Origin: a virus
Length of the DNA: 64,000 nt
Virus record (IMG/VR): IMGVR_UViG_3300042894_004766
Location: 35,792 to 99,791 of that record
Reading direction: 5' to 3' (one strand)
Position numbers and translations under genes: made by a program. Numbering within the stretch: the first letter of the stretch is position 1; each line of letters opens with the position of its first letter. A model generated the notes under the pieces. It was given only the letters and a program-made list of their open reading frames with translations. It searched no databases and was not told the origin of the DNA. Positions 1 to 64,000 of the stretch are shown here, in pieces.

Positions 1-672
1 ACAAAAGATAGTATTGTTAAATCACCAAAAGAACCAGAAATAGTTGATAATAAAGATATAAAGAGTAAAAATGTTACAAAAACTAAGGTAAAAAATGATA
101 CACCGATAATTAAACCAAGTGAAATTAGACCTAGAGGTTTAATTGCTTACTCTGTCCCTACTGAAATGGAAGTTGGTGATGATTACTTAGTAAAAGTAAG
201 AATAAGTAAGAAGGATGATAGAACAGTTTTATTAGTTGGTGATAGAGAAATTCCTATATCAGATAATTTAGAAGATGTTAGAGTTGAATCCATAACAGTT
301 TCTCCAATAATGTCTGCAAGTTTATTATCAAGTAAAAGAGATTTTGAAATAACTTCATTATCAACAGAAATTCAAAATATAGATGATGAGGGATATACTG
401 AATGGAGTTGGAGTGTAATTCCTTTACAAGGTGGTGAAAATAATTTAAAACTTAATGTAAAAATTAGAATACAAGAAGAAGGTAAAGACTATTATAAGGA
501 TATTACCGTCTTTGAGAGAAAGATAAAAGTCAAGTCTAATCTGGGTTCCAGTATAAAAGACTTTATATTCAAAAACTGGGAGTGGTTTATGGGTGTAATT
601 TTTATTCCACTTTTTCAATGGTTTTGGCTATTGTGGAAGAGAAGAAAAGAAAAAAAAGAAGAAGATGTTTAA
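1..672 (+). CDS. Membrane-anchored beta-rich protein, 5' end outside window
   Basis: The frame is open from base 1, so this is the C-terminal 223 residues of a longer protein. A Lys/Thr/Pro-rich linker is followed by a beta-rich stretch starting near GLIAYSVPTEMEVGDDYLV. The chain ends in one tryptophan-rich transmembrane helix (around FMGVIFIPLFQWFWLLW) and a Lys/Arg/Glu tail that is probably cytoplasmic. From memory, Bacteroidetes proteins of multidomain signalling or conflict systems can end in a similar beta-sandwich plus Trp-rich membrane helix, but this is recall and was not tested. The N-terminal effector domain, if any, is not visible. An ATG at 166 lies inside the frame and is not the likely true start. 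Confidence 0.6.
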   Translation, partial: TKDSIVKSPKEPEIVDNKDIKSKNVTKTKVKNDTPIIKPSEIRPRGLIAYSVPTEMEVGDDYLVKVRISKKDDRTVLLVGDREIPISDNLEDVRVESITVSPIMSASLLSSKRDFEITSLSTEIQNIDDEGYTEWSWSVIPLQGGENNLKLNVKIRIQEEGKDYYKDITVFERKIKVKSNLGSSIKDFIFKNWEWFMGVIFIPLFQWFWLLWKRRKEKKEEDV

Positions 673-737
673 TTACATCTTTTTTTATTATAAACATAAT
701 TGTATAATTTGAATACAAATAAAAATAAATAAATATT

Positions 738-1970
738 ATGGATAATATAAATCTAGTAGAGTCTTTTTCAGAGTTAAAAGACATAAAAAACATTGATAAG
801 GAATCAATGATTAAAGTAATGCAAGAAGTTTTCAGAACTATTATTGTTAAAAAATATGGTTCTTCTGATAATTTCGACGTTATTGTAAATCCTAATAAAG
901 GTGATTTAGAAATCTGGAGAAACCGAACTATTGTTGAAGATGATTATGAAGATTTTGATGAAAATCTACATATTACATTAAGTGATGCTCTTAATGTAGA
1001 ACCTGACTTTGAAGTTGGAGAGGATTTAACAGATGAAGTTAAAATTACTGACTTTGGAAGACGTTCAATTTCATCAATTCGTCAAATACTTAAATCTAAA
1101 ATTATTGATTTGGGTAAAGAAACTTTGTATAAAAAATATAAAGATAGAGAAGGAGAGATATTCACTTGTGAAGTTCATCAAATTTTAAGAAAAGAAACTA
1201 TTGTTATTGATGATGAGGGTAATGAATTTGTTTTACCTAAAACTGAACAAGTACCTGGTGACTTTTATAGAAAAGCTGACTCAATTAGAGCGATTTTACA
1301 AAGTGTAACTATTGAAAATGGTAAACTTTTTATGACATTATCAAGAACTTCTAATAAATTCTTAGAAAAATTATTTGAACTTGAAATACCTGAAGTATTT
1401 GATGGTTTAATCACAGTTAAAGCAGTTGTTAGAGAACCTGGTTTTAAAGCAAAAGTTGCAGTTGAGTCTTATGATGATAGAATTGATCCAGTTGGAACTT
1501 GTGTTGGAGTTAAAGGTAGTAGAATACATAGTATTGTAAGAGAACTTAATAATGAAAACATTGATGTTATCAATTACACTACAAATAAATCATTATTTGT
1601 TATGAGAGCACTTGGTCAAAGTAAATCAACTGTTGAGTTAAATGAAGAGAAGAAAACTGCTAATGTGATTATACCTTCTGAAAATATTTCGTTAGCAATC
1701 GGTAAAGGTGGTATGAATATTAAACTTGCAAGTAAAATAAGTGGATATAAAATAAATGTATTTTCTGATGTTGAACACAATGAAGACGTTTTATTAGAAG
1801 ATTTCTCTGATGAAATTGATGGTTGGATTATTGATGAGTTTAGAAAAGTTGGATTTGACACTGCTAAAAGTGTATTAAAAGCAGACTTTAATTACATTGT
1901 AAAACAAACAGATCTTGAAGAAGAAACAATAAGAGAAGTTATTAGAATTTTAGAAATAGAATTTAATTAA
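738..1970 (+). CDS. nusA: NusA transcription elongation/termination factor, Bacteroidetes type
   Basis: NusA binds RNA polymerase and nascent RNA and controls pausing, termination and antitermination. The 410 residues show the complete bacterial order: N-terminal polymerase-binding domain (about 1-125), S1 domain (about 135-200), KH1 with DPVGTCVGVKGSRI at 250-263 (GxxG at 257-260), and KH2 with AIGKGG at 320-325. The short C-terminal tail matches my memory of Bacteroidetes NusA. The length equals the usual host form, and no domain is lost. A strong hairpin terminator follows the stop. A full-length NusA next to phage genes is unusual. I infer acquisition from a host and use in redirecting host polymerase, perhaps together with the gp55-like sigma at 62 kb. 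Confidence 0.95.
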   Translation: MDNINLVESFSELKDIKNIDKESMIKVMQEVFRTIIVKKYGSSDNFDVIVNPNKGDLEIWRNRTIVEDDYEDFDENLHITLSDALNVEPDFEVGEDLTDEVKITDFGRRSISSIRQILKSKIIDLGKETLYKKYKDREGEIFTCEVHQILRKETIVIDDEGNEFVLPKTEQVPGDFYRKADSIRAILQSVTIENGKLFMTLSRTSNKFLEKLFELEIPEVFDGLITVKAVVREPGFKAKVAVESYDDRIDPVGTCVGVKGSRIHSIVRELNNENIDVINYTTNKSLFVMRALGQSKSTVELNEEKKTANVIIPSENISLAIGKGGMNIKLASKISGYKINVFSDVEHNEDVLLEDFSDEIDGWIIDEFRKVGFDTAKSVLKADFNYIVKQTDLEEETIREVIRILEIEFN

Positions 1971-1999
1971 AAAAAGAGACTCAAATGAGTCTCTTTTTT
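1971..1999. terminator. Bidirectional terminator between nusA and nuclease gene
   Basis: A perfect AGAGACTC/GAGTCTCT stem with a short A-rich loop is flanked by A and T runs. It lies exactly in the gap between two convergent genes. Confidence 0.85.
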
Positions 2000-2579
2000 A
2001 TTTTATTAAGTAAAGTTTAAAGTCACTAGACTTTGGTCTCTCATTTACAAAGTAATACTTTTCTGTTATACCATTATATTTTATAGTTTTAAGAAAAGCA
2101 TCTGGTACTGTTGCTCCAGTTGGTAACTTAATTGATTTATTAGAAAAGATAAGTTTTATTTCAACATCCACTGTATATTTTTTAGCTAGTTCTCTCTCAT
2201 ATACTTCAAGAAATCTCCAAGTTCCTCTATTTAAGTATTGATCTTGTAATGTACAGTTTAAATAAGTGAAAGTTTTAAATAACATTACTTTATCACAATT
2301 AAAGTCTGCTGCTGGTGCACAATGACCTTTGTCATAAATATTATTCTCATAATCCTTTGCATCGGATGTTTTATAACTCTTTTCAGTATAGAAGTCCATA
2401 CCCTGTCTTGATGCTTTACCATCTTGACAAAGTACACGGTACTTAATTCTTAATGGTTGTTCAAACTTTTCTGAATACGACACTTCAAAAATATCTGTTT
2501 TAACTAACACACTATCTCTAATAACTTGAGAGTAACTAATAGTTGTTACAAATAATAAAATTGATAATAATTTCTTCAT
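1998..2579 (-). CDS. Secreted DNA/RNA non-specific endonuclease (NUC1/DRGH family)
   Basis: The first 18 residues form a typical Bacteroidetes signal peptide (MKKLLSILLFVTTISYSQ), so the product should leave the cytoplasm. The core carries the beta-beta-alpha-metal nuclease signature: YDKGHCAPAADF around 82-93, with catalytic His86 in a DKGH variant of DRGH, then LNC...Q...LNRGTW..LE at 107-125 supplying the metal-binding Asn. At 193 residues it is a compact member. Family enzymes cleave DNA and RNA without sequence preference. In a phage it could degrade extracellular or periplasmic nucleic acid, help lysate clearance, or block competing DNA; the role is inference. An AATATATA motif lies 22-36 bases upstream. 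Confidence 0.85.
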   Translation of the reverse strand: MKKLLSILLFVTTISYSQVIRDSVLVKTDIFEVSYSEKFEQPLRIKYRVLCQDGKASRQGMDFYTEKSYKTSDAKDYENNIYDKGHCAPAADFNCDKVMLFKTFTYLNCTLQDQYLNRGTWRFLEVYERELAKKYTVDVEIKLIFSNKSIKLPTGATVPDAFLKTIKYNGITEKYYFVNERPKSSDFKLYLIK

Positions 2580-2600
2580 TTCTTCATTTTTTTTAGCTTA

Positions 2601-2630
2601 TTTTTATATATTAAACTTAATATATAAAAA
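2601..2630. promoter_or_regulatory. Divergent AATATATA promoter pair in a near-perfect inverted repeat
   Basis: Each half reads TTAATATATAAAAA outward, one toward the secreted nuclease and one toward the 51-residue membrane protein. The halves match at 14 of 15 positions. This is the motif found upstream of many genes in the window; the promoter role is inferred. Confidence 0.45.
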
Positions 2631-2631
2631 T

Positions 2632-2787
2632 ATGAAAAATATATTTGGTGTTTTTTTATTGATTATCTCTCTTGTAATAGGGGCCTTGGTAGATATGAAC
2701 TTCTTTATACAAGTTAGACTTCCTATATTTAGTTCTTTTGTTATATTCTTATTAGGAATATATTTACTTATTGAAAAGAAAGATTAG
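2632..2787 (+). CDS. Small two-helix membrane protein
   Basis: A 51-codon frame starting MKNIFGVFLLIISLVIGALV. It has two hydrophobic helices separated by a short loop (DMNFFIQVRLP) and ends in a charged IEKKD tail. Size and topology fit a small holin-like or envelope protein, but no family is recognised. The start codon follows an AATATATA motif by a few bases. It diverges from the secreted nuclease gene and overlaps the next gene by 4 bases at the 3' ends. A lysis role is only a possibility. Confidence 0.6.
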   Translation: MKNIFGVFLLIISLVIGALVDMNFFIQVRLPIFSSFVIFLLGIYLLIEKKD

Positions 2788-2954
2788 TTTACAACTACAT
2801 AAACCATTATCTTACTATGTTCTTTGATAAATTTAATCTCACCATAAAATCCTAGTTCTTTGGCTTTTTGTTCATATTTATCATAAATCTCATCAAAGTT
2901 ATTATCAACAACTTTGACTTTCTCAATTCCTAGTTTTTTTAATAATAATTCCAT
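2784..2954 (-). CDS. Small hypothetical protein, 56 aa
   Basis: This short frame begins MELLLKKLGIEKVKVVDNNF and is rich in Lys, Glu and hydrophobic residues, consistent with a small alpha/beta fold. It fills the gap between two plus-strand genes. The 3' end overlaps the small membrane protein gene by 4 bases. No function is recognised; the coding call rests on codon usage like its neighbours and exact packing. Confidence 0.5.
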   Translation of the reverse strand: MELLLKKLGIEKVKVVDNNFDEIYDKYEQKAKELGFYGEIKFIKEHSKIMVYVVVN

Positions 2955-3005
2955 ATTGTATATATTTTATATTTCAACTCCTAAGAATAATTTCATATAA
3001 TTATT

Positions 3006-3515
3006 ATGAAATTAAAAGTTTACATTTCCGGATACGGTGCTGAAGTTACTCAAGGAACCTTAACAAATGAAAAAGTTGAGAAAATATACGAGTCACATGA
3101 TTCATTAGAAGAATACTTTAGTCAATATGTTGATGATGATTTTAGTTGGTATGAGATTGATGATAACTTTCATTGCTCTGCTGCTTATTTAGAAGAATCT
3201 TCTATTCAAATTATTGACGAACAAGGTGCAACTATATATGAAAGACCTTGTGATGAATTGATTTATGATGAAGTAATAACAGAACCTATTTATTCTACTG
3301 ATGAGGAATGTGCTATTACCTGTGTATCTACTGAAAAAGGTACTTTTTTTGAAGGAGATTTTGAAATTGAAGAATTTAATCCAGAGTTACTTACTTTGAA
3401 AATTAAAAGATTGGAAAGTTTTAAAATGGTTTCTGAAGTATTCTATAATGGTGTAGAAATACCTGGTGATTTTGTTTTCTCTAATGGGAAAGACTTTAAT
3501 GTTTATATTGACTAA
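3006..3515 (+). CDS. Hypothetical acidic protein, 169 aa
   Basis: The product is strongly acidic and rich in Tyr, Ser and beta-branched residues, starting MKLKVYISGYGAEVTQGTL. The composition suggests a soluble beta-rich protein. No signal peptide, membrane helix or catalytic motif is visible. The stop overlaps the 3' end of the opposite-strand tagged gene by 4 bases. I recognise no family. Confidence 0.7.
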   Translation: MKLKVYISGYGAEVTQGTLTNEKVEKIYESHDSLEEYFSQYVDDDFSWYEIDDNFHCSAAYLEESSIQIIDEQGATIYERPCDELIYDEVITEPIYSTDEECAITCVSTEKGTFFEGDFEIEEFNPELLTLKIKRLESFKMVSEVFYNGVEIPGDFVFSNGKDFNVYID

Positions 3516-4186
3516 CTCTTCTTTAAAGGTATTGCAGGATTTACATCAAAATTATCATTAAGATAAGTTTTTAACTCATTTTCTATATAATGATCTGGTA
3601 CTAATTTACCATCATCTTCCTTTTCCATTTTATCACTAATAAATGATGTGAAACTATTTACTACTTCAGGTTTAAGTGCTTCAATCAATCTATCCGATAC
3701 TACAAATGCTCTTGAAAATCTATCTTTTAGTGGAACTTCACCTTCTGGTAACATCATATAAGTATCAATAGTTTTCTTTAAGAAATCGGTATATTTAGAT
3801 TGTGGTTCTAAATATTCAAATAATGTATCAAATACTCTGTGTACTAAACGAGAGGAACCAAATATTGTACCTACTACTGCAAGTACTGGAAAGAAAGGTG
3901 CTAATGATAAAGGAATTGCAATTGGTAAGATATTAAATATATTTTTCTTTAGTGTAGTTTTCTTTTTTGCGTCAACCGCGTCTTTAAATATTGCTCTAAG
4001 AATACCAAATGTAAAATTCTCACCTTTAGAATGTAAGTAAGTAGCTAAGTGTCCTTGTTTAGATAAAGAGATTTGTTTTTTCAATTCTTCTTTATCAGTC
4101 ACACCCATTTTAATAAGTTGTTCTTTTATATTTTTATCATATCTTTCTACGATTAGAAAATCACTATATTTCTTTACTTTTTTCAT
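3512..4186 (-). CDS. Tagged putative internal virion protein with hydrophobic hairpin
   Basis: The N-terminus MKKVKKYSDFLIVERYDK is a divergent copy of the N-terminal tag shared by many proteins here (M-[KR]-x-hydrophobic-K-x-[FY]-x-x-F). Residues about 85-110 form a proline-broken hydrophobic segment (FNILPIAIPLSLAPFFPVLA) that could insert in a membrane. The rest is helical and charged. No enzyme motif is seen. If the tag directs it into the capsid, the membrane segment might act during or after ejection; this is inference. Confidence 0.6.
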   Translation of the reverse strand: MKKVKKYSDFLIVERYDKNIKEQLIKMGVTDKEELKKQISLSKQGHLATYLHSKGENFTFGILRAIFKDAVDAKKKTTLKKNIFNILPIAIPLSLAPFFPVLAVVGTIFGSSRLVHRVFDTLFEYLEPQSKYTDFLKKTIDTYMMLPEGEVPLKDRFSRAFVVSDRLIEALKPEVVNSFTSFISDKMEKEDDGKLVPDHYIENELKTYLNDNFDVNPAIPLKKS

Positions 4187-4234
4187 ATTAAATTATTATT
4201 GTTTTCAATCTATATAAAAACAAAGATTATTTTT

Positions 4235-4247
4235 TACTATATATAAA
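4235..4247 (+). promoter_or_regulatory. Candidate late-type promoter for topoisomerase gene
   Basis: TACTATATATAAA ends three bases before the ATG. It belongs to the recurrent TATATATA class seen close to start codons throughout the window. Confidence 0.35.
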
Positions 4248-4250
4248 ATT

Positions 4251-5594
4251 ATGATAACAGAAAAAACAATTTCAGACTTTCTTTCACTTGAGTATAAAGA
4301 GTTCGCGATGTATTCTATTGAAGGTAGGGCAATACCATCAGTTGTTGATGGTTTTAAACCAACACAGAGAAAGATCATTCACATCTCCAATCAAATATGG
4401 AGAACAGGTAATGAGAAGAATCTAAAGGTATTTCAATTGGCTGGTAAAGTAGCATCAGATGCTTTCTATCATCATGGTAATACCTCATTAGAAAATGCTA
4501 TTGTTACAATGGCACAAAAATTTAAAAATAATGCTGCTTTATTAGAAGAAGATGGACAATTTGGTTCATTACGTTCTCCACAACCGGGTGCTGCTAGATA
4601 TATTGGAACAAAATTAAGTGATAACTTTAGATTGATTTATAAAGATTTTGATTTACTTGAATATAAAGAAGAAGAAGGTGAAACAATTGAACCTAGATAC
4701 TTTCTACCAATCATTCCAACTGTATTGCTGAATGGTTCAAGTGGAATTGCAGTTGGATTTGCTTCTAATGTGTTAAATAGAGACATTAAAAGCATTATTG
4801 ATACTTGTGTGAGAGTTATTGAGGGTAAAAAAATAACGAGTATTAAACCGTCTTTAAATGAGTTTACAGGTGAATTCATACAAGATAAGGAAAATCCTAA
4901 GAGATGGATAATAAGAGGTTTATTTCAAAGAGTAAATACATCAACTGTTAGAATAACAGAATTACCACCTTCTATGACTTATGAAAAGTATGAAGAGATA
5001 CTAGATAAACTAGTTGATAATAAAGATATTGTATCATATGATGATAATTGTAAAGATAATATAGATTATACAATTAAATTCCAAAGAGCTGTTCTAGAGG
5101 GTATTGATGATACTGCGATGATAAAGTTGTTAAAATTAGAAGAATCATCAACTGAGATATTTACAACACTTGATGAGTTTGGTAAATTAAAAATATTTGA
5201 AACATCTGAAGAGATTATAGAATACTTTACTAAATTTAGACTAACTTATTATGATATAAGAAAACAACACACTTTGGATAAACTTAATAGAGAATTAAAG
5301 ATATTAAGTAATAGAGGTAGATTTATTAAAGCTATTTTAGATGAGAAACTAAAAATAAATAATGTTTCTAAGGCAGAAATTATATTAAGTATAGAATCAC
5401 TAGGTTTAGAACAAATAGATGACTCTTATGATTACTTATTAAGAATGTCACTTTACTCTTTAACAAAAGAGTTATTTGAAAAAATGAAGCAGGACTTCAC
5501 TGCGAAAAAAGAAGAAATTAAAATATTAGAATCTACTGATCCAAAAGATATGTATCTACTAGATTTAAGTGAATTAAAAAAGAAGTTTAAATAG
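4251..5594 (+). CDS. gp52: Type II DNA topoisomerase, GyrA/ParC-like subunit (T4 gp52-like)
   Basis: This is the DNA-cleaving subunit of a type II topoisomerase, which passes duplexes through a double-strand break during replication. The start FLSLEYKEFAMYSIEGRAIP and VVDGFKPTQRK are hallmarks of the GyrA/ParC/gp52 breakage-reunion domain. The catalytic tyrosine is Tyr117 in PGAARYIG. NGSSGIAVGFAS follows. At 447 residues it matches T4 gp52 and lacks the GyrA C-terminal pinwheel. No ATPase subunit (gp39/gp60 type) lies in this window, so it should be elsewhere. Confidence 0.93.
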   Translation: MITEKTISDFLSLEYKEFAMYSIEGRAIPSVVDGFKPTQRKIIHISNQIWRTGNEKNLKVFQLAGKVASDAFYHHGNTSLENAIVTMAQKFKNNAALLEEDGQFGSLRSPQPGAARYIGTKLSDNFRLIYKDFDLLEYKEEEGETIEPRYFLPIIPTVLLNGSSGIAVGFASNVLNRDIKSIIDTCVRVIEGKKITSIKPSLNEFTGEFIQDKENPKRWIIRGLFQRVNTSTVRITELPPSMTYEKYEEILDKLVDNKDIVSYDDNCKDNIDYTIKFQRAVLEGIDDTAMIKLLKLEESSTEIFTTLDEFGKLKIFETSEEIIEYFTKFRLTYYDIRKQHTLDKLNRELKILSNRGRFIKAILDEKLKINNVSKAEIILSIESLGLEQIDDSYDYLLRMSLYSLTKELFEKMKQDFTAKKEEIKILESTDPKDMYLLDLSELKKKFK

Positions 5595-5624
5595 TTGAAC
5601 ATTTGATTTTTTTCACTATATTTG
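5594..5624 (+). promoter_or_regulatory. Host-type (Bacteroidetes) promoter
   Basis: GTTG, 19 bases, then TATATTTG fits the Bacteroidetes primary sigma consensus TTG-N17-23-TAnnTTTG. It lies 17 bases before the ATG of the nucleotidyltransferase, so that gene may be expressed early by unmodified host polymerase. Confidence 0.5.
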
Positions 5625-5641
5625 TAAAAATTATAATAAAG

Positions 5642-6910
5642 ATGAAAGAACAATTAAACCAACTTATAAATGAAAGATCTCCTGGATCTAAACCAATCTT
5701 CTTGGTTATTAGGGGATCACACGCATACGGAACTAATATAGAGACTTCTGATACCGATTATGCGGGTGTATTTATCCAATCATTGGATGATATTCTTGGT
5801 AGTAAATACAAACAGCAAGTAAATGATGATACTAATGATACTGTAATCTATGAGTTACGTAGATTTTTAGAATTATTGGCTAGTAATAACCCAACAGTTT
5901 TAGAATTACTTAATACTCCAGAAGATTGTATTATCTATAAAGATCCTATTTTTGATTTAATATTAGAAAATAGAGAACAATTTATTACTAAAATCTGTGC
6001 TAACTCTTTTGGTGGTTATGCAAGAGCTCAAATTGGTAAAGCAAAGGGTCAAAATAAAAAACAAAACTGGGAAAAAGATAAGGTAACTCGTAAAGATTTA
6101 CTTGACTTTTGTTACGTTATTCAAGGAACAAAAGCTATTCCATGGAAAAAATGGAATGATGGTAGATTTGATGAAAGATTTATTGGTGCAGTAAATGTTC
6201 CATATGCAAAAGATGTTTATACCTTATTCTATGATACTGAATCTGATATGATGTTCTCTGGTAAAGAGAAAAAAGAGTTAAGTGATATGATGATTCAACA
6301 ACGTAAAGACTCTGGTCGAGCATTGGGTCTTGGTTATAAAGGATTGGTTAAAGTTGGTTCGACTACTATTGATAGAAGTAAACTTACTAATATGACTGAT
6401 GAACAAATTGATAGACTTGAGTTAGTTTTTCAAAAAGAAGCAGAAAAGAACTTAGGTGTCTCAAATCAATTGAGGCTATCTTCAATTCCAAAAGGACAAG
6501 AACCATTTTGTACTATTACTTATAACAAAGATGGATATTCAGAACATTGTAAAGACTTTAGAGAGTATGAAGAATGGTTATCAAAAAGAAATCTTCAAAG
6601 ATGGGTAGATGTTAAGTCTCACGGTCAACAAATTGATGGTAAGAATATGATGCACTGTCGTAGATTGATGGATATGGCTCGTGAGATTGCAGAAGGTAAG
6701 GGTATCCTTGTTAAAAGAGATAATGCACAAGAACTTCTTTCAATTAGAAGAGGTGAAATAGATTTACAAACTTTGATTGATCATGTTGAAAGTGAGATTA
6801 AAGAAGTAGATACTTTGTTTAAAGAATCAGATTTACCAGAAAAGGTAGATGAAAATTTTATAAATAGTTTATTAGTAAAAATTAGAAAATCAGTTTATGG
6901 TATACAGTAA
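5642..6910 (+). CDS. Predicted nucleotidyltransferase (Pol-beta superfamily, RlaP-like)
   Basis: The active site of minimal nucleotidyltransferases is clear: RGSHAYGT at 24-31 and SDTDYAGV at 36-43, giving the GS and DxD metal ligands. About 420 residues follow, mostly helical. The family includes RNA-ligase-associated and predicted tRNA/RNA-modifying nucleotidyltransferases; the substrate here is unknown. I start at 5642 rather than an upstream in-frame ATG because the host-type promoter sits between them and MKEQLNQLINERSPGSKP begins the conserved region. Its 3' end overlaps the next gene by 14 bases, suggesting one transcript. Confidence 0.85.
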   Translation: MKEQLNQLINERSPGSKPIFLVIRGSHAYGTNIETSDTDYAGVFIQSLDDILGSKYKQQVNDDTNDTVIYELRRFLELLASNNPTVLELLNTPEDCIIYKDPIFDLILENREQFITKICANSFGGYARAQIGKAKGQNKKQNWEKDKVTRKDLLDFCYVIQGTKAIPWKKWNDGRFDERFIGAVNVPYAKDVYTLFYDTESDMMFSGKEKKELSDMMIQQRKDSGRALGLGYKGLVKVGSTTIDRSKLTNMTDEQIDRLELVFQKEAEKNLGVSNQLRLSSIPKGQEPFCTITYNKDGYSEHCKDFREYEEWLSKRNLQRWVDVKSHGQQIDGKNMMHCRRLMDMAREIAEGKGILVKRDNAQELLSIRRGEIDLQTLIDHVESEIKEVDTLFKESDLPEKVDENFINSLLVKIRKSVYGIQ

Positions 6911-7520
6911 CATTGCAATTATTATAGGGTTCTTTTGTTTAGGATATCTATTTAATAATCTTTTAAGAAAGATTGTTGAGGGATATAACGATAGTAAGTA
7001 TCGAAAGGAAATTACGTCTATTTTTCAAAATGTATTAGATAATCTTTATACAAATAAGACAAGTTTTGTTAGTCGAATCAATAACACTGTTACTATTATG
7101 ACAGAGTTGAATGAGGGTATAGTAAATGTTGTTTATCTTATGGATAGACGTGATATTGCTATATTTAAGGGAGATAAGTGTATCTATACATCAGATTCAA
7201 TAGATAAATCATTGGTTGATGAAATCATTGTGGGTTTAGATGTTTTCTATAAACGTGAGATAAATGATGTTGTAAATGTAATGGGAATGGTCTTCTCTCG
7301 TGATGAATTTGAGAACAAATTCAAAATAAAAGTAGAAGATATGAAGAAGGGTATGTTTGGTGGTTTTCCAAAAGAAGAAATGTCAGATATTGAAAAGATA
7401 AAAAGACAGAATGAGGTAAAGTTTAATATAGATGATATATTAGATAGAATTACATCTGTTGGTATTGAAAATCTTACACCAGAGGAAAAAAGATTTTTAG
7501 ATAGTTATAACAATGAATAA
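6897..7520 (+). CDS. Membrane-anchored hypothetical protein with Bacteroidetes-type C-terminal motif
   Basis: An N-terminal helix (SNIAIIIGFFCLGYLF) should anchor it in the inner membrane, with about 180 residues on one side. The C-terminus DDILDRITSVGIENLTPEEK resembles a short helical motif found at the end of many Bacteroidetes membrane proteins (ILDKIS..G...LT.EEK.FL). A related version occurs in the gene at 42913. It overlaps both neighbours by 8-14 bases and is probably translationally coupled. Function unknown. Confidence 0.7.
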   Translation: MVYSNIAIIIGFFCLGYLFNNLLRKIVEGYNDSKYRKEITSIFQNVLDNLYTNKTSFVSRINNTVTIMTELNEGIVNVVYLMDRRDIAIFKGDKCIYTSDSIDKSLVDEIIVGLDVFYKREINDVVNVMGMVFSRDEFENKFKIKVEDMKKGMFGGFPKEEMSDIEKIKRQNEVKFNIDDILDRITSVGIENLTPEEKRFLDSYNNE

Positions 7521-7854
7521 TCTAGAATTAAATGGATTTAACTCTAATTTTGGTGACTTTAAAATAGTATCAATTTTAAGTGATTATGAGAATCACTGGA
7601 TATTAGGTTTAACTTCTATTATTCTTGAAAGAGATAGTTTGTATTTTTATATTCAAGATGATAAAGAAAAGATTTCCGATGTTTCTAAGATGCCAATTTA
7701 TATAAAAGAGGATTGGATAAATTATAATAAAAAAGATTTAAGTTTAGATATTATAAACAAACATATTAAGTATTATAAAAATGATGATGAAGATATGTTT
7801 AATTTACTAATGACAATACGAAGAGATTTTATACTTACAAAGTATGTTAAATAA
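7513..7854 (+). CDS. Hypothetical protein, 113 aa
   Basis: It starts inside the end of the preceding gene (8-base overlap) and ends at a strong terminator, so it is the last gene of a three-gene run beginning with the nucleotidyltransferase. The product is acidic, mixed alpha/beta and soluble. It contains no motif I recognise. Confidence 0.65.
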   Translation: MNNLELNGFNSNFGDFKIVSILSDYENHWILGLTSIILERDSLYFYIQDDKEKISDVSKMPIYIKEDWINYNKKDLSLDIINKHIKYYKNDDEDMFNLLMTIRRDFILTKYVK

Positions 7855-7884
7855 AAAAACCACTCATTGAGTGGTTTTTTTTTA
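7853..7884. terminator. Bidirectional terminator
   Basis: An AAAACCACTCA/TGAGTGGTTTT stem with flanking A and T runs sits between convergent genes. Confidence 0.85.
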
Positions 7885-7889
7885 TTAGA

Positions 7890-8465
7890 TTAAAGTGGTA
7901 ATTCTTCCTCTTCGTCTTCTTCTTTAGGTTCTTCTTCTTCTTGAGCTTGTCCTTGTGCAGGTGCTTGAGCTTGTCCTTGTGCAGGTGCTTGAGCTTGTCC
8001 TTGTGCAGGTGCTTGAGCTTGTCCTTGTGCAGGTTCTTCAAATTCTCCTTCTGCCGGTGCTTGAGCTTGTGGTTGTGCTTCAGTTTGTACTTGAGCTTGT
8101 GGTTGAGTTTGAGCTTGTGGTTGAGCTTGTGGTTCAGTTTGTACTTGAACTTGTCCTTGACCTTGTGTCTGTGCTTGAGTTTGACCACCCATTATAGCAC
8201 CACCAGGAATCTTATCTATATCTAAGAAAGTAGTTGTTACATATTTAATAATTTCTTCTGCAATATCTACATCACCAAAAAATTGACGTAAGTTTTTACC
8301 TGTTGTATCTTTTACTTTTTTAACATAAGCGTTGATTAAAGATTGAGGTAAGTCAATCATAGTTTTTACTTTATAAAGATCGTTAACTTGGAAAACAGAT
8401 TCTTTTATAATCTCTTCTCTATTTTTTTGAATACGAAATTTTTCAAATGCTTTAACGTGTTTCAT
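7890..8465 (-). CDS. Tagged protein with Gln/Ala/Pro repeat tail
   Basis: The N-terminus [19 protein letters not shown] is a good copy of the shared tag. Residues to about 95 look globular. The remainder is low complexity: QAQTQ-type repeats, then four copies of an 8-residue QAQAPAQG unit, then an acidic tail ([16 protein letters not shown]). Such flexible acidic tails occur in phage internal and scaffold-like proteins, but no function is recognised. Long plus-strand frames across the repeat are shadows of its biased codons. An AATATATA motif lies 26 bases upstream. Confidence 0.7.
7941..8036. repeat. Four tandem 24-bp direct repeats in coding sequence
   Basis: Copies start at 7941, 7965, 7989 and 8013 and are almost identical. 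Each encodes eight residues, so copy-number change keeps the frame. This is a likely slippage hotspot. Confidence 0.9.
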
Positions 8466-8533
8466 GTTTTTGTTTATTTTTTATATGATTTATATATTAA
8501 GAATAAAAAGCCATTTTTTGTATTTTTTATAAA

Positions 8534-9052
8534 TTATTGAATAATACCAAATGCTGCCAGTACTAATCCTATTATTACTACAGATCCACCTATTCCACCT
8601 ACTACCATCTTTGTTTTTAGTCTTGATAATTGTTTATTCTTTTCATCAATTACATTTTGTCTATTAACTACTTCTGTTTGTAAAACTTGATTTTTTTGCA
8701 TCCAGCCAATTATTTCTTGTTGTAGTGCATTTATTTTCTCATCTTTCTTAACTAATTGACTATCTTGTTTGGTGATAACAACGTCTAGTTTAGCAATTAC
8801 TTCATCTTTATCATTGATTACCTTTACACATATATTTTCATAATCTTGCATTTCTGCTTGTAACTGTTCAAACTTTTCTAATATATTTGAATTATTATTA
8901 AGTTTCATTGCTTGTGGTATAGTCATAACTATAACTTTTTGTCCAAGTGAATCTACTTCAAACCTTGGATATTTAATTTTTTGTGTAACTTGTGAAAACA
9001 TTGTTGTAAAAACTAATGTCATTAATAGTGTGAATAACTTTCTCATTTTCAT
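8534..9052 (-). CDS. Secreted coiled-coil protein with C-terminal membrane helix
   Basis: The N-terminal signal peptide (RKLFTLLMTLVFTTMFSQ) is followed by a soluble region. Then comes a long coiled coil (about residues 85-145) and a C-terminal helix GGSVVIIGLVLAAFGII. This topology puts the coiled coil in the periplasm, anchored in a membrane. It lies 11 bases downstream of a second coiled-coil envelope gene with a LysM domain. The pair resembles a spanin-like or envelope-spanning device by layout only; sequence homology is not recognised. The start could be the ATG at 9052 or the one two codons later. Confidence 0.65.
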   Translation of the reverse strand: MKMRKLFTLLMTLVFTTMFSQVTQKIKYPRFEVDSLGQKVIVMTIPQAMKLNNNSNILEKFEQLQAEMQDYENICVKVINDKDEVIAKLDVVITKQDSQLVKKDEKINALQQEIIGWMQKNQVLQTEVVNRQNVIDEKNKQLSRLKTKMVVGGIGGSVVIIGLVLAAFGIIQ

Positions 9053-9063
9053 TTATTTATTTT

Positions 9064-9675
9064 TTAGTTTTTAATTGTTAAGGTTTGTCCTACTTGTAGA
9101 CCTTTATTTTTTAGAAACTTATTTTGTTCCATTATTTCAGAAACACTTACATTATAAAGTTTAGATAAAGAATATAATGTTTCTTTTCCTTCAACTTTGT
9201 GTAGTATTTTATCTTTTACTTTATTTTCATTTGTTTCGGGTAATTTATCTACCTTTTTCTTTTCTATAGAAGATGTATTTTTTATTAAGTCTTCTAATAG
9301 TTCATCATCGGTAAGAACTTTAGGATTATTTCTTAACTCTTCAATTTCCTTTCTAGTCTTTGCCATACCACCCTGAAGTCTTGATAGATCTTTTTTAGCA
9401 TTCTCTGCATCTTCTTTGGCTCTTTGAGCATTTGCTTTTGCAGTACCTACTTCAATGGCTAGTTTTTTATCCTCTGCATCTTTTTTATTATAAATATCTT
9501 GCCATATTGCAATTTTTGCTTCTGCTGCTTCTTTCTCTTTTTCTAATTTTTTATATTCTTCTTCAAGTTGTTTAACTCTTTGTTTTGATGCATCAAATCC
9601 ACCAAAATACCAAGTAAGACCAAATCCAATAGTTGATACTAGTAAAAATATAATAACAATTTTTTTAAAATCCAT
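9064..9675 (-). CDS. Inner-membrane-anchored coiled-coil protein with C-terminal LysM domain
   Basis: An N-terminal signal anchor (KIVIIFLLVSTIGFGLTWYF) is followed by a long coiled coil rich in Lys, Glu and Ala (about 30-120). A spacer leads to a C-terminal LysM-type peptidoglycan-binding domain (about 158-203, KVEGKETLYSLSKLYNVSVS...LQVGQTLTI). The protein could therefore reach from the inner membrane to the cell wall. With the downstream secreted coiled-coil gene it forms a two-gene unit that I infer acts in lysis or in envelope remodelling. Confidence 0.75.
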   Translation of the reverse strand: MDFKKIVIIFLLVSTIGFGLTWYFGGFDASKQRVKQLEEEYKKLEKEKEAAEAKIAIWQDIYNKKDAEDKKLAIEVGTAKANAQRAKEDAENAKKDLSRLQGGMAKTRKEIEELRNNPKVLTDDELLEDLIKNTSSIEKKKVDKLPETNENKVKDKILHKVEGKETLYSLSKLYNVSVSEIMEQNKFLKNKGLQVGQTLTIKN

Positions 9676-9714
9676 ATTTCTATTATTTTTTATTATATAT
9701 TAAAAAATTATATA

Positions 9715-9722
9715 TATCTTTG
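9715..9722 (+). promoter_or_regulatory. Host-type -7 element TATCTTTG
   Basis: TATCTTTG matches TAnnTTTG and lies 20 bases before the HAD gene ATG. An upstream TTG at consensus distance is not clear, so this is tentative. An AT-rich TATATTAAAA run also lies just before it. Confidence 0.35.
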
Positions 9723-9742
9723 TATAAAATTTTATAGAAAAT

Positions 9743-10255
9743 ATGGGAATAAAAAAATTGATATGTTTTGACTTTGATGATACTCTTTGTCATACCTTGA
9801 AACCAGAGGAAGGTAAACCTATCTGGAAAGAAAAATTTGGTACAGATTGGCCACATAGAGGATGGTGGTCGAAGCCAGAAACTTTGGATCTAGATGTCTT
9901 TGATACAAAAATAAACCCTTATGTCTACCAAGAATATTTAAAAGCAGTTTCTGATCCGGATAACTATGTTTTTTGTGCAACTGGTCGTATTGAAAAATTA
10001 AGAACTGAAGTAGAAGCAGTTTTACATAAATTAAACCTATCATTTGATGCTTTATATTTAAACACTGGTGGAGATACCTTCACTTTTAAATGTAGATTAT
10101 TTGCTAAACTTATTAGAGAATTACAACCAGAGGAATTCATTATGTATGATGATAGATTTGAACATTTAGTTGAATTTGAAAAATGGGCGGAAACTATTGA
10201 TTGTAAAATCACTATAATAGATGTAGTAAACAAAACAACAAAAACATTCAATTAA
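9743..10255 (+). CDS. HAD-superfamily phosphatase (HAD_SAK-like)
   Basis: Haloacid-dehalogenase signature motifs are all present: FDFDDTL at 9-15 (nucleophile Asp10, acid/base Asp12), the motif II Thr in CATGR at 78-82, a Lys after TFKCRLFAK near 116-122, and MYDDR at 134-138. At 170 residues it is a single small domain. The WPHRGWWSKPETL segment recalls HAD domains linked to RNA-repair (Swiss Army Knife) proteins, which suggests but does not prove a nucleic-acid end substrate. The clpS gene follows after one base, so the two are co-translated. Confidence 0.85.
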   Translation: MGIKKLICFDFDDTLCHTLKPEEGKPIWKEKFGTDWPHRGWWSKPETLDLDVFDTKINPYVYQEYLKAVSDPDNYVFCATGRIEKLRTEVEAVLHKLNLSFDALYLNTGGDTFTFKCRLFAKLIRELQPEEFIMYDDRFEHLVEFEKWAETIDCKITIIDVVNKTTKTFN

Positions 10256-10256
10256 G

Positions 10257-10541
10257 ATGCCAACTATTACTAAGAAAAAAACACAATCTAAAGTACAGGA
10301 GATTTTATCTAAACCTTACAAACTGATACTTCATAACGATGATTATAACTCATTTGATTGGGTTATTGAATGTCTTATGAAAGTATGTAAGCATGAATAC
10401 GAACAAGCAACACAATGTGCTCATATTGTTCACAATAATGGTAAGTGTGATGTTAAGTATGGTGATTTAGAAACCATTTCAGAAATGAAGAATTTACTAA
10501 AATCGGCGGGACTCTCAGTCACTATGGAAGTGAATGAATAA
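10257..10541 (+). CDS. clpS: ClpS adaptor of the Clp protease (N-degron recognin)
   Basis: ClpS delivers N-end-rule substrates to the ClpA/ClpC unfoldase. The 94 residues contain the canonical pocket KLILHNDDYNSFDWVI at 22-37, with Asn27, Asp28 and Asp29 that bind the substrate alpha-amino group, and IVHNNGKC at 57-64 with the conserved His59. The hydrophobic gatekeeper position (Met in E. coli) is Phe34, like Bacteroidetes ClpS from memory. It starts one base after the HAD stop and is followed by a terminator. Phage ClpS could redirect host proteolysis or outcompete host ClpS; this is inference. Confidence 0.92.
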   Translation: MPTITKKKTQSKVQEILSKPYKLILHNDDYNSFDWVIECLMKVCKHEYEQATQCAHIVHNNGKCDVKYGDLETISEMKNLLKSAGLSVTMEVNE

Positions 10542-10571
10542 AAAAAGACATCTTTAAGATGTCTTTTTTAT
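10541..10571. terminator. Bidirectional terminator after clpS
   Basis: A GACATC/GATGTC stem flanked by A and T runs lies between convergent clpS and the double-tagged gene. Confidence 0.85.
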
Positions 10572-10590
10572 TTTAGAATGATTAAATTTT

Positions 10591-10989
10591 TTATTTTAAA
10601 CCATGTATTTTAGGAATTGAAAGTGAAGGTTCTAAATCAATTTCTAAATCAAATTTTAAATAATCTTCTCCTTTTCTAATAGTTATATAACATTTCTCAT
10701 CACCATGATATACACCACCATCTACTTCAAATCCTGGAAATAAATCTTCAAGCTCATCTTTGATGTCTCTAAGTATTTTTTCTGGGTAAATTTCACCCCA
10801 CTTCACCGCATTTTCAAAATTTTCTTCACTATCATAACCAAACATTTGATAATGACTACCATCTATACAATCATGTGGGAACAAATCATTTAATTGTTTT
10901 TTCTTTTCTTCTAAATCGGGTAACTCATAATCCGCATCTATATTAAGTGCTTCATTTGTAAATGATTCAAACTTTTTTAAATATTTCAT
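10591..10989 (-). CDS. Possible separate tagged protein inside the larger frame
   Basis: An internal ATG opens a 132-residue unit with the full tag MKYLKKFESFTNEAL. It contains acidic sequence ending LSIPKIHGLK. It may be an independently started product of the same frame or only the second half of a fusion. Confidence 0.35.
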   Translation of the reverse strand: MKYLKKFESFTNEALNIDADYELPDLEEKKKQLNDLFPHDCIDGSHYQMFGYDSEENFENAVKWGEIYPEKILRDIKDELEDLFPGFEVDGGVYHGDEKCYITIRKGEDYLKFDLEIDLEPSLSIPKIHGLK

Positions 10990-11688
10990 AGTTTTAAAGC
11001 TCTCTACTACTTGTCCTACTGATTTTTCGATAACTTCCTTACTTGTTGTTGTAAAGTAGTAACCAAGTTTTTGAAAATCATTTCTGTTTGCAACAGAAGC
11101 ACCATTTTGTCCTGGAAACGCTGTAATTACAGAAAGAACTGTTTTATCACCTACTTTGCCAAGCTTGGCACCAATAAAACTAAGAAAAGTAGTTTTCTCA
11201 CCTTCACCTTCTTTTACTTTTATACTAAACTCATTTCCTCTAGAATCCTTATATTTATATAAATTCATAGATTTAAACTCATCACTATTTGGATCTGATT
11301 TATGTAAATTTTCTATACCTACTGGTATTTTAGAGTCTAATCCAAGCCATTTAAACTTTTCTGCTTCATCCGGGTTTGTTACTTTTGTCTCATTTGGTCC
11401 AAATCCTTTAGTCATATCAGTTGGTTTATTATTAGATACTAAGGAAACTATTGCTTTTTTCAAGTCAACTCCTTTTTCAAATTTAGATCCAGGTATTGTT
11501 TCGTCAACATGTGACTCAGTTATATGTGTAAGATCATCTAGAAGTAGAATAAAATCTCCGGCCTCAAAAACACTTTCTTTAGTGGCAGTTACCTTACCTT
11601 TAAGAAATTGATTTGCATCAACCATTTGTTGTATTTCTGAATAGATATTATCTTCAAGTGATTCATTAAATTTTTGTAAATGTTTCAT
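10591..11688 (-). CDS. Double-module tagged protein (two tagged proteins fused in frame)
   Basis: The 365-residue product starts MKHLQKFNESLEDNIYSE, the shared tag. At residue 234 a second, near-perfect tag appears inside the frame (MKYLKKFESFTNEAL), followed by a 120-residue acidic module. No stop separates the modules. Module 1 has a beta-rich core with LSVITAFPG, vaguely recalling toxin/nuclease-like folds, but without a firm family. Either the two genes fused by stop loss, or the second is translated from its own ATG at 10989. No catalytic motif is certain. Confidence 0.75.
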   Translation of the reverse strand: MKHLQKFNESLEDNIYSEIQQMVDANQFLKGKVTATKESVFEAGDFILLLDDLTHITESHVDETIPGSKFEKGVDLKKAIVSLVSNNKPTDMTKGFGPNETKVTNPDEAEKFKWLGLDSKIPVGIENLHKSDPNSDEFKSMNLYKYKDSRGNEFSIKVKEGEGEKTTFLSFIGAKLGKVGDKTVLSVITAFPGQNGASVANRNDFQKLGYYFTTTSKEVIEKSVGQVVESFKTMKYLKKFESFTNEALNIDADYELPDLEEKKKQLNDLFPHDCIDGSHYQMFGYDSEENFENAVKWGEIYPEKILRDIKDELEDLFPGFEVDGGVYHGDEKCYITIRKGEDYLKFDLEIDLEPSLSIPKIHGLK

Positions 11689-11735
11689 AGATTTCTTTTT
11701 TTTTATTATTCTATATATTTAGCTAGAAAAATCAT

Positions 11736-13883
11736 TTATTTACCATTACTATTAAACCAATTTATACCAGTTGTATTAGAATCGGTAACTGTTTTATTTC
11801 TATTTAAAATCTTTCTTCTAACATTCAGTAATTGTGTATAATCAACAGTTTCTGTAAATTCAAGATTTCTTAGGCAATCTTCAACATAAATCTTAAATAT
11901 GGGATCCTTTTGTAAAGTATCTTCAACCATCTCTTTAAAATCATTTTTTACAAAAGCAGATGTTGCATTTACAATAGTCATCACACAGTCATCATGTCCA
12001 ACATCTGCTGCATATCTTGTATTACCTGCAGTTGTTGTATGTTTAACAAATGTTGTAATCTCTCTAACAGTTTCCTCATTATTTATAGAAAATCCTTTAG
12101 AAATCATTAAATCTTGATAATCTTTAACCATCATATTCTTATTCTCACCTACTTTTAATCCAACTTTTTCTTCGGTTGCATCTGCTCTATGTTTGTATCT
12201 AAGGAAAATAGATGATCCATAATGATTATTACCATCAAATACGTGAGGTAACTCAGCAAGTAAAGTATTTCCGTAGTTATTTAACTCTAAAACTATCTTA
12301 ACATTATCTGGGTTTAAATATTCAAATGCTAAAATATAAAGTAATTCTGCCAATTGTTTAACTGAAACTAAATTACTTCTATATAAACCAATCTGTTCTA
12401 ATCTAAAGAAATCGGTAACCGATTTATAAGCTAATCTTTGTGATTCAATCGTATCCATATCTTTTTTAGATATTTTAAATATGTTTATGATTGAGTAATC
12501 CTGTCCTAAACCTTCTGCAATATCGACTGATAATATAATTTTCTCATTTTTTCTATTTATAGGCATGAATATTTCATCATCATCAATCCATTTCAAATCT
12601 CGATAACTAAATCGTAACTTATTTTCAAATTCAAATATCTCTTCAAATTTATAATTTTTCTTATTATTTAAAAGACTATCAATTATTGCCTCATTTAATA
12701 ATGACTTACTTGAGTTGATAAATCTTAGACCATATTCTTGATTGAAAGCATCCTCACCACCAATATCTTTTACTGCTTCTTCTTTCCAAGTTGTCATCTC
12801 ACCAATTGCTCTTAAAGGAACTTCAAATCCTTTTGAATCAATAAATGTTAAGTTTTTAACATCCTCATCTGTACATCTCTCATTATTAAATACAGAGATG
12901 ATGTCTTTTTGAAAATCTGAGTTGAATCCCATATGAGTTTTTGTTATATCCTCAGGATATGTTTCTCTAATACCACTAAATATTTGTTCTTTTGTTACAC
13001 CATGTTCATATAATCTATGATCATTTAATCTCAAATAAGTAACAAATCTTCCTGGTACTTGATGCCAGTAAACACGCATCGGTTTGTAGTTATTTTTAAG
13101 TGGATCACCTTCAGGTCTTTCTGCATCTGTTAACAACTTATGGAATAAGTTCATACCATTTGGTGTCGATGTAATAATAATCTTTGAATTTTGTACTGCT
13201 GATACGGTTGGATAAGCAGCGGTATAGTATGGTTCGATAATATTTGAAGGAATATGTGCGAACTCATCAAGATAAAGTACGTCAATGGTAAAACCGATTG
13301 CCGGTGTTTTAGATCTCGCAGATGTTTTTATTCTACATCCGTTTTCAAATGTTAGTGACTTTTGATTCCAAGTTTTAATACCCGGTTTTAAAAAGAATGG
13401 TAATAACGAGTAGATAGATTTAATCTTATCTACAATCTCAACTGCGGTATCTCCTTTATTGGCAACAATCATTATATTTTTATCATTACTAAATAGAATT
13501 GTATGCAACATGAAAATTGATGCTGAGATTGTTTTACCAACCTGACGAGAAGCCATTAAAATATTGAATCTACTATTTACAAAATTATCTAATATTTCTT
13601 TTTGATACTCTCTTAATTTAATTTGACCTACTGATCCATCTTCTGTCTTTACTCTACAATATTGTTCTGTAAAGTAATGCACATCTAACGCACATTTGAT
13701 GTATTCTTCTTGTTCTTCAGGTGACATTCTAAAAGATACACCTGCTCTTCTTAATCCTACTTCAGATTTTAACCAAGGATTTTGGTATCTTTTGATGACG
13801 ATACCGTCATTTATTTTATCTGTTGATTCATCTACCAGCTTCGTGGTAAAGATCATTTGTTTCTCTATTATTTCTTTTGCCAT
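11736..13883 (-). CDS. terL: Terminase large subunit (T4 gp17-like packaging ATPase/nuclease)
   Basis: This motor translocates DNA into the prohead and cuts concatemers. The ATPase domain shows Walker A SRQVGKT at 112-118, Walker B VLYLDEF at 202-208 and coupling motif TSTPNG at 238-243. The RNase H-like nuclease domain begins near 450 with LSVDIAEGLGQDYS (first acidic Asp454); later acidic residues occur in VLELNNYGN and VGHDDCVM. At 715 residues it is slightly longer than T4 gp17 (610). It is divergent from the small helical gene at 13932. Confidence 0.96.
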   Translation of the reverse strand: MAKEIIEKQMIFTTKLVDESTDKINDGIVIKRYQNPWLKSEVGLRRAGVSFRMSPEEQEEYIKCALDVHYFTEQYCRVKTEDGSVGQIKLREYQKEILDNFVNSRFNILMASRQVGKTISASIFMLHTILFSNDKNIMIVANKGDTAVEIVDKIKSIYSLLPFFLKPGIKTWNQKSLTFENGCRIKTSARSKTPAIGFTIDVLYLDEFAHIPSNIIEPYYTAAYPTVSAVQNSKIIITSTPNGMNLFHKLLTDAERPEGDPLKNNYKPMRVYWHQVPGRFVTYLRLNDHRLYEHGVTKEQIFSGIRETYPEDITKTHMGFNSDFQKDIISVFNNERCTDEDVKNLTFIDSKGFEVPLRAIGEMTTWKEEAVKDIGGEDAFNQEYGLRFINSSKSLLNEAIIDSLLNNKKNYKFEEIFEFENKLRFSYRDLKWIDDDEIFMPINRKNEKIILSVDIAEGLGQDYSIINIFKISKKDMDTIESQRLAYKSVTDFFRLEQIGLYRSNLVSVKQLAELLYILAFEYLNPDNVKIVLELNNYGNTLLAELPHVFDGNNHYGSSIFLRYKHRADATEEKVGLKVGENKNMMVKDYQDLMISKGFSINNEETVREITTFVKHTTTAGNTRYAADVGHDDCVMTIVNATSAFVKNDFKEMVEDTLQKDPIFKIYVEDCLRNLEFTETVDYTQLLNVRRKILNRNKTVTDSNTTGINWFNSNGK

Positions 13884-13931
13884 AATTGGACTTTAACTTT
13901 TTTTATATATATTGTAAAAAACCGTTTACTT

Positions 13932-14555
13932 ATGTCAAAAAGTGAAGAACAAAGAATTAGACTACAAGATGAATTCGATCAAATCCAGTCAGAAAACTCG
14001 GAATTCGACATTTCTCTACACTTAGCAAAGCCAGAAGATTTACCTGATTTAGGTGAAATTGAGATATATGATTATGATGCTGATTTAACTGTAGCTACAC
14101 AACAATCGATGGATGTATTAGAATCTTTGGTTGATTTATATTTAAGTGATATACCAAAATTAAAAGAGCATTCTTATATAAGAAATAAGATGAGAGAAGA
14201 TGCTATGGTTTACGCTGAAGCAATTTTCTTATCAAAAATGACTAGAAAAAACTTCTTATCTCAACTGAGACAAGTTGATAATGGTGATAACGCTGCAAGA
14301 ATGCATGAAGTTGTCAATCAAACAATTGGTCAGATTAGAGAGAATGGTAAGTTTTTATCAAATCAAAGAACTGAATTAGAGAAGTTCTATAAAACATTAA
14401 GAAAAGACTTAGGTTATAATGAAATAGAAAATCCTGAAGTTAAACAAGCTGAGGCAGAAAGTCAAGCAGATACATCTTCAGAGGGATTGATTACTAATAA
14501 TCGAGATCTAAATGATTTGATTAAAAATGCGATGACTAAAAGAGATGAGAAATAA
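13932..14555 (+). CDS. Helical protein, possible terminase small subunit
   Basis: The start at 13932 (MSKSEEQRIRLQDEFDQIQ) is chosen over an upstream in-frame ATG that overlaps terL. The 207 residues are almost all helical and charged, with a central region (about 80-160) resembling a coiled-coil DNA-packaging protein. Position next to terL suggests a gp16-like role, but the genes diverge and I see no diagnostic motif. A TATATATATTG element lies about 20 bases upstream and a terminator follows. Confidence 0.6.
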   Translation: MSKSEEQRIRLQDEFDQIQSENSEFDISLHLAKPEDLPDLGEIEIYDYDADLTVATQQSMDVLESLVDLYLSDIPKLKEHSYIRNKMREDAMVYAEAIFLSKMTRKNFLSQLRQVDNGDNAARMHEVVNQTIGQIRENGKFLSNQRTELEKFYKTLRKDLGYNEIENPEVKQAEAESQADTSSEGLITNNRDLNDLIKNAMTKRDEK

Positions 14556-14584
14556 AAAAAGACTAACATAGGTTAGTCTTTTTC
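14554..14584. terminator. Bidirectional terminator
   Basis: A GACTAAC/GTTAGTC stem with A and T runs lies between convergent genes. Confidence 0.85.
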
Positions 14585-14589
14585 GTTTA

Positions 14590-15375
14590 TTAAAGCTTAG
14601 TAAGCCATATCACTGGGTCTATACCACTTAATACATAAAAACTCATTCTTCTATTACCACCAACAATATACCATTTTCCTTCAATTTCAATTGCCGATGT
14701 TATTGGCATTTTACCACCTTTCCTTATTTGTTCTTCAAAGAATAAATAAGATTTACCATAGTAGTCAAAGTAATGAACCGCGTCATTGTAGTCTTTTTTA
14801 TTGATGTCAGGGTACTTACTAAATAAGCCAGTAGTATTAAATTTATCTTCTGCACCTTTTTCTTTCAAGAAAGTCATAGTGTTATCATAAGCTTTTGATA
14901 ATCTTTGATACTCACTGGCATCTTTTATGAAATTTGAAAATTCACCTCTACCTATTGATTGTGAATCATCCGCTAACTTTTGAATTGTTGTTTTATCTAA
15001 TTGAACTTTCTGACCTTTCCAAAATACCTTCTTACAAAATTTAATAAAATCGTAATAAGGTTTTGCATCTACCTTTTTGTCACTAACTGTCAACTCTTTC
15101 ATTGATAGAATTTCGTCTGCAGTTGGTCCAATCTTTGAAGTATCTGTGTGTTTGCCATTTATATCATCTACTTGTGTTTCAAACTCTTTAGGTTCATCAA
15201 GATTGAAGATAGATTTATCTATAGTAAATTTCTCACCATCGACAATCAATTCACTTGGTAGTTGTTTTAACTCTTTAAAGATTCTAAACATTTCTTTGAT
15301 CTCAAGTTCGGCTTCTCCCCAATTTACTTTAGTTTCTTTACTAACAAACTCTTCGTATAATTTTAAATACTTCAT
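14590..15375 (-). CDS. Tagged protein with ParB-like GGNRR motif
   Basis: The tag MKYLKLYEEFVSKE is one of the clearest in the window. I start at 15375; an ATG two codons upstream (15381) overlaps the previous stop as ATGA, so coupling from that site is also possible. The C-terminal 40 residues read PITSAIEIEGKWYIVGGNRR then hydrophobic strands. This resembles the ParB/Srx-like fold, where a GxRR/GGNRR loop binds nucleotide. The middle is helical and unrecognised. It is a candidate packaged protein with a nucleotide- or DNA-binding domain. Confidence 0.7.
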   Translation of the reverse strand: MKYLKLYEEFVSKETKVNWGEAELEIKEMFRIFKELKQLPSELIVDGEKFTIDKSIFNLDEPKEFETQVDDINGKHTDTSKIGPTADEILSMKELTVSDKKVDAKPYYDFIKFCKKVFWKGQKVQLDKTTIQKLADDSQSIGRGEFSNFIKDASEYQRLSKAYDNTMTFLKEKGAEDKFNTTGLFSKYPDINKKDYNDAVHYFDYYGKSYLFFEEQIRKGGKMPITSAIEIEGKWYIVGGNRRMSFYVLSGIDPVIWLTKL

Positions 15376-15377
15376 AA

Positions 15378-16226
15378 TCATTTTTTATAATTAAAATTTT
15401 CAAAGGTTCTTACAATCTTATAAAGATTTAATTCTACTTTTGTTGTAATAAATGTATTTACTTTATTAAATGTAACTTGATTTATAATCAATTCACATTC
15501 TTCCATTTTAAGTACCTCTTTTACTTTCTCTTTTACTTCATCATCACTATTCTTTACTAGAAATTGAAGTACATCATTGATTCCTTTTGCTAACTTAATA
15601 GTATTGGTGTCATCATCATATAAAGAAACTTGATCATATTTAGTTATTTCTTCTTCTGTAAACTTCGTATCCGCGGTCTTTAATCCAATTATATGTTGGA
15701 GTACCAATCTTACTTTTTTGTGTACTATATCGTCTCTATCTCTGTTATAGAATGTTTCTGATATGAAGTAGAAGTTCTTTATTTTTAAACCAAAATCTAA
15801 TAGTTTTTCTTCTAATTTTTCAATTAGTGATTCATAACTTCTTTTAGAATTTTTAGAACAAATAACATAAATATCATCTTGACTATTTTTAAGATGTCTA
15901 ATATTTTCTAAATGGATTGTAAAGTCACCATTTTCAATAATATCTTTATTCATAAACTCTTGCATTGAGAAAGAAAGTTCTGATATATTTACATTATTAT
16001 TTTTAGATTTAATTTTAATCTTATTAAAAAGTTCTTCACTTAGCCAATAAGTTTGTCCATCTATATTAAAGTTTATATTATCCTTTTTATAAACACCTTT
16101 TCTTAAAAGATTAAATTCAGACTTTGATATTCTTATCAAAGGTTTATTAGGAGTTCGGGTATTTACTATCCAAACTTTACTATTCATTGTTATTAGACTA
16201 TTAAGGTCAAAGAAGTGTGCGTTCAT
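15378..16226 (-). CDS. HAD-like hydrolase fold protein with degenerate first motif
   Basis: The layout matches the HAD fold: an N-terminal strand HFFDLNSLI (motif I position, but DLNS in place of DxDGT), motif II YVICSKNSK, a Lys-bearing helix VHKKVRLVLQHIIG and motif IV VSLYDDD. The second Asp of motif I is Asn, so catalysis may be lost or altered. The remaining 280-residue sequence has a long insertion between motifs I and II. It is upstream of, and overlaps by ATGA, the tagged ParB-like gene. Confidence 0.6.
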   Translation of the reverse strand: MNAHFFDLNSLITMNSKVWIVNTRTPNKPLIRISKSEFNLLRKGVYKKDNINFNIDGQTYWLSEELFNKIKIKSKNNNVNISELSFSMQEFMNKDIIENGDFTIHLENIRHLKNSQDDIYVICSKNSKRSYESLIEKLEEKLLDFGLKIKNFYFISETFYNRDRDDIVHKKVRLVLQHIIGLKTADTKFTEEEITKYDQVSLYDDDTNTIKLAKGINDVLQFLVKNSDDEVKEKVKEVLKMEECELIINQVTFNKVNTFITTKVELNLYKIVRTFENFNYKK

Positions 16227-16242
16227 AGTACTATATATAAAT

Positions 16243-16277
16243 AAAAAAACCTATCTTTTATGATAGGTTTTTATTTT
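16243..16277 (-). terminator. Terminator
   Basis: An AACCTATC/GATAGGTT stem flanked by A and T runs lies just after the stop of the minus-strand gene ending at 16278. Confidence 0.8.
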
Positions 16278-16733
16278 TTATCTTAATAATTTTCTACTTA
16301 GTGCAAAGTCATATAGAACAGGTAAGTTTAAATATTCTATAAAGTGTTTTCTCATATCTTCTAATGTTTTAGATCTTTTTATAATACTTATAACTAATAA
16401 TCCAAATTCTTCTTGAAAATCTAAGTAACAATCACACCAAGGTCTATTATAATTCTCTAGTGTTTTCCACTCTCTCTCACCACCTGTTAGCCAATATAAA
16501 CTTTTTTCTGGTGATATATTATCAATATTCATTTCTTTAATATCAGTTTTCCAAACTTCATCACTTGCATCGCAATTTCTTAGTAATAATGAAACTGCTT
16601 CCCCTAAATCTGTTGTCAACTCTTTACCTATTTCGAAGAACCATTCATTTCCTTCCCTGCTAATTATTATTGTATTGTTATCATAAATGATTTTAGTTCC
16701 AATTTCTTTCAGTAAAGTCTTTTTCTTTCTCAT
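16278..16733 (-). CDS. Hypothetical protein, 151 aa
   Basis: The product starts MRKKKTLLKEIGTKIIYDNN. A beta-rich N-terminal half has sequential Trp/Phe strands, and a helical C-terminal half follows. No signal peptide or catalytic motif is visible. It has its own terminator and lies 19 bases after the WxxG-repeat gene. Confidence 0.65.
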   Translation of the reverse strand: MRKKKTLLKEIGTKIIYDNNTIIISREGNEWFFEIGKELTTDLGEAVSLLLRNCDASDEVWKTDIKEMNIDNISPEKSLYWLTGGEREWKTLENYNRPWCDCYLDFQEEFGLLVISIIKRSKTLEDMRKHFIEYLNLPVLYDFALSRKLLR

Positions 16734-16752
16734 AGTTAGTAATTATTTTTAT

Positions 16753-17043
16753 CTAGATAGGTTTATTCAACCCACTCTTCCAAGTTCCTTTAAAAAATCC
16801 ATCTTCCCAAATGCCGTTTTCCCATGTTCCATGAAAAGCACCATTCTTGAATATCCCGTATTTCCAATCTCCATATTTAAAAATTCCTTCATGCCAAATT
16901 AAGGTTTCTTTCTTAATTTCTATAATAGCATTCTCTACTTCAGAATCAATTAGCCAATTGAATCCAAGTTCTTTTAATTTCTTTAAAATTTCTGATTTTG
17001 TTGTGATAGATTTATCACTATATTTAAGTTCTATAATTCCCAT
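16753..17043 (-). CDS. WxxGxF-repeat beta-solenoid-like protein
   Basis: After a 45-residue helical region, the chain has a series of Trp/Phe-Gly steps: IFKYGDWKYGIFKNGAFHG then TWENGIWEDGFFKGTWKSG. Repeats of about five residues with W/F-x-x-G suggest a short beta-solenoid or MORN-like stack. I chose ATG 17043; a GTG at 17085 would add 14 residues, but a TATATACTTG element sits between the two. No function is known; such repeats often mediate binding or structural mimicry. Confidence 0.65.
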   Translation of the reverse strand: MGIIELKYSDKSITTKSEILKKLKELGFNWLIDSEVENAIIEIKKETLIWHEGIFKYGDWKYGIFKNGAFHGTWENGIWEDGFFKGTWKSGLNKPI

Positions 17044-17157
17044 TCTAAAAATAATCTTTTTACAAGTATATATATTTTTTGACACCTGACATTCTTTTTC
17101 ACTTTATCTAATTTTTCCTCAAAAATGAAGATTTGGATTTGAAAAAAATAAAAAATA

Positions 17158-17189
17158 AAAAAAAACCAAGATTACTCTCGGTTTTTTAT
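17158..17189 (-). terminator. Terminator, imperfect stem
   Basis: An AACCGAG...CTTGGTT stem with one wobble pair and flanking A/T runs ends the tagged gene at 17186-17683. Confidence 0.65.
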
Positions 17190-17683
17190 AATATTTTTAT
17201 AAGAAAAGTTACTTCTTCAACTTCATCATTATCTGATAATTCTTCAAACTCTTCTATTGATAATTTTTCTTCTTTTATTCTAACTAACATTTTAACTTTA
17301 TCATAAGTTTTCTCAACTAATTGTGATGTTAAAAGAATATATTCTTTAACTTCTGATATTTTAAAACTTTCTTTTTCTGTTCTACTAATATTTACTCTAA
17401 ATATAGTCTTATACTTACCTGTTACCAATTCACCTTCTTTATTTACATACGTATCATTTTCACTAAATCCTACTTTGATATTAAATCTATCATCATCCGA
17501 TGAATAAATTACTTCATTCTTAATTAGTTTTGACAAGTCTGCTTTTGGAAATTCATCTGGTAAACTAGGTTTTAGCTCAAATAAAATATTGATTAGTTCG
17601 ATAACTTCGTGTGTATCTAAGTCTTCGGGTTTAGTATATTTTATTTTACCTGAGAAATTCTCATATGTTTTTAAGTTTTTCAT
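17186..17683 (-). CDS. Tagged hypothetical protein, 165 aa
   Basis: The N-terminus MKNLKTYENFSGKIKYTK is a clear tag copy. The body is charged alpha/beta, with a ligand-like beta segment (YKTIFRVNISRTEKESF) and an acidic C-terminus. No catalytic motif is recognised. The gene is monocistronic: a terminator flanks it on each side and a TATATATACT element lies a few bases before the ATG. Confidence 0.7.
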   Translation of the reverse strand: MKNLKTYENFSGKIKYTKPEDLDTHEVIELINILFELKPSLPDEFPKADLSKLIKNEVIYSSDDDRFNIKVGFSENDTYVNKEGELVTGKYKTIFRVNISRTEKESFKISEVKEYILLTSQLVEKTYDKVKMLVRIKEEKLSIEEFEELSDNDEVEEVTFLIKIL

Positions 17684-17700
17684 ATGAGTATATATAAAAA
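17684..17700 (-). promoter_or_regulatory. Candidate late-type promoter close to ATG
   Basis: The minus strand reads TTTTTATATATACTCAT directly before the ATG of the tagged gene. It resembles the motif before gp15-like and tape-measure genes, at the same very short distance. Confidence 0.4.
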
Positions 17701-17725
17701 AAACCAGGTTATTTACCTGGTTTTA
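17697..17725 (-). terminator. Terminator
   Basis: An AAACCAGGT/ACCTGGTTT stem with T/A runs follows the minus-strand gene ending at 17729. It overlaps the promoter candidate of the next gene. Confidence 0.75.
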
Positions 17726-17728
17726 ATA

Positions 17729-18283
17729 TTATTTTTTTGACTTCATCAATCTATCAACTTCTGCGTAATCTTTTCTATCTAACGCATCATCAATCAATGA
17801 TTGAAAGTCTTTTTTTCTTAATTTTGATAAGTCTTCTGTAATAAGAACATCGTTATTTTCACTTTGTTTATTTCTTAAAGACTCAATATATCTATCGAAA
17901 CTAGGCATTCTGATGTCATAACCTTTTTCTAGAAAATATAAGTAAGCATTTATTGATCTTTCATTTTTTGGTACTTTTGGTACTTTTACTGGCTTCATAT
18001 TTTTTAATCTATCATAGATTTTTTTAGTAACTGGTGAGAACTTACTAAAAACCATGAATTGTGGGTCATGTAATTTATTGGTATATTTACACATTAGTTG
18101 TTCTTCCATGCCAATAACTTCGCCTGTATCAGTTGCGATATACAATTTATTAGAACCTGTATTTTTATCACTTACTAATACTTCAAATCCCCAAGAATAG
18201 GTTTCTGCAATACTAAAAATTTGTCTTAAATCCATTGTCTTTAGATTTATACAAATTACCTTATCAATATTAAAATCTGCCAT
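17729..18283 (-). CDS. Hypothetical protein, 184 aa
   Basis: I start at MADFNIDKVICINLKTMDLR because the 16 codons upstream look like leader sequence. The first half is alpha/beta with several short strands. The second half is basic (MKPVKVPKVPKNERSINAYL) and ends in a helical tail with a DFQSLIDDALDRKDYAEVDR motif, common as a short helical hairpin. No function is recognised. Confidence 0.65.
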   Translation of the reverse strand: MADFNIDKVICINLKTMDLRQIFSIAETYSWGFEVLVSDKNTGSNKLYIATDTGEVIGMEEQLMCKYTNKLHDPQFMVFSKFSPVTKKIYDRLKNMKPVKVPKVPKNERSINAYLYFLEKGYDIRMPSFDRYIESLRNKQSENNDVLITEDLSKLRKKDFQSLIDDALDRKDYAEVDRLMKSKK

Positions 18284-18346
18284 AGTTATTTTTATTTTAA
18301 CAAAGATAAAGATAATATTTAAAATATCCAAAAATGATACTTATTA

Positions 18347-18360
18347 TTTTATATATATAC
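18347..18360 (+). promoter_or_regulatory. Candidate late-type promoter
   Basis: TTTTATATATATAC lies 20 bases before the ATG of the 908-residue tagged gene and matches the recurrent AT motif. Confidence 0.35.
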
Positions 18361-18379
18361 TAAAAATTTTTTATCAATA

Positions 18380-21106
18380 ATGAGATATTTAAACAAAAGA
18401 GAAGATTTCTTAAAGAAGAAACAACATATACAAGGAGTTCCATATGAAACATTATTAGAGGTGGCCTCAAATGCTGGTCCATTTGCAAATGATGTAGGTT
18501 GGAATGACTCTTTATTAGGTCGTTTAATAAATCATGTTATTAGAAAAGCAAGAATTGCTGCAAAGGTTCCAAGAATAAAAAGTTTAATTAGTCAATTAAA
18601 AGATGAGTTTGAACAAATTGTAGGACAAGCTAAAATTTATAGTTTATCCTCAGAGGATCAACAATTAGTAATTCAAATAGAACTAGATGTATTCTTTAAA
18701 GAATTAATATATGCGGTTGAAAATAATTTCAAAGTTGGTATTCTAAAAGGATTGACTGATGGTTGTATTAAAAGAGTTACTGATATGGCAGAGTTTGATA
18801 AAAAAGCAGTTCTTTTAGAAGAATTGAAGAAATTTAGAGAGTTTTTAGATCAATTTAAAGATGATCAGGGTTCAAATGATGACGAAGAGGATAAAGAGGA
18901 TGATAAAGATTCTACTGATAAATCTACTGATAAATCTACTGATACTGGTGCCGCTGGTACTGGATATGTTACGATGGTTAAAAATTTAAAAGCACTTGCT
19001 TTAATTTTGGCTAACTATACAAAGGTCAATACTAAAGTATCAACCTCTACAAAAACTGGTAAACCAATAAGTACATATATTACTGTTGCGGGAGATACTT
19101 TGGTTAAGATCCAAAATAACCCTAAAATAAACCCTAATAAATTAGATACGGTTACAATTAGAAGTAAAAATCCTGGCAAATTAGATAAGTATAAACAGGA
19201 TAATATTACTATGGCTGCAGGTATTACACTTGTTATGGAGGCAACTGTAGATACAATTGGAACAGGTGGGTCTGCAAACAGAGGAACTGTAGTTGCAGGT
19301 GAAGATCATTTAACTCAAGCATTCAATAAATTGAAAAAAGATATTGAAGTTTTAATTTCTACAAAAGAAAAGGGAATTGGTGTTGATTATAAATTTATCA
19401 ATGATATTGCTACAAATTCAAATAATACTAGTAATAAAGAACTTATAAAAAATCTTTATAATGAGATAAATAGATATTTGGTTGGTGATAAAAAAGCAAC
19501 AATACAAGAAAAGGATAAACTTTATACTGAGGGTATTGAAGTATTAAATGATAAGAATAAAATTGTAGTTGTTGCTGAGAAAATTGCAAGATTTTCTAAA
19601 AGAGCTCTTCAATTTGAGAAAGAGAATTTATATGGTGGTTTAGGTGATCTAAAAGTTCCATTACAAACGTTTGTAACAACATTGAGAGAAATAAATAAAT
19701 TACCTATAGTTACTGCTAAAAAAGAGTCTTTATTTGATTACTATTCATTCTTAGAAGCTAAAAATATTTTAGATAATCAAGGTGGTGGACAAGCAGCACC
19801 AAGTGGTGATGATAATAAACCTACAACTACTGGAACTGCATCACAGACACAAGGAAAGGATGATAATAAAGATAACGTTGATGACGTTTCTGCAAAAATA
19901 TTAGAGTTTTTTAATAAGACTTGTATTGAAGTAAGAGCTTATACTGTTTCTGATGAAGAAAGAAAGTCTATACAAACTAAAATAGATCAAGTAAAAACAG
20001 AAGATGGTAAAAAAATAGAGATGACAATAGATCCAATTATTGCAATTATGAATTTATTCATTAAAGCGTATAAGATTTATACTGTTAAAACTATTACTAA
20101 GAGAACAGAGGCCGTTGATACAAATACATTATCTGAATATACATCATTTGGTCAATCAGGTGAAGATGGTGGTAAAACAGGTCCTTATAGAAATAACAAA
20201 TTATTTGATATGTGGGAAGAAGCGGTAAATAATATAAGAAAAGACCGTAAGTACCAAGCAATCTTTACTGATAATGCAAATTTAAGATTACCGAAAGTAA
20301 CAGATCCAGATCCTGCTAACCCAGAAGATTGGACTATTAAGCCTAAAGCAGGTGCGTCATTTAGAAAATTTATCAATGATGTTTTAGATGGTGATACATT
20401 ATATAAAAACGCTTCTACAACAGGTGCGGTTGCTACATTTATTGAGAAATATTTTGGTGATGGTACTGTTAGTGAAGGTAAAGCTGGAACTGATATTGAT
20501 TCTGCGGCGTTAGTAGAATGTGGTGAAAATGCTACAGCTATTGCAGCAAATTCAGTTAAATTAGAATTAAAAAAACAAAGTACCATTACACCGGATAAAA
20601 ATATATTCTTTACGATAGAGGGTATGAGACCTAAAGATGCTTCAAAACCTGATGTTTTTGATGAATCAGTACAAAGAACATTCTTTATAGATCAAATTAC
20701 TGCTAGCGAAGTTTGGCTTATTGGTACAACATATTTGAAAAGATTTAATCCTTATTTAGATTCTTTGGAACCAAAACATGAAATTAGTCAAGGTGATTTT
20801 TCAAAAAACTTAACTAATGATACAAGAGGTGAACTTTATTACACTAAAATAACTGTTGAAGATTTTAAGAAATTAAAATCTAATCAGAAGTTAAGTATGA
20901 CTACACAAGATACAAAGGGCGCTTTATCTGAAGTGAATAATATACAGATAACAAATGTTTATACACTTAATAAAGTAGATGATGGTGAACTATATAAACT
21001 ATCTGATGAACAAAGAACTAAGTTTAATGGAATTCTTAATAAAGCAGGAATAAAAAGTGATATAAAGGCAGCCATTGTAACGGGTGCTAAAATAAACACA
21101 ATATAA
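18380..21106 (+). CDS. Large tagged internal-protein candidate, 908 aa
   Basis: The start MRYLNKREDFLKKKQHIQG is a divergent tag. Residues 25-75 contain a conserved-looking helical segment (LLEVASNAGPFANDVGWNDS). Two acidic or Gln/Thr-rich linkers (DDEEDKEDDKDSTDKSTDKS near 170, and SQTQGKDDNKDNVDD near 490) split the chain into at least three globular regions. No catalytic motif is seen. Its stop overlaps the start of a second tagged gene by one base, and the tail sheath follows, so it is expressed with virion proteins. I infer a multidomain capsid-internal or ejected protein. Confidence 0.75.
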   Translation: MRYLNKREDFLKKKQHIQGVPYETLLEVASNAGPFANDVGWNDSLLGRLINHVIRKARIAAKVPRIKSLISQLKDEFEQIVGQAKIYSLSSEDQQLVIQIELDVFFKELIYAVENNFKVGILKGLTDGCIKRVTDMAEFDKKAVLLEELKKFREFLDQFKDDQGSNDDEEDKEDDKDSTDKSTDKSTDTGAAGTGYVTMVKNLKALALILANYTKVNTKVSTSTKTGKPISTYITVAGDTLVKIQNNPKINPNKLDTVTIRSKNPGKLDKYKQDNITMAAGITLVMEATVDTIGTGGSANRGTVVAGEDHLTQAFNKLKKDIEVLISTKEKGIGVDYKFINDIATNSNNTSNKELIKNLYNEINRYLVGDKKATIQEKDKLYTEGIEVLNDKNKIVVVAEKIARFSKRALQFEKENLYGGLGDLKVPLQTFVTTLREINKLPIVTAKKESLFDYYSFLEAKNILDNQGGGQAAPSGDDNKPTTTGTASQTQGKDDNKDNVDDVSAKILEFFNKTCIEVRAYTVSDEERKSIQTKIDQVKTEDGKKIEMTIDPIIAIMNLFIKAYKIYTVKTITKRTEAVDTNTLSEYTSFGQSGEDGGKTGPYRNNKLFDMWEEAVNNIRKDRKYQAIFTDNANLRLPKVTDPDPANPEDWTIKPKAGASFRKFINDVLDGDTLYKNASTTGAVATFIEKYFGDGTVSEGKAGTDIDSAALVECGENATAIAANSVKLELKKQSTITPDKNIFFTIEGMRPKDASKPDVFDESVQRTFFIDQITASEVWLIGTTYLKRFNPYLDSLEPKHEISQGDFSKNLTNDTRGELYYTKITVEDFKKLKSNQKLSMTTQDTKGALSEVNNIQITNVYTLNKVDDGELYKLSDEQRTKFNGILNKAGIKSDIKAAIVTGAKINTI

Positions 21107-21687
21107 TGAAACATTTAAAAAAATATGTTATGTTTTTAGAAGAAGCCGAATTTGATGTTCAGGCTACAGATACTCCTGATGTTAAGATAGCAAAGGATGG
21201 TATGAATACTATGAAACTTAATTTAGATGAGTATAAGACAAAGAAATCTTTAATTGATAAGTTATACTTAGAAGTAAAAGATCCTACTCAAATTGAGACT
21301 AAATTAAAGGAAATACTAGGTGGTACTGATATACAGAATGGTAAAGATAGAAATCCTTTTTTGGTAGAATATGCACATTTGGCAAAGTTAAAAGCAGATG
21401 TAGAATCAATGAAACAACAAAATGTATATGATAAAGCATTCATTGATGATTTTAATCAAGAGTTAAAAGATTTAGATGCTAATAAGAGTAATGATCCCGC
21501 ACAAAAATTAGTCATTGCTAAAAAAATCGCGGATGTAAATAAAAGAATTACGGATAGAACTCCGAAATTGACACAGGTTCAAAATGATTTTAATAAAAGT
21601 TTTGCAGAACATACTACTAAAATCAACAAGATGGGTTCAGATATGACCGAATATATCAAAAAAATATCTAATGTTAATCAAAAATAG
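21106..21687 (+). CDS. Tagged coiled-coil protein, 193 aa
   Basis: It starts MKHLKKYVMFLEEAEFDV, where the last A of the previous stop is the first base of this ATG. The body is highly helical and charged (long Lys/Asp/Glu heptads), consistent with a coiled-coil internal or core protein like the T4 internal proteins. FLEEAE includes an LxE site like those cut by T4 prohead protease. Function is inferred from tag and composition only. Confidence 0.7.
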   Translation: MKHLKKYVMFLEEAEFDVQATDTPDVKIAKDGMNTMKLNLDEYKTKKSLIDKLYLEVKDPTQIETKLKEILGGTDIQNGKDRNPFLVEYAHLAKLKADVESMKQQNVYDKAFIDDFNQELKDLDANKSNDPAQKLVIAKKIADVNKRITDRTPKLTQVQNDFNKSFAEHTTKINKMGSDMTEYIKKISNVNQK

Positions 21688-21707
21688 AGAAAATATGATT
21701 TTTTTCT

Positions 21708-21720
21708 TTTAATATATACA
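21708..21720 (+). promoter_or_regulatory. Candidate late promoter for tail sheath
   Basis: TTTAATATATACA lies about 28 bases before the sheath ATG, a typical distance for a leader with its own ribosome-binding region. The gene is surely late, which supports the motif. Confidence 0.5.
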
Positions 21721-21747
21721 TTAAACTAAAAAATTAAAATAAAAAAT

Positions 21748-24700
21748 ATGGCAATTCAAATTGGAAAATACAAAAGACCTGGTATCTTCATCGAAGAAAT
21801 TGACAAGTCTGTATTCAGTACAGCTACTGTAGAAGGAATAACTAACCTTGTAATGGGAGTTTCTAAAAAAGGACCTGTTAACACACCGATTAGACTAACA
21901 ACTGTAAATGACTTAGAAACAGTTTTTGGTCAGTTGGATAGAAACTTGGAAAGAAAAGGTTCATTTTTTCACAGAACTGTTTCTAAAATGTTAGAAACAA
22001 GTCCTGTTTTCGCAATGAACTTATTGATAACTGATGATACATTAGATATTATTGAATATAAATCTTTGTCTTCTTCTGCGTTAAAAACTAATGATATTAA
22101 GAGAGAAGGACCTTATAGAAGATTCTTTGATACAACTGGTTTCTGGAAGAAAGATACTGAATCATTTATCAATCTAACAAAAAATAATAGTGGATACTCT
22201 GATAGAGCATTTAGCTTTACTAACTTATCTGATAGATATATTACAGTTTTTGTAGTAAAAACTGCTGTATCTGGATTTGATAGAACTTTATTAGAGTGGT
22301 ATGGTTCTATTGAAAAAATGCCTGCTTATGTAAGCACAGTAGATTACGCATCTGACTATATGGTTGATGTTGTAGTTGTAGGTGGTGATTGGTCTAACTA
22401 CAGAGAGTTAGCAGTTGATAACAGATGGGGTCAATATTTTAATGCAGATGGTTTAATTAAAGGTCAATTAAGAAATTTTGCTAATGATAGAAATATGACT
22501 TTATTAGCTTATTATGAAGGTTTGTCATTGATTCCATATTTTAGAGATTTAGATGGTAAAAATATATTTATCGAAACAACAATAAATAGAGATACTGATT
22601 CAACAGGTTTATACTGTGCATTTAATGCAGATTTAGTAGAACAAGACTTCTATACTGGTTTAGTTGACCTTATAGGTGGTACTTTAGTTGGTTCTGAGAA
22701 AAAAACTATTGATTTCTTATCTTACAAAGAAACTATTGTAGAGTCAGTAGAATTTTCACAAGTTCCATTGGATTTACCTGGGAATGTTGTTGCTTTATTT
22801 GGTACTTATTCATATAGTGAAGGTCAATTGGGTCACGCTTATGGTGATCCTGCTCTATCTGGTGTAGTTACTTCAGGTAGATATAGAAGTGCTTGGTTTA
22901 CAGAAGGTGCTGTATTACACGTTAGCGTTTTAGAAGGTGGTCAACCTGGTTCTGGATATACTTATGCTGGCTCTGGTACATCATCAACAATAAATGTTAA
23001 ATATTTTGCGGATAATTCACAATATGAACCATTTTGTGTTATAGGTGGACAATATGTTCCAGTTGTAGGTGGTACTGTATCAACTACATTGAGATCATCA
23101 AACTATCCTTATAGTAATGCAACTGCAAGTTATACAACTGCATTTACTCTTAACTCAAGTGGAGTTATTTCAAGTGTTAGTAGTTATTCTGCTGGTAATC
23201 CTCCATCAGTTGGAGCAAGTGATATAGTTCTAGGTTTCTTAACAGTTGATGTTTATCAACAAGAATTTATTGAATCATCAATAAATTTTGAAGCGGTTAC
23301 ATTAAGTACATCGGGTGGTATATTTGATTATGTTACTCCTGGTTATGTTGAGGGTATTTATGTTACTGACGGTGTTTATAATGACTTTGGATATGGTACA
23401 AGTTCACAACATGACTATTATGTTTATGATTTAAGTAATACTCCTGGTTATGCACAAGGTGATGTTCAAGTGGTTTTCTGGGGAACAAATGCTGCGGCAA
23501 CCTCTAAAAACTATAACCAATATAGAAAAATAAAAATGTTTAATACAATTTTATCTTTCATCAATAGTTCTTATAAAGATAGAGCTACTATGATTATTAG
23601 TGAAGATGTAGAAGGTAATAGAACTAAGAAAAGTTTAGCGGGTATGACTGTAACAAATATCGTTACATCAACATCTCAAAACAAATCTTTTGTACTTAAA
23701 ACTGGATTATCTGATGTATCTTACCTAGTTGCAGGTAGATTGATTTTCTATAAAGAAGACAATGAGTTTATACTTGGTACTGATGGTTTACGTACTCATG
23801 ATATTGCTGCTACACCAGCACAAGGTATTGTTGCTAAATATTCTACATTCTATGAGAGATATTTTAATGGTTTAATCAATACTCGTGACTACTTCTATGA
23901 TAATAGACTACTTTGTGGTTCTGATGGAATTGTTAATGATCTTATTGATAATGATGGTAATGTTTTAAAAGTAAATGTTACTTTTGTAAATGGTGAAGCT
24001 TCTCCAAGTCCAACAAATATTGCCCCAACATCCGGAGTTACTGGAGATTATGCTGGATATAATTATATTGTTTTCGAAGTAGATGGAATTACCGGTGCTC
24101 AAGCAGAAGATACTTTAGAATTAGGTTTATTGGAAGAAATTTCATTCCCTCAGTCTGAGAGTAATACTGGTGTATTTACAATAACTCAAAACACTGTTAA
24201 TCCACAATATAGTGCAGTTCAATTAGCAACTGCATTAGGATTTACTGCAAGTAATAATTTCATTGCTTATCCTGTATCTGAGAATGTTACATTTGAACAA
24301 GTATTGGATGTTACTATGGTTTATAATAATTTAGATAAACATTATTTAAAAATGCTTCTTAATTTAGATGGTACTTTAGAAGTAGACTTTACAGAAAAAT
24401 CTTTAGAATCAATAGAAAATATTGATATACGAACTAACTTTACGTTTAATGTACAGTCAGAATTAAGTAACTTAAAACAAACTATTGAAATTGAAACTCC
24501 ATCTGGATATGTTGAAGTTCCTAATAAAATTTTAGTAAATGGTTCAAGATATACTGAATTAAAAGTTGGTGATTTCTTATTGGCAGATAATGATAATGTT
24601 GAATTAGCAGTTGGTCAATCACCAAGAAATCTTACAAGAGTTTTAAGTAAAAGACAATATGCTGGTAATACTAGTTTATCTGAAATTACTTGTGATGCAA

Positions 24701-25836
24701 AAATATTAAGAACACCATATACTAATGATGTTGGTGGTCAAGATTATCAAACAACAAGATATTCAAGTGTTGATCAATATACAACAACTTATAAAGGTAT
24801 TTCAATGAAAGGATTTAGAATGAGACAAGCTTCTTTACCAGATGGTACAGAAAACAGACAAAATCAAGTTTTAAACTTAGTCGCTAAAGGAACTCCATTA
24901 TTCAAAGCTTTAATCAATAAAGAAGCATTTGACTTTAGATATTTAATAGATTCATTTGGATTAGGTTTAACTGAAAGATCAAAACAACAATTAGTAGATA
25001 TTTGTGGTGAAAGATTAAATGTATTTGGTTTCATAAATATGCCATCATTAAAATCATTCAAAAACTCTTCATCTCCTAGTTTCGTAAACAATGAAGGTAC
25101 TTTACAAGTTGAGTATATTGCTAAAGGTGGTGACCCAGAAAGTAATCCTGCATTCCTTTACTCATTCGGTGATGGAAATGGTGTTTCTACAGTTGGTTAT
25201 TTCACACCTTACGTAACGGTAAATGATAATGGTAGACCATTAGATTTCCCGCCTGCGTCTTATGTGGCAACTACTTTTATGAGAAAACACATTTCTAACG
25301 TAAGTTCAGTTACTCCTTGGACAATTGCAGCTGGTGTTACAAATGGTAGAATTACTAATATTGCTGGTGTTGAACACGAATTTGATCCGACAGATATTGA
25401 ATTCTTAAATCAAGCACAAATGAATCCAATTGTATTCAAAAGAAATAGAGGATTTGTTATTGAGACAGAAAACACTGCTTTAACACTTTATAAATCAGCA
25501 TTATCTTTAATCCACGTGAGAGAAGTTCTAGTTGAGTTAGAAAGAGAGCTTTCTGCAATGTTACTTGATTACCAATGGAAATTCAACACTCCTGATGTTA
25601 GAGCTGAAATTAAATTAAGAGCTGATGTTATTTGTGAAACTTATGTAAACAGAAATGGTTTATTTAACTACTTCAACAAAATGGATGATGAGAATAATAC
25701 ATCTGATATTATTGATAGTCAAATTGGAGTTCTTGATACTTATGTAGAGCCAATTAAAGGTATGGGTATCATTGTAAATAATGTTACAATTTTAAGAACT
25801 GGTGCTATTGCTGCTGGAGGATTCCAAAACGCATAA
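21748..25836 (+). CDS. gp18: Contractile tail sheath protein (T4 gp18-like), with large insertion
   Basis: The sheath surrounds the tube and contracts to drive injection. The N-terminus (KYKRPGIFIEEIDKSVFST) and the C-terminal domain (YQWKFNTPDVRAEIKLRADV, then the GMGIIVNNVTILRTG strand) are typical of T4-like sheaths. The YLIDSFGLGLTERSKQQLVD helix also fits the family fold. At 1362 residues it is about twice T4 gp18 (659). The excess is in the middle, where residues about 365-590 are Gly/Ser/Tyr/Thr-rich beta sequence likely to be surface domains. A terminator follows. Confidence 0.93.
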   Translation: MAIQIGKYKRPGIFIEEIDKSVFSTATVEGITNLVMGVSKKGPVNTPIRLTTVNDLETVFGQLDRNLERKGSFFHRTVSKMLETSPVFAMNLLITDDTLDIIEYKSLSSSALKTNDIKREGPYRRFFDTTGFWKKDTESFINLTKNNSGYSDRAFSFTNLSDRYITVFVVKTAVSGFDRTLLEWYGSIEKMPAYVSTVDYASDYMVDVVVVGGDWSNYRELAVDNRWGQYFNADGLIKGQLRNFANDRNMTLLAYYEGLSLIPYFRDLDGKNIFIETTINRDTDSTGLYCAFNADLVEQDFYTGLVDLIGGTLVGSEKKTIDFLSYKETIVESVEFSQVPLDLPGNVVALFGTYSYSEGQLGHAYGDPALSGVVTSGRYRSAWFTEGAVLHVSVLEGGQPGSGYTYAGSGTSSTINVKYFADNSQYEPFCVIGGQYVPVVGGTVSTTLRSSNYPYSNATASYTTAFTLNSSGVISSVSSYSAGNPPSVGASDIVLGFLTVDVYQQEFIESSINFEAVTLSTSGGIFDYVTPGYVEGIYVTDGVYNDFGYGTSSQHDYYVYDLSNTPGYAQGDVQVVFWGTNAAATSKNYNQYRKIKMFNTILSFINSSYKDRATMIISEDVEGNRTKKSLAGMTVTNIVTSTSQNKSFVLKTGLSDVSYLVAGRLIFYKEDNEFILGTDGLRTHDIAATPAQGIVAKYSTFYERYFNGLINTRDYFYDNRLLCGSDGIVNDLIDNDGNVLKVNVTFVNGEASPSPTNIAPTSGVTGDYAGYNYIVFEVDGITGAQAEDTLELGLLEEISFPQSESNTGVFTITQNTVNPQYSAVQLATALGFTASNNFIAYPVSENVTFEQVLDVTMVYNNLDKHYLKMLLNLDGTLEVDFTEKSLESIENIDIRTNFTFNVQSELSNLKQTIEIETPSGYVEVPNKILVNGSRYTELKVGDFLLADNDNVELAVGQSPRNLTRVLSKRQYAGNTSLSEITCDAKILRTPYTNDVGGQDYQTTRYSSVDQYTTTYKGISMKGFRMRQASLPDGTENRQNQVLNLVAKGTPLFKALINKEAFDFRYLIDSFGLGLTERSKQQLVDICGERLNVFGFINMPSLKSFKNSSSPSFVNNEGTLQVEYIAKGGDPESNPAFLYSFGDGNGVSTVGYFTPYVTVNDNGRPLDFPPASYVATTFMRKHISNVSSVTPWTIAAGVTNGRITNIAGVEHEFDPTDIEFLNQAQMNPIVFKRNRGFVIETENTALTLYKSALSLIHVREVLVELERELSAMLLDYQWKFNTPDVRAEIKLRADVICETYVNRNGLFNYFNKMDDENNTSDIIDSQIGVLDTYVEPIKGMGIIVNNVTILRTGAIAAGGFQNA

Positions 25837-25852
25837 TCACTTAAATAAATAT

Positions 25853-25886
25853 TAAAACCCTTAGAGAAATCTAAGGGTTTTTTATT
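25853..25886 (+). terminator. Terminator after tail sheath
   Basis: An AACCCTTAGA/TCTAAGGGTT stem with a following T run lies 17 bases after the stop. Confidence 0.85.
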
Positions 25887-25964
25887 TTAAACCAATTAGT
25901 TATTATTTAATATAATAGAGACATTGATTGTATCAATATATAAATAAAAAATAATAATTAAATT

Positions 25965-26909
25965 ATGTCAGATAATAAAAAGGATATGAGTGAAGAAGAT
26001 TACTTAAAAAGACATTTAGGTGATATAGACACTACTAAAAAAAATACACCAAGTTCATTTGATGATACTATCACTGAACCAGTACTTGAAAGTACAAGAA
26101 CTAGTGATCTACAATATTTTAGCTTTGATGTTAGAGACTTTCCTTGTGGAAAATTCTATCCAATCGGAACTATGTTTATGGTTAGACCGGCACAAGTTAG
26201 AGAAATTCAAGCTTACTCAATGGTAGATGATAATAACTTCTATGATGTGGTTGAAAAAATGAATGATATGTTACAATCGTGTGTTCGTATTAAATATACC
26301 GATGGTAGAGTAGGTTCTTTTTTAGAAGTGAAAGACCAAGATAGAATTTATTTAATTTTCTTAATTAGAGAACTAACATTTCAACAAGGTAATTCATTGA
26401 CCGTAAATGCAAAATGTACTTGTGGTGAAGAAATAGCAATAGAATTAAAAAGAGATAACTTTAGATTTCATAAAATTGATGAAAAGTTAGATAAATTTTA
26501 TTCACCTGCATCAAGTTCATTCTCATTTAAAACAATAAATGGTGGTCAGTTTGAAATAACTCCTCCAAATATTGGATTACAAAAAGCTTTCACTGATTAT
26601 ATCATTAAAGAAAATAATGAGAAAAATACTCCTAATTTATCTTTCTTGAAAATTATTCCATTTATGTTAAATGGTAGATCAAGTATTACTTATGATGGAA
26701 TTAAAGCAAAATTAAAAGAATTTCAAGAAATGGATGATATTTCATTTCAATTTTTAAATGCTGCTATAGGTAAAATGACCTTTGGTATAGAAAAATTAGG
26801 TAAGGTTTGTAGTTGTGGTGAGGAGGTTACCACAGAAATGCAGTTTCCCAACGGAACGTCAGGTATTTTCGTTATTCATGATGCCTTTGAAGCATATATT
26901 AAAGAATAA
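25965..26909 (+). CDS. gp26: Baseplate hub assembly protein (T4 gp26 family)
   Basis: The family takes part in baseplate hub assembly in T4-like phages. Diagnostic features are the start of the fold (FDVRDFPCGKFYPIG) and two CxCGEE knuckles at Cys151/153 and Cys282/284 that could bind zinc, as in longer gp26-family members. At 314 residues it is longer than T4 gp26 (208). A small acidic frame overlaps its 3' end in the +1 frame and may be made by overlap or frameshift. The tail tube gene is just beyond. Confidence 0.8.
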   Translation: MSDNKKDMSEEDYLKRHLGDIDTTKKNTPSSFDDTITEPVLESTRTSDLQYFSFDVRDFPCGKFYPIGTMFMVRPAQVREIQAYSMVDDNNFYDVVEKMNDMLQSCVRIKYTDGRVGSFLEVKDQDRIYLIFLIRELTFQQGNSLTVNAKCTCGEEIAIELKRDNFRFHKIDEKLDKFYSPASSSFSFKTINGGQFEITPPNIGLQKAFTDYIIKENNEKNTPNLSFLKIIPFMLNGRSSITYDGIKAKLKEFQEMDDISFQFLNAAIGKMTFGIEKLGKVCSCGEEVTTEMQFPNGTSGIFVIHDAFEAYIKE

Positions 26910-27132
26910 ATTATTACTTCAAAAACATTTCCATACTCAGGAAGCTGCAATGGATGAATGGCCTTTTTGGATGCTTGAAGAAAACATTAAGTTAGTTAAT
27001 GAAATTCTTGAAGAAGAAGACAAGAATCAGAAAAAAGAGGAAGAGGGTCAAAGATCTTCAATGCCAGACACTGGATCGATGATGAAAAGTGCTCAAAGTA
27101 TGACAGGAAATATGCAAATGCCTAAATTCTAA
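26881..27132 (+). CDS. Small tail-assembly-like protein overlapping gp26-like gene
   Basis: The clear coding part reads HFHTQEAAMDEWPFWMLEEN and a helical acidic tail ending in Met/Gln/Ser-rich sequence. The frame is +1 relative to the upstream gene and overlaps it. Starts at 26881 (ATG, used here) or 26950 (ATG) are possible. Alternatively, a +1 shift at the upstream GAA-TAA-A would join the two products without losing the conserved-looking KLLLQKHFHT segment. Helical WPFWMLEE-type proteins often follow tail chaperone genes. A terminator follows. Confidence 0.6.
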   Translation: MPLKHILKNKLLLQKHFHTQEAAMDEWPFWMLEENIKLVNEILEEEDKNQKKEEEGQRSSMPDTGSMMKSAQSMTGNMQMPKF

Positions 27133-27145
27133 AATAGATAAAAAT

Positions 27146-27178
27146 AAAAAATCCATCAATTTGATGGATTTTTTTTAT
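27146..27178. terminator. Bidirectional terminator
   Basis: An AATCCATCAA/TTGATGGATT stem between convergent genes with A and T runs. Confidence 0.85.
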
Positions 27179-27194
27179 TTAATATAAGATGATC

Positions 27195-27818
27195 TTAGTA
27201 ACCAGAAACCAATGGTGGACTGATTGTAAAGTTGTTATCAATATACTCATCAATGAAGTAATCATATGTGAAAGTACCACTAACGTTATCTATGATATTA
27301 TTTGAAGACCAGTCAAGTGAATATCCACTTAGTTTATATAATTGACAGTTTTGAAATGTAACTCTTCTTAAAACAACTCCTTTTTTATCGTGTTGATTTA
27401 CAATGATAGTACCAATTAAATCACTTTTATAGTGAAGTGCACCATTTTGAGAGTTGAATGCTAAGTCATACCAAGCTTTCATAGTATTCCAATTCTCCAT
27501 AGAACCCTGTTGATTTACATTAACCTGAAAAGGTATAGTAAGCTCACCAGAAGTTTTTGTAGGAGTTGAAAGAAACTCTCTTGTAGAGTATTTGAATCTC
27601 TGTTGTTTAGAGGTTATATCAAATTCAGTTAGGGTAGTAAGGTCTATCTTAGTTGCATTTTGCAATAACAAGATTGGATCTCTACCTTGTGCTTGTAAGA
27701 TAACAGGTAATATAAATGTTATCTCAAATAGGTTTAAATATACTACTTCGTCTGGAAGTGTACCAGGTCCCCCAGGTGAACCAACGCCTTGTAACTGGGT
27801 AAAGTGAGGTAAGGGCAT
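27195..27818 (-). CDS. gp19: Tail tube protein (T4 gp19-like)
   Basis: The 207-residue length is near T4 gp19 (163) and other tube proteins. The pattern is that of the family: an N-terminal strand YLNLFEITFILP, a beta-rich middle, the helix NWNTMKAWYDLAFN, then KKGVVLRRVTFQNCQLYKLS and the C-terminal VSGTFTYDYFIDEY strand. Tube subunits stack as hexamers inside the sheath. It is on the opposite strand from the sheath and gp26-like genes. A baseplate tube-initiator relative (gp48/gp54) cannot be fully excluded. Confidence 0.8.
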   Translation of the reverse strand: MPLPHFTQLQGVGSPGGPGTLPDEVVYLNLFEITFILPVILQAQGRDPILLLQNATKIDLTTLTEFDITSKQQRFKYSTREFLSTPTKTSGELTIPFQVNVNQQGSMENWNTMKAWYDLAFNSQNGALHYKSDLIGTIIVNQHDKKGVVLRRVTFQNCQLYKLSGYSLDWSSNNIIDNVSGTFTYDYFIDEYIDNNFTISPPLVSGY

Positions 27819-27936
27819 ATGTTTTTTAATTATTTTTTATAAATTATATATTATTATTTTTTTATACATATCTGTCTTTTTATTAAATATGTTAAGAAAT
27901 TTGACATTTCCACTTTTAGTATATAATATATATTAT

Positions 27937-28764
27937 ATGGAATGTAGTTATAGATATTGTAGTAAAGAGATTAATTATGGTAGACCAGATAGAAAATTCT
28001 GTAATAAGAATTGTCGATTAAAGGAGAATGCTATAGTTAGAGAGATTAAATCGTTAAATATAAAGTCTAAAAGAGGTAAAGATTTCATAGTAAGGTCTGA
28101 AGTAAAACATAATTCTAGATATAAATACGATTTAGTGATTTATAAAAATGCCAGGACAAAGGTTCGGATAATATGTCCTGTTCATGGTATATTTGAGCAG
28201 ACACCAGATGCACATCTATATGCTGGTTCTGGTTGTGAGCAATGTGCAAGAGACTCTCACAAACTTACTAACATTACCGAGGAAAGATTAAATAATCTAA
28301 AAAAAATACATAAAGATGCTTATCTTTATAATGACTTAAATGTATATAAGGGATTTATTAATATCTATTGTAAAATTCACGGAACATTTAGTCAATACTT
28401 ATACTATCATGAATATGGCCACGGTTGTTCTTTATGTAATTCGACATCAAGAGGAGAAAATAGTATTAAATTTTATCTTGAAAGTAAAAAAATATTATTT
28501 TTTATGAATCACTCTTTTGAAGATTGTAAAAGAATAAAGAGATTAAAGTTTGACTTTTATTTACCTGATTATAAAATGATTATTGAATATGATGGTGAAC
28601 ATCACTTTATAGAAAATAAATACTTTGGTATTAGAAATTTAGAATATATAACCACAAATGATGAAATTAAAAATAAATATTGTATTGATAATAATATAAG
28701 ATTGATTAGAGTACCTTATTGGGAATATAGTAGAATAAATGAAATATTAGATCAAAACATATAA
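27937..28764 (+). CDS. Zinc-finger PD-(D/E)xK homing-type endonuclease
   Basis: I start at MECSYRYCSKEINYGRPDRK. The N-terminal half has a Cys4-like finger (C..C...FCNKNC) and two related CPxHGxF...GCxxC modules (CPVHGIFEQ...GCEQCA and CKIHGTFSQ...GCSLCN). The C-terminal 90 residues match the Vsr/EDxHD-type nuclease: SRGENSIKFYL, then LKFDFYLPDYKMIIEYDGEH, and finally IRLIRVPYWE. It is a free-standing gene between the tail tube and SbcD-like genes. Such nucleases spread by cutting related phages lacking the insertion. Confidence 0.8.
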   Translation: MECSYRYCSKEINYGRPDRKFCNKNCRLKENAIVREIKSLNIKSKRGKDFIVRSEVKHNSRYKYDLVIYKNARTKVRIICPVHGIFEQTPDAHLYAGSGCEQCARDSHKLTNITEERLNNLKKIHKDAYLYNDLNVYKGFINIYCKIHGTFSQYLYYHEYGHGCSLCNSTSRGENSIKFYLESKKILFFMNHSFEDCKRIKRLKFDFYLPDYKMIIEYDGEHHFIENKYFGIRNLEYITTNDEIKNKYCIDNNIRLIRVPYWEYSRINEILDQNI

Positions 28765-28807
28765 CTTTATAGATAAATATCATATAAATAAAAAAGAATT
28801 TTTATTG

Positions 28808-29926
28808 ATGAGAGTTTTTATGATAACAGATACTCATTTTGGTATCTATCTAAATAATCTGGACAAATGGCAAAATATGATGGAATCTACATTTTATGAT
28901 TTTGTAATTCCTTATTTAAAAGAAAATGTTAGAGAAGGTGATGTACTAATACATCTTGGTGATTTATTTGATAATAGAACTAGTATACCAATAATAACTT
29001 TAAATAAAGTAGAAAAGATTTTAAAAGAGTTAAGTAAGATATTACCAGTTCATATAATGTTGGGAAATCATGACTTGTTTAATAAAGGATCTAATGAAGT
29101 AAACTCTGTTAGATTATATGGTTATATCGATAACATTACCGTATATGAAGAAACAACAACCTTAGAATTGGGTGGTCAAAGAATCGTTTTAATGCCTTGG
29201 GTTGAAAAACGTTTAGATATGGTCAATGAAATTAGATCTAATCAAGGTGATTATCTAATGTGTCACTCCGACTTAAATGGATGTAAAATGCACCTTAATT
29301 CAGTTGCTCATAGAAACGCTGATAAGATAGATGTAGAAGATTTTAAGTCGTATAAGAGAGCCTTTTCTGGTCATATACATATTCGCCAAGAGAATAGTAA
29401 TTTCACGTTTATAGGGTCTTTATATCAAATGGATAGAAATGATTATGGTGATCAAAAGGGAATAACAATGTTAGATTTATCTGATGATGAAGTTACTTTT
29501 ATACCAAATACATATTCACCTGTATTTAGAAAATATAATGTTATTTCAGAAACTGATGTTGATGGATTAGATGCTTTAAGAAATTCAAAAGATTATATTG
29601 ACTTATCTATCTCAAATAACTTACTTATTAGTAATAGAAAGTTAAGAAGAAAGTTAGAAGTTTTATTAGAAAATAGTGGATTTTCTTCTGTTGATTATAT
29701 TGATGATATAGTTACTAAGGTTGACGAATCTGTTGATACAACACCTGATGAAGAATTTGATGAAGAAAAATTAGATATTTCTATACAACTTGATTATGCT
29801 GATTATATAAAAGAGTATATAAACAAACAAAAGTATGATAATGATACTTTTAGAGAAGGAGTAGTAGCTGAATATGATGAGGTTATTAAAATTTATAATG
29901 AGAACTATAGTTCTAAAAAAGATTAA
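28808..29926 (+). CDS. gp47: SbcD/Mre11-like recombination nuclease subunit (T4 gp47-like)
   Basis: The calcineurin-like phosphoesterase metal ligands are complete: MITDTHFG (Asp8, His10), HLGDLFDN (Asp52), MLGNHDLF (Asn87, His88), MCHSDLNG and SGHIHIR. T4 gp47 is the nuclease partner of gp46 in recombination-dependent replication and host DNA degradation; a gp46-like ATPase is not in the window. The true ATG is 28808, as the preceding TTG codon is unlikely. A small gene follows after one base. Confidence 0.92.
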   Translation: MRVFMITDTHFGIYLNNLDKWQNMMESTFYDFVIPYLKENVREGDVLIHLGDLFDNRTSIPIITLNKVEKILKELSKILPVHIMLGNHDLFNKGSNEVNSVRLYGYIDNITVYEETTTLELGGQRIVLMPWVEKRLDMVNEIRSNQGDYLMCHSDLNGCKMHLNSVAHRNADKIDVEDFKSYKRAFSGHIHIRQENSNFTFIGSLYQMDRNDYGDQKGITMLDLSDDEVTFIPNTYSPVFRKYNVISETDVDGLDALRNSKDYIDLSISNNLLISNRKLRRKLEVLLENSGFSSVDYIDDIVTKVDESVDTTPDEEFDEEKLDISIQLDYADYIKEYINKQKYDNDTFREGVVAEYDEVIKIYNENYSSKKD

Positions 29927-29927
29927 A

Positions 29928-30128
29928 ATGAGAGCAGAAAACGTATTTGAAAGAATTACAAATGGTATACTATACAATCGTAATTTAAAAGTTTATACAA
30001 AAGACTATTTACAAGGAATTGTAATAGAACTTGAACAACAAGAGAAGTTTGAGAAATGTGTAATACTAAATGATTTTATAAGTAAAAGATTTAACCACGA
30101 GTTAAATTACAAAAACCCTATTAGATAG
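29928..30128 (+). CDS. Small hypothetical protein, 66 aa, downstream of gp47-like gene
   Basis: The frame starts MRAENVFERITNGILYNRNL one base after the gp47-like stop and ends at a terminator, so it is co-transcribed. The product is a small charged helical protein, possibly an accessory subunit. No motif is recognised. Confidence 0.6.
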   Translation: MRAENVFERITNGILYNRNLKVYTKDYLQGIVIELEQQEKFEKCVILNDFISKRFNHELNYKNPIR

Positions 30129-30139
30129 GGTTTTAATTT
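30110..30139. terminator. Terminator at convergent junction
   Basis: A CCCTAT/ATAGGG stem with flanking A and T runs overlaps the stop codon region. The segment CATTAGATAGGGTTTT is repeated at about 30161-30176 without its own left arm, so the terminator arm looks partly duplicated. Confidence 0.75.
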
Positions 30140-30162
30140 TTATTTGTAGTCCATTCTCCCCA

Positions 30163-30429
30163 TTAGATAGGGTTTTTTTGTAATCTTATTTTTAAGTCTC
30201 CGGTTCCTTTTATAACTCTGTGATAAACACCCATTGGTATAAAAATTTCACCTTGAATAACTTTTGGTAATTCATCATCTAATTGTATTTTCCAATCTGT
30301 TTCACCTATAGATTCAATTATTCTATCTTCTCTATCACGATGCCATTGATAATCTCCTGAGTCAGTATCTTGTTTAAACTCTCTGATAAATATATTATCT
30401 GATACTATTTCTTCTTTAAAAGGTAACAT
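30163..30429 (-). CDS. Small cupin-like protein
   Basis: The 88 residues fit a short double-stranded beta-helix: YQWHRDREDRIIE supplies a His-x-(n)-Glu metal-site-like motif, and EIFIPMGVYHRVIKGTGDL matches the second cupin motif (PxGxxHxV). The substrate is unknown. It overlaps the stop of the tagged gene upstream by one base, so the two are probably coupled. Confidence 0.6.
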   Translation of the reverse strand: MLPFKEEIVSDNIFIREFKQDTDSGDYQWHRDREDRIIESIGETDWKIQLDDELPKVIQGEIFIPMGVYHRVIKGTGDLKIRLQKNPI

Positions 30430-30821
30430 TAGTTTACTATTTCTTTATATCTTTCTTTGAATTTATCAATTTTACCTAACCAATTATCTTTTACATCACA
30501 ATCTTTTACATAGTTTTTAACTCTTGGTTCAACATATAGTAGAAGTTCTCTTATTTGTCCTATAAATGCAGATAACATTTTAGGATTATTATATAATAAA
30601 CTAAGATTATCAATTAGTTCTGCATATGTTTTCCCATTTATAAGAGGTTCTCTAAGTCTTTTCATCATAGAACTCAATTCATCTGTTGCTTTTTGATCAA
30701 CACCCATTTTGGTTATTTGTGAAAATCCCATTGTTATCAACATACCAAAATCAAACAAAAAATCATTGATGAATTTTTTGTTTGTAGATTCAAAAATTTT
30801 ATATTCTTTTAAATATCTCAT
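30429..30821 (-). CDS. Tagged helical protein, 130 aa
   Basis: The tag reads MRYLKEYKIFESTNKKFIN. The rest is helical, with paired hydrophobic helices (FLFDFGMLITMGFSQI and AFIGQIRELLLYV) that may form a bundle. No motif is recognised. It lies between another tagged gene and the cupin-like gene in a tight minus-strand run. Confidence 0.65.
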   Translation of the reverse strand: MRYLKEYKIFESTNKKFINDFLFDFGMLITMGFSQITKMGVDQKATDELSSMMKRLREPLINGKTYAELIDNLSLLYNNPKMLSAFIGQIRELLLYVEPRVKNYVKDCDVKDNWLGKIDKFKERYKEIVN

Positions 30822-30836
30822 ATTATTATAAATTTT

Positions 30837-31415
30837 TTACCAGAAGCCGGGGTACGTACGTCCACCCCACAGATGTCCATATTTATTTATTCTACAAGCC
30901 CAATAACCTGCCGTAGTTCTATCTTTTTTAGTTGAACACTTATGTCTTGCCGCAAAAGAACTTCTTGCCTTAGGATTACTTACTTTAGCAGTTAAGCCAC
31001 CGTGTACATCACCAAATGCAATCTTTTTGACATTACCTGTTTTAGGATTTTTAACAAAAACTTGATATTTCTTAGTACCACCTCTCATTGGATAATTTAA
31101 CTTAACTTCTCTACCTTGGTATTCTGCTTCGTTTAATTCTTCAATAGTTTCCATTGGTAAATCTAATGGAACTGTTACTCCTTCATATTCTGCAAATCTA
31201 CCTATATCAGTTGATTCAAATAATTCAGTATCTAATTCAGACAATTCAATTTGATTATTATCATATAGTTCTCTAGCTTCTTTGATTAAGTTAAAGTATT
31301 GATTAGAACCAGGTCTAAACACATTTTCAACAATAGGTTTATTATTATCAATGTGATATTGTAGATTTTCTGATATTCTACCAGAAAATGATTCAAATAG
31401 TTTTAAGTACTTCAT
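30837..31415 (-). CDS. Tagged virion protein with basic C-terminal module (DUF5872-like)
   Basis: The tag MKYLKLFESFSGRISENLQ is near consensus. An acidic helical middle is followed by a C-terminal module (about residues 125-192): VFVKNPKTGNVKKIAFGDV, then AARHKCSTKKDRTTAGYWAC and GGRTYPGFW. I recall similar NPKTG..KKV.FGD..AR..F.ARHKC..KKD.T..YW.CR modules in many phage and virus structural proteins. Cys, His and Trp density suggests metal or nucleic-acid binding. It supports a virion location for tagged proteins. Confidence 0.75.
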   Translation of the reverse strand: MKYLKLFESFSGRISENLQYHIDNNKPIVENVFRPGSNQYFNLIKEARELYDNNQIELSELDTELFESTDIGRFAEYEGVTVPLDLPMETIEELNEAEYQGREVKLNYPMRGGTKKYQVFVKNPKTGNVKKIAFGDVHGGLTAKVSNPKARSSFAARHKCSTKKDRTTAGYWACRINKYGHLWGGRTYPGFW

Positions 31416-31432
31416 AAGTAAGTATTTTTTTA

Positions 31433-31444
31433 GTATATATTAAA
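31433..31444 (-). promoter_or_regulatory. Candidate late promoter for tagged gene
   Basis: The minus strand reads TTTAATATATAC, 18 bases before the ATG at 31415. Confidence 0.4.
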
Positions 31445-31460
31445 TATCAAGAACTCAAAA

Positions 31461-31472
31461 TTTAATATATAA
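31461..31472 (+). promoter_or_regulatory. Candidate late promoter for large baseplate protein
   Basis: TTTAATATATAA lies about 20 bases before the ATG at 31492, forming a divergent pair with the minus-strand copy at 31433-31444. Confidence 0.45.
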
Positions 31473-31491
31473 TCAAAACTTAATAAACTTA

Positions 31492-34400
31492 ATGTCAAGT
31501 CACGAAAATTTATATTTCTTTAATAAACAAGGAGACGCTCTAAACTTCAGATATGATGAAACAACTCAATTATTTCAAGGAGATATTCTTTTTGATGAGA
31601 ATTCAACAGATACTTTTAAAACATATGCTCTTTATACATTGGAGAGAATACCATCATTTGAATTTGAGTCACCAGGTGAATTAGGAACTAATAAATTTCA
31701 GTTATTTAATGAATATGGATTTCATTTTTATGGATGTAAAGACACATTAAATAAACAAATAACTAAGATAGAACCGGTAAATAATGATCCTGACTTCTAT
31801 TCTAAATGGATATATGGTACTGATTTTGAATCAGTATTTCCAGTAGGAACTTTGATTATATTTAATCAATCATTATTAGAATTTACTAATCCAGATCAAA
31901 CATTTGTTGTTGTTGGTACAAAAAAGAATGCAATTTTAATTATATCAACAGTAGATAACTCTACTTTTGAGACTACTTACTATAGTGATTATTCAAATAA
32001 TTCTTTATATGTCGGTAAAACAATATCTGGTATAAATGCAGTTGGTGTTTATAATTATATTGATACAAATTATGTAAATAATTTATCAGTTTGGAATGAA
32101 CCAAACTTTTATGATAAAGTTTATAGAGGTAAAAAGTTAAATGTAGTAAATAGTAATATAAATGATGGTATTTATACTATAAAGGGTCCAGAGATAACAG
32201 ATATAATTCATTTTGAATATTTAACTACTCCTGCTTTACTACCGACAAACTCTGATTTAATTATTGAGGTTGTTTTAGGAACAGACTTACCAAAGTTATA
32301 TGATGGTGGTTTAGAGATAACTGCGGATAGTAAAATATTGGTAACTAACTATATATACTATCCAACTATGTTAAAATCTGGACAAGAATTTAAGGTTGTT
32401 GGTTCTGTAACAAATGAAAACTTTTTTACAACTGCTGATACTTATGACTTTACTTCAAATAATAATATAAAGTTTTATAATTTAGATGATCAAGTTACTT
32501 TTGATGGTAAACTATATCAGTGTGTTCAAGCTTATACTCATAGTCACGCAGATCAGGCAACTAAATTTATAAATCCTAGTAATGATAATACTCACTGGTC
32601 AAATCCAACATTTATTAGAGTAAATGAATCGACAGTGGATGAATCATTATTATTTGCACAGATATACTTAACAAAAGAAAAGTATTACTATGACTATGGT
32701 TTTACTCAATCTAGTTCTGTAACAATGGCCGCCGCTGCAGAGAAATATAAAACTGATTTAGATATATTTAATGTTGATCTTTATTATGATAAAGGTTATT
32801 TAAAAGCGGATTTAGTTTATCCAAGTAGATATGCGGTTGTTAATTTCTATCATACACAGGTTGGACCAACATACTCGATTGGAGATGAATATAGAGCATT
32901 TGATAGACTTATTGAGGTAAATGAGACTCTTAAACCTGAATTTAATTATGATTACTCAGAGAACTTTAAATACAATATAGTTTTTACTGATTTAGATGAA
33001 TATGGGTTAAAGATAATCATAAACAAAATGGTTTATGAGGAAGAAATATCTTATGTTTATACTGGAATTGGTTTAGATTTACCAAGAACAATTGATAGAA
33101 CACTTAGAAATTGGTTAACAAGAAATTATATTACTTTATATAAGTTAGGTATCAATGCTGAATTGGAATATACATATGTTGCTGGTGGTCCTATTAGTTC
33201 TGTATTTTTTAATTCAATAGTTATTAAAACTGAATATCCTAATGTACCAATTGATGTTAGTTCTGTATTAGTTGGAACTACTGCAAATTATTTTATTGAA
33301 CATTCAAGAGTACTTTTTAATGATTTAGGACCTTCTTTAAATGTAAAGATAAATAATAAAGATCACATTGTACAAAGTACAACATCCTCATTATCAACTG
33401 CAACTGCATCTGTCTTTGATGTTCCACTAACATTGAAGTCTTGGGTTGATTTATATTCAAATGATTTAAAGGAATATGGATTTATTATTAATAATATAAA
33501 TAGTGTTTTAAAGTTTGATATTAAACAAACTGATGTTGCGTTTGATTATACTATTACAACAGGTAAGGTAAATTTACCTGGTTTAAATGATTATAAAATA
33601 ACAAAAAAGATAAGGGGTAATCGAGGCACTTTAGTTGCTTCTAATGAAGTTATTTTGTCTGCATCATCATCTTTATCATTTGAACAAGAAGGATTCGCTA
33701 CAGGTATGGTATTTTCACTTAATAATACATATTGGCCTTGGATGAATCAAGAGTTTGCTATTGAGTTTTTAGATCCACTTGTATTGAATTTAAGTTATCA
33801 AGGTCCTTTTTGGGATTATAATAATACAATTTGTAATAAATCACCATTTGTTACTATTGCATTTAATTTAGGATTTGGGCAGACAGAATGTGATCCAATT
33901 AGTGCTACAGAGGGTGGCCAATTTAATCAGTATCAGTTTAGTGATACTCAATTTAATATAAACTTTTATCCTAACACTTATACACTTAGCGAATATGAAT
34001 CGACTACTAATTTAGTTGATATTAAGTATATACAACTATCAGAGACTGTACTTTCTCTAGGTGATGATTTAGTTGTACATGATTCATATAGTGGAATATA
34101 TATTACAACAATTACTTTATCTGGTAATGTGAATAGTATTAAAATGGAATTTAATCCTATAAATAACTATGTTTATTGTTTATCTTTAAATAAAGTTTGG
34201 ATTGTTGATCCATCTACCAATTACTTAATTACATCTTTTGGCTTAACTAATGATGCAGTTGATTTATTGGTAAATCCTAATAATGGTGATGTTTACATTA
34301 GTTATAGTAATTTATCGGAAGTACATATTTTTAAATCTACAACATTTAATTTAAGTCCAGACTTTCCAATTTCTACTTTTGCTAGTACTGGTAAAATGGC

Positions 34401-37314
34401 TTATAACGAATTTGAGAATGATATTTATGTTATTACCGTTGATAATATTTTAAGAATAGACGGTAATACAAGATCATTACAAGTAGTTTATAATCTACCA
34501 GGTGTTATTGATTATATACTATATGAGCCAGTTAATGAATCTATATTTGTTTATGGTAGCACAGATTTATATAGAATTGATAATGGTTCTCTTTCAACTT
34601 TATCAATTTCAACACAGACATTTAATGATATTATTTTTAATAATTTAACTGGTGATATGAATATATCAGATTCATCTTTTGAAGTAACAAGATTAGGATT
34701 AGATGGTAGTATTTTGAAACAAACTAATATTGCAAACTATGGATATATGGCATTGAATCAATATGATGGTGCCATTTATATCTCATCACAAAATGCAAAT
34801 TCTGTAGTTGTTATAGATTCAATAACACAGCAGTTAGTTTATCAAAATTCACTTTCAGCACCCACAACAAAAATAATTTATAATCCTGATAGAAAATCTA
34901 TTTGGGTATTACAACCATCATTTAATCAAATAATTGAAATAGAAGTAGGTTTAAATAATGATGCGACAGTAGTGGTTGGTACTGCGAGTTATATAAATGA
35001 CAATGTATATGGTACTTTAGATCCTAATTTTGAGGAAAGAGATGATATATGGTTAAAAACTAGAGATTACTTTAGAAGACCTAGAGAAAACTTCACAGAT
35101 GATTATAGAGTACAATATTATTGGAAATGGTTTTCTGATAATGTACCACAATTCTTTTTATATGACTTTTCTGGTGATCAATTGACTAGAACTACAACCG
35201 GATCATATTCATATATTGGTCCAAAGCCTTTAAATAATATTGTTTTAAATAGAAATTCTAATACTGATGTATCTAAGGTTTCTGTATCTGAATATCAACA
35301 AACAATTTTTGATAAAATTGAATATTCATTAAGTTATATTGATGATGAGGTTGATATTTCTACTTCAGTAGAACCACTTCAATTATTTGTTGGATTTCAA
35401 TCACAAAATGAAGGAGCTCTTCGTTCTATATTACAATTGTATAAAAAAGAAGATATAAACTTTACTATTGAGACTAAAGAAGATACAGAGGTAATTCTAC
35501 AAACATTAGATGTAAATGGTCCAGATAAAAGAGGTTTAATATCACTTAGTTCATATTCAACAGAGTATTTTACTGATAAAGGATTAAAACCAGGTCAACA
35601 TATTGTTATTTATCTTAAAGATAAGACTAGTCGTACAAATCAGTATATATCATATAATAATGGTACTTTACTTAAAATTAGAGAAGTTTATTCAAAATCT
35701 TTAATAGTAGATTTCTTTAATTTAACAACTGATATTTTGGATTTAGAATCAACAACTGTTAATCATCCAACTGCAAATGATGTACTTTATTTAAGTTTTG
35801 GTATTAAAGTTATTGATAAGGAAATTGGTAGATTTTTTACTTATGGTCAGACAGAAGAAGAAGATATTAGACATAAGATTGAATTAGGTAATGTTGGTAA
35901 ACTAATATCACCGGAAGACGTATTTATATTTAAACAATATGATATTGAAGAAGGTGGTATTGATTGGGTTTATTTGAATATGAAGAGAAAGGAAATGTTG
36001 ATGATGAAACATCTAATATATCCTTATATCGGATCTTATAAATCAATTATAAATGCTATAAACTTTTTTGGTTATAATGATTTACAATTAAATGAGTATT
36101 ATAGAAATATTGATGCTAGTTCTGAAAACTTTTTAAAACTTTTTAAAGTTGAGATTCCTGATATTTTTGATAATAGTGTTGAAGGTTGGACCGAGAATGA
36201 TTTTATTAGACATACAATGCCAAATGATAATTTTGAGGGAACTAATTTATTTAATTTAACATACTTTATTACTGATAAAGAAGGTAATAATACTTTAAAT
36301 TATACATTAGATGAGGTTATCATAAAACTTCAGGGATTAAAATATTGGCTAAAGAAAAATATTATACCTTTAACACATAAGATACTTGATATTACTGGTA
36401 ATGCTTATTTTACTGGAGGAACTCAAATACAACATAAATTACAAGATACTAGAATAGTCAATATTTATGATAATATGACACCAATTACATCTAAATTAAA
36501 CGAAGCTTACCTTATGCCAGTAAATAGTGGTTCTACTGTTTATAACTGTGTATTGGACTTCTATTCGATTATTCCAGATGTTGGTGCAGACAAAACTAAA
36601 ACAGGTTTGGTTGTACCTCCAAAACCTTTTAATGGTAAAGTATTAAATTTACCAGATTACTTTACTATTAAAATTAGAACTTATAAAACATATAAAGAAT
36701 GGGCACCATTTGTTAGTTATGATTTTGGTGATAGAGTTACTTACTATGGTAAGTTATATGATTCTGTTTATCAAACAGTAGTATTTAATCAAGTAACAAG
36801 AATTTATGAGTTAGTAGACAGTCCTAATAAAATAAACTCTCCTCGAAAATATGAGAATGTTACCAGTTGGATATCTAATCAGTCTTATTTGGAAACAAGT
36901 TTAGTTGAATATAATAGAGATATTTATGTTTTATTGAGTCCAACTCAATCAAATGTCACACCATATTCTGATTTTACTACTAATCTTGGAGGTGGTACTT
37001 ATATTTGGAATAAAGTAACAGAATGGAAAGAAATCGATTGGGATCCAGTTCAGACTATTTCTGAATTTAGACAAGGAAATGATCTATTACCATTTAACTT
37101 TACATTAGACTCAAATATTGATCCATTTGTAACTGTAGAGGTAATATCAGACAATGGGTATGGATGTATTTATAATGATAAAAAGAATTATGAAATAAGA
37201 GGATTAAAGGATTTGGTAGAACCTTATAAACCTATTGAGACAATAGGACCATTTATTCCTATTATAATCAATACTACACCGCCATTTCTAGGTGCTTTGA
37301 CAAGAAATCCTTAG
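31492..37314 (+). CDS. Giant baseplate/tail structural protein, 1940 aa, with propeller-like repeats
   Basis: The first 900 residues are beta-rich with repeated carbohydrate-binding-like strands. Around residues 850-1160 there are regular repeats of the YVTN/NHL type (WIVDPSTNYLITSFGL, then NPNNGDVYISYSNLSEVHIF and several more), consistent with a beta-propeller. The C-terminal third has IYPYIGSYKSIINAINFFGY, like tail protein I/wedge proteins that join baseplate to fibres. I infer a wedge or host-recognition protein at the T4 gp7/gp10 position; exact homology is unproven. A terminator follows. Confidence 0.7.
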   Translation: MSSHENLYFFNKQGDALNFRYDETTQLFQGDILFDENSTDTFKTYALYTLERIPSFEFESPGELGTNKFQLFNEYGFHFYGCKDTLNKQITKIEPVNNDPDFYSKWIYGTDFESVFPVGTLIIFNQSLLEFTNPDQTFVVVGTKKNAILIISTVDNSTFETTYYSDYSNNSLYVGKTISGINAVGVYNYIDTNYVNNLSVWNEPNFYDKVYRGKKLNVVNSNINDGIYTIKGPEITDIIHFEYLTTPALLPTNSDLIIEVVLGTDLPKLYDGGLEITADSKILVTNYIYYPTMLKSGQEFKVVGSVTNENFFTTADTYDFTSNNNIKFYNLDDQVTFDGKLYQCVQAYTHSHADQATKFINPSNDNTHWSNPTFIRVNESTVDESLLFAQIYLTKEKYYYDYGFTQSSSVTMAAAAEKYKTDLDIFNVDLYYDKGYLKADLVYPSRYAVVNFYHTQVGPTYSIGDEYRAFDRLIEVNETLKPEFNYDYSENFKYNIVFTDLDEYGLKIIINKMVYEEEISYVYTGIGLDLPRTIDRTLRNWLTRNYITLYKLGINAELEYTYVAGGPISSVFFNSIVIKTEYPNVPIDVSSVLVGTTANYFIEHSRVLFNDLGPSLNVKINNKDHIVQSTTSSLSTATASVFDVPLTLKSWVDLYSNDLKEYGFIINNINSVLKFDIKQTDVAFDYTITTGKVNLPGLNDYKITKKIRGNRGTLVASNEVILSASSSLSFEQEGFATGMVFSLNNTYWPWMNQEFAIEFLDPLVLNLSYQGPFWDYNNTICNKSPFVTIAFNLGFGQTECDPISATEGGQFNQYQFSDTQFNINFYPNTYTLSEYESTTNLVDIKYIQLSETVLSLGDDLVVHDSYSGIYITTITLSGNVNSIKMEFNPINNYVYCLSLNKVWIVDPSTNYLITSFGLTNDAVDLLVNPNNGDVYISYSNLSEVHIFKSTTFNLSPDFPISTFASTGKMAYNEFENDIYVITVDNILRIDGNTRSLQVVYNLPGVIDYILYEPVNESIFVYGSTDLYRIDNGSLSTLSISTQTFNDIIFNNLTGDMNISDSSFEVTRLGLDGSILKQTNIANYGYMALNQYDGAIYISSQNANSVVVIDSITQQLVYQNSLSAPTTKIIYNPDRKSIWVLQPSFNQIIEIEVGLNNDATVVVGTASYINDNVYGTLDPNFEERDDIWLKTRDYFRRPRENFTDDYRVQYYWKWFSDNVPQFFLYDFSGDQLTRTTTGSYSYIGPKPLNNIVLNRNSNTDVSKVSVSEYQQTIFDKIEYSLSYIDDEVDISTSVEPLQLFVGFQSQNEGALRSILQLYKKEDINFTIETKEDTEVILQTLDVNGPDKRGLISLSSYSTEYFTDKGLKPGQHIVIYLKDKTSRTNQYISYNNGTLLKIREVYSKSLIVDFFNLTTDILDLESTTVNHPTANDVLYLSFGIKVIDKEIGRFFTYGQTEEEDIRHKIELGNVGKLISPEDVFIFKQYDIEEGGIDWVYLNMKRKEMLMMKHLIYPYIGSYKSIINAINFFGYNDLQLNEYYRNIDASSENFLKLFKVEIPDIFDNSVEGWTENDFIRHTMPNDNFEGTNLFNLTYFITDKEGNNTLNYTLDEVIIKLQGLKYWLKKNIIPLTHKILDITGNAYFTGGTQIQHKLQDTRIVNIYDNMTPITSKLNEAYLMPVNSGSTVYNCVLDFYSIIPDVGADKTKTGLVVPPKPFNGKVLNLPDYFTIKIRTYKTYKEWAPFVSYDFGDRVTYYGKLYDSVYQTVVFNQVTRIYELVDSPNKINSPRKYENVTSWISNQSYLETSLVEYNRDIYVLLSPTQSNVTPYSDFTTNLGGGTYIWNKVTEWKEIDWDPVQTISEFRQGNDLLPFNFTLDSNIDPFVTVEVISDNGYGCIYNDKKNYEIRGLKDLVEPYKPIETIGPFIPIIINTTPPFLGALTRNP

Positions 37315-37335
37315 AATTTCATAAAATTAATAAAT

Positions 37336-37377
37336 AAAAATACTCTTAATTTTAAATAATTAAGAGTATTTTTATTT
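37336..37377. terminator. Bidirectional terminator
   Basis: An AATACTCTTAATT/AATTAAGAGTATT stem with flanking A/T runs lies between convergent genes. Confidence 0.8.
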
Positions 37378-37405
37378 ATATATTGATTTAGTCAGTCAAA
37401 AATTA

Positions 37406-38065
37406 TTACTTTACTTCTTCAAATTCAATTTCTGTTTGATTACTTCTAACTTCTTTAGAAACTCCTTCTTCAAAACAAGCAACCCAGTCTAAGACATCTG
37501 TTGCAACATTTTTACCAATAGTATCATAGTAGTTAAAAACTTTACTAACCGCACCAATTCTTTTAAGAATTTCTGAAAATGTATAAGTATCTTTTGTAAG
37601 ACCTTTAACTTTGTGTTCCGCAATTAAATGATAGATATATGTTATCTCTGTTGCATCTACTAAGAATGGAATAGAGTCTGTATCATTTGTAAATTTATCG
37701 GTTCTCATAGTTCCTAATATTTCTGTTAATTCAATTGCTAAGAATATAGTATTTACATCATATTCTAATTTACTTTGAATCAAATCACTTAGAAATTTAT
37801 ATTGAACTCTATTTAAGTTAAAGTTATACTTAGTTGACTTTAACGCATTTGTATAATCTATACAAAGTTCTTGAGCACTTTTATAAAGACTATCTTTTTC
37901 TAATTCTGTTTTTCCTTTACCATCATTATTTTTGATAAAGTCTAATATTGCTTGATATTTATTATCTAGATTAGATTCAAAATCTTCTCCAATATTTTTA
38001 TAATCTATATCATTTTCTGTAAAAATAACACTTGGTTTAATTACGTTTGTTTGTATATCTGACAT
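37406..38065 (-). CDS. Hypothetical helical protein, 219 aa
   Basis: The protein starts MSDIQTNVIKPSVIFTENDI and is largely helical with no transmembrane or catalytic motif. It is last in a four-gene minus-strand run led by the tape-measure candidate. That position suggests a tail assembly or chaperone role, but there is no sequence proof. The acidic C-terminus ends TEIEFEEVK. Confidence 0.6.
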   Translation of the reverse strand: MSDIQTNVIKPSVIFTENDIDYKNIGEDFESNLDNKYQAILDFIKNNDGKGKTELEKDSLYKSAQELCIDYTNALKSTKYNFNLNRVQYKFLSDLIQSKLEYDVNTIFLAIELTEILGTMRTDKFTNDTDSIPFLVDATEITYIYHLIAEHKVKGLTKDTYTFSEILKRIGAVSKVFNYYDTIGKNVATDVLDWVACFEEGVSKEVRSNQTEIEFEEVK

Positions 38066-38081
38066 ACTTTTTTAATTATTT

Positions 38082-38507
38082 TTATACGATAAAATCGTTA
38101 TCTTGATCTTCTTTTTGCTCAGCAAATAAAGTTTCTACTTGGTTGGCTCTACTAACTTTTTCAACACCATATTTTACTACAATTGAAGAAAATGTATTAA
38201 AGTCAGTTCCTACTAACTTAATTTTACCACTTTCTAAATTCATGTTGATTTTATCAATCTCTTGTTCAATTAAGATAGTTCTTGACTCCTCATCAAATGC
38301 ATCCATTAAATCTTCATTGATAGTAATCTTCAAATCTTTTTTAAGAACGAATGCGTAATCATCTGCAATTTTAGAGATTTTAATAAGTTGTTTTTGTTTT
38401 TTAACTCCAATGAATTCAAATTCAATTTTCACAGGAAATGTTTTTTTATTAAAAACATCAAAAAAATCATTTATTGTATCTTCCGATAGCTCATAAAAAT
38501 TATCCAT
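38082..38507 (-). CDS. Hypothetical tail-region protein (weakly phage-metallopeptidase-like)
   Basis: The order of elements (IKISKIADDYAFVLKKDLKI, then AFDEESRTILIEQEIDKINM and FSSIVVKYG) recalls putative phage metallopeptidase-fold proteins, but the HExxH helix is replaced by EQEIDK, so a peptidase activity is unlikely. It could be a non-catalytic structural relative. It sits in the minus-strand tail run 16 bases before the 219-residue gene. Confidence 0.5.
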   Translation of the reverse strand: MDNFYELSEDTINDFFDVFNKKTFPVKIEFEFIGVKKQKQLIKISKIADDYAFVLKKDLKITINEDLMDAFDEESRTILIEQEIDKINMNLESGKIKLVGTDFNTFSSIVVKYGVEKVSRANQVETLFAEQKEDQDNDFIV

Positions 38508-38555
38508 ATTATATTTTATATTTTTATATTATAAAAAAATATGAAGGAAAGTTTA

Positions 38556-38987
38556 CTAATTTTTAAGTAAAAAGTAAGATATGATACTTAATATCACTAA
38601 GGTCGGAATAAATTTATAATAAAGATTGTTATAAAGTTTAGGTGTCTCAAGTAATGAGAATCCAATTACAATTAGATAAGAGTATTTATCAACCTTCTTA
38701 ATCTCATATGATCTAAAAAGTTCAACTAATCCTTTAGAATTTAGGAATCTTGCAACTTCTCCACTATATTCTCTAATATAAGTTTCTGATATTCTATCAA
38801 TATCAGACTTTTTTAGTGAATACGCCTCACCTACAAGTTCTTCAGGAACATTTAATACTGTATATAATCGATAAGCATTATCGACTCTTATATTTAAGTT
38901 TCTCTCAAGATCTACTTTATTTTCTTTAACTATTTTTCTATAAGATAGAAAAAGTTTTAATTTTTTAAAAAAAGATATTTTATTCAT
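38556..38987 (-). CDS. Membrane-associated hypothetical protein, 143 aa
   Basis: The first 95 residues are basic and helical (FFKKLKLFLSYRKIVKENKV). The C-terminus has one or two hydrophobic helices (SYLIVIGFSLL and PTLVILSIISYFLL). The position just after the tape-measure candidate suggests a tail-tip or injection-related role, which is inference. No family is recognised. Confidence 0.6.
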   Translation of the reverse strand: MNKISFFKKLKLFLSYRKIVKENKVDLERNLNIRVDNAYRLYTVLNVPEELVGEAYSLKKSDIDRISETYIREYSGEVARFLNSKGLVELFRSYEIKKVDKYSYLIVIGFSLLETPKLYNNLYYKFIPTLVILSIISYFLLKN

Positions 38988-39044
38988 AATTATATTATAT
39001 GTATTTATATTGCATTTGTTTAGAGTAAATTAGAACTTATTATT

Positions 39045-42000
39045 TTACCAATTGAACCAACTGCTACCACTATTTCCACCACCTGCAACAGATTTAGTCT
39101 GTACATTACCTTCAGATGCACCAGTAATATGTTGATCTAAAGATACCGTAGTTTGATTTATATTACTTAATAATTGAATAATCATGTCTAATTGTGCATG
39201 AGTATCCATTTTTGGTTTACCTCCTGGTTTTCCTGGTGTTGTAGGTGCGGCCTTTTTGTCTCCAACTGCTGGACGTTTTGTTTTCGTACCATCATATTCA
39301 ACCAACTTACTAAATACACTTGCTCTTTCTTCAAGAGTTTTCATCATATTTTCTAAATTATCCTGATTCATTGAAGCTAATACTGCTAAATTACCAGTTA
39401 GATTTCTTATTAGGTTGACCTTCTTACCATCTATTGATGAAAGTGCACCACCAAATTTCCTCAATGATGTTGCTAACTTATCATAAGCACCTGCAATAGT
39501 AATCATACCTCTTGCTGCTTGTGAAATAGGATCTAAACCAAGTAATGATTTAACTCCACTAAAGAAACCAGAATTTTTGTTAGTACTAGTTAGATAATTT
39601 GCTAGTTTTGCATAATCCATTACGTTTTTAGATAAATTCTTCATATAATTAGGATCAATACTTTTTGAAAAAAATTGTCTTCCTGACCATATAGTTTTTG
39701 CTACTCTTACTAATGATAAAGCTACTAAATTAGTTTTCGCCAAACCTATTAAACTTGTATTTGCTAGACGACTACTTAGACTTTTGTATCCAGTTAAATT
39801 TCTCGTTAAACTTGTAACAAAAGCATTATTCATAGTGGTAAAATACCTTTTATTATTATGAATTATTCTTGCAGTTGCCACCATTAAAAGTACAATAACA
39901 TCTATGTTTAAAATACTTGATAAATCAACATTGACTAAACTAGTTGCAAGTTTAACATAATCTTTAATTGATTTTGATATATTAGTTATCCACGTACTTG
40001 GTGGATAAGATTTCCAAACAGCTAGTTTAACTTTACCAAATTTATTAGCAACTGAAACTATTGCATTAGCAACTGTGTTAATTCCATATACCATTTCATT
40101 TGCCGCTTCTGGGCCTGATTTAAACCAACCACTATTTTCATTCATATAAGTAAATACTGGTGCAAATGCTTGTAAAGCTCCTCCAACATTTTTACCCCAG
40201 TCTGCAGAAGGTGTATTTGATAAATCAAACTTAGACTTATTTAGTCCAAAAGCATCTGCTGCTGCAATTATACCATCTACAATAGTTAGAATACCTGTTT
40301 TCATATCTTCTGGTGTAACCTTTACACTAAACATGCCACCACTACTAAGTGCGGCATATACTGGTGCAAATGCTGCTATCGCACCACCAACTCCCTCTGC
40401 CCACTCTTTAGGTGGTCCTCCTTTAAAATCAACTTTTATTGACTTACCATCTTTATCTTTAGGATCAGAAAAATAGTTTGCCGCATCAACAATTCCTTGA
40501 GATACGGTTCTTATTGCATTTGCAAAGTCTTCTGGTCCAACTCCACCACCAAACAAACTCATTATTTTATTGGCTGCTAACATAGCATAGACTGGAGAGA
40601 ATGCCGCTAATGCAAGAGCTATTCCACCTGCCCATTCTAATGTAGGACCACCTTTAAAACTAACTTTCATTGGCTTACCATTTTTATCTTTAGGATCAGA
40701 AAAATAGTTTGCCGCATCAGCAATTCCTTGAGATACTGTTCTTATTGCATTTGAGAATTCATCAGGTCCAATTCCACCGCCAAATAAACTCATTATTTTA
40801 TTTGCTGCCAACATAGCATAGATTGGAGAGAATGCTGCTAATGCAAGAGCTATTCCACCTGCCCATTCTAATGTAGGACCACCTGTAAAATTACCTTTTG
40901 ATAATATTGCCGCGGAATCAACTATTGTTTGTGCAATCAATAAAACTGCTTCACCACCTGCAGCTAATGCTGTCATTCCTAATCCAAACGATAAAAGAAT
41001 TACACTACCTAAACCAGCCATAGCTAAACCAAATGCAGTTAAACTTATACCAACACCCATTGCCCATCCTATACCAGGATAGTTCTCATATTTACCTTTT
41101 GATAAAATATAAGAAGTTGCAACTATTACTGCTGCAATCCCTACTATAGCAAGTGCTCCTAATGCTAGTGCTGCCCCACCAATACCAGTTTCAATTATTA
41201 AACCAAATACTGTTGCAATTAAACCAAATGCTAATATAGAAGCACCTGTACCAAGTGCCCATTCCCAACCAGGATAATTATCATATTTACCTTCTGAAAT
41301 TAAAAGTGATGATACTGCTACAACTCCAGCTAGTATAATCATACATAATCCGCCTTCTATAATCTTCTTAATTCCTATTTTTGCAAGTACAAAAGCTGCA
41401 AATCCCATTGCAATTGCGGATATCGCAAAAACAATAGAGAATACTACAATATTAAATAATAGAGAATAGTCAATTGGAGTAGTTTCTACCAATATTTTAG
41501 AAGATAACATAATCGCAAGTGATAATGCAGTAAATAATAAAGGTAATACAACAACATCTCCTATTTTTATCTTTTTAATTGCAGGTGCCATTAGTTTTAA
41601 AGCAAACGCCAATACAACAAATACTATTGATATACCAATTGCTGTAAAGAATTGATCAAATCCTATAGGAGTTATTTGTGCTAGAAAGAATGATGATGCG
41701 GCTATTGCCATTGACATAGCAATTAGTAATAAAGGCATCAATATTGCGGCAACTGCAGCCTGTGCTGGGTCTAATCCTTTAAATGCACCTATTAGTTTTT
41801 TAATTCCAAATGAAATTACTGTAAACATTGCTGCAATTAAAATACCTGTCAGTGCTTGTGTAAATGATATTGGAACTATCATTTGTAATACCCAAGATGA
41901 TGCTGCAATACCCAATGCTATTGCAGGTAATATTAGAGGTAAGAATAGAATTGCTTTACCTAATGTTGTTATATCAGCTCCTAGTGCGTTTATCAATTTT

Positions 42001-42821
42001 TTAATTCCAAATGCAATTACTGTAAACATACCTGCGATTAAAATAGCGGTTATTGCTTGTGCAAATGATATAGGATTTATAAATGCTAGTACCCAAGATG
42101 ATAGTGTTATTCCTAAAGCTATTGCAGGTAATATTAGAGGTAAAAATAAAATAGATTTCATCAACGTTCCTATATTTTCACCTAGTGCGTTTATCAATTT
42201 TTTAATTCCAAACGCAATTACTGTAAACATACCTGCGATTAAAATAGCAGTTACTGCTTGAGTAAATGATATTGGTTTTATAAAAGATAGTATCCAAGAT
42301 GATACCATAATAGCCATAGACATTATAACCATAGTTGCACCCGCATCAATTGCCTGGTCTTCTGTAATCTCAGCTTCCGCAATCTTTTGAAATGCGTGAG
42401 CTATTAAAACAATTGCTAAACCAAGTGAGACAACTGATAGAAAATCAACCTTACCTATTATTTTAAATGCTAAACCAATTGCTAATACTGCAACAGCGAT
42501 TAAAAGTATTGTAGTTACACCCTTTTTCAGATCACTTTGTTTTTTAGGATCTTCTCCAGTTTCATCAATAGCATTTTTTTTGTCAGAATCTTTTTGTTTC
42601 TGCATCTCTAAAATAGTGTTTTGTTTCTCTAAAATCTTTTTAGTATCTGACTTAATAGATTTCAAACTAGTTGTAATCTCAGTTAGTTGTTTTGAGAAAT
42701 CACCACTTTGAAGAGCATTGGTAGTTGTAGTATTACTACCCTCTTTATTCTCAAGTGCTTTTGAGATCATTTCGAGTGAATCTGATAAATTATTTAATGC
42801 TTCTAATAACTGCTTATCCAT
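39045..42821 (-). CDS. Probable tape measure protein with many hydrophobic repeats
   Basis: I start at MDKQLLEALNNLSDSLEM because a 17-base promoter-like motif ends two bases before it. The 1258 residues have an N-terminal coiled coil (1-90), then about 15-20 hydrophobic helices in tandem repeats. One unit (ILIAGMFTVIAFGIKKLI) recurs three times at about 67-residue spacing; another (GGPTLEWAGGIALALAAFSP) recurs later. Length, hydrophobicity and coiled coil fit a tape measure that sets tail length and enters the membrane. T4 gp29 is only 590 residues, so a very long tail is implied if correct. Confidence 0.65.
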   Translation of the reverse strand: MDKQLLEALNNLSDSLEMISKALENKEGSNTTTTNALQSGDFSKQLTEITTSLKSIKSDTKKILEKQNTILEMQKQKDSDKKNAIDETGEDPKKQSDLKKGVTTILLIAVAVLAIGLAFKIIGKVDFLSVVSLGLAIVLIAHAFQKIAEAEITEDQAIDAGATMVIMSMAIMVSSWILSFIKPISFTQAVTAILIAGMFTVIAFGIKKLINALGENIGTLMKSILFLPLILPAIALGITLSSWVLAFINPISFAQAITAILIAGMFTVIAFGIKKLINALGADITTLGKAILFLPLILPAIALGIAASSWVLQMIVPISFTQALTGILIAAMFTVISFGIKKLIGAFKGLDPAQAAVAAILMPLLLIAMSMAIAASSFFLAQITPIGFDQFFTAIGISIVFVVLAFALKLMAPAIKKIKIGDVVVLPLLFTALSLAIMLSSKILVETTPIDYSLLFNIVVFSIVFAISAIAMGFAAFVLAKIGIKKIIEGGLCMIILAGVVAVSSLLISEGKYDNYPGWEWALGTGASILAFGLIATVFGLIIETGIGGAALALGALAIVGIAAVIVATSYILSKGKYENYPGIGWAMGVGISLTAFGLAMAGLGSVILLSFGLGMTALAAGGEAVLLIAQTIVDSAAILSKGNFTGGPTLEWAGGIALALAAFSPIYAMLAANKIMSLFGGGIGPDEFSNAIRTVSQGIADAANYFSDPKDKNGKPMKVSFKGGPTLEWAGGIALALAAFSPVYAMLAANKIMSLFGGGVGPEDFANAIRTVSQGIVDAANYFSDPKDKDGKSIKVDFKGGPPKEWAEGVGGAIAAFAPVYAALSSGGMFSVKVTPEDMKTGILTIVDGIIAAADAFGLNKSKFDLSNTPSADWGKNVGGALQAFAPVFTYMNENSGWFKSGPEAANEMVYGINTVANAIVSVANKFGKVKLAVWKSYPPSTWITNISKSIKDYVKLATSLVNVDLSSILNIDVIVLLMVATARIIHNNKRYFTTMNNAFVTSLTRNLTGYKSLSSRLANTSLIGLAKTNLVALSLVRVAKTIWSGRQFFSKSIDPNYMKNLSKNVMDYAKLANYLTSTNKNSGFFSGVKSLLGLDPISQAARGMITIAGAYDKLATSLRKFGGALSSIDGKKVNLIRNLTGNLAVLASMNQDNLENMMKTLEERASVFSKLVEYDGTKTKRPAVGDKKAAPTTPGKPGGKPKMDTHAQLDMIIQLLSNINQTTVSLDQHITGASEGNVQTKSVAGGGNSGSSWFNW
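40573..40890. repeat. Direct repeats, about 231-bp period, in tape measure gene
   Basis: Segments starting near 40573 and 40804 are nearly identical over about 85 bases and flank similar sequence; a more diverged copy lies near 40370. Confidence 0.8.
41790..42275. repeat. Three direct repeats, about 200-bp period
   Basis: Copies near 41790, 41990 and 42190 encode the recurrent AGMFTVIAFGIKKLI helix. They show in-frame duplication within the tape measure candidate. Confidence 0.8.
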
Positions 42822-42823
42822 AA

Positions 42824-42840
42824 AAGTATATATTAAAAAA
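42824..42840 (-). promoter_or_regulatory. Candidate late promoter immediately before tape measure ATG
   Basis: The minus strand reads TTTTTTAATATATACTT, then two bases and ATG. The identical 17 bases with the same spacing precede the gp15-like gene at 59657. Confidence 0.55.
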
Positions 42841-42912
42841 CTTAATCCTTTTAACATTTTATATATTTTTTACTATAATAAATAATAATATATAATAAAT
42901 AAAATAAATCAT

Positions 42913-43377
42913 ATGGAGATGGGACTAAAAAAGACTTTGAAGTACTATATTCTTGGTGAATCTTTAAAGGAAATTGAAGCTAATCGTATATTAGATAAAA
43001 TTTCTAAAAAGAAATCACTTTCAGACAGGGAAAAAAGATTTTTAGAATTATATAATCATAAATCTGAAGAAACTCCTAAAGACCATATGTATTTGTCTAA
43101 GAATACAACTTTTGAGAGAGTTAGAAACTTACTTGATACCGGTAAGTCAGTAATTTGTGATTTAAGTGATAGAAATGGTAAAATTGGATTACAAATTCTA
43201 AGTATAGAGAATGTACATTCAGAAGATGATTGTACTATATTTATGAAAGGTGATGAAACATATAAACTTCAAGATAGATTTTTATACAACATAATTTATA
43301 ATCAAAAATTAAACAAGTATTCTCTACAAGAACAAGGTGAATATTATGAAAAAATAGAACAGAGTAATGAAGATTAA
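42913..43377 (+). CDS. Hypothetical protein, 154 aa, with short Bacteroidetes-type helical motif
   Basis: Residues 25-48 (RILDKISKKKSLSDREKRFL) match the helical motif seen at the C-terminus of the 6897 gene product. The rest is mixed alpha/beta with an acidic end. It overlaps the start of the next, tagged gene by 11 bases. Function unknown. Confidence 0.65.
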   Translation: MEMGLKKTLKYYILGESLKEIEANRILDKISKKKSLSDREKRFLELYNHKSEETPKDHMYLSKNTTFERVRNLLDTGKSVICDLSDRNGKIGLQILSIENVHSEDDCTIFMKGDETYKLQDRFLYNIIYNQKLNKYSLQEQGEYYEKIEQSNED

Positions 43378-43648
43378 AACATTTGATAACTTTATAAATG
43401 AAGTAAGCGGTACTGAATTAGTTGGTCCAGAAATGGGTATGGGATTTGGAACAACTCCATTGGATAATAATACAATAAGTTCATCAGATACCTCAGTAAT
43501 TTTTAGTGATATAAATAATACAATTTATACACTAGATGATTATAATCAACTATATCAAGATTATCTAAAAGCAGGTGGTGGTCCACTAAATGGATTTACT
43601 AAAGAGAATTTAGATAAAATTATAATTTCTTTACAGGAACAACAGTAG
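43367..43648 (+). CDS. Small tagged protein, 93 aa
   Basis: The N-terminus MKIKTFDNFINEVSGTEL combines the tag with an INE (IxE) site typical of T4 prohead protease cleavage. The rest is Asn/Ser/Thr/Gly-rich and acidic, with no catalytic motif. Size and composition resemble T4 internal proteins. It overlaps the upstream gene and precedes the ligase-like gene. Confidence 0.65.
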   Translation: MKIKTFDNFINEVSGTELVGPEMGMGFGTTPLDNNTISSSDTSVIFSDINNTIYTLDDYNQLYQDYLKAGGGPLNGFTKENLDKIIISLQEQQ

Positions 43649-43693
43649 AATACAATATATATAACGAATTGATAAAAAAACAGAAATCAAGTT

Positions 43694-45025
43694 ATGAGTA
43701 AATTAGTTACCTTAAATGGTATAAATGATGAAGAATTATTAAATTCTTTATTTAGTAATGAAATATCTATTATAGAAGATATACAAGGAAGTAAAATTTG
43801 GGTTAATTGGAATGGTAAAGAATTCACTATTAAAACTAAAAGTATTTCAAGTGAGCCAATCAGTCTTATAGATTTGGCGATGCAGAACTATTATAATCCT
43901 GCAATTAATTATTTCAACTCTTTAGATAATAGAGTAAAAAGTCTATTGAATAGAAAATGGTGGTTTTGTTTTGAATATTTTCCAGACGAACAACCTGCTA
44001 ACATAGAGTATAATAGAGTTCCTAAAAATAAATTAGTTTTAACTGCGATAAATAAGTCAGGTAAGTATGAGTTTGTTTTAGAAGAATTGAATGAGTATGC
44101 AAGACTTTTTGATGTTGAGATTATACCAGTTGTTTTTCAAGGAAAACTAACTGATAAAATGATTGAAGCAATTAAATACTTTTTAAATACCAGTGAAGAA
44201 GACTTAGATTATATCTTTGGTGAGAAATCATTTACATTTTTCTTTTATAAAATATTAAATCCACTTTCTGAAGGTTCATTTTTAATGGATGATGATTTTC
44301 AAAAGAATATTGAGAAGTTGATTATTAGAAATAACTCAGATGATATGTCATTTGAACTATTAAATCCTTTATATACTAGATTAGGTGAAAATAATGATAC
44401 TGAGTTTGTTGAAATATACACTTTGATATTGATAAACTTTTTAAACTTCTGTCAATCTGTTGATTTAAAAGATTTAAAATTAAAAGGTTCATCAAAAGAT
44501 GAAATTTATATTTACTTAATATGTAAACTTTATAATATCTATATTAGTGAAGTAAAACAGGATCTATTGGACTTTGATTTTGTAGTACCAGAATTTTTTG
44601 ATAAAGATAAATTTAAAATAAATACAGAACTTATTCTAAATAAAGTAACTAAAGAATATTTATCGGAGTCTGAAAAACTTGAATATATCTTCAAGGTTAT
44701 TCTTGGTTCATTTAGCAAGAAAAGAAAAAAAGCAATTGGTATATTCACTGATAATACAGTAAAATTATTTAATAAGTTTATTGATGATATTGACGATCAC
44801 ATTGGAACTTACTTACAAAGAATTAGTGAGATAGAATTGACAAGAGCTGGTTTATTAGATTTTGGAGATTTCTTTGATATTCAATATGATGTTGATGGAG
44901 AAGGAGAAGTTTATCCAGATGTTTACTCTGAATTTGAAAAAGGAGTATCAAATGATAAAAAGAAAAAAGGTAAAGGTGGTAAAATGCCAATAGAACCAAT
45001 AAATACAACAAAAAAACCTACATAA
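43694..45025 (+). CDS. RNA-ligase/nucleotidyltransferase-like protein lacking the nucleophile Lys
   Basis: The N-terminal 150 residues follow a ligase-like order: IIEDIQGSKIWVNWNG (motif I position, usually ExKxDG/H-G), WWFCFEYFPDEQPANIEYNR (motif III/IIIa-like) and EIIPVVFQGKLTD (motif IV-like). The position of the catalytic lysine reads Asp in EDIQG, so adenylate transfer is doubtful. The C-terminal half is helical and ends in a Lys/Gly-rich tail. I recall similar unassigned proteins in T4-like cyanophages. It may be a non-catalytic nucleic-acid-binding relative. Confidence 0.55.
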   Translation: MSKLVTLNGINDEELLNSLFSNEISIIEDIQGSKIWVNWNGKEFTIKTKSISSEPISLIDLAMQNYYNPAINYFNSLDNRVKSLLNRKWWFCFEYFPDEQPANIEYNRVPKNKLVLTAINKSGKYEFVLEELNEYARLFDVEIIPVVFQGKLTDKMIEAIKYFLNTSEEDLDYIFGEKSFTFFFYKILNPLSEGSFLMDDDFQKNIEKLIIRNNSDDMSFELLNPLYTRLGENNDTEFVEIYTLILINFLNFCQSVDLKDLKLKGSSKDEIYIYLICKLYNIYISEVKQDLLDFDFVVPEFFDKDKFKINTELILNKVTKEYLSESEKLEYIFKVILGSFSKKRKKAIGIFTDNTVKLFNKFIDDIDDHIGTYLQRISEIELTRAGLLDFGDFFDIQYDVDGEGEVYPDVYSEFEKGVSNDKKKKGKGGKMPIEPINTTKKPT

Positions 45026-45040
45026 GTGGGTTTTTTTTTA
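45010..45040 (+). terminator. Terminator overlapping the C-terminal codons
   Basis: An AAAAACCTAC/GTGGGTTTTT stem spans the stop codon region and separates this gene from the next plus-strand gene. Confidence 0.75.
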
Positions 45041-45050
45041 TAATATAGAA

Positions 45051-45260
45051 ATGAAAGAGATAAATTTAAAAATAAAAACAGTTAATGTTGAGACAAAATC
45101 TAGAAAACTTAGATGTGATTGGTCTACAGAGTTAGTAAAAGATGTTAATTCTTTTCATAATATTGATGCGGAGGCAGAATTAGAAAGGTTAGTGGTTGGT
45201 GAGATTAGAAAACAAAATAGAAAGAAAAAAATTGAAAATTTAACCAAACATACTGTTTAA
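45051..45260 (+). CDS. Small conserved-looking phage protein, 69 aa
   Basis: The segment KSRKLRCDWSTELVKDVNSF followed by HNIDAEAELERLVVGEI recalls short T4-like phage proteins with RKLK..WT.E...DL...H.IDAE.EL, found near capsid genes. The basic C-terminus is RKQNRKKKIENLTKH. No function is known. The next gene starts 17 bases later. Confidence 0.6.
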   Translation: MKEINLKIKTVNVETKSRKLRCDWSTELVKDVNSFHNIDAEAELERLVVGEIRKQNRKKKIENLTKHTV

Positions 45261-45276
45261 TTTTGATATAAAAACT

Positions 45277-46509
45277 ATGTATATTGAAAACGTAATAGTC
45301 ACTAAAGAAAGCTCTGAAAGCGTAGCAAAACGCATAGATGATAAATTGTTTTCTCTTCAATTTTTGCCAGAATGTTTATATGGAATATCAACTGTAAAGT
45401 CATTAGAATTTAATGGAGTTAAACTTAAAACAAACTATTTAATTGATATAGTACATAATTTAATATTAAAGTATTACTTCAAAAAAGAAAATAGATTCGC
45501 ACTAAATGCAACTATTCTAAAGGATAAGTATGGTTATCTTTATAATTATTATATCAACTACTTAGTTTCAAATGGTATTTTGATACTTAAAACAAATTAT
45601 CAAAACGGAGTTACATCAAGAATATATGGTTTAGATGAAAGAATATTTACTAATAAAATAAAAAGATATAAAAATCTTGATAAAGTTCTACTAAAAAAGT
45701 TTAAAAATAAATTTATTGATATGATTCATATCAATGATACTTCTAAAGTGAGTTTAATTGAACCACTTATAAAGGAAAAATTAGTCTCTGATTTATTCAG
45801 TGTTAAAATCGAATATGATAGGGCTATTTTCTTTCTAGACTCCTTAAAACATCAAGATATAGACATCTATAACAGAAACATATACTCTGTTGATTGTATC
45901 AATGATAAACATATTTTTTACCACTTTGATGATTATGGTCGAATGCACACAAACTATACTATTCTTAAATCATTTATTAGAAAAAACTGTTTACTTATAG
46001 ATGGTGAAGAAACTTGTGAGATCGACATACCCAACAGCCAACCACTCTTTCTAACTAAAATAATTGATATGGATTCTAATCTAGTAGATCAAAAGGAACT
46101 TCTCTTATTTAAAAAACTTACCATATCAGGAACATATTATCAATATGTTATGAATCAATTAGGTGAGAGTAATAAGAAAAGAGTTAAAGAGATGACATAT
46201 AAGGTTCTTTTTGGAAGAAATATTGCTACAAGTAAAGTAGATAAGGATTTTAAAAAGTTATTTCCAACAATTCATCAGTTTATTAAAAATTATAAAAAAG
46301 AAAATGGTGATTATAGAGTTCTGGCATATGACTTACAAAAGGCGGAATCGGATTTAGTCTTTAATACCGTTATAAAGAAAGTAATGCAATTTTATCCAGA
46401 GATAAAACTAATAACAATTCATGATAGTATCGTTATACCTAGAAAATATAAGGAAGAAGTCAATCAAATTTTTGAGATAGAGCTCAAAAAAGAGTTTAAC
46501 ATAAACTAA
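45277..46509 (+). CDS. Stand-alone polymerase-palm-like protein (family A-type motifs)
   Basis: Three ordered motifs match the palm/fingers of family A-type single-subunit polymerases: HFDDYGRMHTNYTILKSFIR before motif A CEIDIPNSQPLFL (Asp250), an O-helix-like KKRVKEMTYKVLFGRN (Lys304, Tyr308, Gly313), and motif C ITIHDSI (His382, Asp383). The first 200 residues are not an exonuclease and resemble a helical DNA/RNA-binding part. Similar unassigned proteins occur in Bacteroidetes mobile elements, from memory. Template and product are unknown; it could be a primase-polymerase or terminal transferase. No T4 gp43-like replicase is seen in the window. Confidence 0.6.
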   Translation: MYIENVIVTKESSESVAKRIDDKLFSLQFLPECLYGISTVKSLEFNGVKLKTNYLIDIVHNLILKYYFKKENRFALNATILKDKYGYLYNYYINYLVSNGILILKTNYQNGVTSRIYGLDERIFTNKIKRYKNLDKVLLKKFKNKFIDMIHINDTSKVSLIEPLIKEKLVSDLFSVKIEYDRAIFFLDSLKHQDIDIYNRNIYSVDCINDKHIFYHFDDYGRMHTNYTILKSFIRKNCLLIDGEETCEIDIPNSQPLFLTKIIDMDSNLVDQKELLLFKKLTISGTYYQYVMNQLGESNKKRVKEMTYKVLFGRNIATSKVDKDFKKLFPTIHQFIKNYKKENGDYRVLAYDLQKAESDLVFNTVIKKVMQFYPEIKLITIHDSIVIPRKYKEEVNQIFEIELKKEFNIN

Positions 46510-46525
46510 AAATAATATATAAGAA

Positions 46526-46684
46526 ATGAAAACATTTTATTTAAGAATAAAGAATACGAAAGAAGTTTTAATAAAAACATCTTGTTATAGTATCGAACAA
46601 GCAATTGATTACTTTTCAAAAGTTAAACAATTACCAAAAAAAGATTTAGTAAGTATATTCTTGATTACTGAATCGAAAAAATAA
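46526..46684 (+). CDS. Small hypothetical protein, 52 aa
   Basis: The frame MKTFYLRIKNTKEVLIKTSC to ITESKK follows the polymerase-like gene by 16 bases. It is a small mixed alpha/beta, basic protein. The stop is followed directly by the promoter-like motif of the next gene. No motif is recognised. Confidence 0.5.
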   Translation: MKTFYLRIKNTKEVLIKTSCYSIEQAIDYFSKVKQLPKKDLVSIFLITESKK

Positions 46685-46693
46685 TATATACTT
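46683..46693 (+). promoter_or_regulatory. Candidate late promoter next to a GTG start
   Basis: AATATATACTT, then one base and GTG. The same core and spacing occurs before the tape measure and gp15-like genes, and helps choose this unusual start. Confidence 0.45.
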
Positions 46694-46694
46694 T

Positions 46695-47234
46695 GTGAAT
46701 TTAGAAAACCCAAATATATCTTATCTTATATTATCATCTGATGGATTAGATGATATGACATCTGTTCTTTATGCCAAAGATTATCAGATACTTCCCTTAC
46801 AAACTTATTATAAAGAATCTTTTGATAATTCTGCTATGGGTTATAGTGATGTTGATAATGATACATTGAGAAAAGATGTTATTTTCTTATTAAATCATTT
46901 TCATCAAGAATCGGCAATTATAAAATATAAAGGTGAAAAAACTCCAAGAAGAATCTATAGAACAGGTGCAGAGAAACTATTAGAAATCAATATGTTTAAT
47001 ACTGATTCTGAAAATGTTTCATATTTATATAGAGGATTATCATTTTCTTTTGTTGAATCAAAAAGATATTGGATTCCTAAATCTAAAGAAGATTTTAAAG
47101 TAGGTATGATCGTTGAATATCTTAATAATAATCAATGGTCTCAAAAAGTAGTTGAAAATCCTAATGATGAATGGGAACGAATGTATAAACTTCTTTTAAA
47201 GTATGATAAAGTTAGAGTACAATCTATAAATTAA
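46695..47234 (+). CDS. Hypothetical protein, 179 aa, GTG start
   Basis: The start is GTG (MNLENPNISYLILSSDGLDD), placed by the adjacent promoter-like motif and the lack of an upstream ATG. The product is soluble, mixed alpha/beta, with no catalytic motif. It ends at a terminator. An expression class shared with tail genes would be consistent with a virion protein. Confidence 0.6.
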   Translation: MNLENPNISYLILSSDGLDDMTSVLYAKDYQILPLQTYYKESFDNSAMGYSDVDNDTLRKDVIFLLNHFHQESAIIKYKGEKTPRRIYRTGAEKLLEINMFNTDSENVSYLYRGLSFSFVESKRYWIPKSKEDFKVGMIVEYLNNNQWSQKVVENPNDEWERMYKLLLKYDKVRVQSIN

Positions 47235-47262
47235 AAAACCTCTCAAATTGAGAGGTTTTTCT
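47232..47262. terminator. Bidirectional terminator
   Basis: An AAACCTCTCAA/TTGAGAGGTTT stem between convergent genes. Confidence 0.85.
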
Positions 47263-48032
47263 TATTTTATATGAAACCACATAATTCTATTTTTTAGACT
47301 TGGTGTTTCCTTCATAAAGTATTTATCTTCATCAATTGATTTTATTACAAATAAACCATCTTCACTACCACCATTTATATCTGCTCTTAAAATAATAAAT
47401 TTATCTTTTGAGATTATATTAGATTCAATTAAGGTATAATTTGCTGATTTTACAAGAGTCTTATCTTCAAAATATTTTGATATAGTTTCTGGATGAACAA
47501 TTAAAGTAGTTCCTGGACCACGTCTATTACTCATTGCAATATAACTACCACAACTAACTAATTTAGACATAGTTCTTCTTTGATTATATTCAAAGTTTTC
47601 CCTAGAAGTTTTATCAGGATCATTAGTTATAGTTAAATCAAATGATGACATTCCATTTTTTAAAACAGGTTGTCCTTGTGTAAATTTTTCAATATATTTT
47701 AATAGATCTGTATGTAAATCTTCATAAGAAGTAAATTTAGTTGCTTGTACAGTCATTGAAAATATTTTTGGACTAATAGTCTGTGTATAATTATCATTTT
47801 TTGGTAGATCAACTCTATTATCCCAAGCAGATTCTTGTTTTTCACCAGTTACAATATCAATTGCCAATTCTCGATTTTGTGATTTTACCTTCAATTGTTC
47901 TTCTAATGTGTCTTCTTCTATATAATCCATGTAAGATATAGTAGCAACTGACCCATTATGTTGTTTTTCGGAAAAATTACATAAGTATTTTATTTCCTTT
48001 TTTATTTCATCTTCGGTTTTAGAAAGTATCAT
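47262..48032 (-). CDS. Hypothetical protein, possibly capsid-related
   Basis: The 256-residue protein is beta-rich. The stretch GSYIAMSNRRGPGTTLIVHP followed by ETISKYF and, later, ILRADINGGSEDGLFVIKS resembles the A-domain layout of HK97-type capsid proteins (strand, helix, dimer-type strands) seen in gp23/gp24. It is shorter than T4 gp23 (521), so it may be a minor or decoration-like protein. It overlaps the glycosyltransferase gene by 14 bases. Homology is a guess. Confidence 0.45.
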   Translation of the reverse strand: MILSKTEDEIKKEIKYLCNFSEKQHNGSVATISYMDYIEEDTLEEQLKVKSQNRELAIDIVTGEKQESAWDNRVDLPKNDNYTQTISPKIFSMTVQATKFTSYEDLHTDLLKYIEKFTQGQPVLKNGMSSFDLTITNDPDKTSRENFEYNQRRTMSKLVSCGSYIAMSNRRGPGTTLIVHPETISKYFEDKTLVKSANYTLIESNIISKDKFIILRADINGGSEDGLFVIKSIDEDKYFMKETPSLKNRIMWFHIK

Positions 48033-48747
48033 AGAAATTACGCATACCTATTTTTTGTGCACTCATATTTATAGATCTAACTAAATCTTCTTTAGAGATT
48101 CCAACCATTTGTTGAAGAATCTTTTCATTTACTGGATTAGTATCAATTTTATTATGAAAGAAATGATAAGCACTGATTGGTAATACATTACTTGTTAAAA
48201 AGTTTTTAACTTTATGTGATAAAAACTCATCAGCACCACCTAATCCAATAAATGATTCATTCCAACCACCTATTTTTTGTATAGCCGCTTTTCTAAATAC
48301 AGAAATTCCACTACATAAAGAAGTTTCTTTACCAGGTCTACTTATTTTTAATATGTCTTCATATTGAATATTTGCTTCATTAGGAAAAAGATCAACCATA
48401 GAATTATGTGGACTAACCATTTCATATTTATCAAGTGATTGAATAGACTCAATAAGTTTATTTGGATCTACTATAGTATCTGCATCACCAAATATTACAA
48501 TATTTGTATTTGAAGACTTTAATCCAACATTATATCCCCAAGATTTATTATATGCTTTATTAGTTTTTATAAAGATGTGTTTACATTTTAATGATAAGTG
48601 TGATATCTTAGAGTGTTTGTCTTGTTCAACAAGAATAACTTCTACATTTGCAAACCCATTTATCCAATCAAGAACTCGTCTAAGATTGTTTAGCCTATCC
48701 GGGCTGTGTCTATATCCAATTATATAGGTAAAAGAATGTGTATTCAT
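48019..48747 (-). CDS. Family 2-like glycosyltransferase
   Basis: A GT-A fold is indicated by the N-terminal strand FTYIIGYRHSPDRLNNLRRV, the DxD motif FGDADTIV at 86-93 and the acceptor-loop motif GGWNESFIGLGGADEFL with its catalytic Asp, typical of galactosyltransferase-type C-terminal regions. It transfers a sugar from a nucleotide donor. In T4-like phages glycosyltransferases modify phage DNA or host surfaces; the target here is unknown. It overlaps the following gene. Confidence 0.85.
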   Translation of the reverse strand: MNTHSFTYIIGYRHSPDRLNNLRRVLDWINGFANVEVILVEQDKHSKISHLSLKCKHIFIKTNKAYNKSWGYNVGLKSSNTNIVIFGDADTIVDPNKLIESIQSLDKYEMVSPHNSMVDLFPNEANIQYEDILKISRPGKETSLCSGISVFRKAAIQKIGGWNESFIGLGGADEFLSHKVKNFLTSNVLPISAYHFFHNKIDTNPVNEKILQQMVGISKEDLVRSINMSAQKIGMRNFYDTF

Positions 48748-48788
48748 TACTAATTTATTATTTTTCTAATTATATCTTATTTTACCAA

Positions 48789-48941
48789 TTAGTTTAGTGG
48801 GTTTTGATAACCATTTTGTTTAGTTATATGTAACATTTGACTAGTTGATAGTTCATTATGGTTCCAACCCATCTTTTTACAATATTCTACTAAAAATTTC
48901 TCTCTTAAAAAAGAAATTTCTTGTCTTGTTTTAGTTTTCAT
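48789..48941 (-). CDS. Small hypothetical protein, 50 aa
   Basis: A 51-codon frame begins MKTKTRQEISFLREKFLVEY and has one Cys and a basic helical look. It fills the 240-base gap between the glycosyltransferase and the divergent 2H-type gene. No motif is recognised. Confidence 0.45.
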   Translation of the reverse strand: MKTKTRQEISFLREKFLVEYCKKMGWNHNELSTSQMLHITKQNGYQNPLN

Positions 48942-48944
48942 AAC

Positions 48945-48981
48945 TTTGATTTTTATTTTATATATAATTTTACTATCTTTG
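48945..48981 (+). promoter_or_regulatory. Host-type promoter for 2H gene
   Basis: TTTG at 48945, then 25 bases and TATCTTTG at 48974. The -7 element matches TAnnTTTG and lies 4 bases before the ATG, so the mRNA would be nearly leaderless. Spacing is at the long end of the consensus. Confidence 0.4.
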
Positions 48982-48985
48982 TCGT

Positions 48986-49564
48986 ATGGTATTTAAAGTA
49001 AGAGGTATATTAGATTTCAGTCCTGAGGACAAAACTAAGAAGCATGTTAGTCAAGCTTCTTGGAAGAGAGTTGCTATGATCCGTACTAATTGTGAGTTAG
49101 ATAGATACTACGCTTGGTTTTTAAAGAAAAGATTTAGTCTTGAATTAAATAGTACCTTGAGAGGAACTCACGTTACTTTCATCAATGATAAAATGGATGC
49201 TAAAACATTTGAACAATTTGCACAAATCTTCAATGGTAAAGAAATTGATTTCTATGTTGAAACTGAACCAAGAAGTAATGGTGAACACTGGTGGTTAAGA
49301 GTTCACTGTCCAGAAGCGGAAAGTATTAGAGAAGTTATGGGTTTATCAAGAGAACCATTCTATGGAATGCACTTAACTTTAGGATATGCCTTAGTTAAAT
49401 ATCCAGAAGCTACTGCACTAAATGATAGTCCACTTGCAATTAAAGTAAGAAAAGATTATATAGAACATTCTAAATATATTTTAGAGTGTTGTAAAAGACA
49501 CGAATTGATTTCTAATGAACCGAGAAAACCTTTAAGTGACCACGATATAATAGAGTTTAAATAA
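48986..49564 (+). CDS. 2H phosphoesterase-like protein
   Basis: Two HxT motifs, THVTF at 61-65 and GMHLTLGY at 127-134, spaced by about 65 residues, match the 2H (LigT/CPDase/AKAP7) phosphoesterase superfamily. Family members open 2',3'-cyclic phosphates or degrade cyclic oligonucleotides; T4 Acb1, which destroys CBASS signals, is one. The host-type promoter suggests early expression, as expected for a counter-defence or RNA-repair enzyme. Substrate is not predictable from sequence. It may act with RNA-repair functions such as the HAD gene at 9743. Confidence 0.65.
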   Translation: MVFKVRGILDFSPEDKTKKHVSQASWKRVAMIRTNCELDRYYAWFLKKRFSLELNSTLRGTHVTFINDKMDAKTFEQFAQIFNGKEIDFYVETEPRSNGEHWWLRVHCPEAESIREVMGLSREPFYGMHLTLGYALVKYPEATALNDSPLAIKVRKDYIEHSKYILECCKRHELISNEPRKPLSDHDIIEFK

Positions 49565-49592
49565 AAAAAGAGGATATTATCCTCTTTTTTTA
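49563..49592. terminator. Bidirectional terminator
   Basis: An AAGAGGATA/TATCCTCTT stem between convergent genes with A and T runs. Confidence 0.85.
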
Positions 49593-50576
49593 TGTTCTTG
49601 ATTGATACCACATTGATTTTGGCTCTTCCTTAGGTTGTTCCAATTGTTTTGGCTCTTCTTCTTTAATTTCTTCTTTTTTAGGTAATTCTCTTGGTATATC
49701 TGCAATACTATAACGAAACCATTTATTTGGGTTTTTATAATCTGCTGAACCTCTAAGTGTTTTCGTATCATCATACAACTGATTTACTTTTATACCATAT
49801 TTTAAAGCATGAATACATTTTTGGAAGTTTCTAGAATCTCCTAATAATGAAAATACCTTCCAAATTTCCCCTTCTATCTGATCATCTATAAGACTTGGTA
49901 GTAATTTCTTAAACTTAAATGCACTATTTCTATCTGAGAATATGCCATAATAATAAACATCACGATATCCCTGACCAGCTGGCATATATACCTGTTTTGG
50001 ATTGGCTTGAGGAAGTCTTAAACTAATGTTTAATTCACTACAATCATCATAAAGTTCTTGTAATGTGTATTGTTTTGGTGGATCTTCTTCATCCCAATCA
50101 TCTGGACTATTCCAACTTTCTAATCCATCATCCCAATTAGATAAATTTACTTTAAAAGAAAATAACGGAACATCCCATCCTGGCAATATACTACCAATTC
50201 TTGTTTTTGTTTCTTCTAATGGATCAAAATAAAATTGTATTGTAAAGTATAACTCTCTTTGTGCATCACTCCAAAGATCAAGCATTTCTTCTTCTGATAT
50301 ATCTTCATATCTTGTATTAATATCACTTACTACATTTGAACCCGGTGTTTTCGCATTTAGAATAAACTTTGCCTTAGGATTTGTAAATTTAACTTCATGA
50401 GTTAAATCACTATAACTTTTAACAAGTTCAATATTATAAACACCCCATTCTTTTTCTGATCCGTAATCTTTTAACTTTTTACCTTTATCTACTTTGTGAG
50501 GCATATACATAAATCTTTGTCCAGCATCTCTATAGATTTTAGGTGTTAGTTCTTCATAAGTTTTAATCCATTTCAT
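49590..50576 (-). CDS. Tagged protein, 328 aa
   Basis: The tag is MKWIKTYEELTPKIYRDAGQ. The middle contains Trp/Asp-rich beta sequence (FKVNLSNWDDGLESWNSPDD) and the C-terminus is a Glu/Lys/Pro-rich flexible tail (KKEEIKEEEPKQLEQPKEEP). No catalytic motif is recognised. A TATATATTAT motif lies 4-13 bases before the ATG. The composition with a disordered acidic tail is like other candidate packaged proteins here. Confidence 0.7.
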   Translation of the reverse strand: MKWIKTYEELTPKIYRDAGQRFMYMPHKVDKGKKLKDYGSEKEWGVYNIELVKSYSDLTHEVKFTNPKAKFILNAKTPGSNVVSDINTRYEDISEEEMLDLWSDAQRELYFTIQFYFDPLEETKTRIGSILPGWDVPLFSFKVNLSNWDDGLESWNSPDDWDEEDPPKQYTLQELYDDCSELNISLRLPQANPKQVYMPAGQGYRDVYYYGIFSDRNSAFKFKKLLPSLIDDQIEGEIWKVFSLLGDSRNFQKCIHALKYGIKVNQLYDDTKTLRGSADYKNPNKWFRYSIADIPRELPKKEEIKEEEPKQLEQPKEEPKSMWYQSRT

Positions 50577-50580
50577 AAAC

Positions 50581-50590
50581 TATATATTAT
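50581..50590 (-). promoter_or_regulatory. Candidate late-type promoter near ATG
   Basis: The minus strand reads ATAATATATA, then four bases and the ATG at 50576. Confidence 0.35.
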
Positions 50591-50627
50591 TTTTTAAACT
50601 CACATTTATATTCTTCATATAATAAAT

Positions 50628-50777
50628 ATGAGAGAACTAACATTAGAAGAAAGAGTACAATTGTTTTGTAATAAATATAAAAAACATATTTCTTATGGTT
50701 TTGACTTGACACATGAAGATTTGGATAAACATGATATTCCTAGGAATATTGAAACTAATTTGAAAAAAGATATATAA
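50628..50777 (+). CDS. Small hypothetical protein, 49 aa
   Basis: The frame runs MRELTLEERVQLFCNKYKKH to ETNLKKDI. Basic and helical, with one Cys. It diverges from the tagged gene and precedes the 165-residue gene by 22 bases. No motif is recognised. Confidence 0.5.
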   Translation: MRELTLEERVQLFCNKYKKHISYGFDLTHEDLDKHDIPRNIETNLKKDI

Positions 50778-50799
50778 CTAGAAAATAGTAAATTATTAA

Positions 50800-51297
50800 A
50801 TGAGTGATATTACAACAATTGGTTACTTAGAGGATTTAGTTGAACAAGTTAAAACTTTAGATACTACTGAGTTATCTGACGAAATAAGTAAAGAAGAACA
50901 AGAAATAAAACAAGTAGTTGAAGAACAAAAAGTTTATTTTTGGATAAGACTTTATCTAAAAGAAGAAGATTCTAATTTAGAGATAGGAGATGATATTTCT
51001 ATCAAATGGACTCCAACTGGTGAAGAATTAAAAACAAAGTTTATTTGTTTTGGTAAGACAGGACTACAAAAAGACTATGATGAAGAAATAGTAAATTATA
51101 ATTCAGAAGATGATAAAAAAGTTCTTTGTTTAATGGTTGATGAAGGTCAAGTAAATTATAATGAAGATATTCCTTTTGTAAGAACTTTATTCAAAGTTGG
51201 TCGTCATTTTGAATATCAATTAGTTAAAAGATCTGAGTTACTTTTTGTAAACGATAGAAATGGTATGGTTTTAGATTACTTTGATTGTGATTTTTAA
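50800..51297 (+). CDS. Hypothetical acidic protein, 165 aa
   Basis: Starts MSDITTIGYLEDLVEQVKTL; an acidic helix (to residue 45) is followed by a beta-rich domain (YFWIRLYLKEEDSNLEIGDD and later KVGRHFEYQLVKRSELLFV). No catalytic motif is seen. The next gene starts two bases after the stop, so they are one transcription unit. Confidence 0.65.
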   Translation: MSDITTIGYLEDLVEQVKTLDTTELSDEISKEEQEIKQVVEEQKVYFWIRLYLKEEDSNLEIGDDISIKWTPTGEELKTKFICFGKTGLQKDYDEEIVNYNSEDDKKVLCLMVDEGQVNYNEDIPFVRTLFKVGRHFEYQLVKRSELLFVNDRNGMVLDYFDCDF

Positions 51298-51299
51298 TT

Positions 51300-51809
51300 A
51301 TGGAAACTGAATCAATAGAATATTTATTATTATCTTACTTTAATGAAGTAATTTGGGTGGATGAAAATCCAGTTGAATTTACTATTAGTGAGACTTTTAA
51401 AGAAAATGGAAATATAAGAACTTCAAATAAAGTAGAAGTTTATCAATTACAAGATTTGTTAGTAACTTCTTTGGAAGATACTAACACTTTTTTGTTTGAA
51501 CTAATGTCTGATTGTCAATCAAAAGAACTGGATTTTTATCCAAAGAATATAGTATCTAAATTATTCAATTTAAAGTCAAATAAACGACTTAAAAAAGAAT
51601 TAGATGGTCTTACATCAAATAACTGGATAATCACTTCTAATCATATATATGATACTTATATTAAAGATTTAGGATATAATGTTTACTTATCAGATGAGTT
51701 TGAGAATCAAATTGTGATCGGTGAGAAATCCTCTAAATTGATATTGAATAAAAATTTAAAAGAATTCTACTTAGATAAGTCTAATATTAGAGTGATAAAG
51801 TTAAAATAA
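51300..51809 (+). CDS. Hypothetical protein, 169 aa
   Basis: The protein starts METESIEYLLLSYFNEVIWV and is mixed alpha/beta and acidic. It follows the previous gene by 2 bases and ends at a terminator. No family is recognised. Confidence 0.65.
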   Translation: METESIEYLLLSYFNEVIWVDENPVEFTISETFKENGNIRTSNKVEVYQLQDLLVTSLEDTNTFLFELMSDCQSKELDFYPKNIVSKLFNLKSNKRLKKELDGLTSNNWIITSNHIYDTYIKDLGYNVYLSDEFENQIVIGEKSSKLILNKNLKEFYLDKSNIRVIKLK

Positions 51810-51839
51810 AAAAGTCGAGAACAATCTCGACTTTTTTTA
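51807..51839. terminator. Bidirectional terminator
   Basis: An AAGTCGAGA/TCTCGACTT stem between convergent genes. Confidence 0.85.
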
Positions 51840-52166
51840 TTCTTCTAAATAAGTAATTTTAATATTTAGTGATTTCGCTAGTTCAACTTCTGCTAGAAGT
51901 CCAGTTGATTTATCCCAACCTTCTATTTTATATACAAACATTTCATCTGATTTATATAAAAATGATTCACAGAAATTTTTCCAAAATTGCCAGTCACCAG
52001 GCATTTCTTTATATTGTAATAAAGTGTGACCATATACAATAGGTGACATAACTATATGGCCTTGTGATACAAGTTCGGCGACTTTATTACAAGTTTTATT
52101 ATATCTTTCAGTAACAACGTCTGGATTGTTATCTGAGTACGGTGAAGCAAAGTAAATTATTTTCAT
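51837..52166 (-). CDS. DUF1937-like protein (nucleoside 2-deoxyribosyltransferase-like fold)
   Basis: The pattern IYFASPYSDNNPDVVTERYN, then SQGHIVMSPIVYGHTLL, WQFWKNFCESFLYKSDEMFV and GWDKSTGLLAEVELAKSLNI follows the DUF1937 / nucleoside deoxyribosyltransferase-like family. There a Glu in the final helix (here in GLLAEVELA) acts on nucleotides. A role in nucleotide or NAD-related metabolism is possible, but the substrate is unknown. It overlaps the upstream membrane protein gene by one base. Confidence 0.7.
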   Translation of the reverse strand: MKIIYFASPYSDNNPDVVTERYNKTCNKVAELVSQGHIVMSPIVYGHTLLQYKEMPGDWQFWKNFCESFLYKSDEMFVYKIEGWDKSTGLLAEVELAKSLNIKITYLEE

Positions 52167-52675
52167 TATTCTATACCTAATTGTTCAAGTTTAAGATTTC
52201 TTTTAACAGAATCATCAACTATAAGTTGAACCTCATTTTTATTTATCCATTTATCTTGCATAAATTGAATTATACCTGATTTTTTTGAAGCATCTCTTCC
52301 GATTTGATCCATTGATGTAAAGTCAACTGCTTTGACTTTGATCCTATACTCAGTTACCTCTAGAACTTCTAATTCATAAGTTACTTTGAAAGACTCTGGT
52401 TTCATTTTTTTACCATCTTTATCCGTATCAGTCCAACTAAGTCCATAGTCTGGATAAATAACTTTATGACCAGGTTCTATAGAAATTAAATTTTTTCTAA
52501 AAGAATCTGCTTTATCTTTATCTTTTTTAATTTGATCTTTTTCTTTTGTGATTTTGTCTTTCTCTTCTCTTATTTCTTCACATTTAGAGTAAAGTTTAAC
52601 AATTCCTAGTAGTGAACCTAAAAGACATAGTGATAGTACGAATACTGTAGTTTGTAGTATTGTAATTGCAGTCAT
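52166..52675 (-). CDS. Membrane-anchored coiled-coil protein, 169 aa
   Basis: An N-terminal helix (ILQTTVFVLSLCLLGSLLGI) anchors the protein. A charged coiled coil (EEIREEKDKITKEKDQIKKD) follows, then a C-terminal beta-rich domain about 100 residues long. Topology resembles i-spanin-like or membrane-adaptor proteins, without homology. It lies between a DUF1937-like and an 88-residue gene. Confidence 0.65.
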   Translation of the reverse strand: MTAITILQTTVFVLSLCLLGSLLGIVKLYSKCEEIREEKDKITKEKDQIKKDKDKADSFRKNLISIEPGHKVIYPDYGLSWTDTDKDGKKMKPESFKVTYELEVLEVTEYRIKVKAVDFTSMDQIGRDASKKSGIIQFMQDKWINKNEVQLIVDDSVKRNLKLEQLGIE

Positions 52676-52686
52676 ATTTAATTTTA

Positions 52687-52953
52687 TTAAAGTTCGTAAT
52701 ACATTTCACCATAGATTGGAGATCTTCTAATTATCTCTTTAATCAACTCAATTCCTAGATCTTGAAGTAAATATAAGAATACTTGATCGTTCTCATTTTT
52801 AGTTACCATTTCACCTTTTGCTAATTTTCTTACATCTTCCTTAGTAAAATAAACATCAGTTTTATTATAACCAATACCATGTGTTACTGTTCCAGTTTTA
52901 CATAAGTTTGTAAATGTAATTTCATTGAAGACTGTTCTTATTTCTTTTTCCAT
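52687..52953 (-). CDS. Hypothetical protein, 88 aa
   Basis: A small protein starting MEKEIRTVFNEITFTNLCKT; helical and charged C-terminal half (LLQDLGIELIKEIIRRSPIY). It is first in a three-gene minus-strand run. No motif is recognised. Confidence 0.6.
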   Translation of the reverse strand: MEKEIRTVFNEITFTNLCKTGTVTHGIGYNKTDVYFTKEDVRKLAKGEMVTKNENDQVFLYLLQDLGIELIKEIIRRSPIYGEMYYEL

Positions 52954-53045
52954 ATTAAAATCTTTTTTAACTATATAGTTTTTTTATTAGTTTGTTTATT
53001 GATTGTACAAATATATGAAAAAATATGTTTTTAAGATAATTTTTT

Positions 53046-53058
53046 TTAATATATAAAT
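53046..53058 (+). promoter_or_regulatory. Candidate late promoter for the tagged cargo run
   Basis: TTAATATATAAAT lies about 26 bases before the ATG at 53084, in a 130-base non-coding gap that is otherwise only AT-rich. Confidence 0.45.
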
Positions 53059-53083
53059 CACAATAAATTATAATTATACTAAT

Positions 53084-54787
53084 ATGAAATGGATTAAAAA
53101 CAGAAATCTTTTTTTAGAAGCTAAATTACGTGATGTTATTCTACCAAGACAAGCAAAAGCAGTAATATCAAAATGGGGAGAGAAATACTTAGATTATGAA
53201 GAGGTAACACCTACTGATAAGATTATACAAGGAAGTTGGAAGTTATCTGAAGAAGATAAGAATGATGTATTAGGTGTATTTTGTCAAACAGATATGCCAC
53301 AGCTTTTTACTTTGTTTTCAAGTTTACCAGAACAATTTGGTAATGTTTTAAATCAATCTATCAATACTGATCTATTTAGAGAAGATAAAGCTACATATGA
53401 AAGAATTTTTGAGGGATTTGATATTAGAAAACCTAAATTAGATCAAATACTTGCTATATTCAGTTCAGTTTTTAGAAAACTATCAATTCCTGATACAATG
53501 GCAACTTCTGTAATCTCTAAAGATGAATCAAATAGACCAATCAGAGATGAACAAGGTAATATGATTAGAGTTGAAAAGAAACCCGGTGATTTAGCTTTTA
53601 GTAATAACTTAATCAATATAAACTCTTTCATTGTAGATTACAATGATTTAGTTGATAAATGTATTGACGCAAATGTTGAAGGATGGTCTACTATGGATAA
53701 AATAGCATCATCAAATTTATTTTCCGAAAACAGAAACCTAGGTAGTTTTATAAACTTTGCAGCAACAAATGAGAATACACAATATAAATTAGACTTTGAA
53801 ATTTTTAATAAAGATATTTTCTTAAAAATTAGTCATAATCCAAAAGACATTTTAAATATGTCTATTTCTAAATTCTATTCTTCATGTCAACACTTATATA
53901 GTGGTGGATATAGTCGTCAGGTTTTGGCAAATGTATTTGATCCAAATAGTATACCGGCATTTTTAATTTTTGAAACTCCTATTTTCTGGGAAGGTGAAAA
54001 AATATCAGAACATTTACCATTATCTAGAATGATTATTAGAAATCTAGAATCATTTGAAGAAAATGCTCCTACAAAATTATATTTTGATAGAGCTTATCCA
54101 GATAGAATGCAAGATAAATTTGAAGAAATAGTTACTAAATATAGTAAAAATGTAAGTACTGGTCAAAGAGGTGATAGATATTTATATACTCCAGATATTG
54201 ATTTTGAAGATGCATTAGACTCACCATATCAAGATAAATTATCACTTACTCAAGGTAAGATGATTGGTAAAAACATTAAGACATTATATTTAAGTCAAAT
54301 TGGTAATTGGAAAAATGTTAGAGTTGATCCAAATGCAAGAATTAAAGAATTGATTATTGAAACTACTGAAATACCAGATAGTTTACTAACTTTAAATATC
54401 ACATTAGATTGGATTAAGTTTAAATTCATTGAAATACATACTTTAAAAGACTTTGATAATATCAAAACAACAAATATAGCATTTGATAAATGTAAATTTT
54501 CTAATGATGTTTTACAAGATATTAATAAGTCAAATCCAAATATTAAAAAACTACAAATAATTAGTTGTGATAATGTTGGATCTTTTGACTTCTCTACATT
54601 CAAGTCATTAGAAGAGTTACAAGTATTATATACTTTAGATTCTGCAGAAGATTTGAAATCAATTGTATCAGATAGTCTAAAGAAATTGATAATTTCTGGA
54701 GATTTAGTAACTAAAGAAAGTAAATCAATAATATCATCTCTTAGAAGTAAAGGATTAAAAATAGAAATAGTTGGACCAGTAATATGA
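53084..54787 (+). CDS. Tagged protein with C-terminal leucine-rich-repeat-like region
   Basis: The tag is MKWIKNRNLFLEAKLRDVIL. Residues about 225-340 contain a conserved-looking block (SSCQHLYSGGYSRQVLANVF and PAFLIFETPIFWEGEKI). From about 390 to the end, regular strands of the LRR type appear (RIKELIIETTEIPDSLLTLN, IKKLQIISCDN, LEELQVLYTLD, LKKLIISGDL), which typically form a protein-binding solenoid. No catalytic motif is evident. It opens a four-gene tagged run and overlaps the next start by 4 bases. Confidence 0.75.
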   Translation: MKWIKNRNLFLEAKLRDVILPRQAKAVISKWGEKYLDYEEVTPTDKIIQGSWKLSEEDKNDVLGVFCQTDMPQLFTLFSSLPEQFGNVLNQSINTDLFREDKATYERIFEGFDIRKPKLDQILAIFSSVFRKLSIPDTMATSVISKDESNRPIRDEQGNMIRVEKKPGDLAFSNNLININSFIVDYNDLVDKCIDANVEGWSTMDKIASSNLFSENRNLGSFINFAATNENTQYKLDFEIFNKDIFLKISHNPKDILNMSISKFYSSCQHLYSGGYSRQVLANVFDPNSIPAFLIFETPIFWEGEKISEHLPLSRMIIRNLESFEENAPTKLYFDRAYPDRMQDKFEEIVTKYSKNVSTGQRGDRYLYTPDIDFEDALDSPYQDKLSLTQGKMIGKNIKTLYLSQIGNWKNVRVDPNARIKELIIETTEIPDSLLTLNITLDWIKFKFIEIHTLKDFDNIKTTNIAFDKCKFSNDVLQDINKSNPNIKKLQIISCDNVGSFDFSTFKSLEELQVLYTLDSAEDLKSIVSDSLKKLIISGDLVTKESKSIISSLRSKGLKIEIVGPVI

Positions 54788-56556
54788 AAAATCTAAAATA
54801 TATAAAATTATTTGAAGCATTTGATGCTACAACACTTAACGCAACACTTAAACATATTAATGGAAAAGATGATAAAAATAACTTTTTATCAAATCTAAAA
54901 ACAGTATGTCAAAAATTTGACATACCTGAGTCTAAACTTACAGATGACTTATTTACTTATTTGCCTTTTAATAAAGCATTGAGATTCAACAATGTTGTTT
55001 CTGATGACCAACCTTGTGGTGCAGTAGGTGAGTTTATTCATGGTGAAAGATGTGATAACGGTAAAGTAAGAAGACCTTGGGGTAGAGGATTTAGAGTTGT
55101 TGATTGTGGTACTTGTAAAGGTACTGGTATCAAGCCTAAAAGATCAGATTTATCTTTACTTAAATTTTGGTTTAATGCTGAAGGTAAGTATATTGCTACA
55201 ACTGCAGTAGATGGTATTTATAGAGCATCAACTAATACCGCAGCAACAACATTCTCACCAAATCTTGTAGATTATGATGTAGTTAAAAGAATTCCAAAGT
55301 CGCGTATAAATGAACTTGAAACAGGTGATATTATTGCGTTAGACTTAGTTAATAATGGTGGTTGGAGAAATGAGTTATATCCACAAGTTGTTAGTTATGT
55401 TATGAAAGCTCAAACTTGGTCAGGAACAAAGGTTTTTGCATTACAAAATACTGCGAGTTATTATAATAACTATCCTAGAGAAACTACTGGTTGGAATCAA
55501 ATAGCAGGTAGATATTGGCAAATGAGTCAATCCAGAGTTAATAATATAAATTTATTAAAAGCTAAAGCTAATGCAGGTGGTCAAGATCCTTATGGATATA
55601 ATACATTATTTGATATGTCTAACTTCCGTATTAGACCTGTTCAAGTTGCTTCTACATTGAAAGATGCAAACTTTGCAATTATATTAGACTTCTCTAAATT
55701 AGAGAAGTTGGGAGTTGTAAAGAAAACAGAATTAAAATCTGGTAGAACAGAATTAAGAGCAGGTGCAACTGCTCTTATATCTAATGATGATATAAAGAAA
55801 GCAAATATTAAAAGATACTTTGATAAAATTGCCACTAATTTTAAACTAACTGGAGAATTACAAGATGTTAGTAAATTTACTAGTATGGCTATTAGAGCTC
55901 TTGGTGCTAGATCTTGTGTGTACTTCTTAAATAATTCTGCAAGTACTAATGAAATGGATACTCTGTCAACTATAGCAGGTTATATCTTTAAGATGATTAA
56001 AAAAATAAAAACTGCAGAAAAAATAGATAATCAATCTGCAGAAGATGGATTAGTAGGAACAGCAGTTGAAGATTTAAAACTGGATAGAGACTTTATAGAT
56101 ATTATTACTATTATTAACGATAAATATAAAAGCTTATTGGATAATTCAATTAAAAAAGTAGATAGTACAAACAGATTACTTAAACAACTTAAAGATAGAA
56201 TTAAAGCAGAGACTAATGAAGATTGGACGGATAAAGATCTTAGAATACTATCTAATATAGATAACTTATCTATAGAGATAAATAAATATATTTCATCAAT
56301 CAAAGTAGATACTTTAGAGGATGTTGAATTTCTAATACAAGAGATTTATTCTATAAAAAGTTTATTAAGATCTGATAGAATGTCTATAACTAACTTAAAT
56401 GGTTTATTTGATAGAATGCGTCCAGGTAGTTATTATAATGATGTTCGTCATTTATATCCAGCACTTATAGATAGAAGACAATATTATGGTAATATAAATA
56501 ATGGTATTCAATCTATAATTACAATTATTAGAAAAAAACTAGCAATGTTAGACTAA
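54784..56556 (+). CDS. Tagged protein with DnaJ-like zinc knuckle, 590 aa
   Basis: The start MKNLKYIKLFEAFDATTL is a tag with two extra residues. Near 78-120 there are Cys pairs (CGAVGEF, GERCDNGKVR and DCGTCKGTG) resembling a CxxCxGxG zinc module of DnaJ type. The middle is rich in Asn/Tyr beta sequence, and the C-terminal 200 residues are helical. No enzyme motif is recognised. ATGA overlap with the upstream tagged gene and direct abutment to the next tagged gene imply a single operon. Confidence 0.7.
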   Translation: MKNLKYIKLFEAFDATTLNATLKHINGKDDKNNFLSNLKTVCQKFDIPESKLTDDLFTYLPFNKALRFNNVVSDDQPCGAVGEFIHGERCDNGKVRRPWGRGFRVVDCGTCKGTGIKPKRSDLSLLKFWFNAEGKYIATTAVDGIYRASTNTAATTFSPNLVDYDVVKRIPKSRINELETGDIIALDLVNNGGWRNELYPQVVSYVMKAQTWSGTKVFALQNTASYYNNYPRETTGWNQIAGRYWQMSQSRVNNINLLKAKANAGGQDPYGYNTLFDMSNFRIRPVQVASTLKDANFAIILDFSKLEKLGVVKKTELKSGRTELRAGATALISNDDIKKANIKRYFDKIATNFKLTGELQDVSKFTSMAIRALGARSCVYFLNNSASTNEMDTLSTIAGYIFKMIKKIKTAEKIDNQSAEDGLVGTAVEDLKLDRDFIDIITIINDKYKSLLDNSIKKVDSTNRLLKQLKDRIKAETNEDWTDKDLRILSNIDNLSIEINKYISSIKVDTLEDVEFLIQEIYSIKSLLRSDRMSITNLNGLFDRMRPGSYYNDVRHLYPALIDRRQYYGNINNGIQSIITIIRKKLAMLD

Positions 56557-57174
56557 ATGAAACACTTGAGAATATTTGATAATTTTCAAGATAAACAAAC
56601 ATTGATAATTGTTGATGTTCAAAAGTCTTTTAGAAAGTTTTTTACTGAAATGTATTTACATGAATTAAAAAACTATTGTAAGAAGTTTGAATCAGTCTAT
56701 CAAATTTGGGATAACCACGTCGATGGTAAGAATGTAGATAAAGATTATCTATATGATGAGAATCCAGATATTCCAGTTCATAACGATTTATATCGTTTTC
56801 CTAATCAAAAAGATTTAATAGAGAAAAGATATAACTATGATGTAGATGTGGATTTTTATAAAAAGATTTTAAGTAAAGATGTTTATAAAGATTTAAAAGA
56901 AAAAGAGTCTAATAAAGAATTAAAAAGAGGTGATACATTCAATACTAAAGAAGGTACATTTATAATTTATATTGGAAATAATCATAAGTGGTATCATTTA
57001 CCGAAAAAACTACAAGAACTATTCACTGAACTAAAAGGACAAGAAGTTGTTATGGTTGGTGGTTCTGATTCAGAGTGTTATTTAGATGTTGAAACTGCGG
57101 CTAAATCATTTGGTGTTAAAATAAAGAGGGATTTTAAATATATCTACTCTGCAAATCATTGTCCAATAAAATAA
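56557..57174 (+). CDS. Tagged isochorismatase-like cysteine hydrolase
   Basis: After the tag MKHLRIFDNFQDKQ the isochorismatase fold is visible: TLIIVDVQKSF gives the catalytic Asp20, a Lys near 90 (DLIEKRY) is the likely triad Lys, and EVVMVGGSDSECYLDVETAA gives Cys174 after the conserved cis-peptide-type loop. Family enzymes hydrolyse nicotinamide, isochorismate or N-carbamoyl compounds. The insertion (about 50-140) is unusual. A packaged enzyme of this kind could act on host NAD metabolites or signals; that is inference. It starts exactly at the upstream stop. Confidence 0.75.
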   Translation: MKHLRIFDNFQDKQTLIIVDVQKSFRKFFTEMYLHELKNYCKKFESVYQIWDNHVDGKNVDKDYLYDENPDIPVHNDLYRFPNQKDLIEKRYNYDVDVDFYKKILSKDVYKDLKEKESNKELKRGDTFNTKEGTFIIYIGNNHKWYHLPKKLQELFTELKGQEVVMVGGSDSECYLDVETAAKSFGVKIKRDFKYIYSANHCPIK

Positions 57175-57183
57175 ATAAAAGAT

Positions 57184-57630
57184 ATGAGATACTTAAAAAC
57201 TTTTGAAAATTTTGATTTTGATAGAATTGATTCTGATGAATCAGACTATTTATATGTAGAAACTTCACAGATACCTAATTCTGGAAGAGGTTTATTCACC
57301 GCAATTGATATTGAAAAAGACGAGGTTATTTCTATTTTTAAAGGAGAAATACTTTCGGATGAAGAAATTAAATCAAGAACTGAATCAGGAGATGATGATT
57401 ATTTCATGAACCTACCAAATGGTGATATATTAGATTGTAAACAAACTGATTGTTTTGCAAAATATGCAAATGATGCAGAGGGTTCTAATACTGGCTTTAA
57501 AAATAATTGTATCATTTCAATGGATGGTGATGATGTTGTTCTTGTTGCAACAAGAGATATAGAATCTGGTGAGGAAATATTTGTTGAATATGGTGAAAAC
57601 TATTGGAACAATAATTCTTATAGACTTTAA
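57184..57630 (+). CDS. Tagged SET-domain lysine methyltransferase
   Basis: After the tag MRYLKTFENFDFDRIDSDES comes a compact SET domain: NSGRGLFTAIDIEKDEVIS at 32-50, FAKYANDAEG at 91-100 (position of the NHS cofactor motif, here YAND) and DIESGEEIFVEYGENYW at 125-141. The Tyr136 of EYG is the expected active-site tyrosine. SET enzymes transfer methyl from S-adenosylmethionine to protein lysines. At 148 residues it is nearly a minimal SET domain. The target could be host or virion proteins; unknown. Its 3' end overlaps the gp25-like gene by 4 bases. Confidence 0.8.
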   Translation: MRYLKTFENFDFDRIDSDESDYLYVETSQIPNSGRGLFTAIDIEKDEVISIFKGEILSDEEIKSRTESGDDDYFMNLPNGDILDCKQTDCFAKYANDAEGSNTGFKNNCIISMDGDDVVLVATRDIESGEEIFVEYGENYWNNNSYRL

Positions 57631-58007
57631 CTTACTGTCGCATAAACTTGATAATCAGAAACCGTAAAATTTATAACCATATATTCTTGGTATCTTTCAG
57701 GATCTTCAAAAAATTCTACGAATAGTTCATAAGGAACAGAATCTACTTCTGGTATATAATCAGCAATTTGTGCCATTATTTCTCCTTCAATTGATTCCGC
57801 AGATAATCTAGTTTCGTGTAGTAGTTCTGTTAGATTAGCACCAAAGTTAGGCTCACCTAAAACTTCACCTTTATTAGTAAAGATAATCATTTCATACTTT
57901 TGTATGATAACTCTGATTACGTCATCTTCGATAAGTTCTGCCAATTTAAACATTGGATGTCCTGGATAACAGATATAGAAATCTATAAAATTAAAATTAT
58001 TTGCCAT
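57627..58007 (-). CDS. gp25: Baseplate wedge protein (T4 gp25-like)
   Basis: GPW/gp25-family wedge proteins share the pattern here: VIIQKYEMIIFTNKGEVLGE then PNFGANLTELLHETRL and a helix EGEIMAQIADYIPEV. The 126 residues match the small size of gp25 (132), which initiates sheath assembly at the baseplate. It is transcribed opposite to the tagged run and follows the clamp loader. A TATATATAG element lies 4-15 bases upstream of its ATG. Confidence 0.8.
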   Translation of the reverse strand: MANNFNFIDFYICYPGHPMFKLAELIEDDVIRVIIQKYEMIIFTNKGEVLGEPNFGANLTELLHETRLSAESIEGEIMAQIADYIPEVDSVPYELFVEFFEDPERYQEYMVINFTVSDYQVYATVS

Positions 58008-58010
58008 GAA

Positions 58011-58022
58011 CTATATATAAAA
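58011..58022 (-). promoter_or_regulatory. Candidate late-type promoter for gp25-like gene
   Basis: The minus strand reads TTTTATATATAG, then three bases and the ATG at 58007. Confidence 0.35.
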
Positions 58023-58054
58023 AAAAATAACCCAGTTAGACTGGGTTTTTTAAT
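58022..58054 (-). terminator. Terminator after clamp loader gene
   Basis: An AAACCCAGT/ACTGGGTTT-type stem with flanking T/A runs lies at the 3' end of the clamp loader gene. Confidence 0.75.
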
Positions 58055-59007
58055 ATATCTCTAAATTTTCCTATAATTGTAATTCCTAATATAAGAGGAT
58101 CTGTTGCAGTTTCCAACTTAGAAGTATAATCTGCAATTACATAAGCAGTTTCAAATAATTTATTGACACTTTCTTTTTTATCTGTAATACACCAATCAAT
58201 AAAAGGTTTTCCTAATAATTTAATCATCACATCAATTTTCTCAGCCCCAAAGTTTGACATTAGAAAATGATATGTTTTCTCAAAGTCTAAATCTTCATAT
58301 AAAGTATTATAAAGTTCTAACTTCACTTTTGCAGAAACATTACCTGTTCCATCACTTATAGAACCTGTTTCTAAATAACTTTGAACTTCAACTAATACTG
58401 AACGAAAATCTGGAAACTTTTTAGTAATAATGTTGACTAAATCTTCTTTTGGTATCTCTGATTCTTCTTTAGGAAGAATTTCATTGGTAATCTTTTTATA
58501 AATTTCTTGTTTAAGATATTTTTCTTCTTCTACTCCTTGACAATCAAATCCAATTTGTTTAATTCTTGATTTTAGTCCATCAGATATTTTGTTTATATGG
58601 TTCGTTGTAATGATAAAACGAACATTTCTGTTGTATCTTTCTATAAAAGCTTTAAAAGCATCTTGGAAGTTCGCAGAAACTCTTTCAAACTCATCTAGGA
58701 ATACATATTTAATATCTGAATTAGTATCCATCATAGGAGTAAATTTACAGAAGTTATCAATTTCAGTTCTAAGAACATCAATTGATGTATCCATTGAACA
58801 GTTTAATTCTAAGTAAGGAGTTTCTTTTGAGTATCTACCGATTAGTATTCTAGCTAAACTAGTTTTACCGGTTCCGTAGTGACCGTGAAAGATATAGTGT
58901 TGGTTTACACCACTTTCTAATTCTTTTCTAATTCTTGGAAGTAATATGATGTCTTCGATAGTTTTCGGACGCCACTTTTCCCATAATAATAATTTATTTA
59001 CTGACAT
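58036..59007 (-). CDS. gp44: Sliding-clamp loader large subunit (T4 gp44-like AAA+ ATPase)
   Basis: The clamp loader opens the sliding clamp at primer-template junctions for replication, and in T4 the loaded clamp also activates late transcription. Motifs: WEKWRPKTIEDIILLPR at 9-25, Walker A HGHYGTGKTS at 41-50, Walker B VFLDEFE at 102-108, sensor 1 FIITTNH at 131-137, and the SRxxQ-type arginine finger LKSRIKQIGF at 145-154. Length 323 agrees with T4 gp44 (319). The gp62 partner and clamp gp45 are not in view. Confidence 0.92.
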   Translation of the reverse strand: MSVNKLLLWEKWRPKTIEDIILLPRIRKELESGVNQHYIFHGHYGTGKTSLARILIGRYSKETPYLELNCSMDTSIDVLRTEIDNFCKFTPMMDTNSDIKYVFLDEFERVSANFQDAFKAFIERYNRNVRFIITTNHINKISDGLKSRIKQIGFDCQGVEEEKYLKQEIYKKITNEILPKEESEIPKEDLVNIITKKFPDFRSVLVEVQSYLETGSISDGTGNVSAKVKLELYNTLYEDLDFEKTYHFLMSNFGAEKIDVMIKLLGKPFIDWCITDKKESVNKLFETAYVIADYTSKLETATDPLILGITIIGKFRDILKNPV

Positions 59008-59053
59008 ATTTATCTCATTTTCTCATGAGTATATCTAAAATTATTAAAAAAGT

Positions 59054-59608
59054 TTATACTTTTGGACGACCAATTAAGTATTCTTCTTCTGTTACAGTAT
59101 GGTCTGGAAGAGTTCTTGTATAAACACCGTCACCAATCCAATTTATTTTAGATTGTGGAAAAACTTTACTTACTGTTTGTTTATCACAATATCTACAATC
59201 TGCCGCTATAAGTATTTCTGCGGGTCTTCCAGACACTTCTATCCAGAAGCCTTCTCTGTGTAGTAGAATAATCAATTGTTTCATTAATTCTTTTCTAGCT
59301 TCTTTTGTACCATCGTGACCCCAACCAGATATTTTATGTCCGTGAGATTCTCTTGAGAATATTACAACATCTGCATGTGGATCTTTATCTATATCAACTG
59401 CAGTCCAGAAAGTTAGATCAGGATCATTAACAACTGCTTCTGGTGAAGATACTCTAACGTGACCACCAAGTGGTTTATAAGCTAGATCAATAATTTCCCA
59501 TATTTCTTTTTTAAGTTTAGACCTATCTTCCATAGAAAGTTCAACCCATTTATTTTTATCAAATAAATCGGAGAATGTAAAGTCTTCAAATAATTTAATG
59601 TAATTCAT
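59054..59608 (-). CDS. Tagged conserved phage protein, 184 aa
   Basis: The tag is MNYIKLFEDFTFSDLFDK. The remainder resembles a family of unassigned phage proteins seen in many jumbo and T4-like phages: KPLGGHVRVSSPEAV, then NDPDLTFWTAVDIDKDPHAD, FSRESHGHKISGWGHDGTKEARKEL and a C-terminal GDGVYTRTLPDHT. The regular polar strands suggest a GNAT-like or ligand-binding fold, not proven. Divergent from the gp15-like gene with a promoter-like pair between them. Confidence 0.75.
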   Translation of the reverse strand: MNYIKLFEDFTFSDLFDKNKWVELSMEDRSKLKKEIWEIIDLAYKPLGGHVRVSSPEAVVNDPDLTFWTAVDIDKDPHADVVIFSRESHGHKISGWGHDGTKEARKELMKQLIILLHREGFWIEVSGRPAEILIAADCRYCDKQTVSKVFPQSKINWIGDGVYTRTLPDHTVTEEEYLIGRPKV

Positions 59609-59612
59609 ATAT

Positions 59613-59623
59613 CTATATATTAA
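59613..59623 (-). promoter_or_regulatory. Candidate late promoter for tagged gene
   Basis: The minus strand reads TTAATATATAG, four bases before the ATG at 59608. It faces away from the copy at 59640. Confidence 0.45.
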
Positions 59624-59637
59624 TTTAGAGACTTATA

Positions 59638-59654
59638 TTTTTTAATATATACTT
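59638..59654 (+). promoter_or_regulatory. Candidate late promoter for gp15-like gene
   Basis: TTTTTTAATATATACTT, two bases, ATG at 59657. It is identical to the motif before the tape measure gene. The short distance predicts a leaderless or nearly leaderless mRNA. Confidence 0.55.
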
Positions 59655-59656
59655 GT

Positions 59657-60529
59657 ATGATTGGAGATAGATTTAATTTTGAAGATGTATTCTTTAGAGA
59701 TTTAACAGTATGTGTGTTAGATACATTAGAAGGACAAGTAAAATGGGTAAATAAATTTACCTCAGGTGATAGATTTGTAGAAGTACCTTTTTATTACTCA
59801 ATGACAGGAGATGAGAGATTTTTATTGGATTCGTTTACTGATGATATAGTTTCTGGAGATTCTTCAGGTAATGGTAGATATGTGGAATTAAATACTGATA
59901 TTATACCTAGAGGACATCTAACAATGAAATCATTTGCAATCCGTTCAGATGAGTTTGCTAACCCAAATGTTTGGTTAAGAACTGTTGTAGAAAATGAAGT
60001 AGAAATCAGAAAAGTTTTAGGAAGAATTAGAGCAGTGCCGGTTACAGTTAGTTATGACTTAGTTATATTACTATCAAGTGAAATTGATAGTTTTAAATGT
60101 AGTCAGGCTGTTATGGATACATTATGGTTGTATAAGTTTATGTATTTTGAACATAACTTTATGAATATTGATGCGGTTATCTTAATGCCAGATTCAAATA
60201 CTATTGAGATGACTAGAGAAAAGAATTTAACTTCCGACAATTCAATAAAAATGACAGTTTCATTTGAAGTACAAACATATTATCCTGCATTTAGAAAGGA
60301 TAGAGCTGATTTCCCAGGTTATACAAAAGAAAATGGTGGTATGTCTGATCTTAATGGTTATGCTATTCAGGGTGGATATTCTGATTTCTTTAGTCAACCA
60401 CCTAACTCTAATGAAGGTTTCTTTGTTACACCTAAGAGAACACGTTGGTTTAATAACATTTTACGTGCTAGGGAACAAAGTTCTAGAAGGTATGATAACC
60501 CTAATGGGGATCAGGAAATAAAAAAATAA
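59657..60529 (+). CDS. gp15: Tail sheath stabiliser/completion protein (T4 gp15-like)
   Basis: T4 gp15 caps the completed tail and connects to the head. The match is in order: FFRDLTVCVLDTLEGQVKWV, SGDRFVEVPFYYSMTGDERFL (T4: ESGDKFIRVPITYAS...), a middle with VSYDLVILLSSEIDSFKCSQ, and KMTVSFEVQTYYPAFR near the end (T4 ...TFEVNGWMYPP). Length 290 is close to T4 (272). A promoter-like motif lies two bases before the ATG and helps define the start. Confidence 0.82.
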   Translation: MIGDRFNFEDVFFRDLTVCVLDTLEGQVKWVNKFTSGDRFVEVPFYYSMTGDERFLLDSFTDDIVSGDSSGNGRYVELNTDIIPRGHLTMKSFAIRSDEFANPNVWLRTVVENEVEIRKVLGRIRAVPVTVSYDLVILLSSEIDSFKCSQAVMDTLWLYKFMYFEHNFMNIDAVILMPDSNTIEMTREKNLTSDNSIKMTVSFEVQTYYPAFRKDRADFPGYTKENGGMSDLNGYAIQGGYSDFFSQPPNSNEGFFVTPKRTRWFNNILRAREQSSRRYDNPNGDQEIKK

Positions 60530-60565
60530 ATAAAAATAAAAAAAGGAAAAAAATGGCTTTTTTAC

Positions 60566-60577
60566 CTTAATATATAG
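60566..60577 (+). promoter_or_regulatory. Candidate late promoter
   Basis: CTTAATATATAG lies 30 bases before the ATG at 60608, like the arrangement at the sheath gene. Confidence 0.45.
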
Positions 60578-60607
60578 TTTATATAAAAAAAATAATAAAT
60601 TAGAAAT

Positions 60608-61891
60608 ATGAAGAATCTTAAACTTGAATTGTTTAACTTCAAAAAGGATCTTTCTCTTGATCAAGAAGAAATATCTACAATTGTAGAAGGACATATGAAT
60701 GCTTGTAATCAACATTCAGAGAAAACTATAATTACTTCTCTTAATGAAAGATTAAAACCTTATACTTATGATAAGAGTGTGAAGTTATTATTAGAGAGTC
60801 TTAATGATGATGTGGCAGCTTTTGAATTATTATATGAATTGAAAAATTTATATGGAGTTCTTAATACTAGAAACCAAGGAGAACTTTACAGACAACCTAT
60901 AAATGTATTATTACAAACTATTAACCTTGAAACAGATCAAGATAGAATGTCAAAAATTCTTAATGAATTAGCTATTTATGACTGGGTTCCAGAAATTAAA
61001 GTTTTTGTTCATAATTTAACAAAATCTCCAGAAAAAAGATCTAATCTTTTAAGCGGTGGTAATGCTGAATCAATTTTTACAATTGTTGAACAAGTTGAAG
61101 AAGGACACGTTGCTTTAGTTAGAGATTCTTGGTTCTTATTAACTGAAAATACTATTGAGAAAACATTATTAGAAAACCACGTTAAAGATACTGAATCTTT
61201 AAAAAGTTTAAGAACTTTAGAAACTGCTATGAAATATTCAACAGTTACAGAAAGTAGAATTAACTTTAGAGTTTCTGAATATTTGACAATTGGTTTAGCT
61301 GTTGGTAAAAAAGGTGGTTTATATATCAATGATGATGAATTAAATGAAGAAACTACATTAGAAAGTTTATTCAATTCTCCAATTATTCCAATCGTTAACA
61401 AAAACTTTTATCCAGTTTTATTAGAAACTTCTAAAAACTTAGATAAATTTGTTGAGTTAGACGTTGTAAAAAGAGTTAATAACTTAGTAAACCCTTATTT
61501 AGAGGTATTTGCGTTCAACTACAAAAACAATACATTTGTTTACAGATGTGATGAAAGATATGGTAACTCATTCTTTAAATACGAATCTGCATTAGAATTA
61601 GTAAATGAAGTAAGAAATGAATTAAACTATGATTTAACTTATTTCTTTGAAAATAAATTAAACAAAGAAATCGTTGTTAAAAGAAAACTTGAAGACAAAG
61701 AAAGAGAAATCACTCTTAAATTAGAAGATGTTGAATTTAATATTGATAAAATCAAAGGATCATTGAAAATGATTGGTGAGTCAGAAGTTCTAACAACTGC
61801 ACTTAAAAATTTAGAGAAAAGACAAACTAATCTTAGTTCTGAATTACAAGCTGTTAAAGAATTACAATACAAAGAAAGAATTAAAGGATAA
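60608..61891 (+). CDS. Putative virion structural protein, 427 aa
   Basis: Starts MKNLKLELFNFKKDLSLDQE, which may be a degenerate tag. The body is alpha/beta, with a conserved-looking FVHNLTKSPEKRSNLLSGGN segment and VRDSWFLLTENTIEKTLLEN. The C-terminal 60 residues are a coiled coil (LKMIGESEVLTTALKNLEKR). Promoter-like motif and neighbour gp15-like gene suggest a late virion gene. I recall similar unassigned structural proteins in cyanophages. A strong terminator follows. Confidence 0.6.
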   Translation: MKNLKLELFNFKKDLSLDQEEISTIVEGHMNACNQHSEKTIITSLNERLKPYTYDKSVKLLLESLNDDVAAFELLYELKNLYGVLNTRNQGELYRQPINVLLQTINLETDQDRMSKILNELAIYDWVPEIKVFVHNLTKSPEKRSNLLSGGNAESIFTIVEQVEEGHVALVRDSWFLLTENTIEKTLLENHVKDTESLKSLRTLETAMKYSTVTESRINFRVSEYLTIGLAVGKKGGLYINDDELNEETTLESLFNSPIIPIVNKNFYPVLLETSKNLDKFVELDVVKRVNNLVNPYLEVFAFNYKNNTFVYRCDERYGNSFFKYESALELVNEVRNELNYDLTYFFENKLNKEIVVKRKLEDKEREITLKLEDVEFNIDKIKGSLKMIGESEVLTTALKNLEKRQTNLSSELQAVKELQYKERIKG

Positions 61892-61907
61892 TCTTTAAAC
61901 TTATATT

Positions 61908-61944
61908 AAAAATACTCAAACGAAAGTTTGAGTATTTTTTTTTA
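61908..61944 (+). terminator. Terminator
   Basis: An AATACTCAAAC/GTTTGAGTATT stem with a T run lies 17 bases after the stop at 61891. Confidence 0.85.
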
Positions 61945-61970
61945 AACTTTTTTAAACGAATATATATAAC

Positions 61971-61982
61971 ATGAATGAATAG
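61971..61982 (+). other. Three-codon leader frame (MNE-stop) upstream of late sigma
   Basis: ATG-AAT-GAA-TAG ends inside the left arm of the stem that covers the sigma gene start. It may be a leader peptide that affects structure, or chance. Confidence 0.25.
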
Positions 61983-62019
61983 CATTACAGAGTTCATCTC
62001 TGAAAAAAATAAATGCTAT
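61979..62019 (+). promoter_or_regulatory. Stem-loop sequestering the gp55-like start codon
   Basis: ATAGCATT (61979-61986) pairs perfectly with AATGCTAT (62012-62019), and the second arm includes the ATG at 62013. Inside, CAGAG/CTCTG (61988-61992 with 61998-62002) forms a second 5-bp hairpin. This would hide the start codon unless opened, so translation control of the late sigma is plausible. Confidence 0.4.
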
Positions 62020-62387
62020 ATATGTACCTGAATAATAAAGAATTATACATTGAGATCATAGTGTCAAAAGCACAAGGTCGATTAACGAGAAATGCGGAAA
62101 AAATGCTAGAATTACTAGCGAAAAAAACAATAAAAAAAATGAGATACTGGTCTAATGATGACAAGTTAGATTGCTACCAAAGTGGTTTATTAGACATGTT
62201 TCAAAACTGGTATAACTTCAATGAAGATAAGTCGATTAATGCGTTTGCTTATTTCACAGAGATATTCAAAAGAGGATTGGCAAAAGGATGGAATGACCTT
62301 TATAAAAAGAAAGGTGATAATGAACATCAAATTAGACTTATATCAATAAATAGTGCCAATGACGGAAATGGATTACACTCAATTTAA
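62013..62387 (+). CDS. gp55: Late transcription sigma factor (T4 gp55-like)
   Basis: T4 gp55 replaces the host sigma at late promoters (TATAAATA) in concert with the sliding clamp. Here MYLNNKELYIEIIVSKAQGR recalls the gp55 start (NYVNNKELLQAI), and LDCYQSGLLDMFQNWYNFNE, then INAFAYFTEIFKRGL, matches the gp55 region 2-like block (QEMIADGIEASIKG..NFDETK..NPHAYITQ). At 124 residues it is shorter than T4 gp55 (185), and its C-terminal clamp-binding tail is not obvious. It is the likely reader of the AATATATA motifs. Confidence 0.75.
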   Translation: MLYMYLNNKELYIEIIVSKAQGRLTRNAEKMLELLAKKTIKKMRYWSNDDKLDCYQSGLLDMFQNWYNFNEDKSINAFAYFTEIFKRGLAKGWNDLYKKKGDNEHQIRLISINSANDGNGLHSI

Positions 62388-62511
62388 CATGAACAACCTA
62401 TTTGATATAGTTGTAGATCCAGGATTTCGTACCGCAACTATAACAAGGGGATTAATTTTTCCAAAGGAAGTTATAAGAAAGAAAAAGATAAAAAACTTAT
62501 TTAATTTTTAG
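62359..62511 (+). CDS. Small protein overlapping the late sigma gene
   Basis: The frame begins MTEMDYTQFNMNNLFDIVVD and ends KKKIKNLFNF, overlapping the sigma gene by 29 bases in another frame; an alternative ATG is at 62389. It is basic at the C-terminus. Position next to gp55-like suggests a partner role (for example a gp33-like co-activator), but no motif proves it. Confidence 0.45.
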   Translation: MTEMDYTQFNMNNLFDIVVDPGFRTATITRGLIFPKEVIRKKKIKNLFNF

Positions 62512-62537
62512 TATAGAATACTTTTAAAACAATTGTT

Positions 62538-62831
62538 ATGAATAAAGTTTATCTTCAAATCTGGGAAGAATCAATTATTAATGAAGGAACAAGACCTGAT
62601 GGTTGTTCTTTACATATAGATTTAGAATCAAATAAAAGGTATTTAAGATCTATCTATGAGTTTAGAGAGAATATGAGAATACCTAATGAATATGACTCTG
62701 CAGTCGGAGAGCCAATTGAAGTTTTAGTTAATGATAATGTATTTGAATTGATTAAAATTGAAAAAACAATTAGATTATTACAAAATGAATTTAATAATCT
62801 AATACAATTAAAAGATATATTAGTGGAATGA
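62538..62831 (+). CDS. Hypothetical protein, 97 aa
   Basis: Starts MNKVYLQIWEESIINEGTRP; a small charged helical protein with one conserved-looking DGCSLHIDLESNKRYLRSIY segment similar to unassigned phage proteins. Its stop overlaps the next start by 4 bases. Confidence 0.6.
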   Translation: MNKVYLQIWEESIINEGTRPDGCSLHIDLESNKRYLRSIYEFRENMRIPNEYDSAVGEPIEVLVNDNVFELIKIEKTIRLLQNEFNNLIQLKDILVE

Positions 62832-63184
62832 TGAAACTTTTAACAATATTAACACCATTACTATTTATAATAAATATTTTGTACTTTATTGTAAATAAAG
62901 ATAGATTACAAAAAAAATCTTTTGAAAAAAATATAGAAAGTGTTAAATTTACTGAAGTTTTATTCTATTATATAAACCTATTCTTTTACATTTTTATATT
63001 ATTGGGTACATTTACTGGTGATAATATTTGTATTGTATTATTTGTGTTATATCTAATTAAGTTTCCAATCTATCACATAAATAAAAAGATATATAAAGTA
63101 TATTCTTATTTATATCCTTATATGAATATAATAATTTTACTATACTCTATATTCCAAATTTCTTTAAGTGTTGCTCAGTTATGA
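62828..63184 (+). CDS. Multi-pass membrane protein, 118 aa
   Basis: Four hydrophobic helices (LLTILTPLLFIINILYF, VLFYYINLFFYIFILLG, ICIVLFVLYLIKF, PYMNIIILLYSIFQI) with charged loops. It could be a holin or a host-envelope modifier; there is no family signature. Its 3' end overlaps the opposite-strand gp4-like gene. Confidence 0.65.
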   Translation: MMKLLTILTPLLFIINILYFIVNKDRLQKKSFEKNIESVKFTEVLFYYINLFFYIFILLGTFTGDNICIVLFVLYLIKFPIYHINKKIYKVYSYLYPYMNIIILLYSIFQISLSVAQL

Positions 63185-63674
63185 TAATAAACTCATAACC
63201 TTTCTTATTACACCAAGAAATCATAGTTTCCCATTTATTCTTATTCTTATAAGCCATTTTAAGATCGTACTCGAAGTTTTTTAACTTCTTTAGTCCATTT
63301 GTAGGTACATTCATTTTACCTTCATTTAAGTCTATTACCATTTGATATTCTTTCATTGGTTTAACTTCCACTACAACTCTTTTTCTACTTCCATCTGGGA
63401 GTTGCATTTCATAATAAAAGTCTGGATAATAACAATGTTCTTTTACTCTCATATCACCATTATCAAAGTGAGTCATTTGATATGGAATCTTTAAACACTC
63501 TGCACCCCACATTAAGATATTTGAGTTATTATCTAACCAAGTCATTATTCTTTTTTCCCAAGAGCTTCTAAAATAAACACCACCATTAGTATTTAGTTTC
63601 ATTACTTTGTTTTTGTTCACTGGGATAAAGTTTCCTTGATTATAGTTCTTATTATTTGGTTTTGAATTTATCAT
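63147..63674 (-). CDS. gp4: Head completion nuclease (T4 gp4-like, TnsA-type)
   Basis: The PD-(D/E)xK nuclease pattern is visible: YFRSSWEKRIMTWLDNN at 34-50 (Glu40), CLKIPYQMTH, EHCYYPDFYYEM at 79-90 (Asp85) and VVVEVKPMKEY at 100-110 (Glu103, Lys105). In T4, gp4 (with gp50/65) acts in head completion before tail joining. Length 175 fits T4 gp4 (150). Early stop overlap with the membrane protein gene is at the 3' end only. Confidence 0.85.
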   Translation of the reverse strand: MINSKPNNKNYNQGNFIPVNKNKVMKLNTNGGVYFRSSWEKRIMTWLDNNSNILMWGAECLKIPYQMTHFDNGDMRVKEHCYYPDFYYEMQLPDGSRKRVVVEVKPMKEYQMVIDLNEGKMNVPTNGLKKLKNFEYDLKMAYKNKNKWETMISWCNKKGYEFIIITEQHLKKFGI

Positions 63675-63706
63675 ATTTTATATATAAATAAAAAATATTT
63701 CTCTTT

Positions 63707-64000
63707 ATGGCAGAGTTATTAGAACGTGTTAAGTTAAGTTTACTTTATAATGGTAATGGAATAGTTGAAAACTTTAAAAATAATTCACTTTTCTTTTATG
63801 ATAGATATAATAAATCAGATAAAGATGTTGAATCTATCAACATTAAAGATATATATCCAGGTGGCTTTTACTTTTTTCACTATAAAGACGATTCAAATTG
63901 GATGAAATATGCCCCAGTATTCATAGTTGATTTTAAAAAATTTGAAGATAAGGTAATTCTATTTGCAGTCAATTTCAACTTTGTACCAATGGAGATAAGA
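63707..64000 (+). CDS. Hypothetical phage protein, 3' end outside window
   Basis: The frame starts MAELLERVKLSLLYNGNGIV and stays open to the last base (98 codons). The segment DIYPGGFYFFHYKDDSNWMK and VNFNFVPMEIR recall a common T4-like phage protein with PGK.Y.F.Y...PYYDR.P.. followed by a G.N.HY.P segment, of unknown function. The true C-terminus is not visible. It diverges from the gp4-like gene. Confidence 0.6.
   Translation, partial: MAELLERVKLSLLYNGNGIVENFKNNSLFFYDRYNKSDKDVESINIKDIYPGGFYFFHYKDDSNWMKYAPVFIVDFKKFEDKVILFAVNFNFVPMEIR

Follow-up and report, generated by a model that had tools for sequence, protein, structure and literature searches.

A complete nusA gene of Bacteroidota type carried by a phage

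Well-studied phages use the NusA of their host, a protein that rides RNA polymerase to control pausing and termination, and the Nus factors were first found as host proteins that phage lambda has to borrow. To our knowledge, NusA acts only with multi-subunit RNA polymerase. In lambda-type phages the virus supplies an adaptor and borrows host NusA (PMC7171158). General bacterial elongation factors are carried by phages in the case of NusG (family phrog_6386), although that is another factor. Huge phages are likewise already known to capture host genes for information processing; Al-Shayeb et al. (2020) described four largest complete genomes of 634, 636, 642 and 735 kb, manually curated and circularised, and placed five genomes of >634 kb, with predicted Bacteroidetes hosts, in the Mahaphage clade (PMC7162821). 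The main text of that paper makes no mention of NusA, and a full-text search of the open literature returned no report of a phage-encoded NusA, a listing in some supplementary table being possible. PHROGs version 4 contains no NusA family, and the BFVD viral structure library yielded S1-domain look-alikes only.

Here we analyse a nusA gene in a stretch of 64,000 nucleotides (the window), which comprises positions 35792-99791 of a 99,791-base viral record. In contrast to lambda-type phages, the phage represented by this record brings its own NusA, and so turns the lambda arrangement round. The protein resembles cellular Bacteroidota NusA in its domain order, GxxG loops and tail, at 55-60% identity, but the cellular gene belongs to a rimP-nusA-infB operon and the phage gene lies outside any such operon. 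The phage protein also differs in forming its own branch with one other phage sequence (L015; support 98/93) and in the faster divergence of its RNA-binding domains.

A complete nusA among phage genes

The nusA open reading frame is complete, and its parts and surroundings are given in Table 1. Against NCBIfam TIGR01953, the equivalog_domain model for NusA, which spans the NTD-S1-KH1-KH2 core, the protein scored 337.8 bits (cut-off 253.4) and covered positions 2-338 of the 340 in the profile. Pfam recognised NusA_N at full domain length (PF08529, 1.7e-27), the NusA-like KH_5 (4.8e-22) and, more weakly, KH2, for which KH_NusA_C (5e-7) fell slightly below its cut-off and KH_1 and KH_2 exceeded theirs. 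No Pfam S1 match was obtained, the S1 domain being recognised through alignment to solved NusAs and through the structural model. A profile of the protein matched the solved NusAs of Thermotoga, Mycobacterium and E. coli, all matched structures being cellular. The AlphaFold2 model (mean pLDDT 85.6, pTM 0.64) had NusAs as its top 23 matches in the PDB, and its S1-KH1-KH2 portion superposed on the M. tuberculosis NusA-RNA complex (2ATW/2ASB) at 2.3-2.5 A over 218 columns. Both GxxG loops are kept, and the C-terminal ~60 residues constitute the conserved Bacteroidota tail. Hence the initial annotation was correct in describing a complete Bacteroidetes-type NusA with two intact GxxG loops and the tail typical of that phylum.

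Table 1. Coordinates of nusA, its domains and other features in the window and in other viral records
Feature	Record	Coordinates	Strand	Remarks
nusA leader, intergenic	window	673..737	+	AT-rich; conserved among relatives (alignment)
nusA	window	738..1970	+	start ATG; 410 aa
nusA NTD (RNA polymerase-binding)	window	738..1121	+	aa 1-128, boundary approximate; PF08529 aa 5-126
nusA S1	window	1122..1358	+	aa 129-207, boundary approximate; alignment to 1HH2/1L2F/6J9E; model strands 141-202
nusA KH1	window	1359..1637	+	aa 208-300; PF13184 aa 234-293; GVKG loop aa 257-260
nusA KH2	window	1638..1781	+	aa 301-348; PF23095/PF07650/PF00013; GKGG loop aa 322-325
nusA Bacteroidota C-terminal helical tail	window	1782..1967	+	aa 349-410; kept in cellular Bacteroidota NusA; helices in model
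Intrinsic-terminator-like hairpin	window	1970..1999	+	stem GAGACTC/GAGTCTC; nusA and the nuclease gene converge on it
DNA/RNA non-specific endonuclease	window	1998..2579	-	PF01223 6.6e-19; conserved neighbour by synteny
Phage topoisomerase II subunit	window	4251..5594	+	phrog_551 2.4e-144; 80% identity to LR745206
ClpS adaptor	window	10257-10541	+	
Terminase large subunit	window	11736..13883	-	phage hallmark
Tail sheath	window	21748..25836	+	phage hallmark; phrog_34521 4e-89
MK.(I/L)K.(F/Y)..F-like proteins	window	3512-4186, 7890-8465, 14590-15381, 17186-17683, 30429-30821, 30837-31415	-	and others
MK.(I/L)K.(F/Y)..F-like proteins	window	21106-21687, 43367-43648, 56557-57174, 57184-57630	+	and others
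Gln/Ala/Pro-rich protein	window	7890-8465	-	PAQGQAQA repeats
1270-aa ORF	window	39045-42857	-	contains 40001-42000, G+C 0.357
NusG, full, KOW domain	LR756504 (L157)	463272-463604		phrog_6386
NusG, full, KOW domain	LR745206 (L152:7698-8234)	485697-486233	-	phrog_6386
NusA_N/KH_5 ORF and T4-type terminase region	L180	38-2161 and 4345-5742		
PiT-type phosphate transporter	L100	1887-2951	-	
Synthetase domain, class I Glu/Gln-like	L100	3982-4821	-	279 aa
ClpA-like AAA protein	L100	4983-7043	+	
Synthetase domain, class I Leu/Met-like	L100	10395-11684	-	429 aa
S-adenosylmethionine synthetase	L100	13093-14178	-	
Synthetase domain, class II	L100	15459-16301	-	280 aa
PhoH-like gene interrupted by LAGLIDADG element	L174 (G006 phage)	1856-3631	-	

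In the window nusA constitutes a separate unit, without rimP or infB and with no IF2 motif nearby. The stem of the terminator-like hairpin is identical across nine aligned sequences and its loop is variable. A sigma-70 promoter scan of the leader gave no signal exceeding shuffles, and Rfam had zero matches in window positions 1-12000.

NusA is ordinarily a cellular protein, and several database 'phage' records that carry it proved chromosomal here, both of which lend some colour to the explanation that host DNA was misassembled onto the phage, or that the gene is a recent and useless passenger. Among these records, MT835665 is a piece of Bacteroidota chromosome carrying rimP-nusA-infB, and in OQ572408 (Pseudomonas phage Y6), OR846587 (Enterococcus) and CAKLQH020000005 (Acinetobacter, CAKLQH02) nusA adjoins infB; two IMG/VR contigs (L178 and L179) were rejected likewise, having chromosomal flanks with a RimP-like ORF directly upstream. 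Against this explanation stand the gene's surroundings. It sits 36.5 kb from the contig end, on the same contig as hallmark genes for terminase and tail sheath. Eight further IMG/VR contigs encode the protein at 84-92% identity and two more at 71-74%, and these ten, each from a different IMG dataset, have the same gene order: nusA is followed by the nuclease, and the genes around it lead from topoisomerase by way of RlaP-like nucleotidyltransferase and ClpS to terminase, within the stretches examined. One 179-kb contig (G004) is collinear with the window's contig nearly gene for gene, upstream and downstream. The rimP-nusA-infB arrangement that marks a bacterial chromosome is absent from all phage loci examined; an IF2 motif adjoins nusA in cellular loci and in the mislabelled 'phage' records, and is absent beside every phage locus here. 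Another NusA lies in a curated circular genome (LR756504). The left end is not a chimera with host chromosome, the artefact that the initial annotation had singled out: the window edge is not the contig end, and the order recurs in ten contigs besides the window's own.

Nor does the gene resemble a recent arrival, the closest cellular NusA found being at most ~60% identical. Comparison of the window gene with relatives in its clade, as the initial annotation had proposed, gave dN/dS of 0.09-0.28 (dS 0.3-0.8), which denotes purifying selection and hence a gene that is maintained; together with the low cellular identity, these values rule out a decaying or recently acquired passenger. The window nusA is, as first proposed, a genuine phage gene, found among phage genes in independent assemblies, and we consider misassembly or an idle copy exceedingly improbable. 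The presence of NusA in a viral metagenome is thus no safe sign of contamination by host DNA.

Phage lineages and the origin of the gene

The window terminase is 76% identical to that of LR745206 (634,780 bp) and 73% to that of LR756502 (642,428 bp), and more distantly related to those of LR756501 (735 kb, 44%) and LR756504 (636,363 bp, 42%); that these LR accessions correspond to the curated genomes of PMC7162821 is our own assignment. Given the terminase kinship with the 634- and 642-kb genomes, the whole genome is probably ~600 kb long, of which the 99.8-kb contig would make up about one sixth. LR745206, a 634-kb Mahaphage among the closest whole genomes by terminase, also has the topoisomerase neighbourhood in common with the window, but a profile search found no NusA in it and it carries NusG instead. 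The 642-kb Mahaphage LR756502 differs similarly: its terminase is close to that of the window, yet tblastn, which recovered the NusA of LR756504, found none in LR756502 or LR745206. Hence NusA is not essential to such phages.

The suggestion that related phages be searched for nusA was thus borne out in part, these two genomes yielding none and three other sources yielding full-length proteins. L015 encodes a NusA 54% identical to that of the window, in a phage whose terminase is 78.5% identical. The NusA of LR756504 (51%) is encoded mid-genome in a curated circular phage of 636 kb; this is a full-length NusA from a related huge phage, although its terminase is only 42% identical and the best tree places it with other cellular NusAs. 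Contigs L017-L019 encode a full NusA at 49% identity. A 141-kb contig of the L017-type phage (G006) gave no terminase or sheath match, and encodes phage ssDNA-binding and head-tail adaptor proteins and protein starts that resemble, by eye, those of the window's virion proteins; this type of phage also has a locus with 14 tRNAs. Altogether, complete NusAs above the TIGR01953 cut-off are found in four separate phage lineages.

Elsewhere the gene is rare, as the initial annotation had supposed from the habits of phages in general. Scans of 2.9 million IMG/VR contigs with conserved NusA peptides, the second scan using peptides from diverse bacterial NusAs, recovered this group and three small contigs only, and two of these three bear a RimP-like ORF immediately upstream. 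On a high-GC viral contig of 6.6 kb (L180), an ORF with NusA_N and KH_5 is separated from a T4-type terminase by no more than 2.2 kb; it is possibly a second, unrelated phage NusA, and possibly a contig artefact.

A tree of 60 NusAs, from phages and cellular Bacteroidota, placed the phage proteins within Bacteroidota NusA. The window clade and L015 (98/93) fall inside the Bacteroidales/Flavobacteriales part, with the cellular sister not resolved, three cellular sequences join LR756504 (98/82) and L017 lies within a flavobacterial group (100/97), such that the phage NusAs need three label changes on the tree. Approximately unbiased (AU) tests rejected a single clade of all phage sequences (p = 0.012), which rules out a single ancestral phage NusA, and a clade of window and L017 (p = 0.037), and kept a shared origin of window and LR756504 (p = 0.135). 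With one common origin rejected, nusA was therefore captured at least twice, and three times in the best tree, where the third capture is uncertain owing to the long phage branches. A terminase tree, with two very long branches, was too poorly resolved to weigh gain against loss of nusA. To judge from the open papers searched, this repeated capture and maintenance of NusA is new among the host information-processing genes taken by huge phages.

Partner factors and the role of a phage NusA

The RNA polymerase beta subunit was sought in seven phage records, the complete LR756504 among them, with no match, whereas all 14 control genomes gave one; therefore the role of the protein is most likely exercised on the host polymerase. 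All 148 Bacteroidota genomes sampled contain nusA. The host cell is thus very likely to have a nusA too, and the phage protein would most likely take the position of the host's NusA on the polymerase while infection lasts. The window's contig is a fragment, and genes for NusG, sigma factors or RNA polymerase may lie elsewhere in this particular genome. LR756504 encodes, besides NusA, a KOW-domain NusG and a pair of proteins whose sigma-70 region 2 scores above cut-off; G006 encodes one protein of the latter kind.

Divergence between the two halves of the protein was compared as the ratio of S1-KH1-KH2 to NTD plus tail, scaled by the spread among cellular proteins. The ratio is 1.20 for the window, 1.47 for L015, 1.38 for LR756504 and 1.26 for L017, against a cellular median of 0.96 (range 0.79-1.43), and for each main lineage of phages at most 3 of the 37 cellular proteins have an equal or higher ratio, the number for L009 being 4. 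A column bootstrap (5-95%) excluded 1 for three lineages; the window's interval, 0.97-1.55, includes it. Thus the RNA-binding half seems to have diverged faster than the half that binds polymerase; the difference is modest, and suggestive rather than decisive. This difference is the only hint toward the reprogrammed pausing, protected transcripts or evasion of host exclusion that the initial annotation had envisaged.

We consider it probable that the captured nusA is kept as a working gene whose product acts on host RNA polymerase and alters pausing, termination or antitermination. A huge, Mahaphage-like phage of Bacteroidota would have taken the gene from a Bacteroidota host and retained it in functional form. 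After infection, NusA would be produced from its own small unit, bind host RNA polymerase through the conserved NTD and, in competition, replace or supplement host NusA on elongation complexes; the faster-diverging S1-KH1-KH2 surface could then shift pausing, termination or antitermination toward phage transcripts. As in lambda-type antitermination, the phage would control elongation through NusA on the host polymerase. In LR756504, NusA, NusG and sigma factors might together amount to a partial takeover kit for that enzyme. A bolder version, which we advance tentatively from these gene contents, is that such a self-supplied set (NusA, NusG and sigmas, with no polymerase) re-equips the host polymerase, that the RNA-binding half of NusA has been retuned to phage transcripts, and that host and phage genes might consequently obey different rules of pausing and termination.

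A plainer role would be one of dosage, in which phage NusA adds to the host's supply or substitutes for host NusA degraded or titrated in a long infection, its activity unchanged. Conservation of every domain and of both GxxG loops, purifying selection, and the presence on phages of other housekeeping copies (for example MetK, ClpA and ClpS) agree with this, but the RNA-binding domains have diverged faster in all four lineages, albeit modestly, and relatives live without NusA; we regard dosage as rather unlikely. As a further alternative, phage NusA might serve antitermination or counter-defence, either in a phage-specific antitermination complex or by keeping transcription going where a host system blocks or modifies host NusA or RNA polymerase. 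The NusG and sigmas of LR756504 and the NusG of LR745206 would suit such a scheme, and phages do work through host NusA, lambda Q being an instance (PMC7171158). Neither NusB nor Rho was found in the phage records searched, however; no candidate for a lambda N/Q-like adaptor or a nut/qut-type site was seen near nusA, and Rfam matched nothing in window positions 1-12000. This alternative seems to us improbable.

Whichever role applies, in these phages a viral NusA and its natural host counterpart would act on one polymerase. Comparing the two could separate polymerase-binding from RNA-reading functions and could reveal how phages of the largest kind, having no polymerase themselves, direct transcription in the host.

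Other features of the phage contigs

An N-terminal motif of the form MK.(I/L)K.(F/Y)..F begins 15 of the 108 ORFs on the contig; among 458 internal Met positions it occurs at 3. NusA lacks it. The motif resembles the capsid-targeting sequence of T4, and the proteins bearing it may form a large group packaged in the virion. A ClpA-like AAA protein in phage contig sequence (L100) begins with a similar motif, and the window encodes a ClpS adaptor; a possible function of the two is phage-steered proteolysis of host proteins. L100 further encodes a phosphate transporter, an S-adenosylmethionine synthetase and three short aminoacyl-tRNA synthetase catalytic domains, of which the two of class I look shorter than the usual enzymes and so may have another role. 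In the G006 phage a PhoH-like gene is interrupted by a LAGLIDADG element. The repeat-bearing Gln/Ala/Pro-rich protein of the window varies in length among relatives, and the 1270-aa ORF in Table 1 contains a segment of raised G+C, the genome as a whole having a G+C of 0.28.
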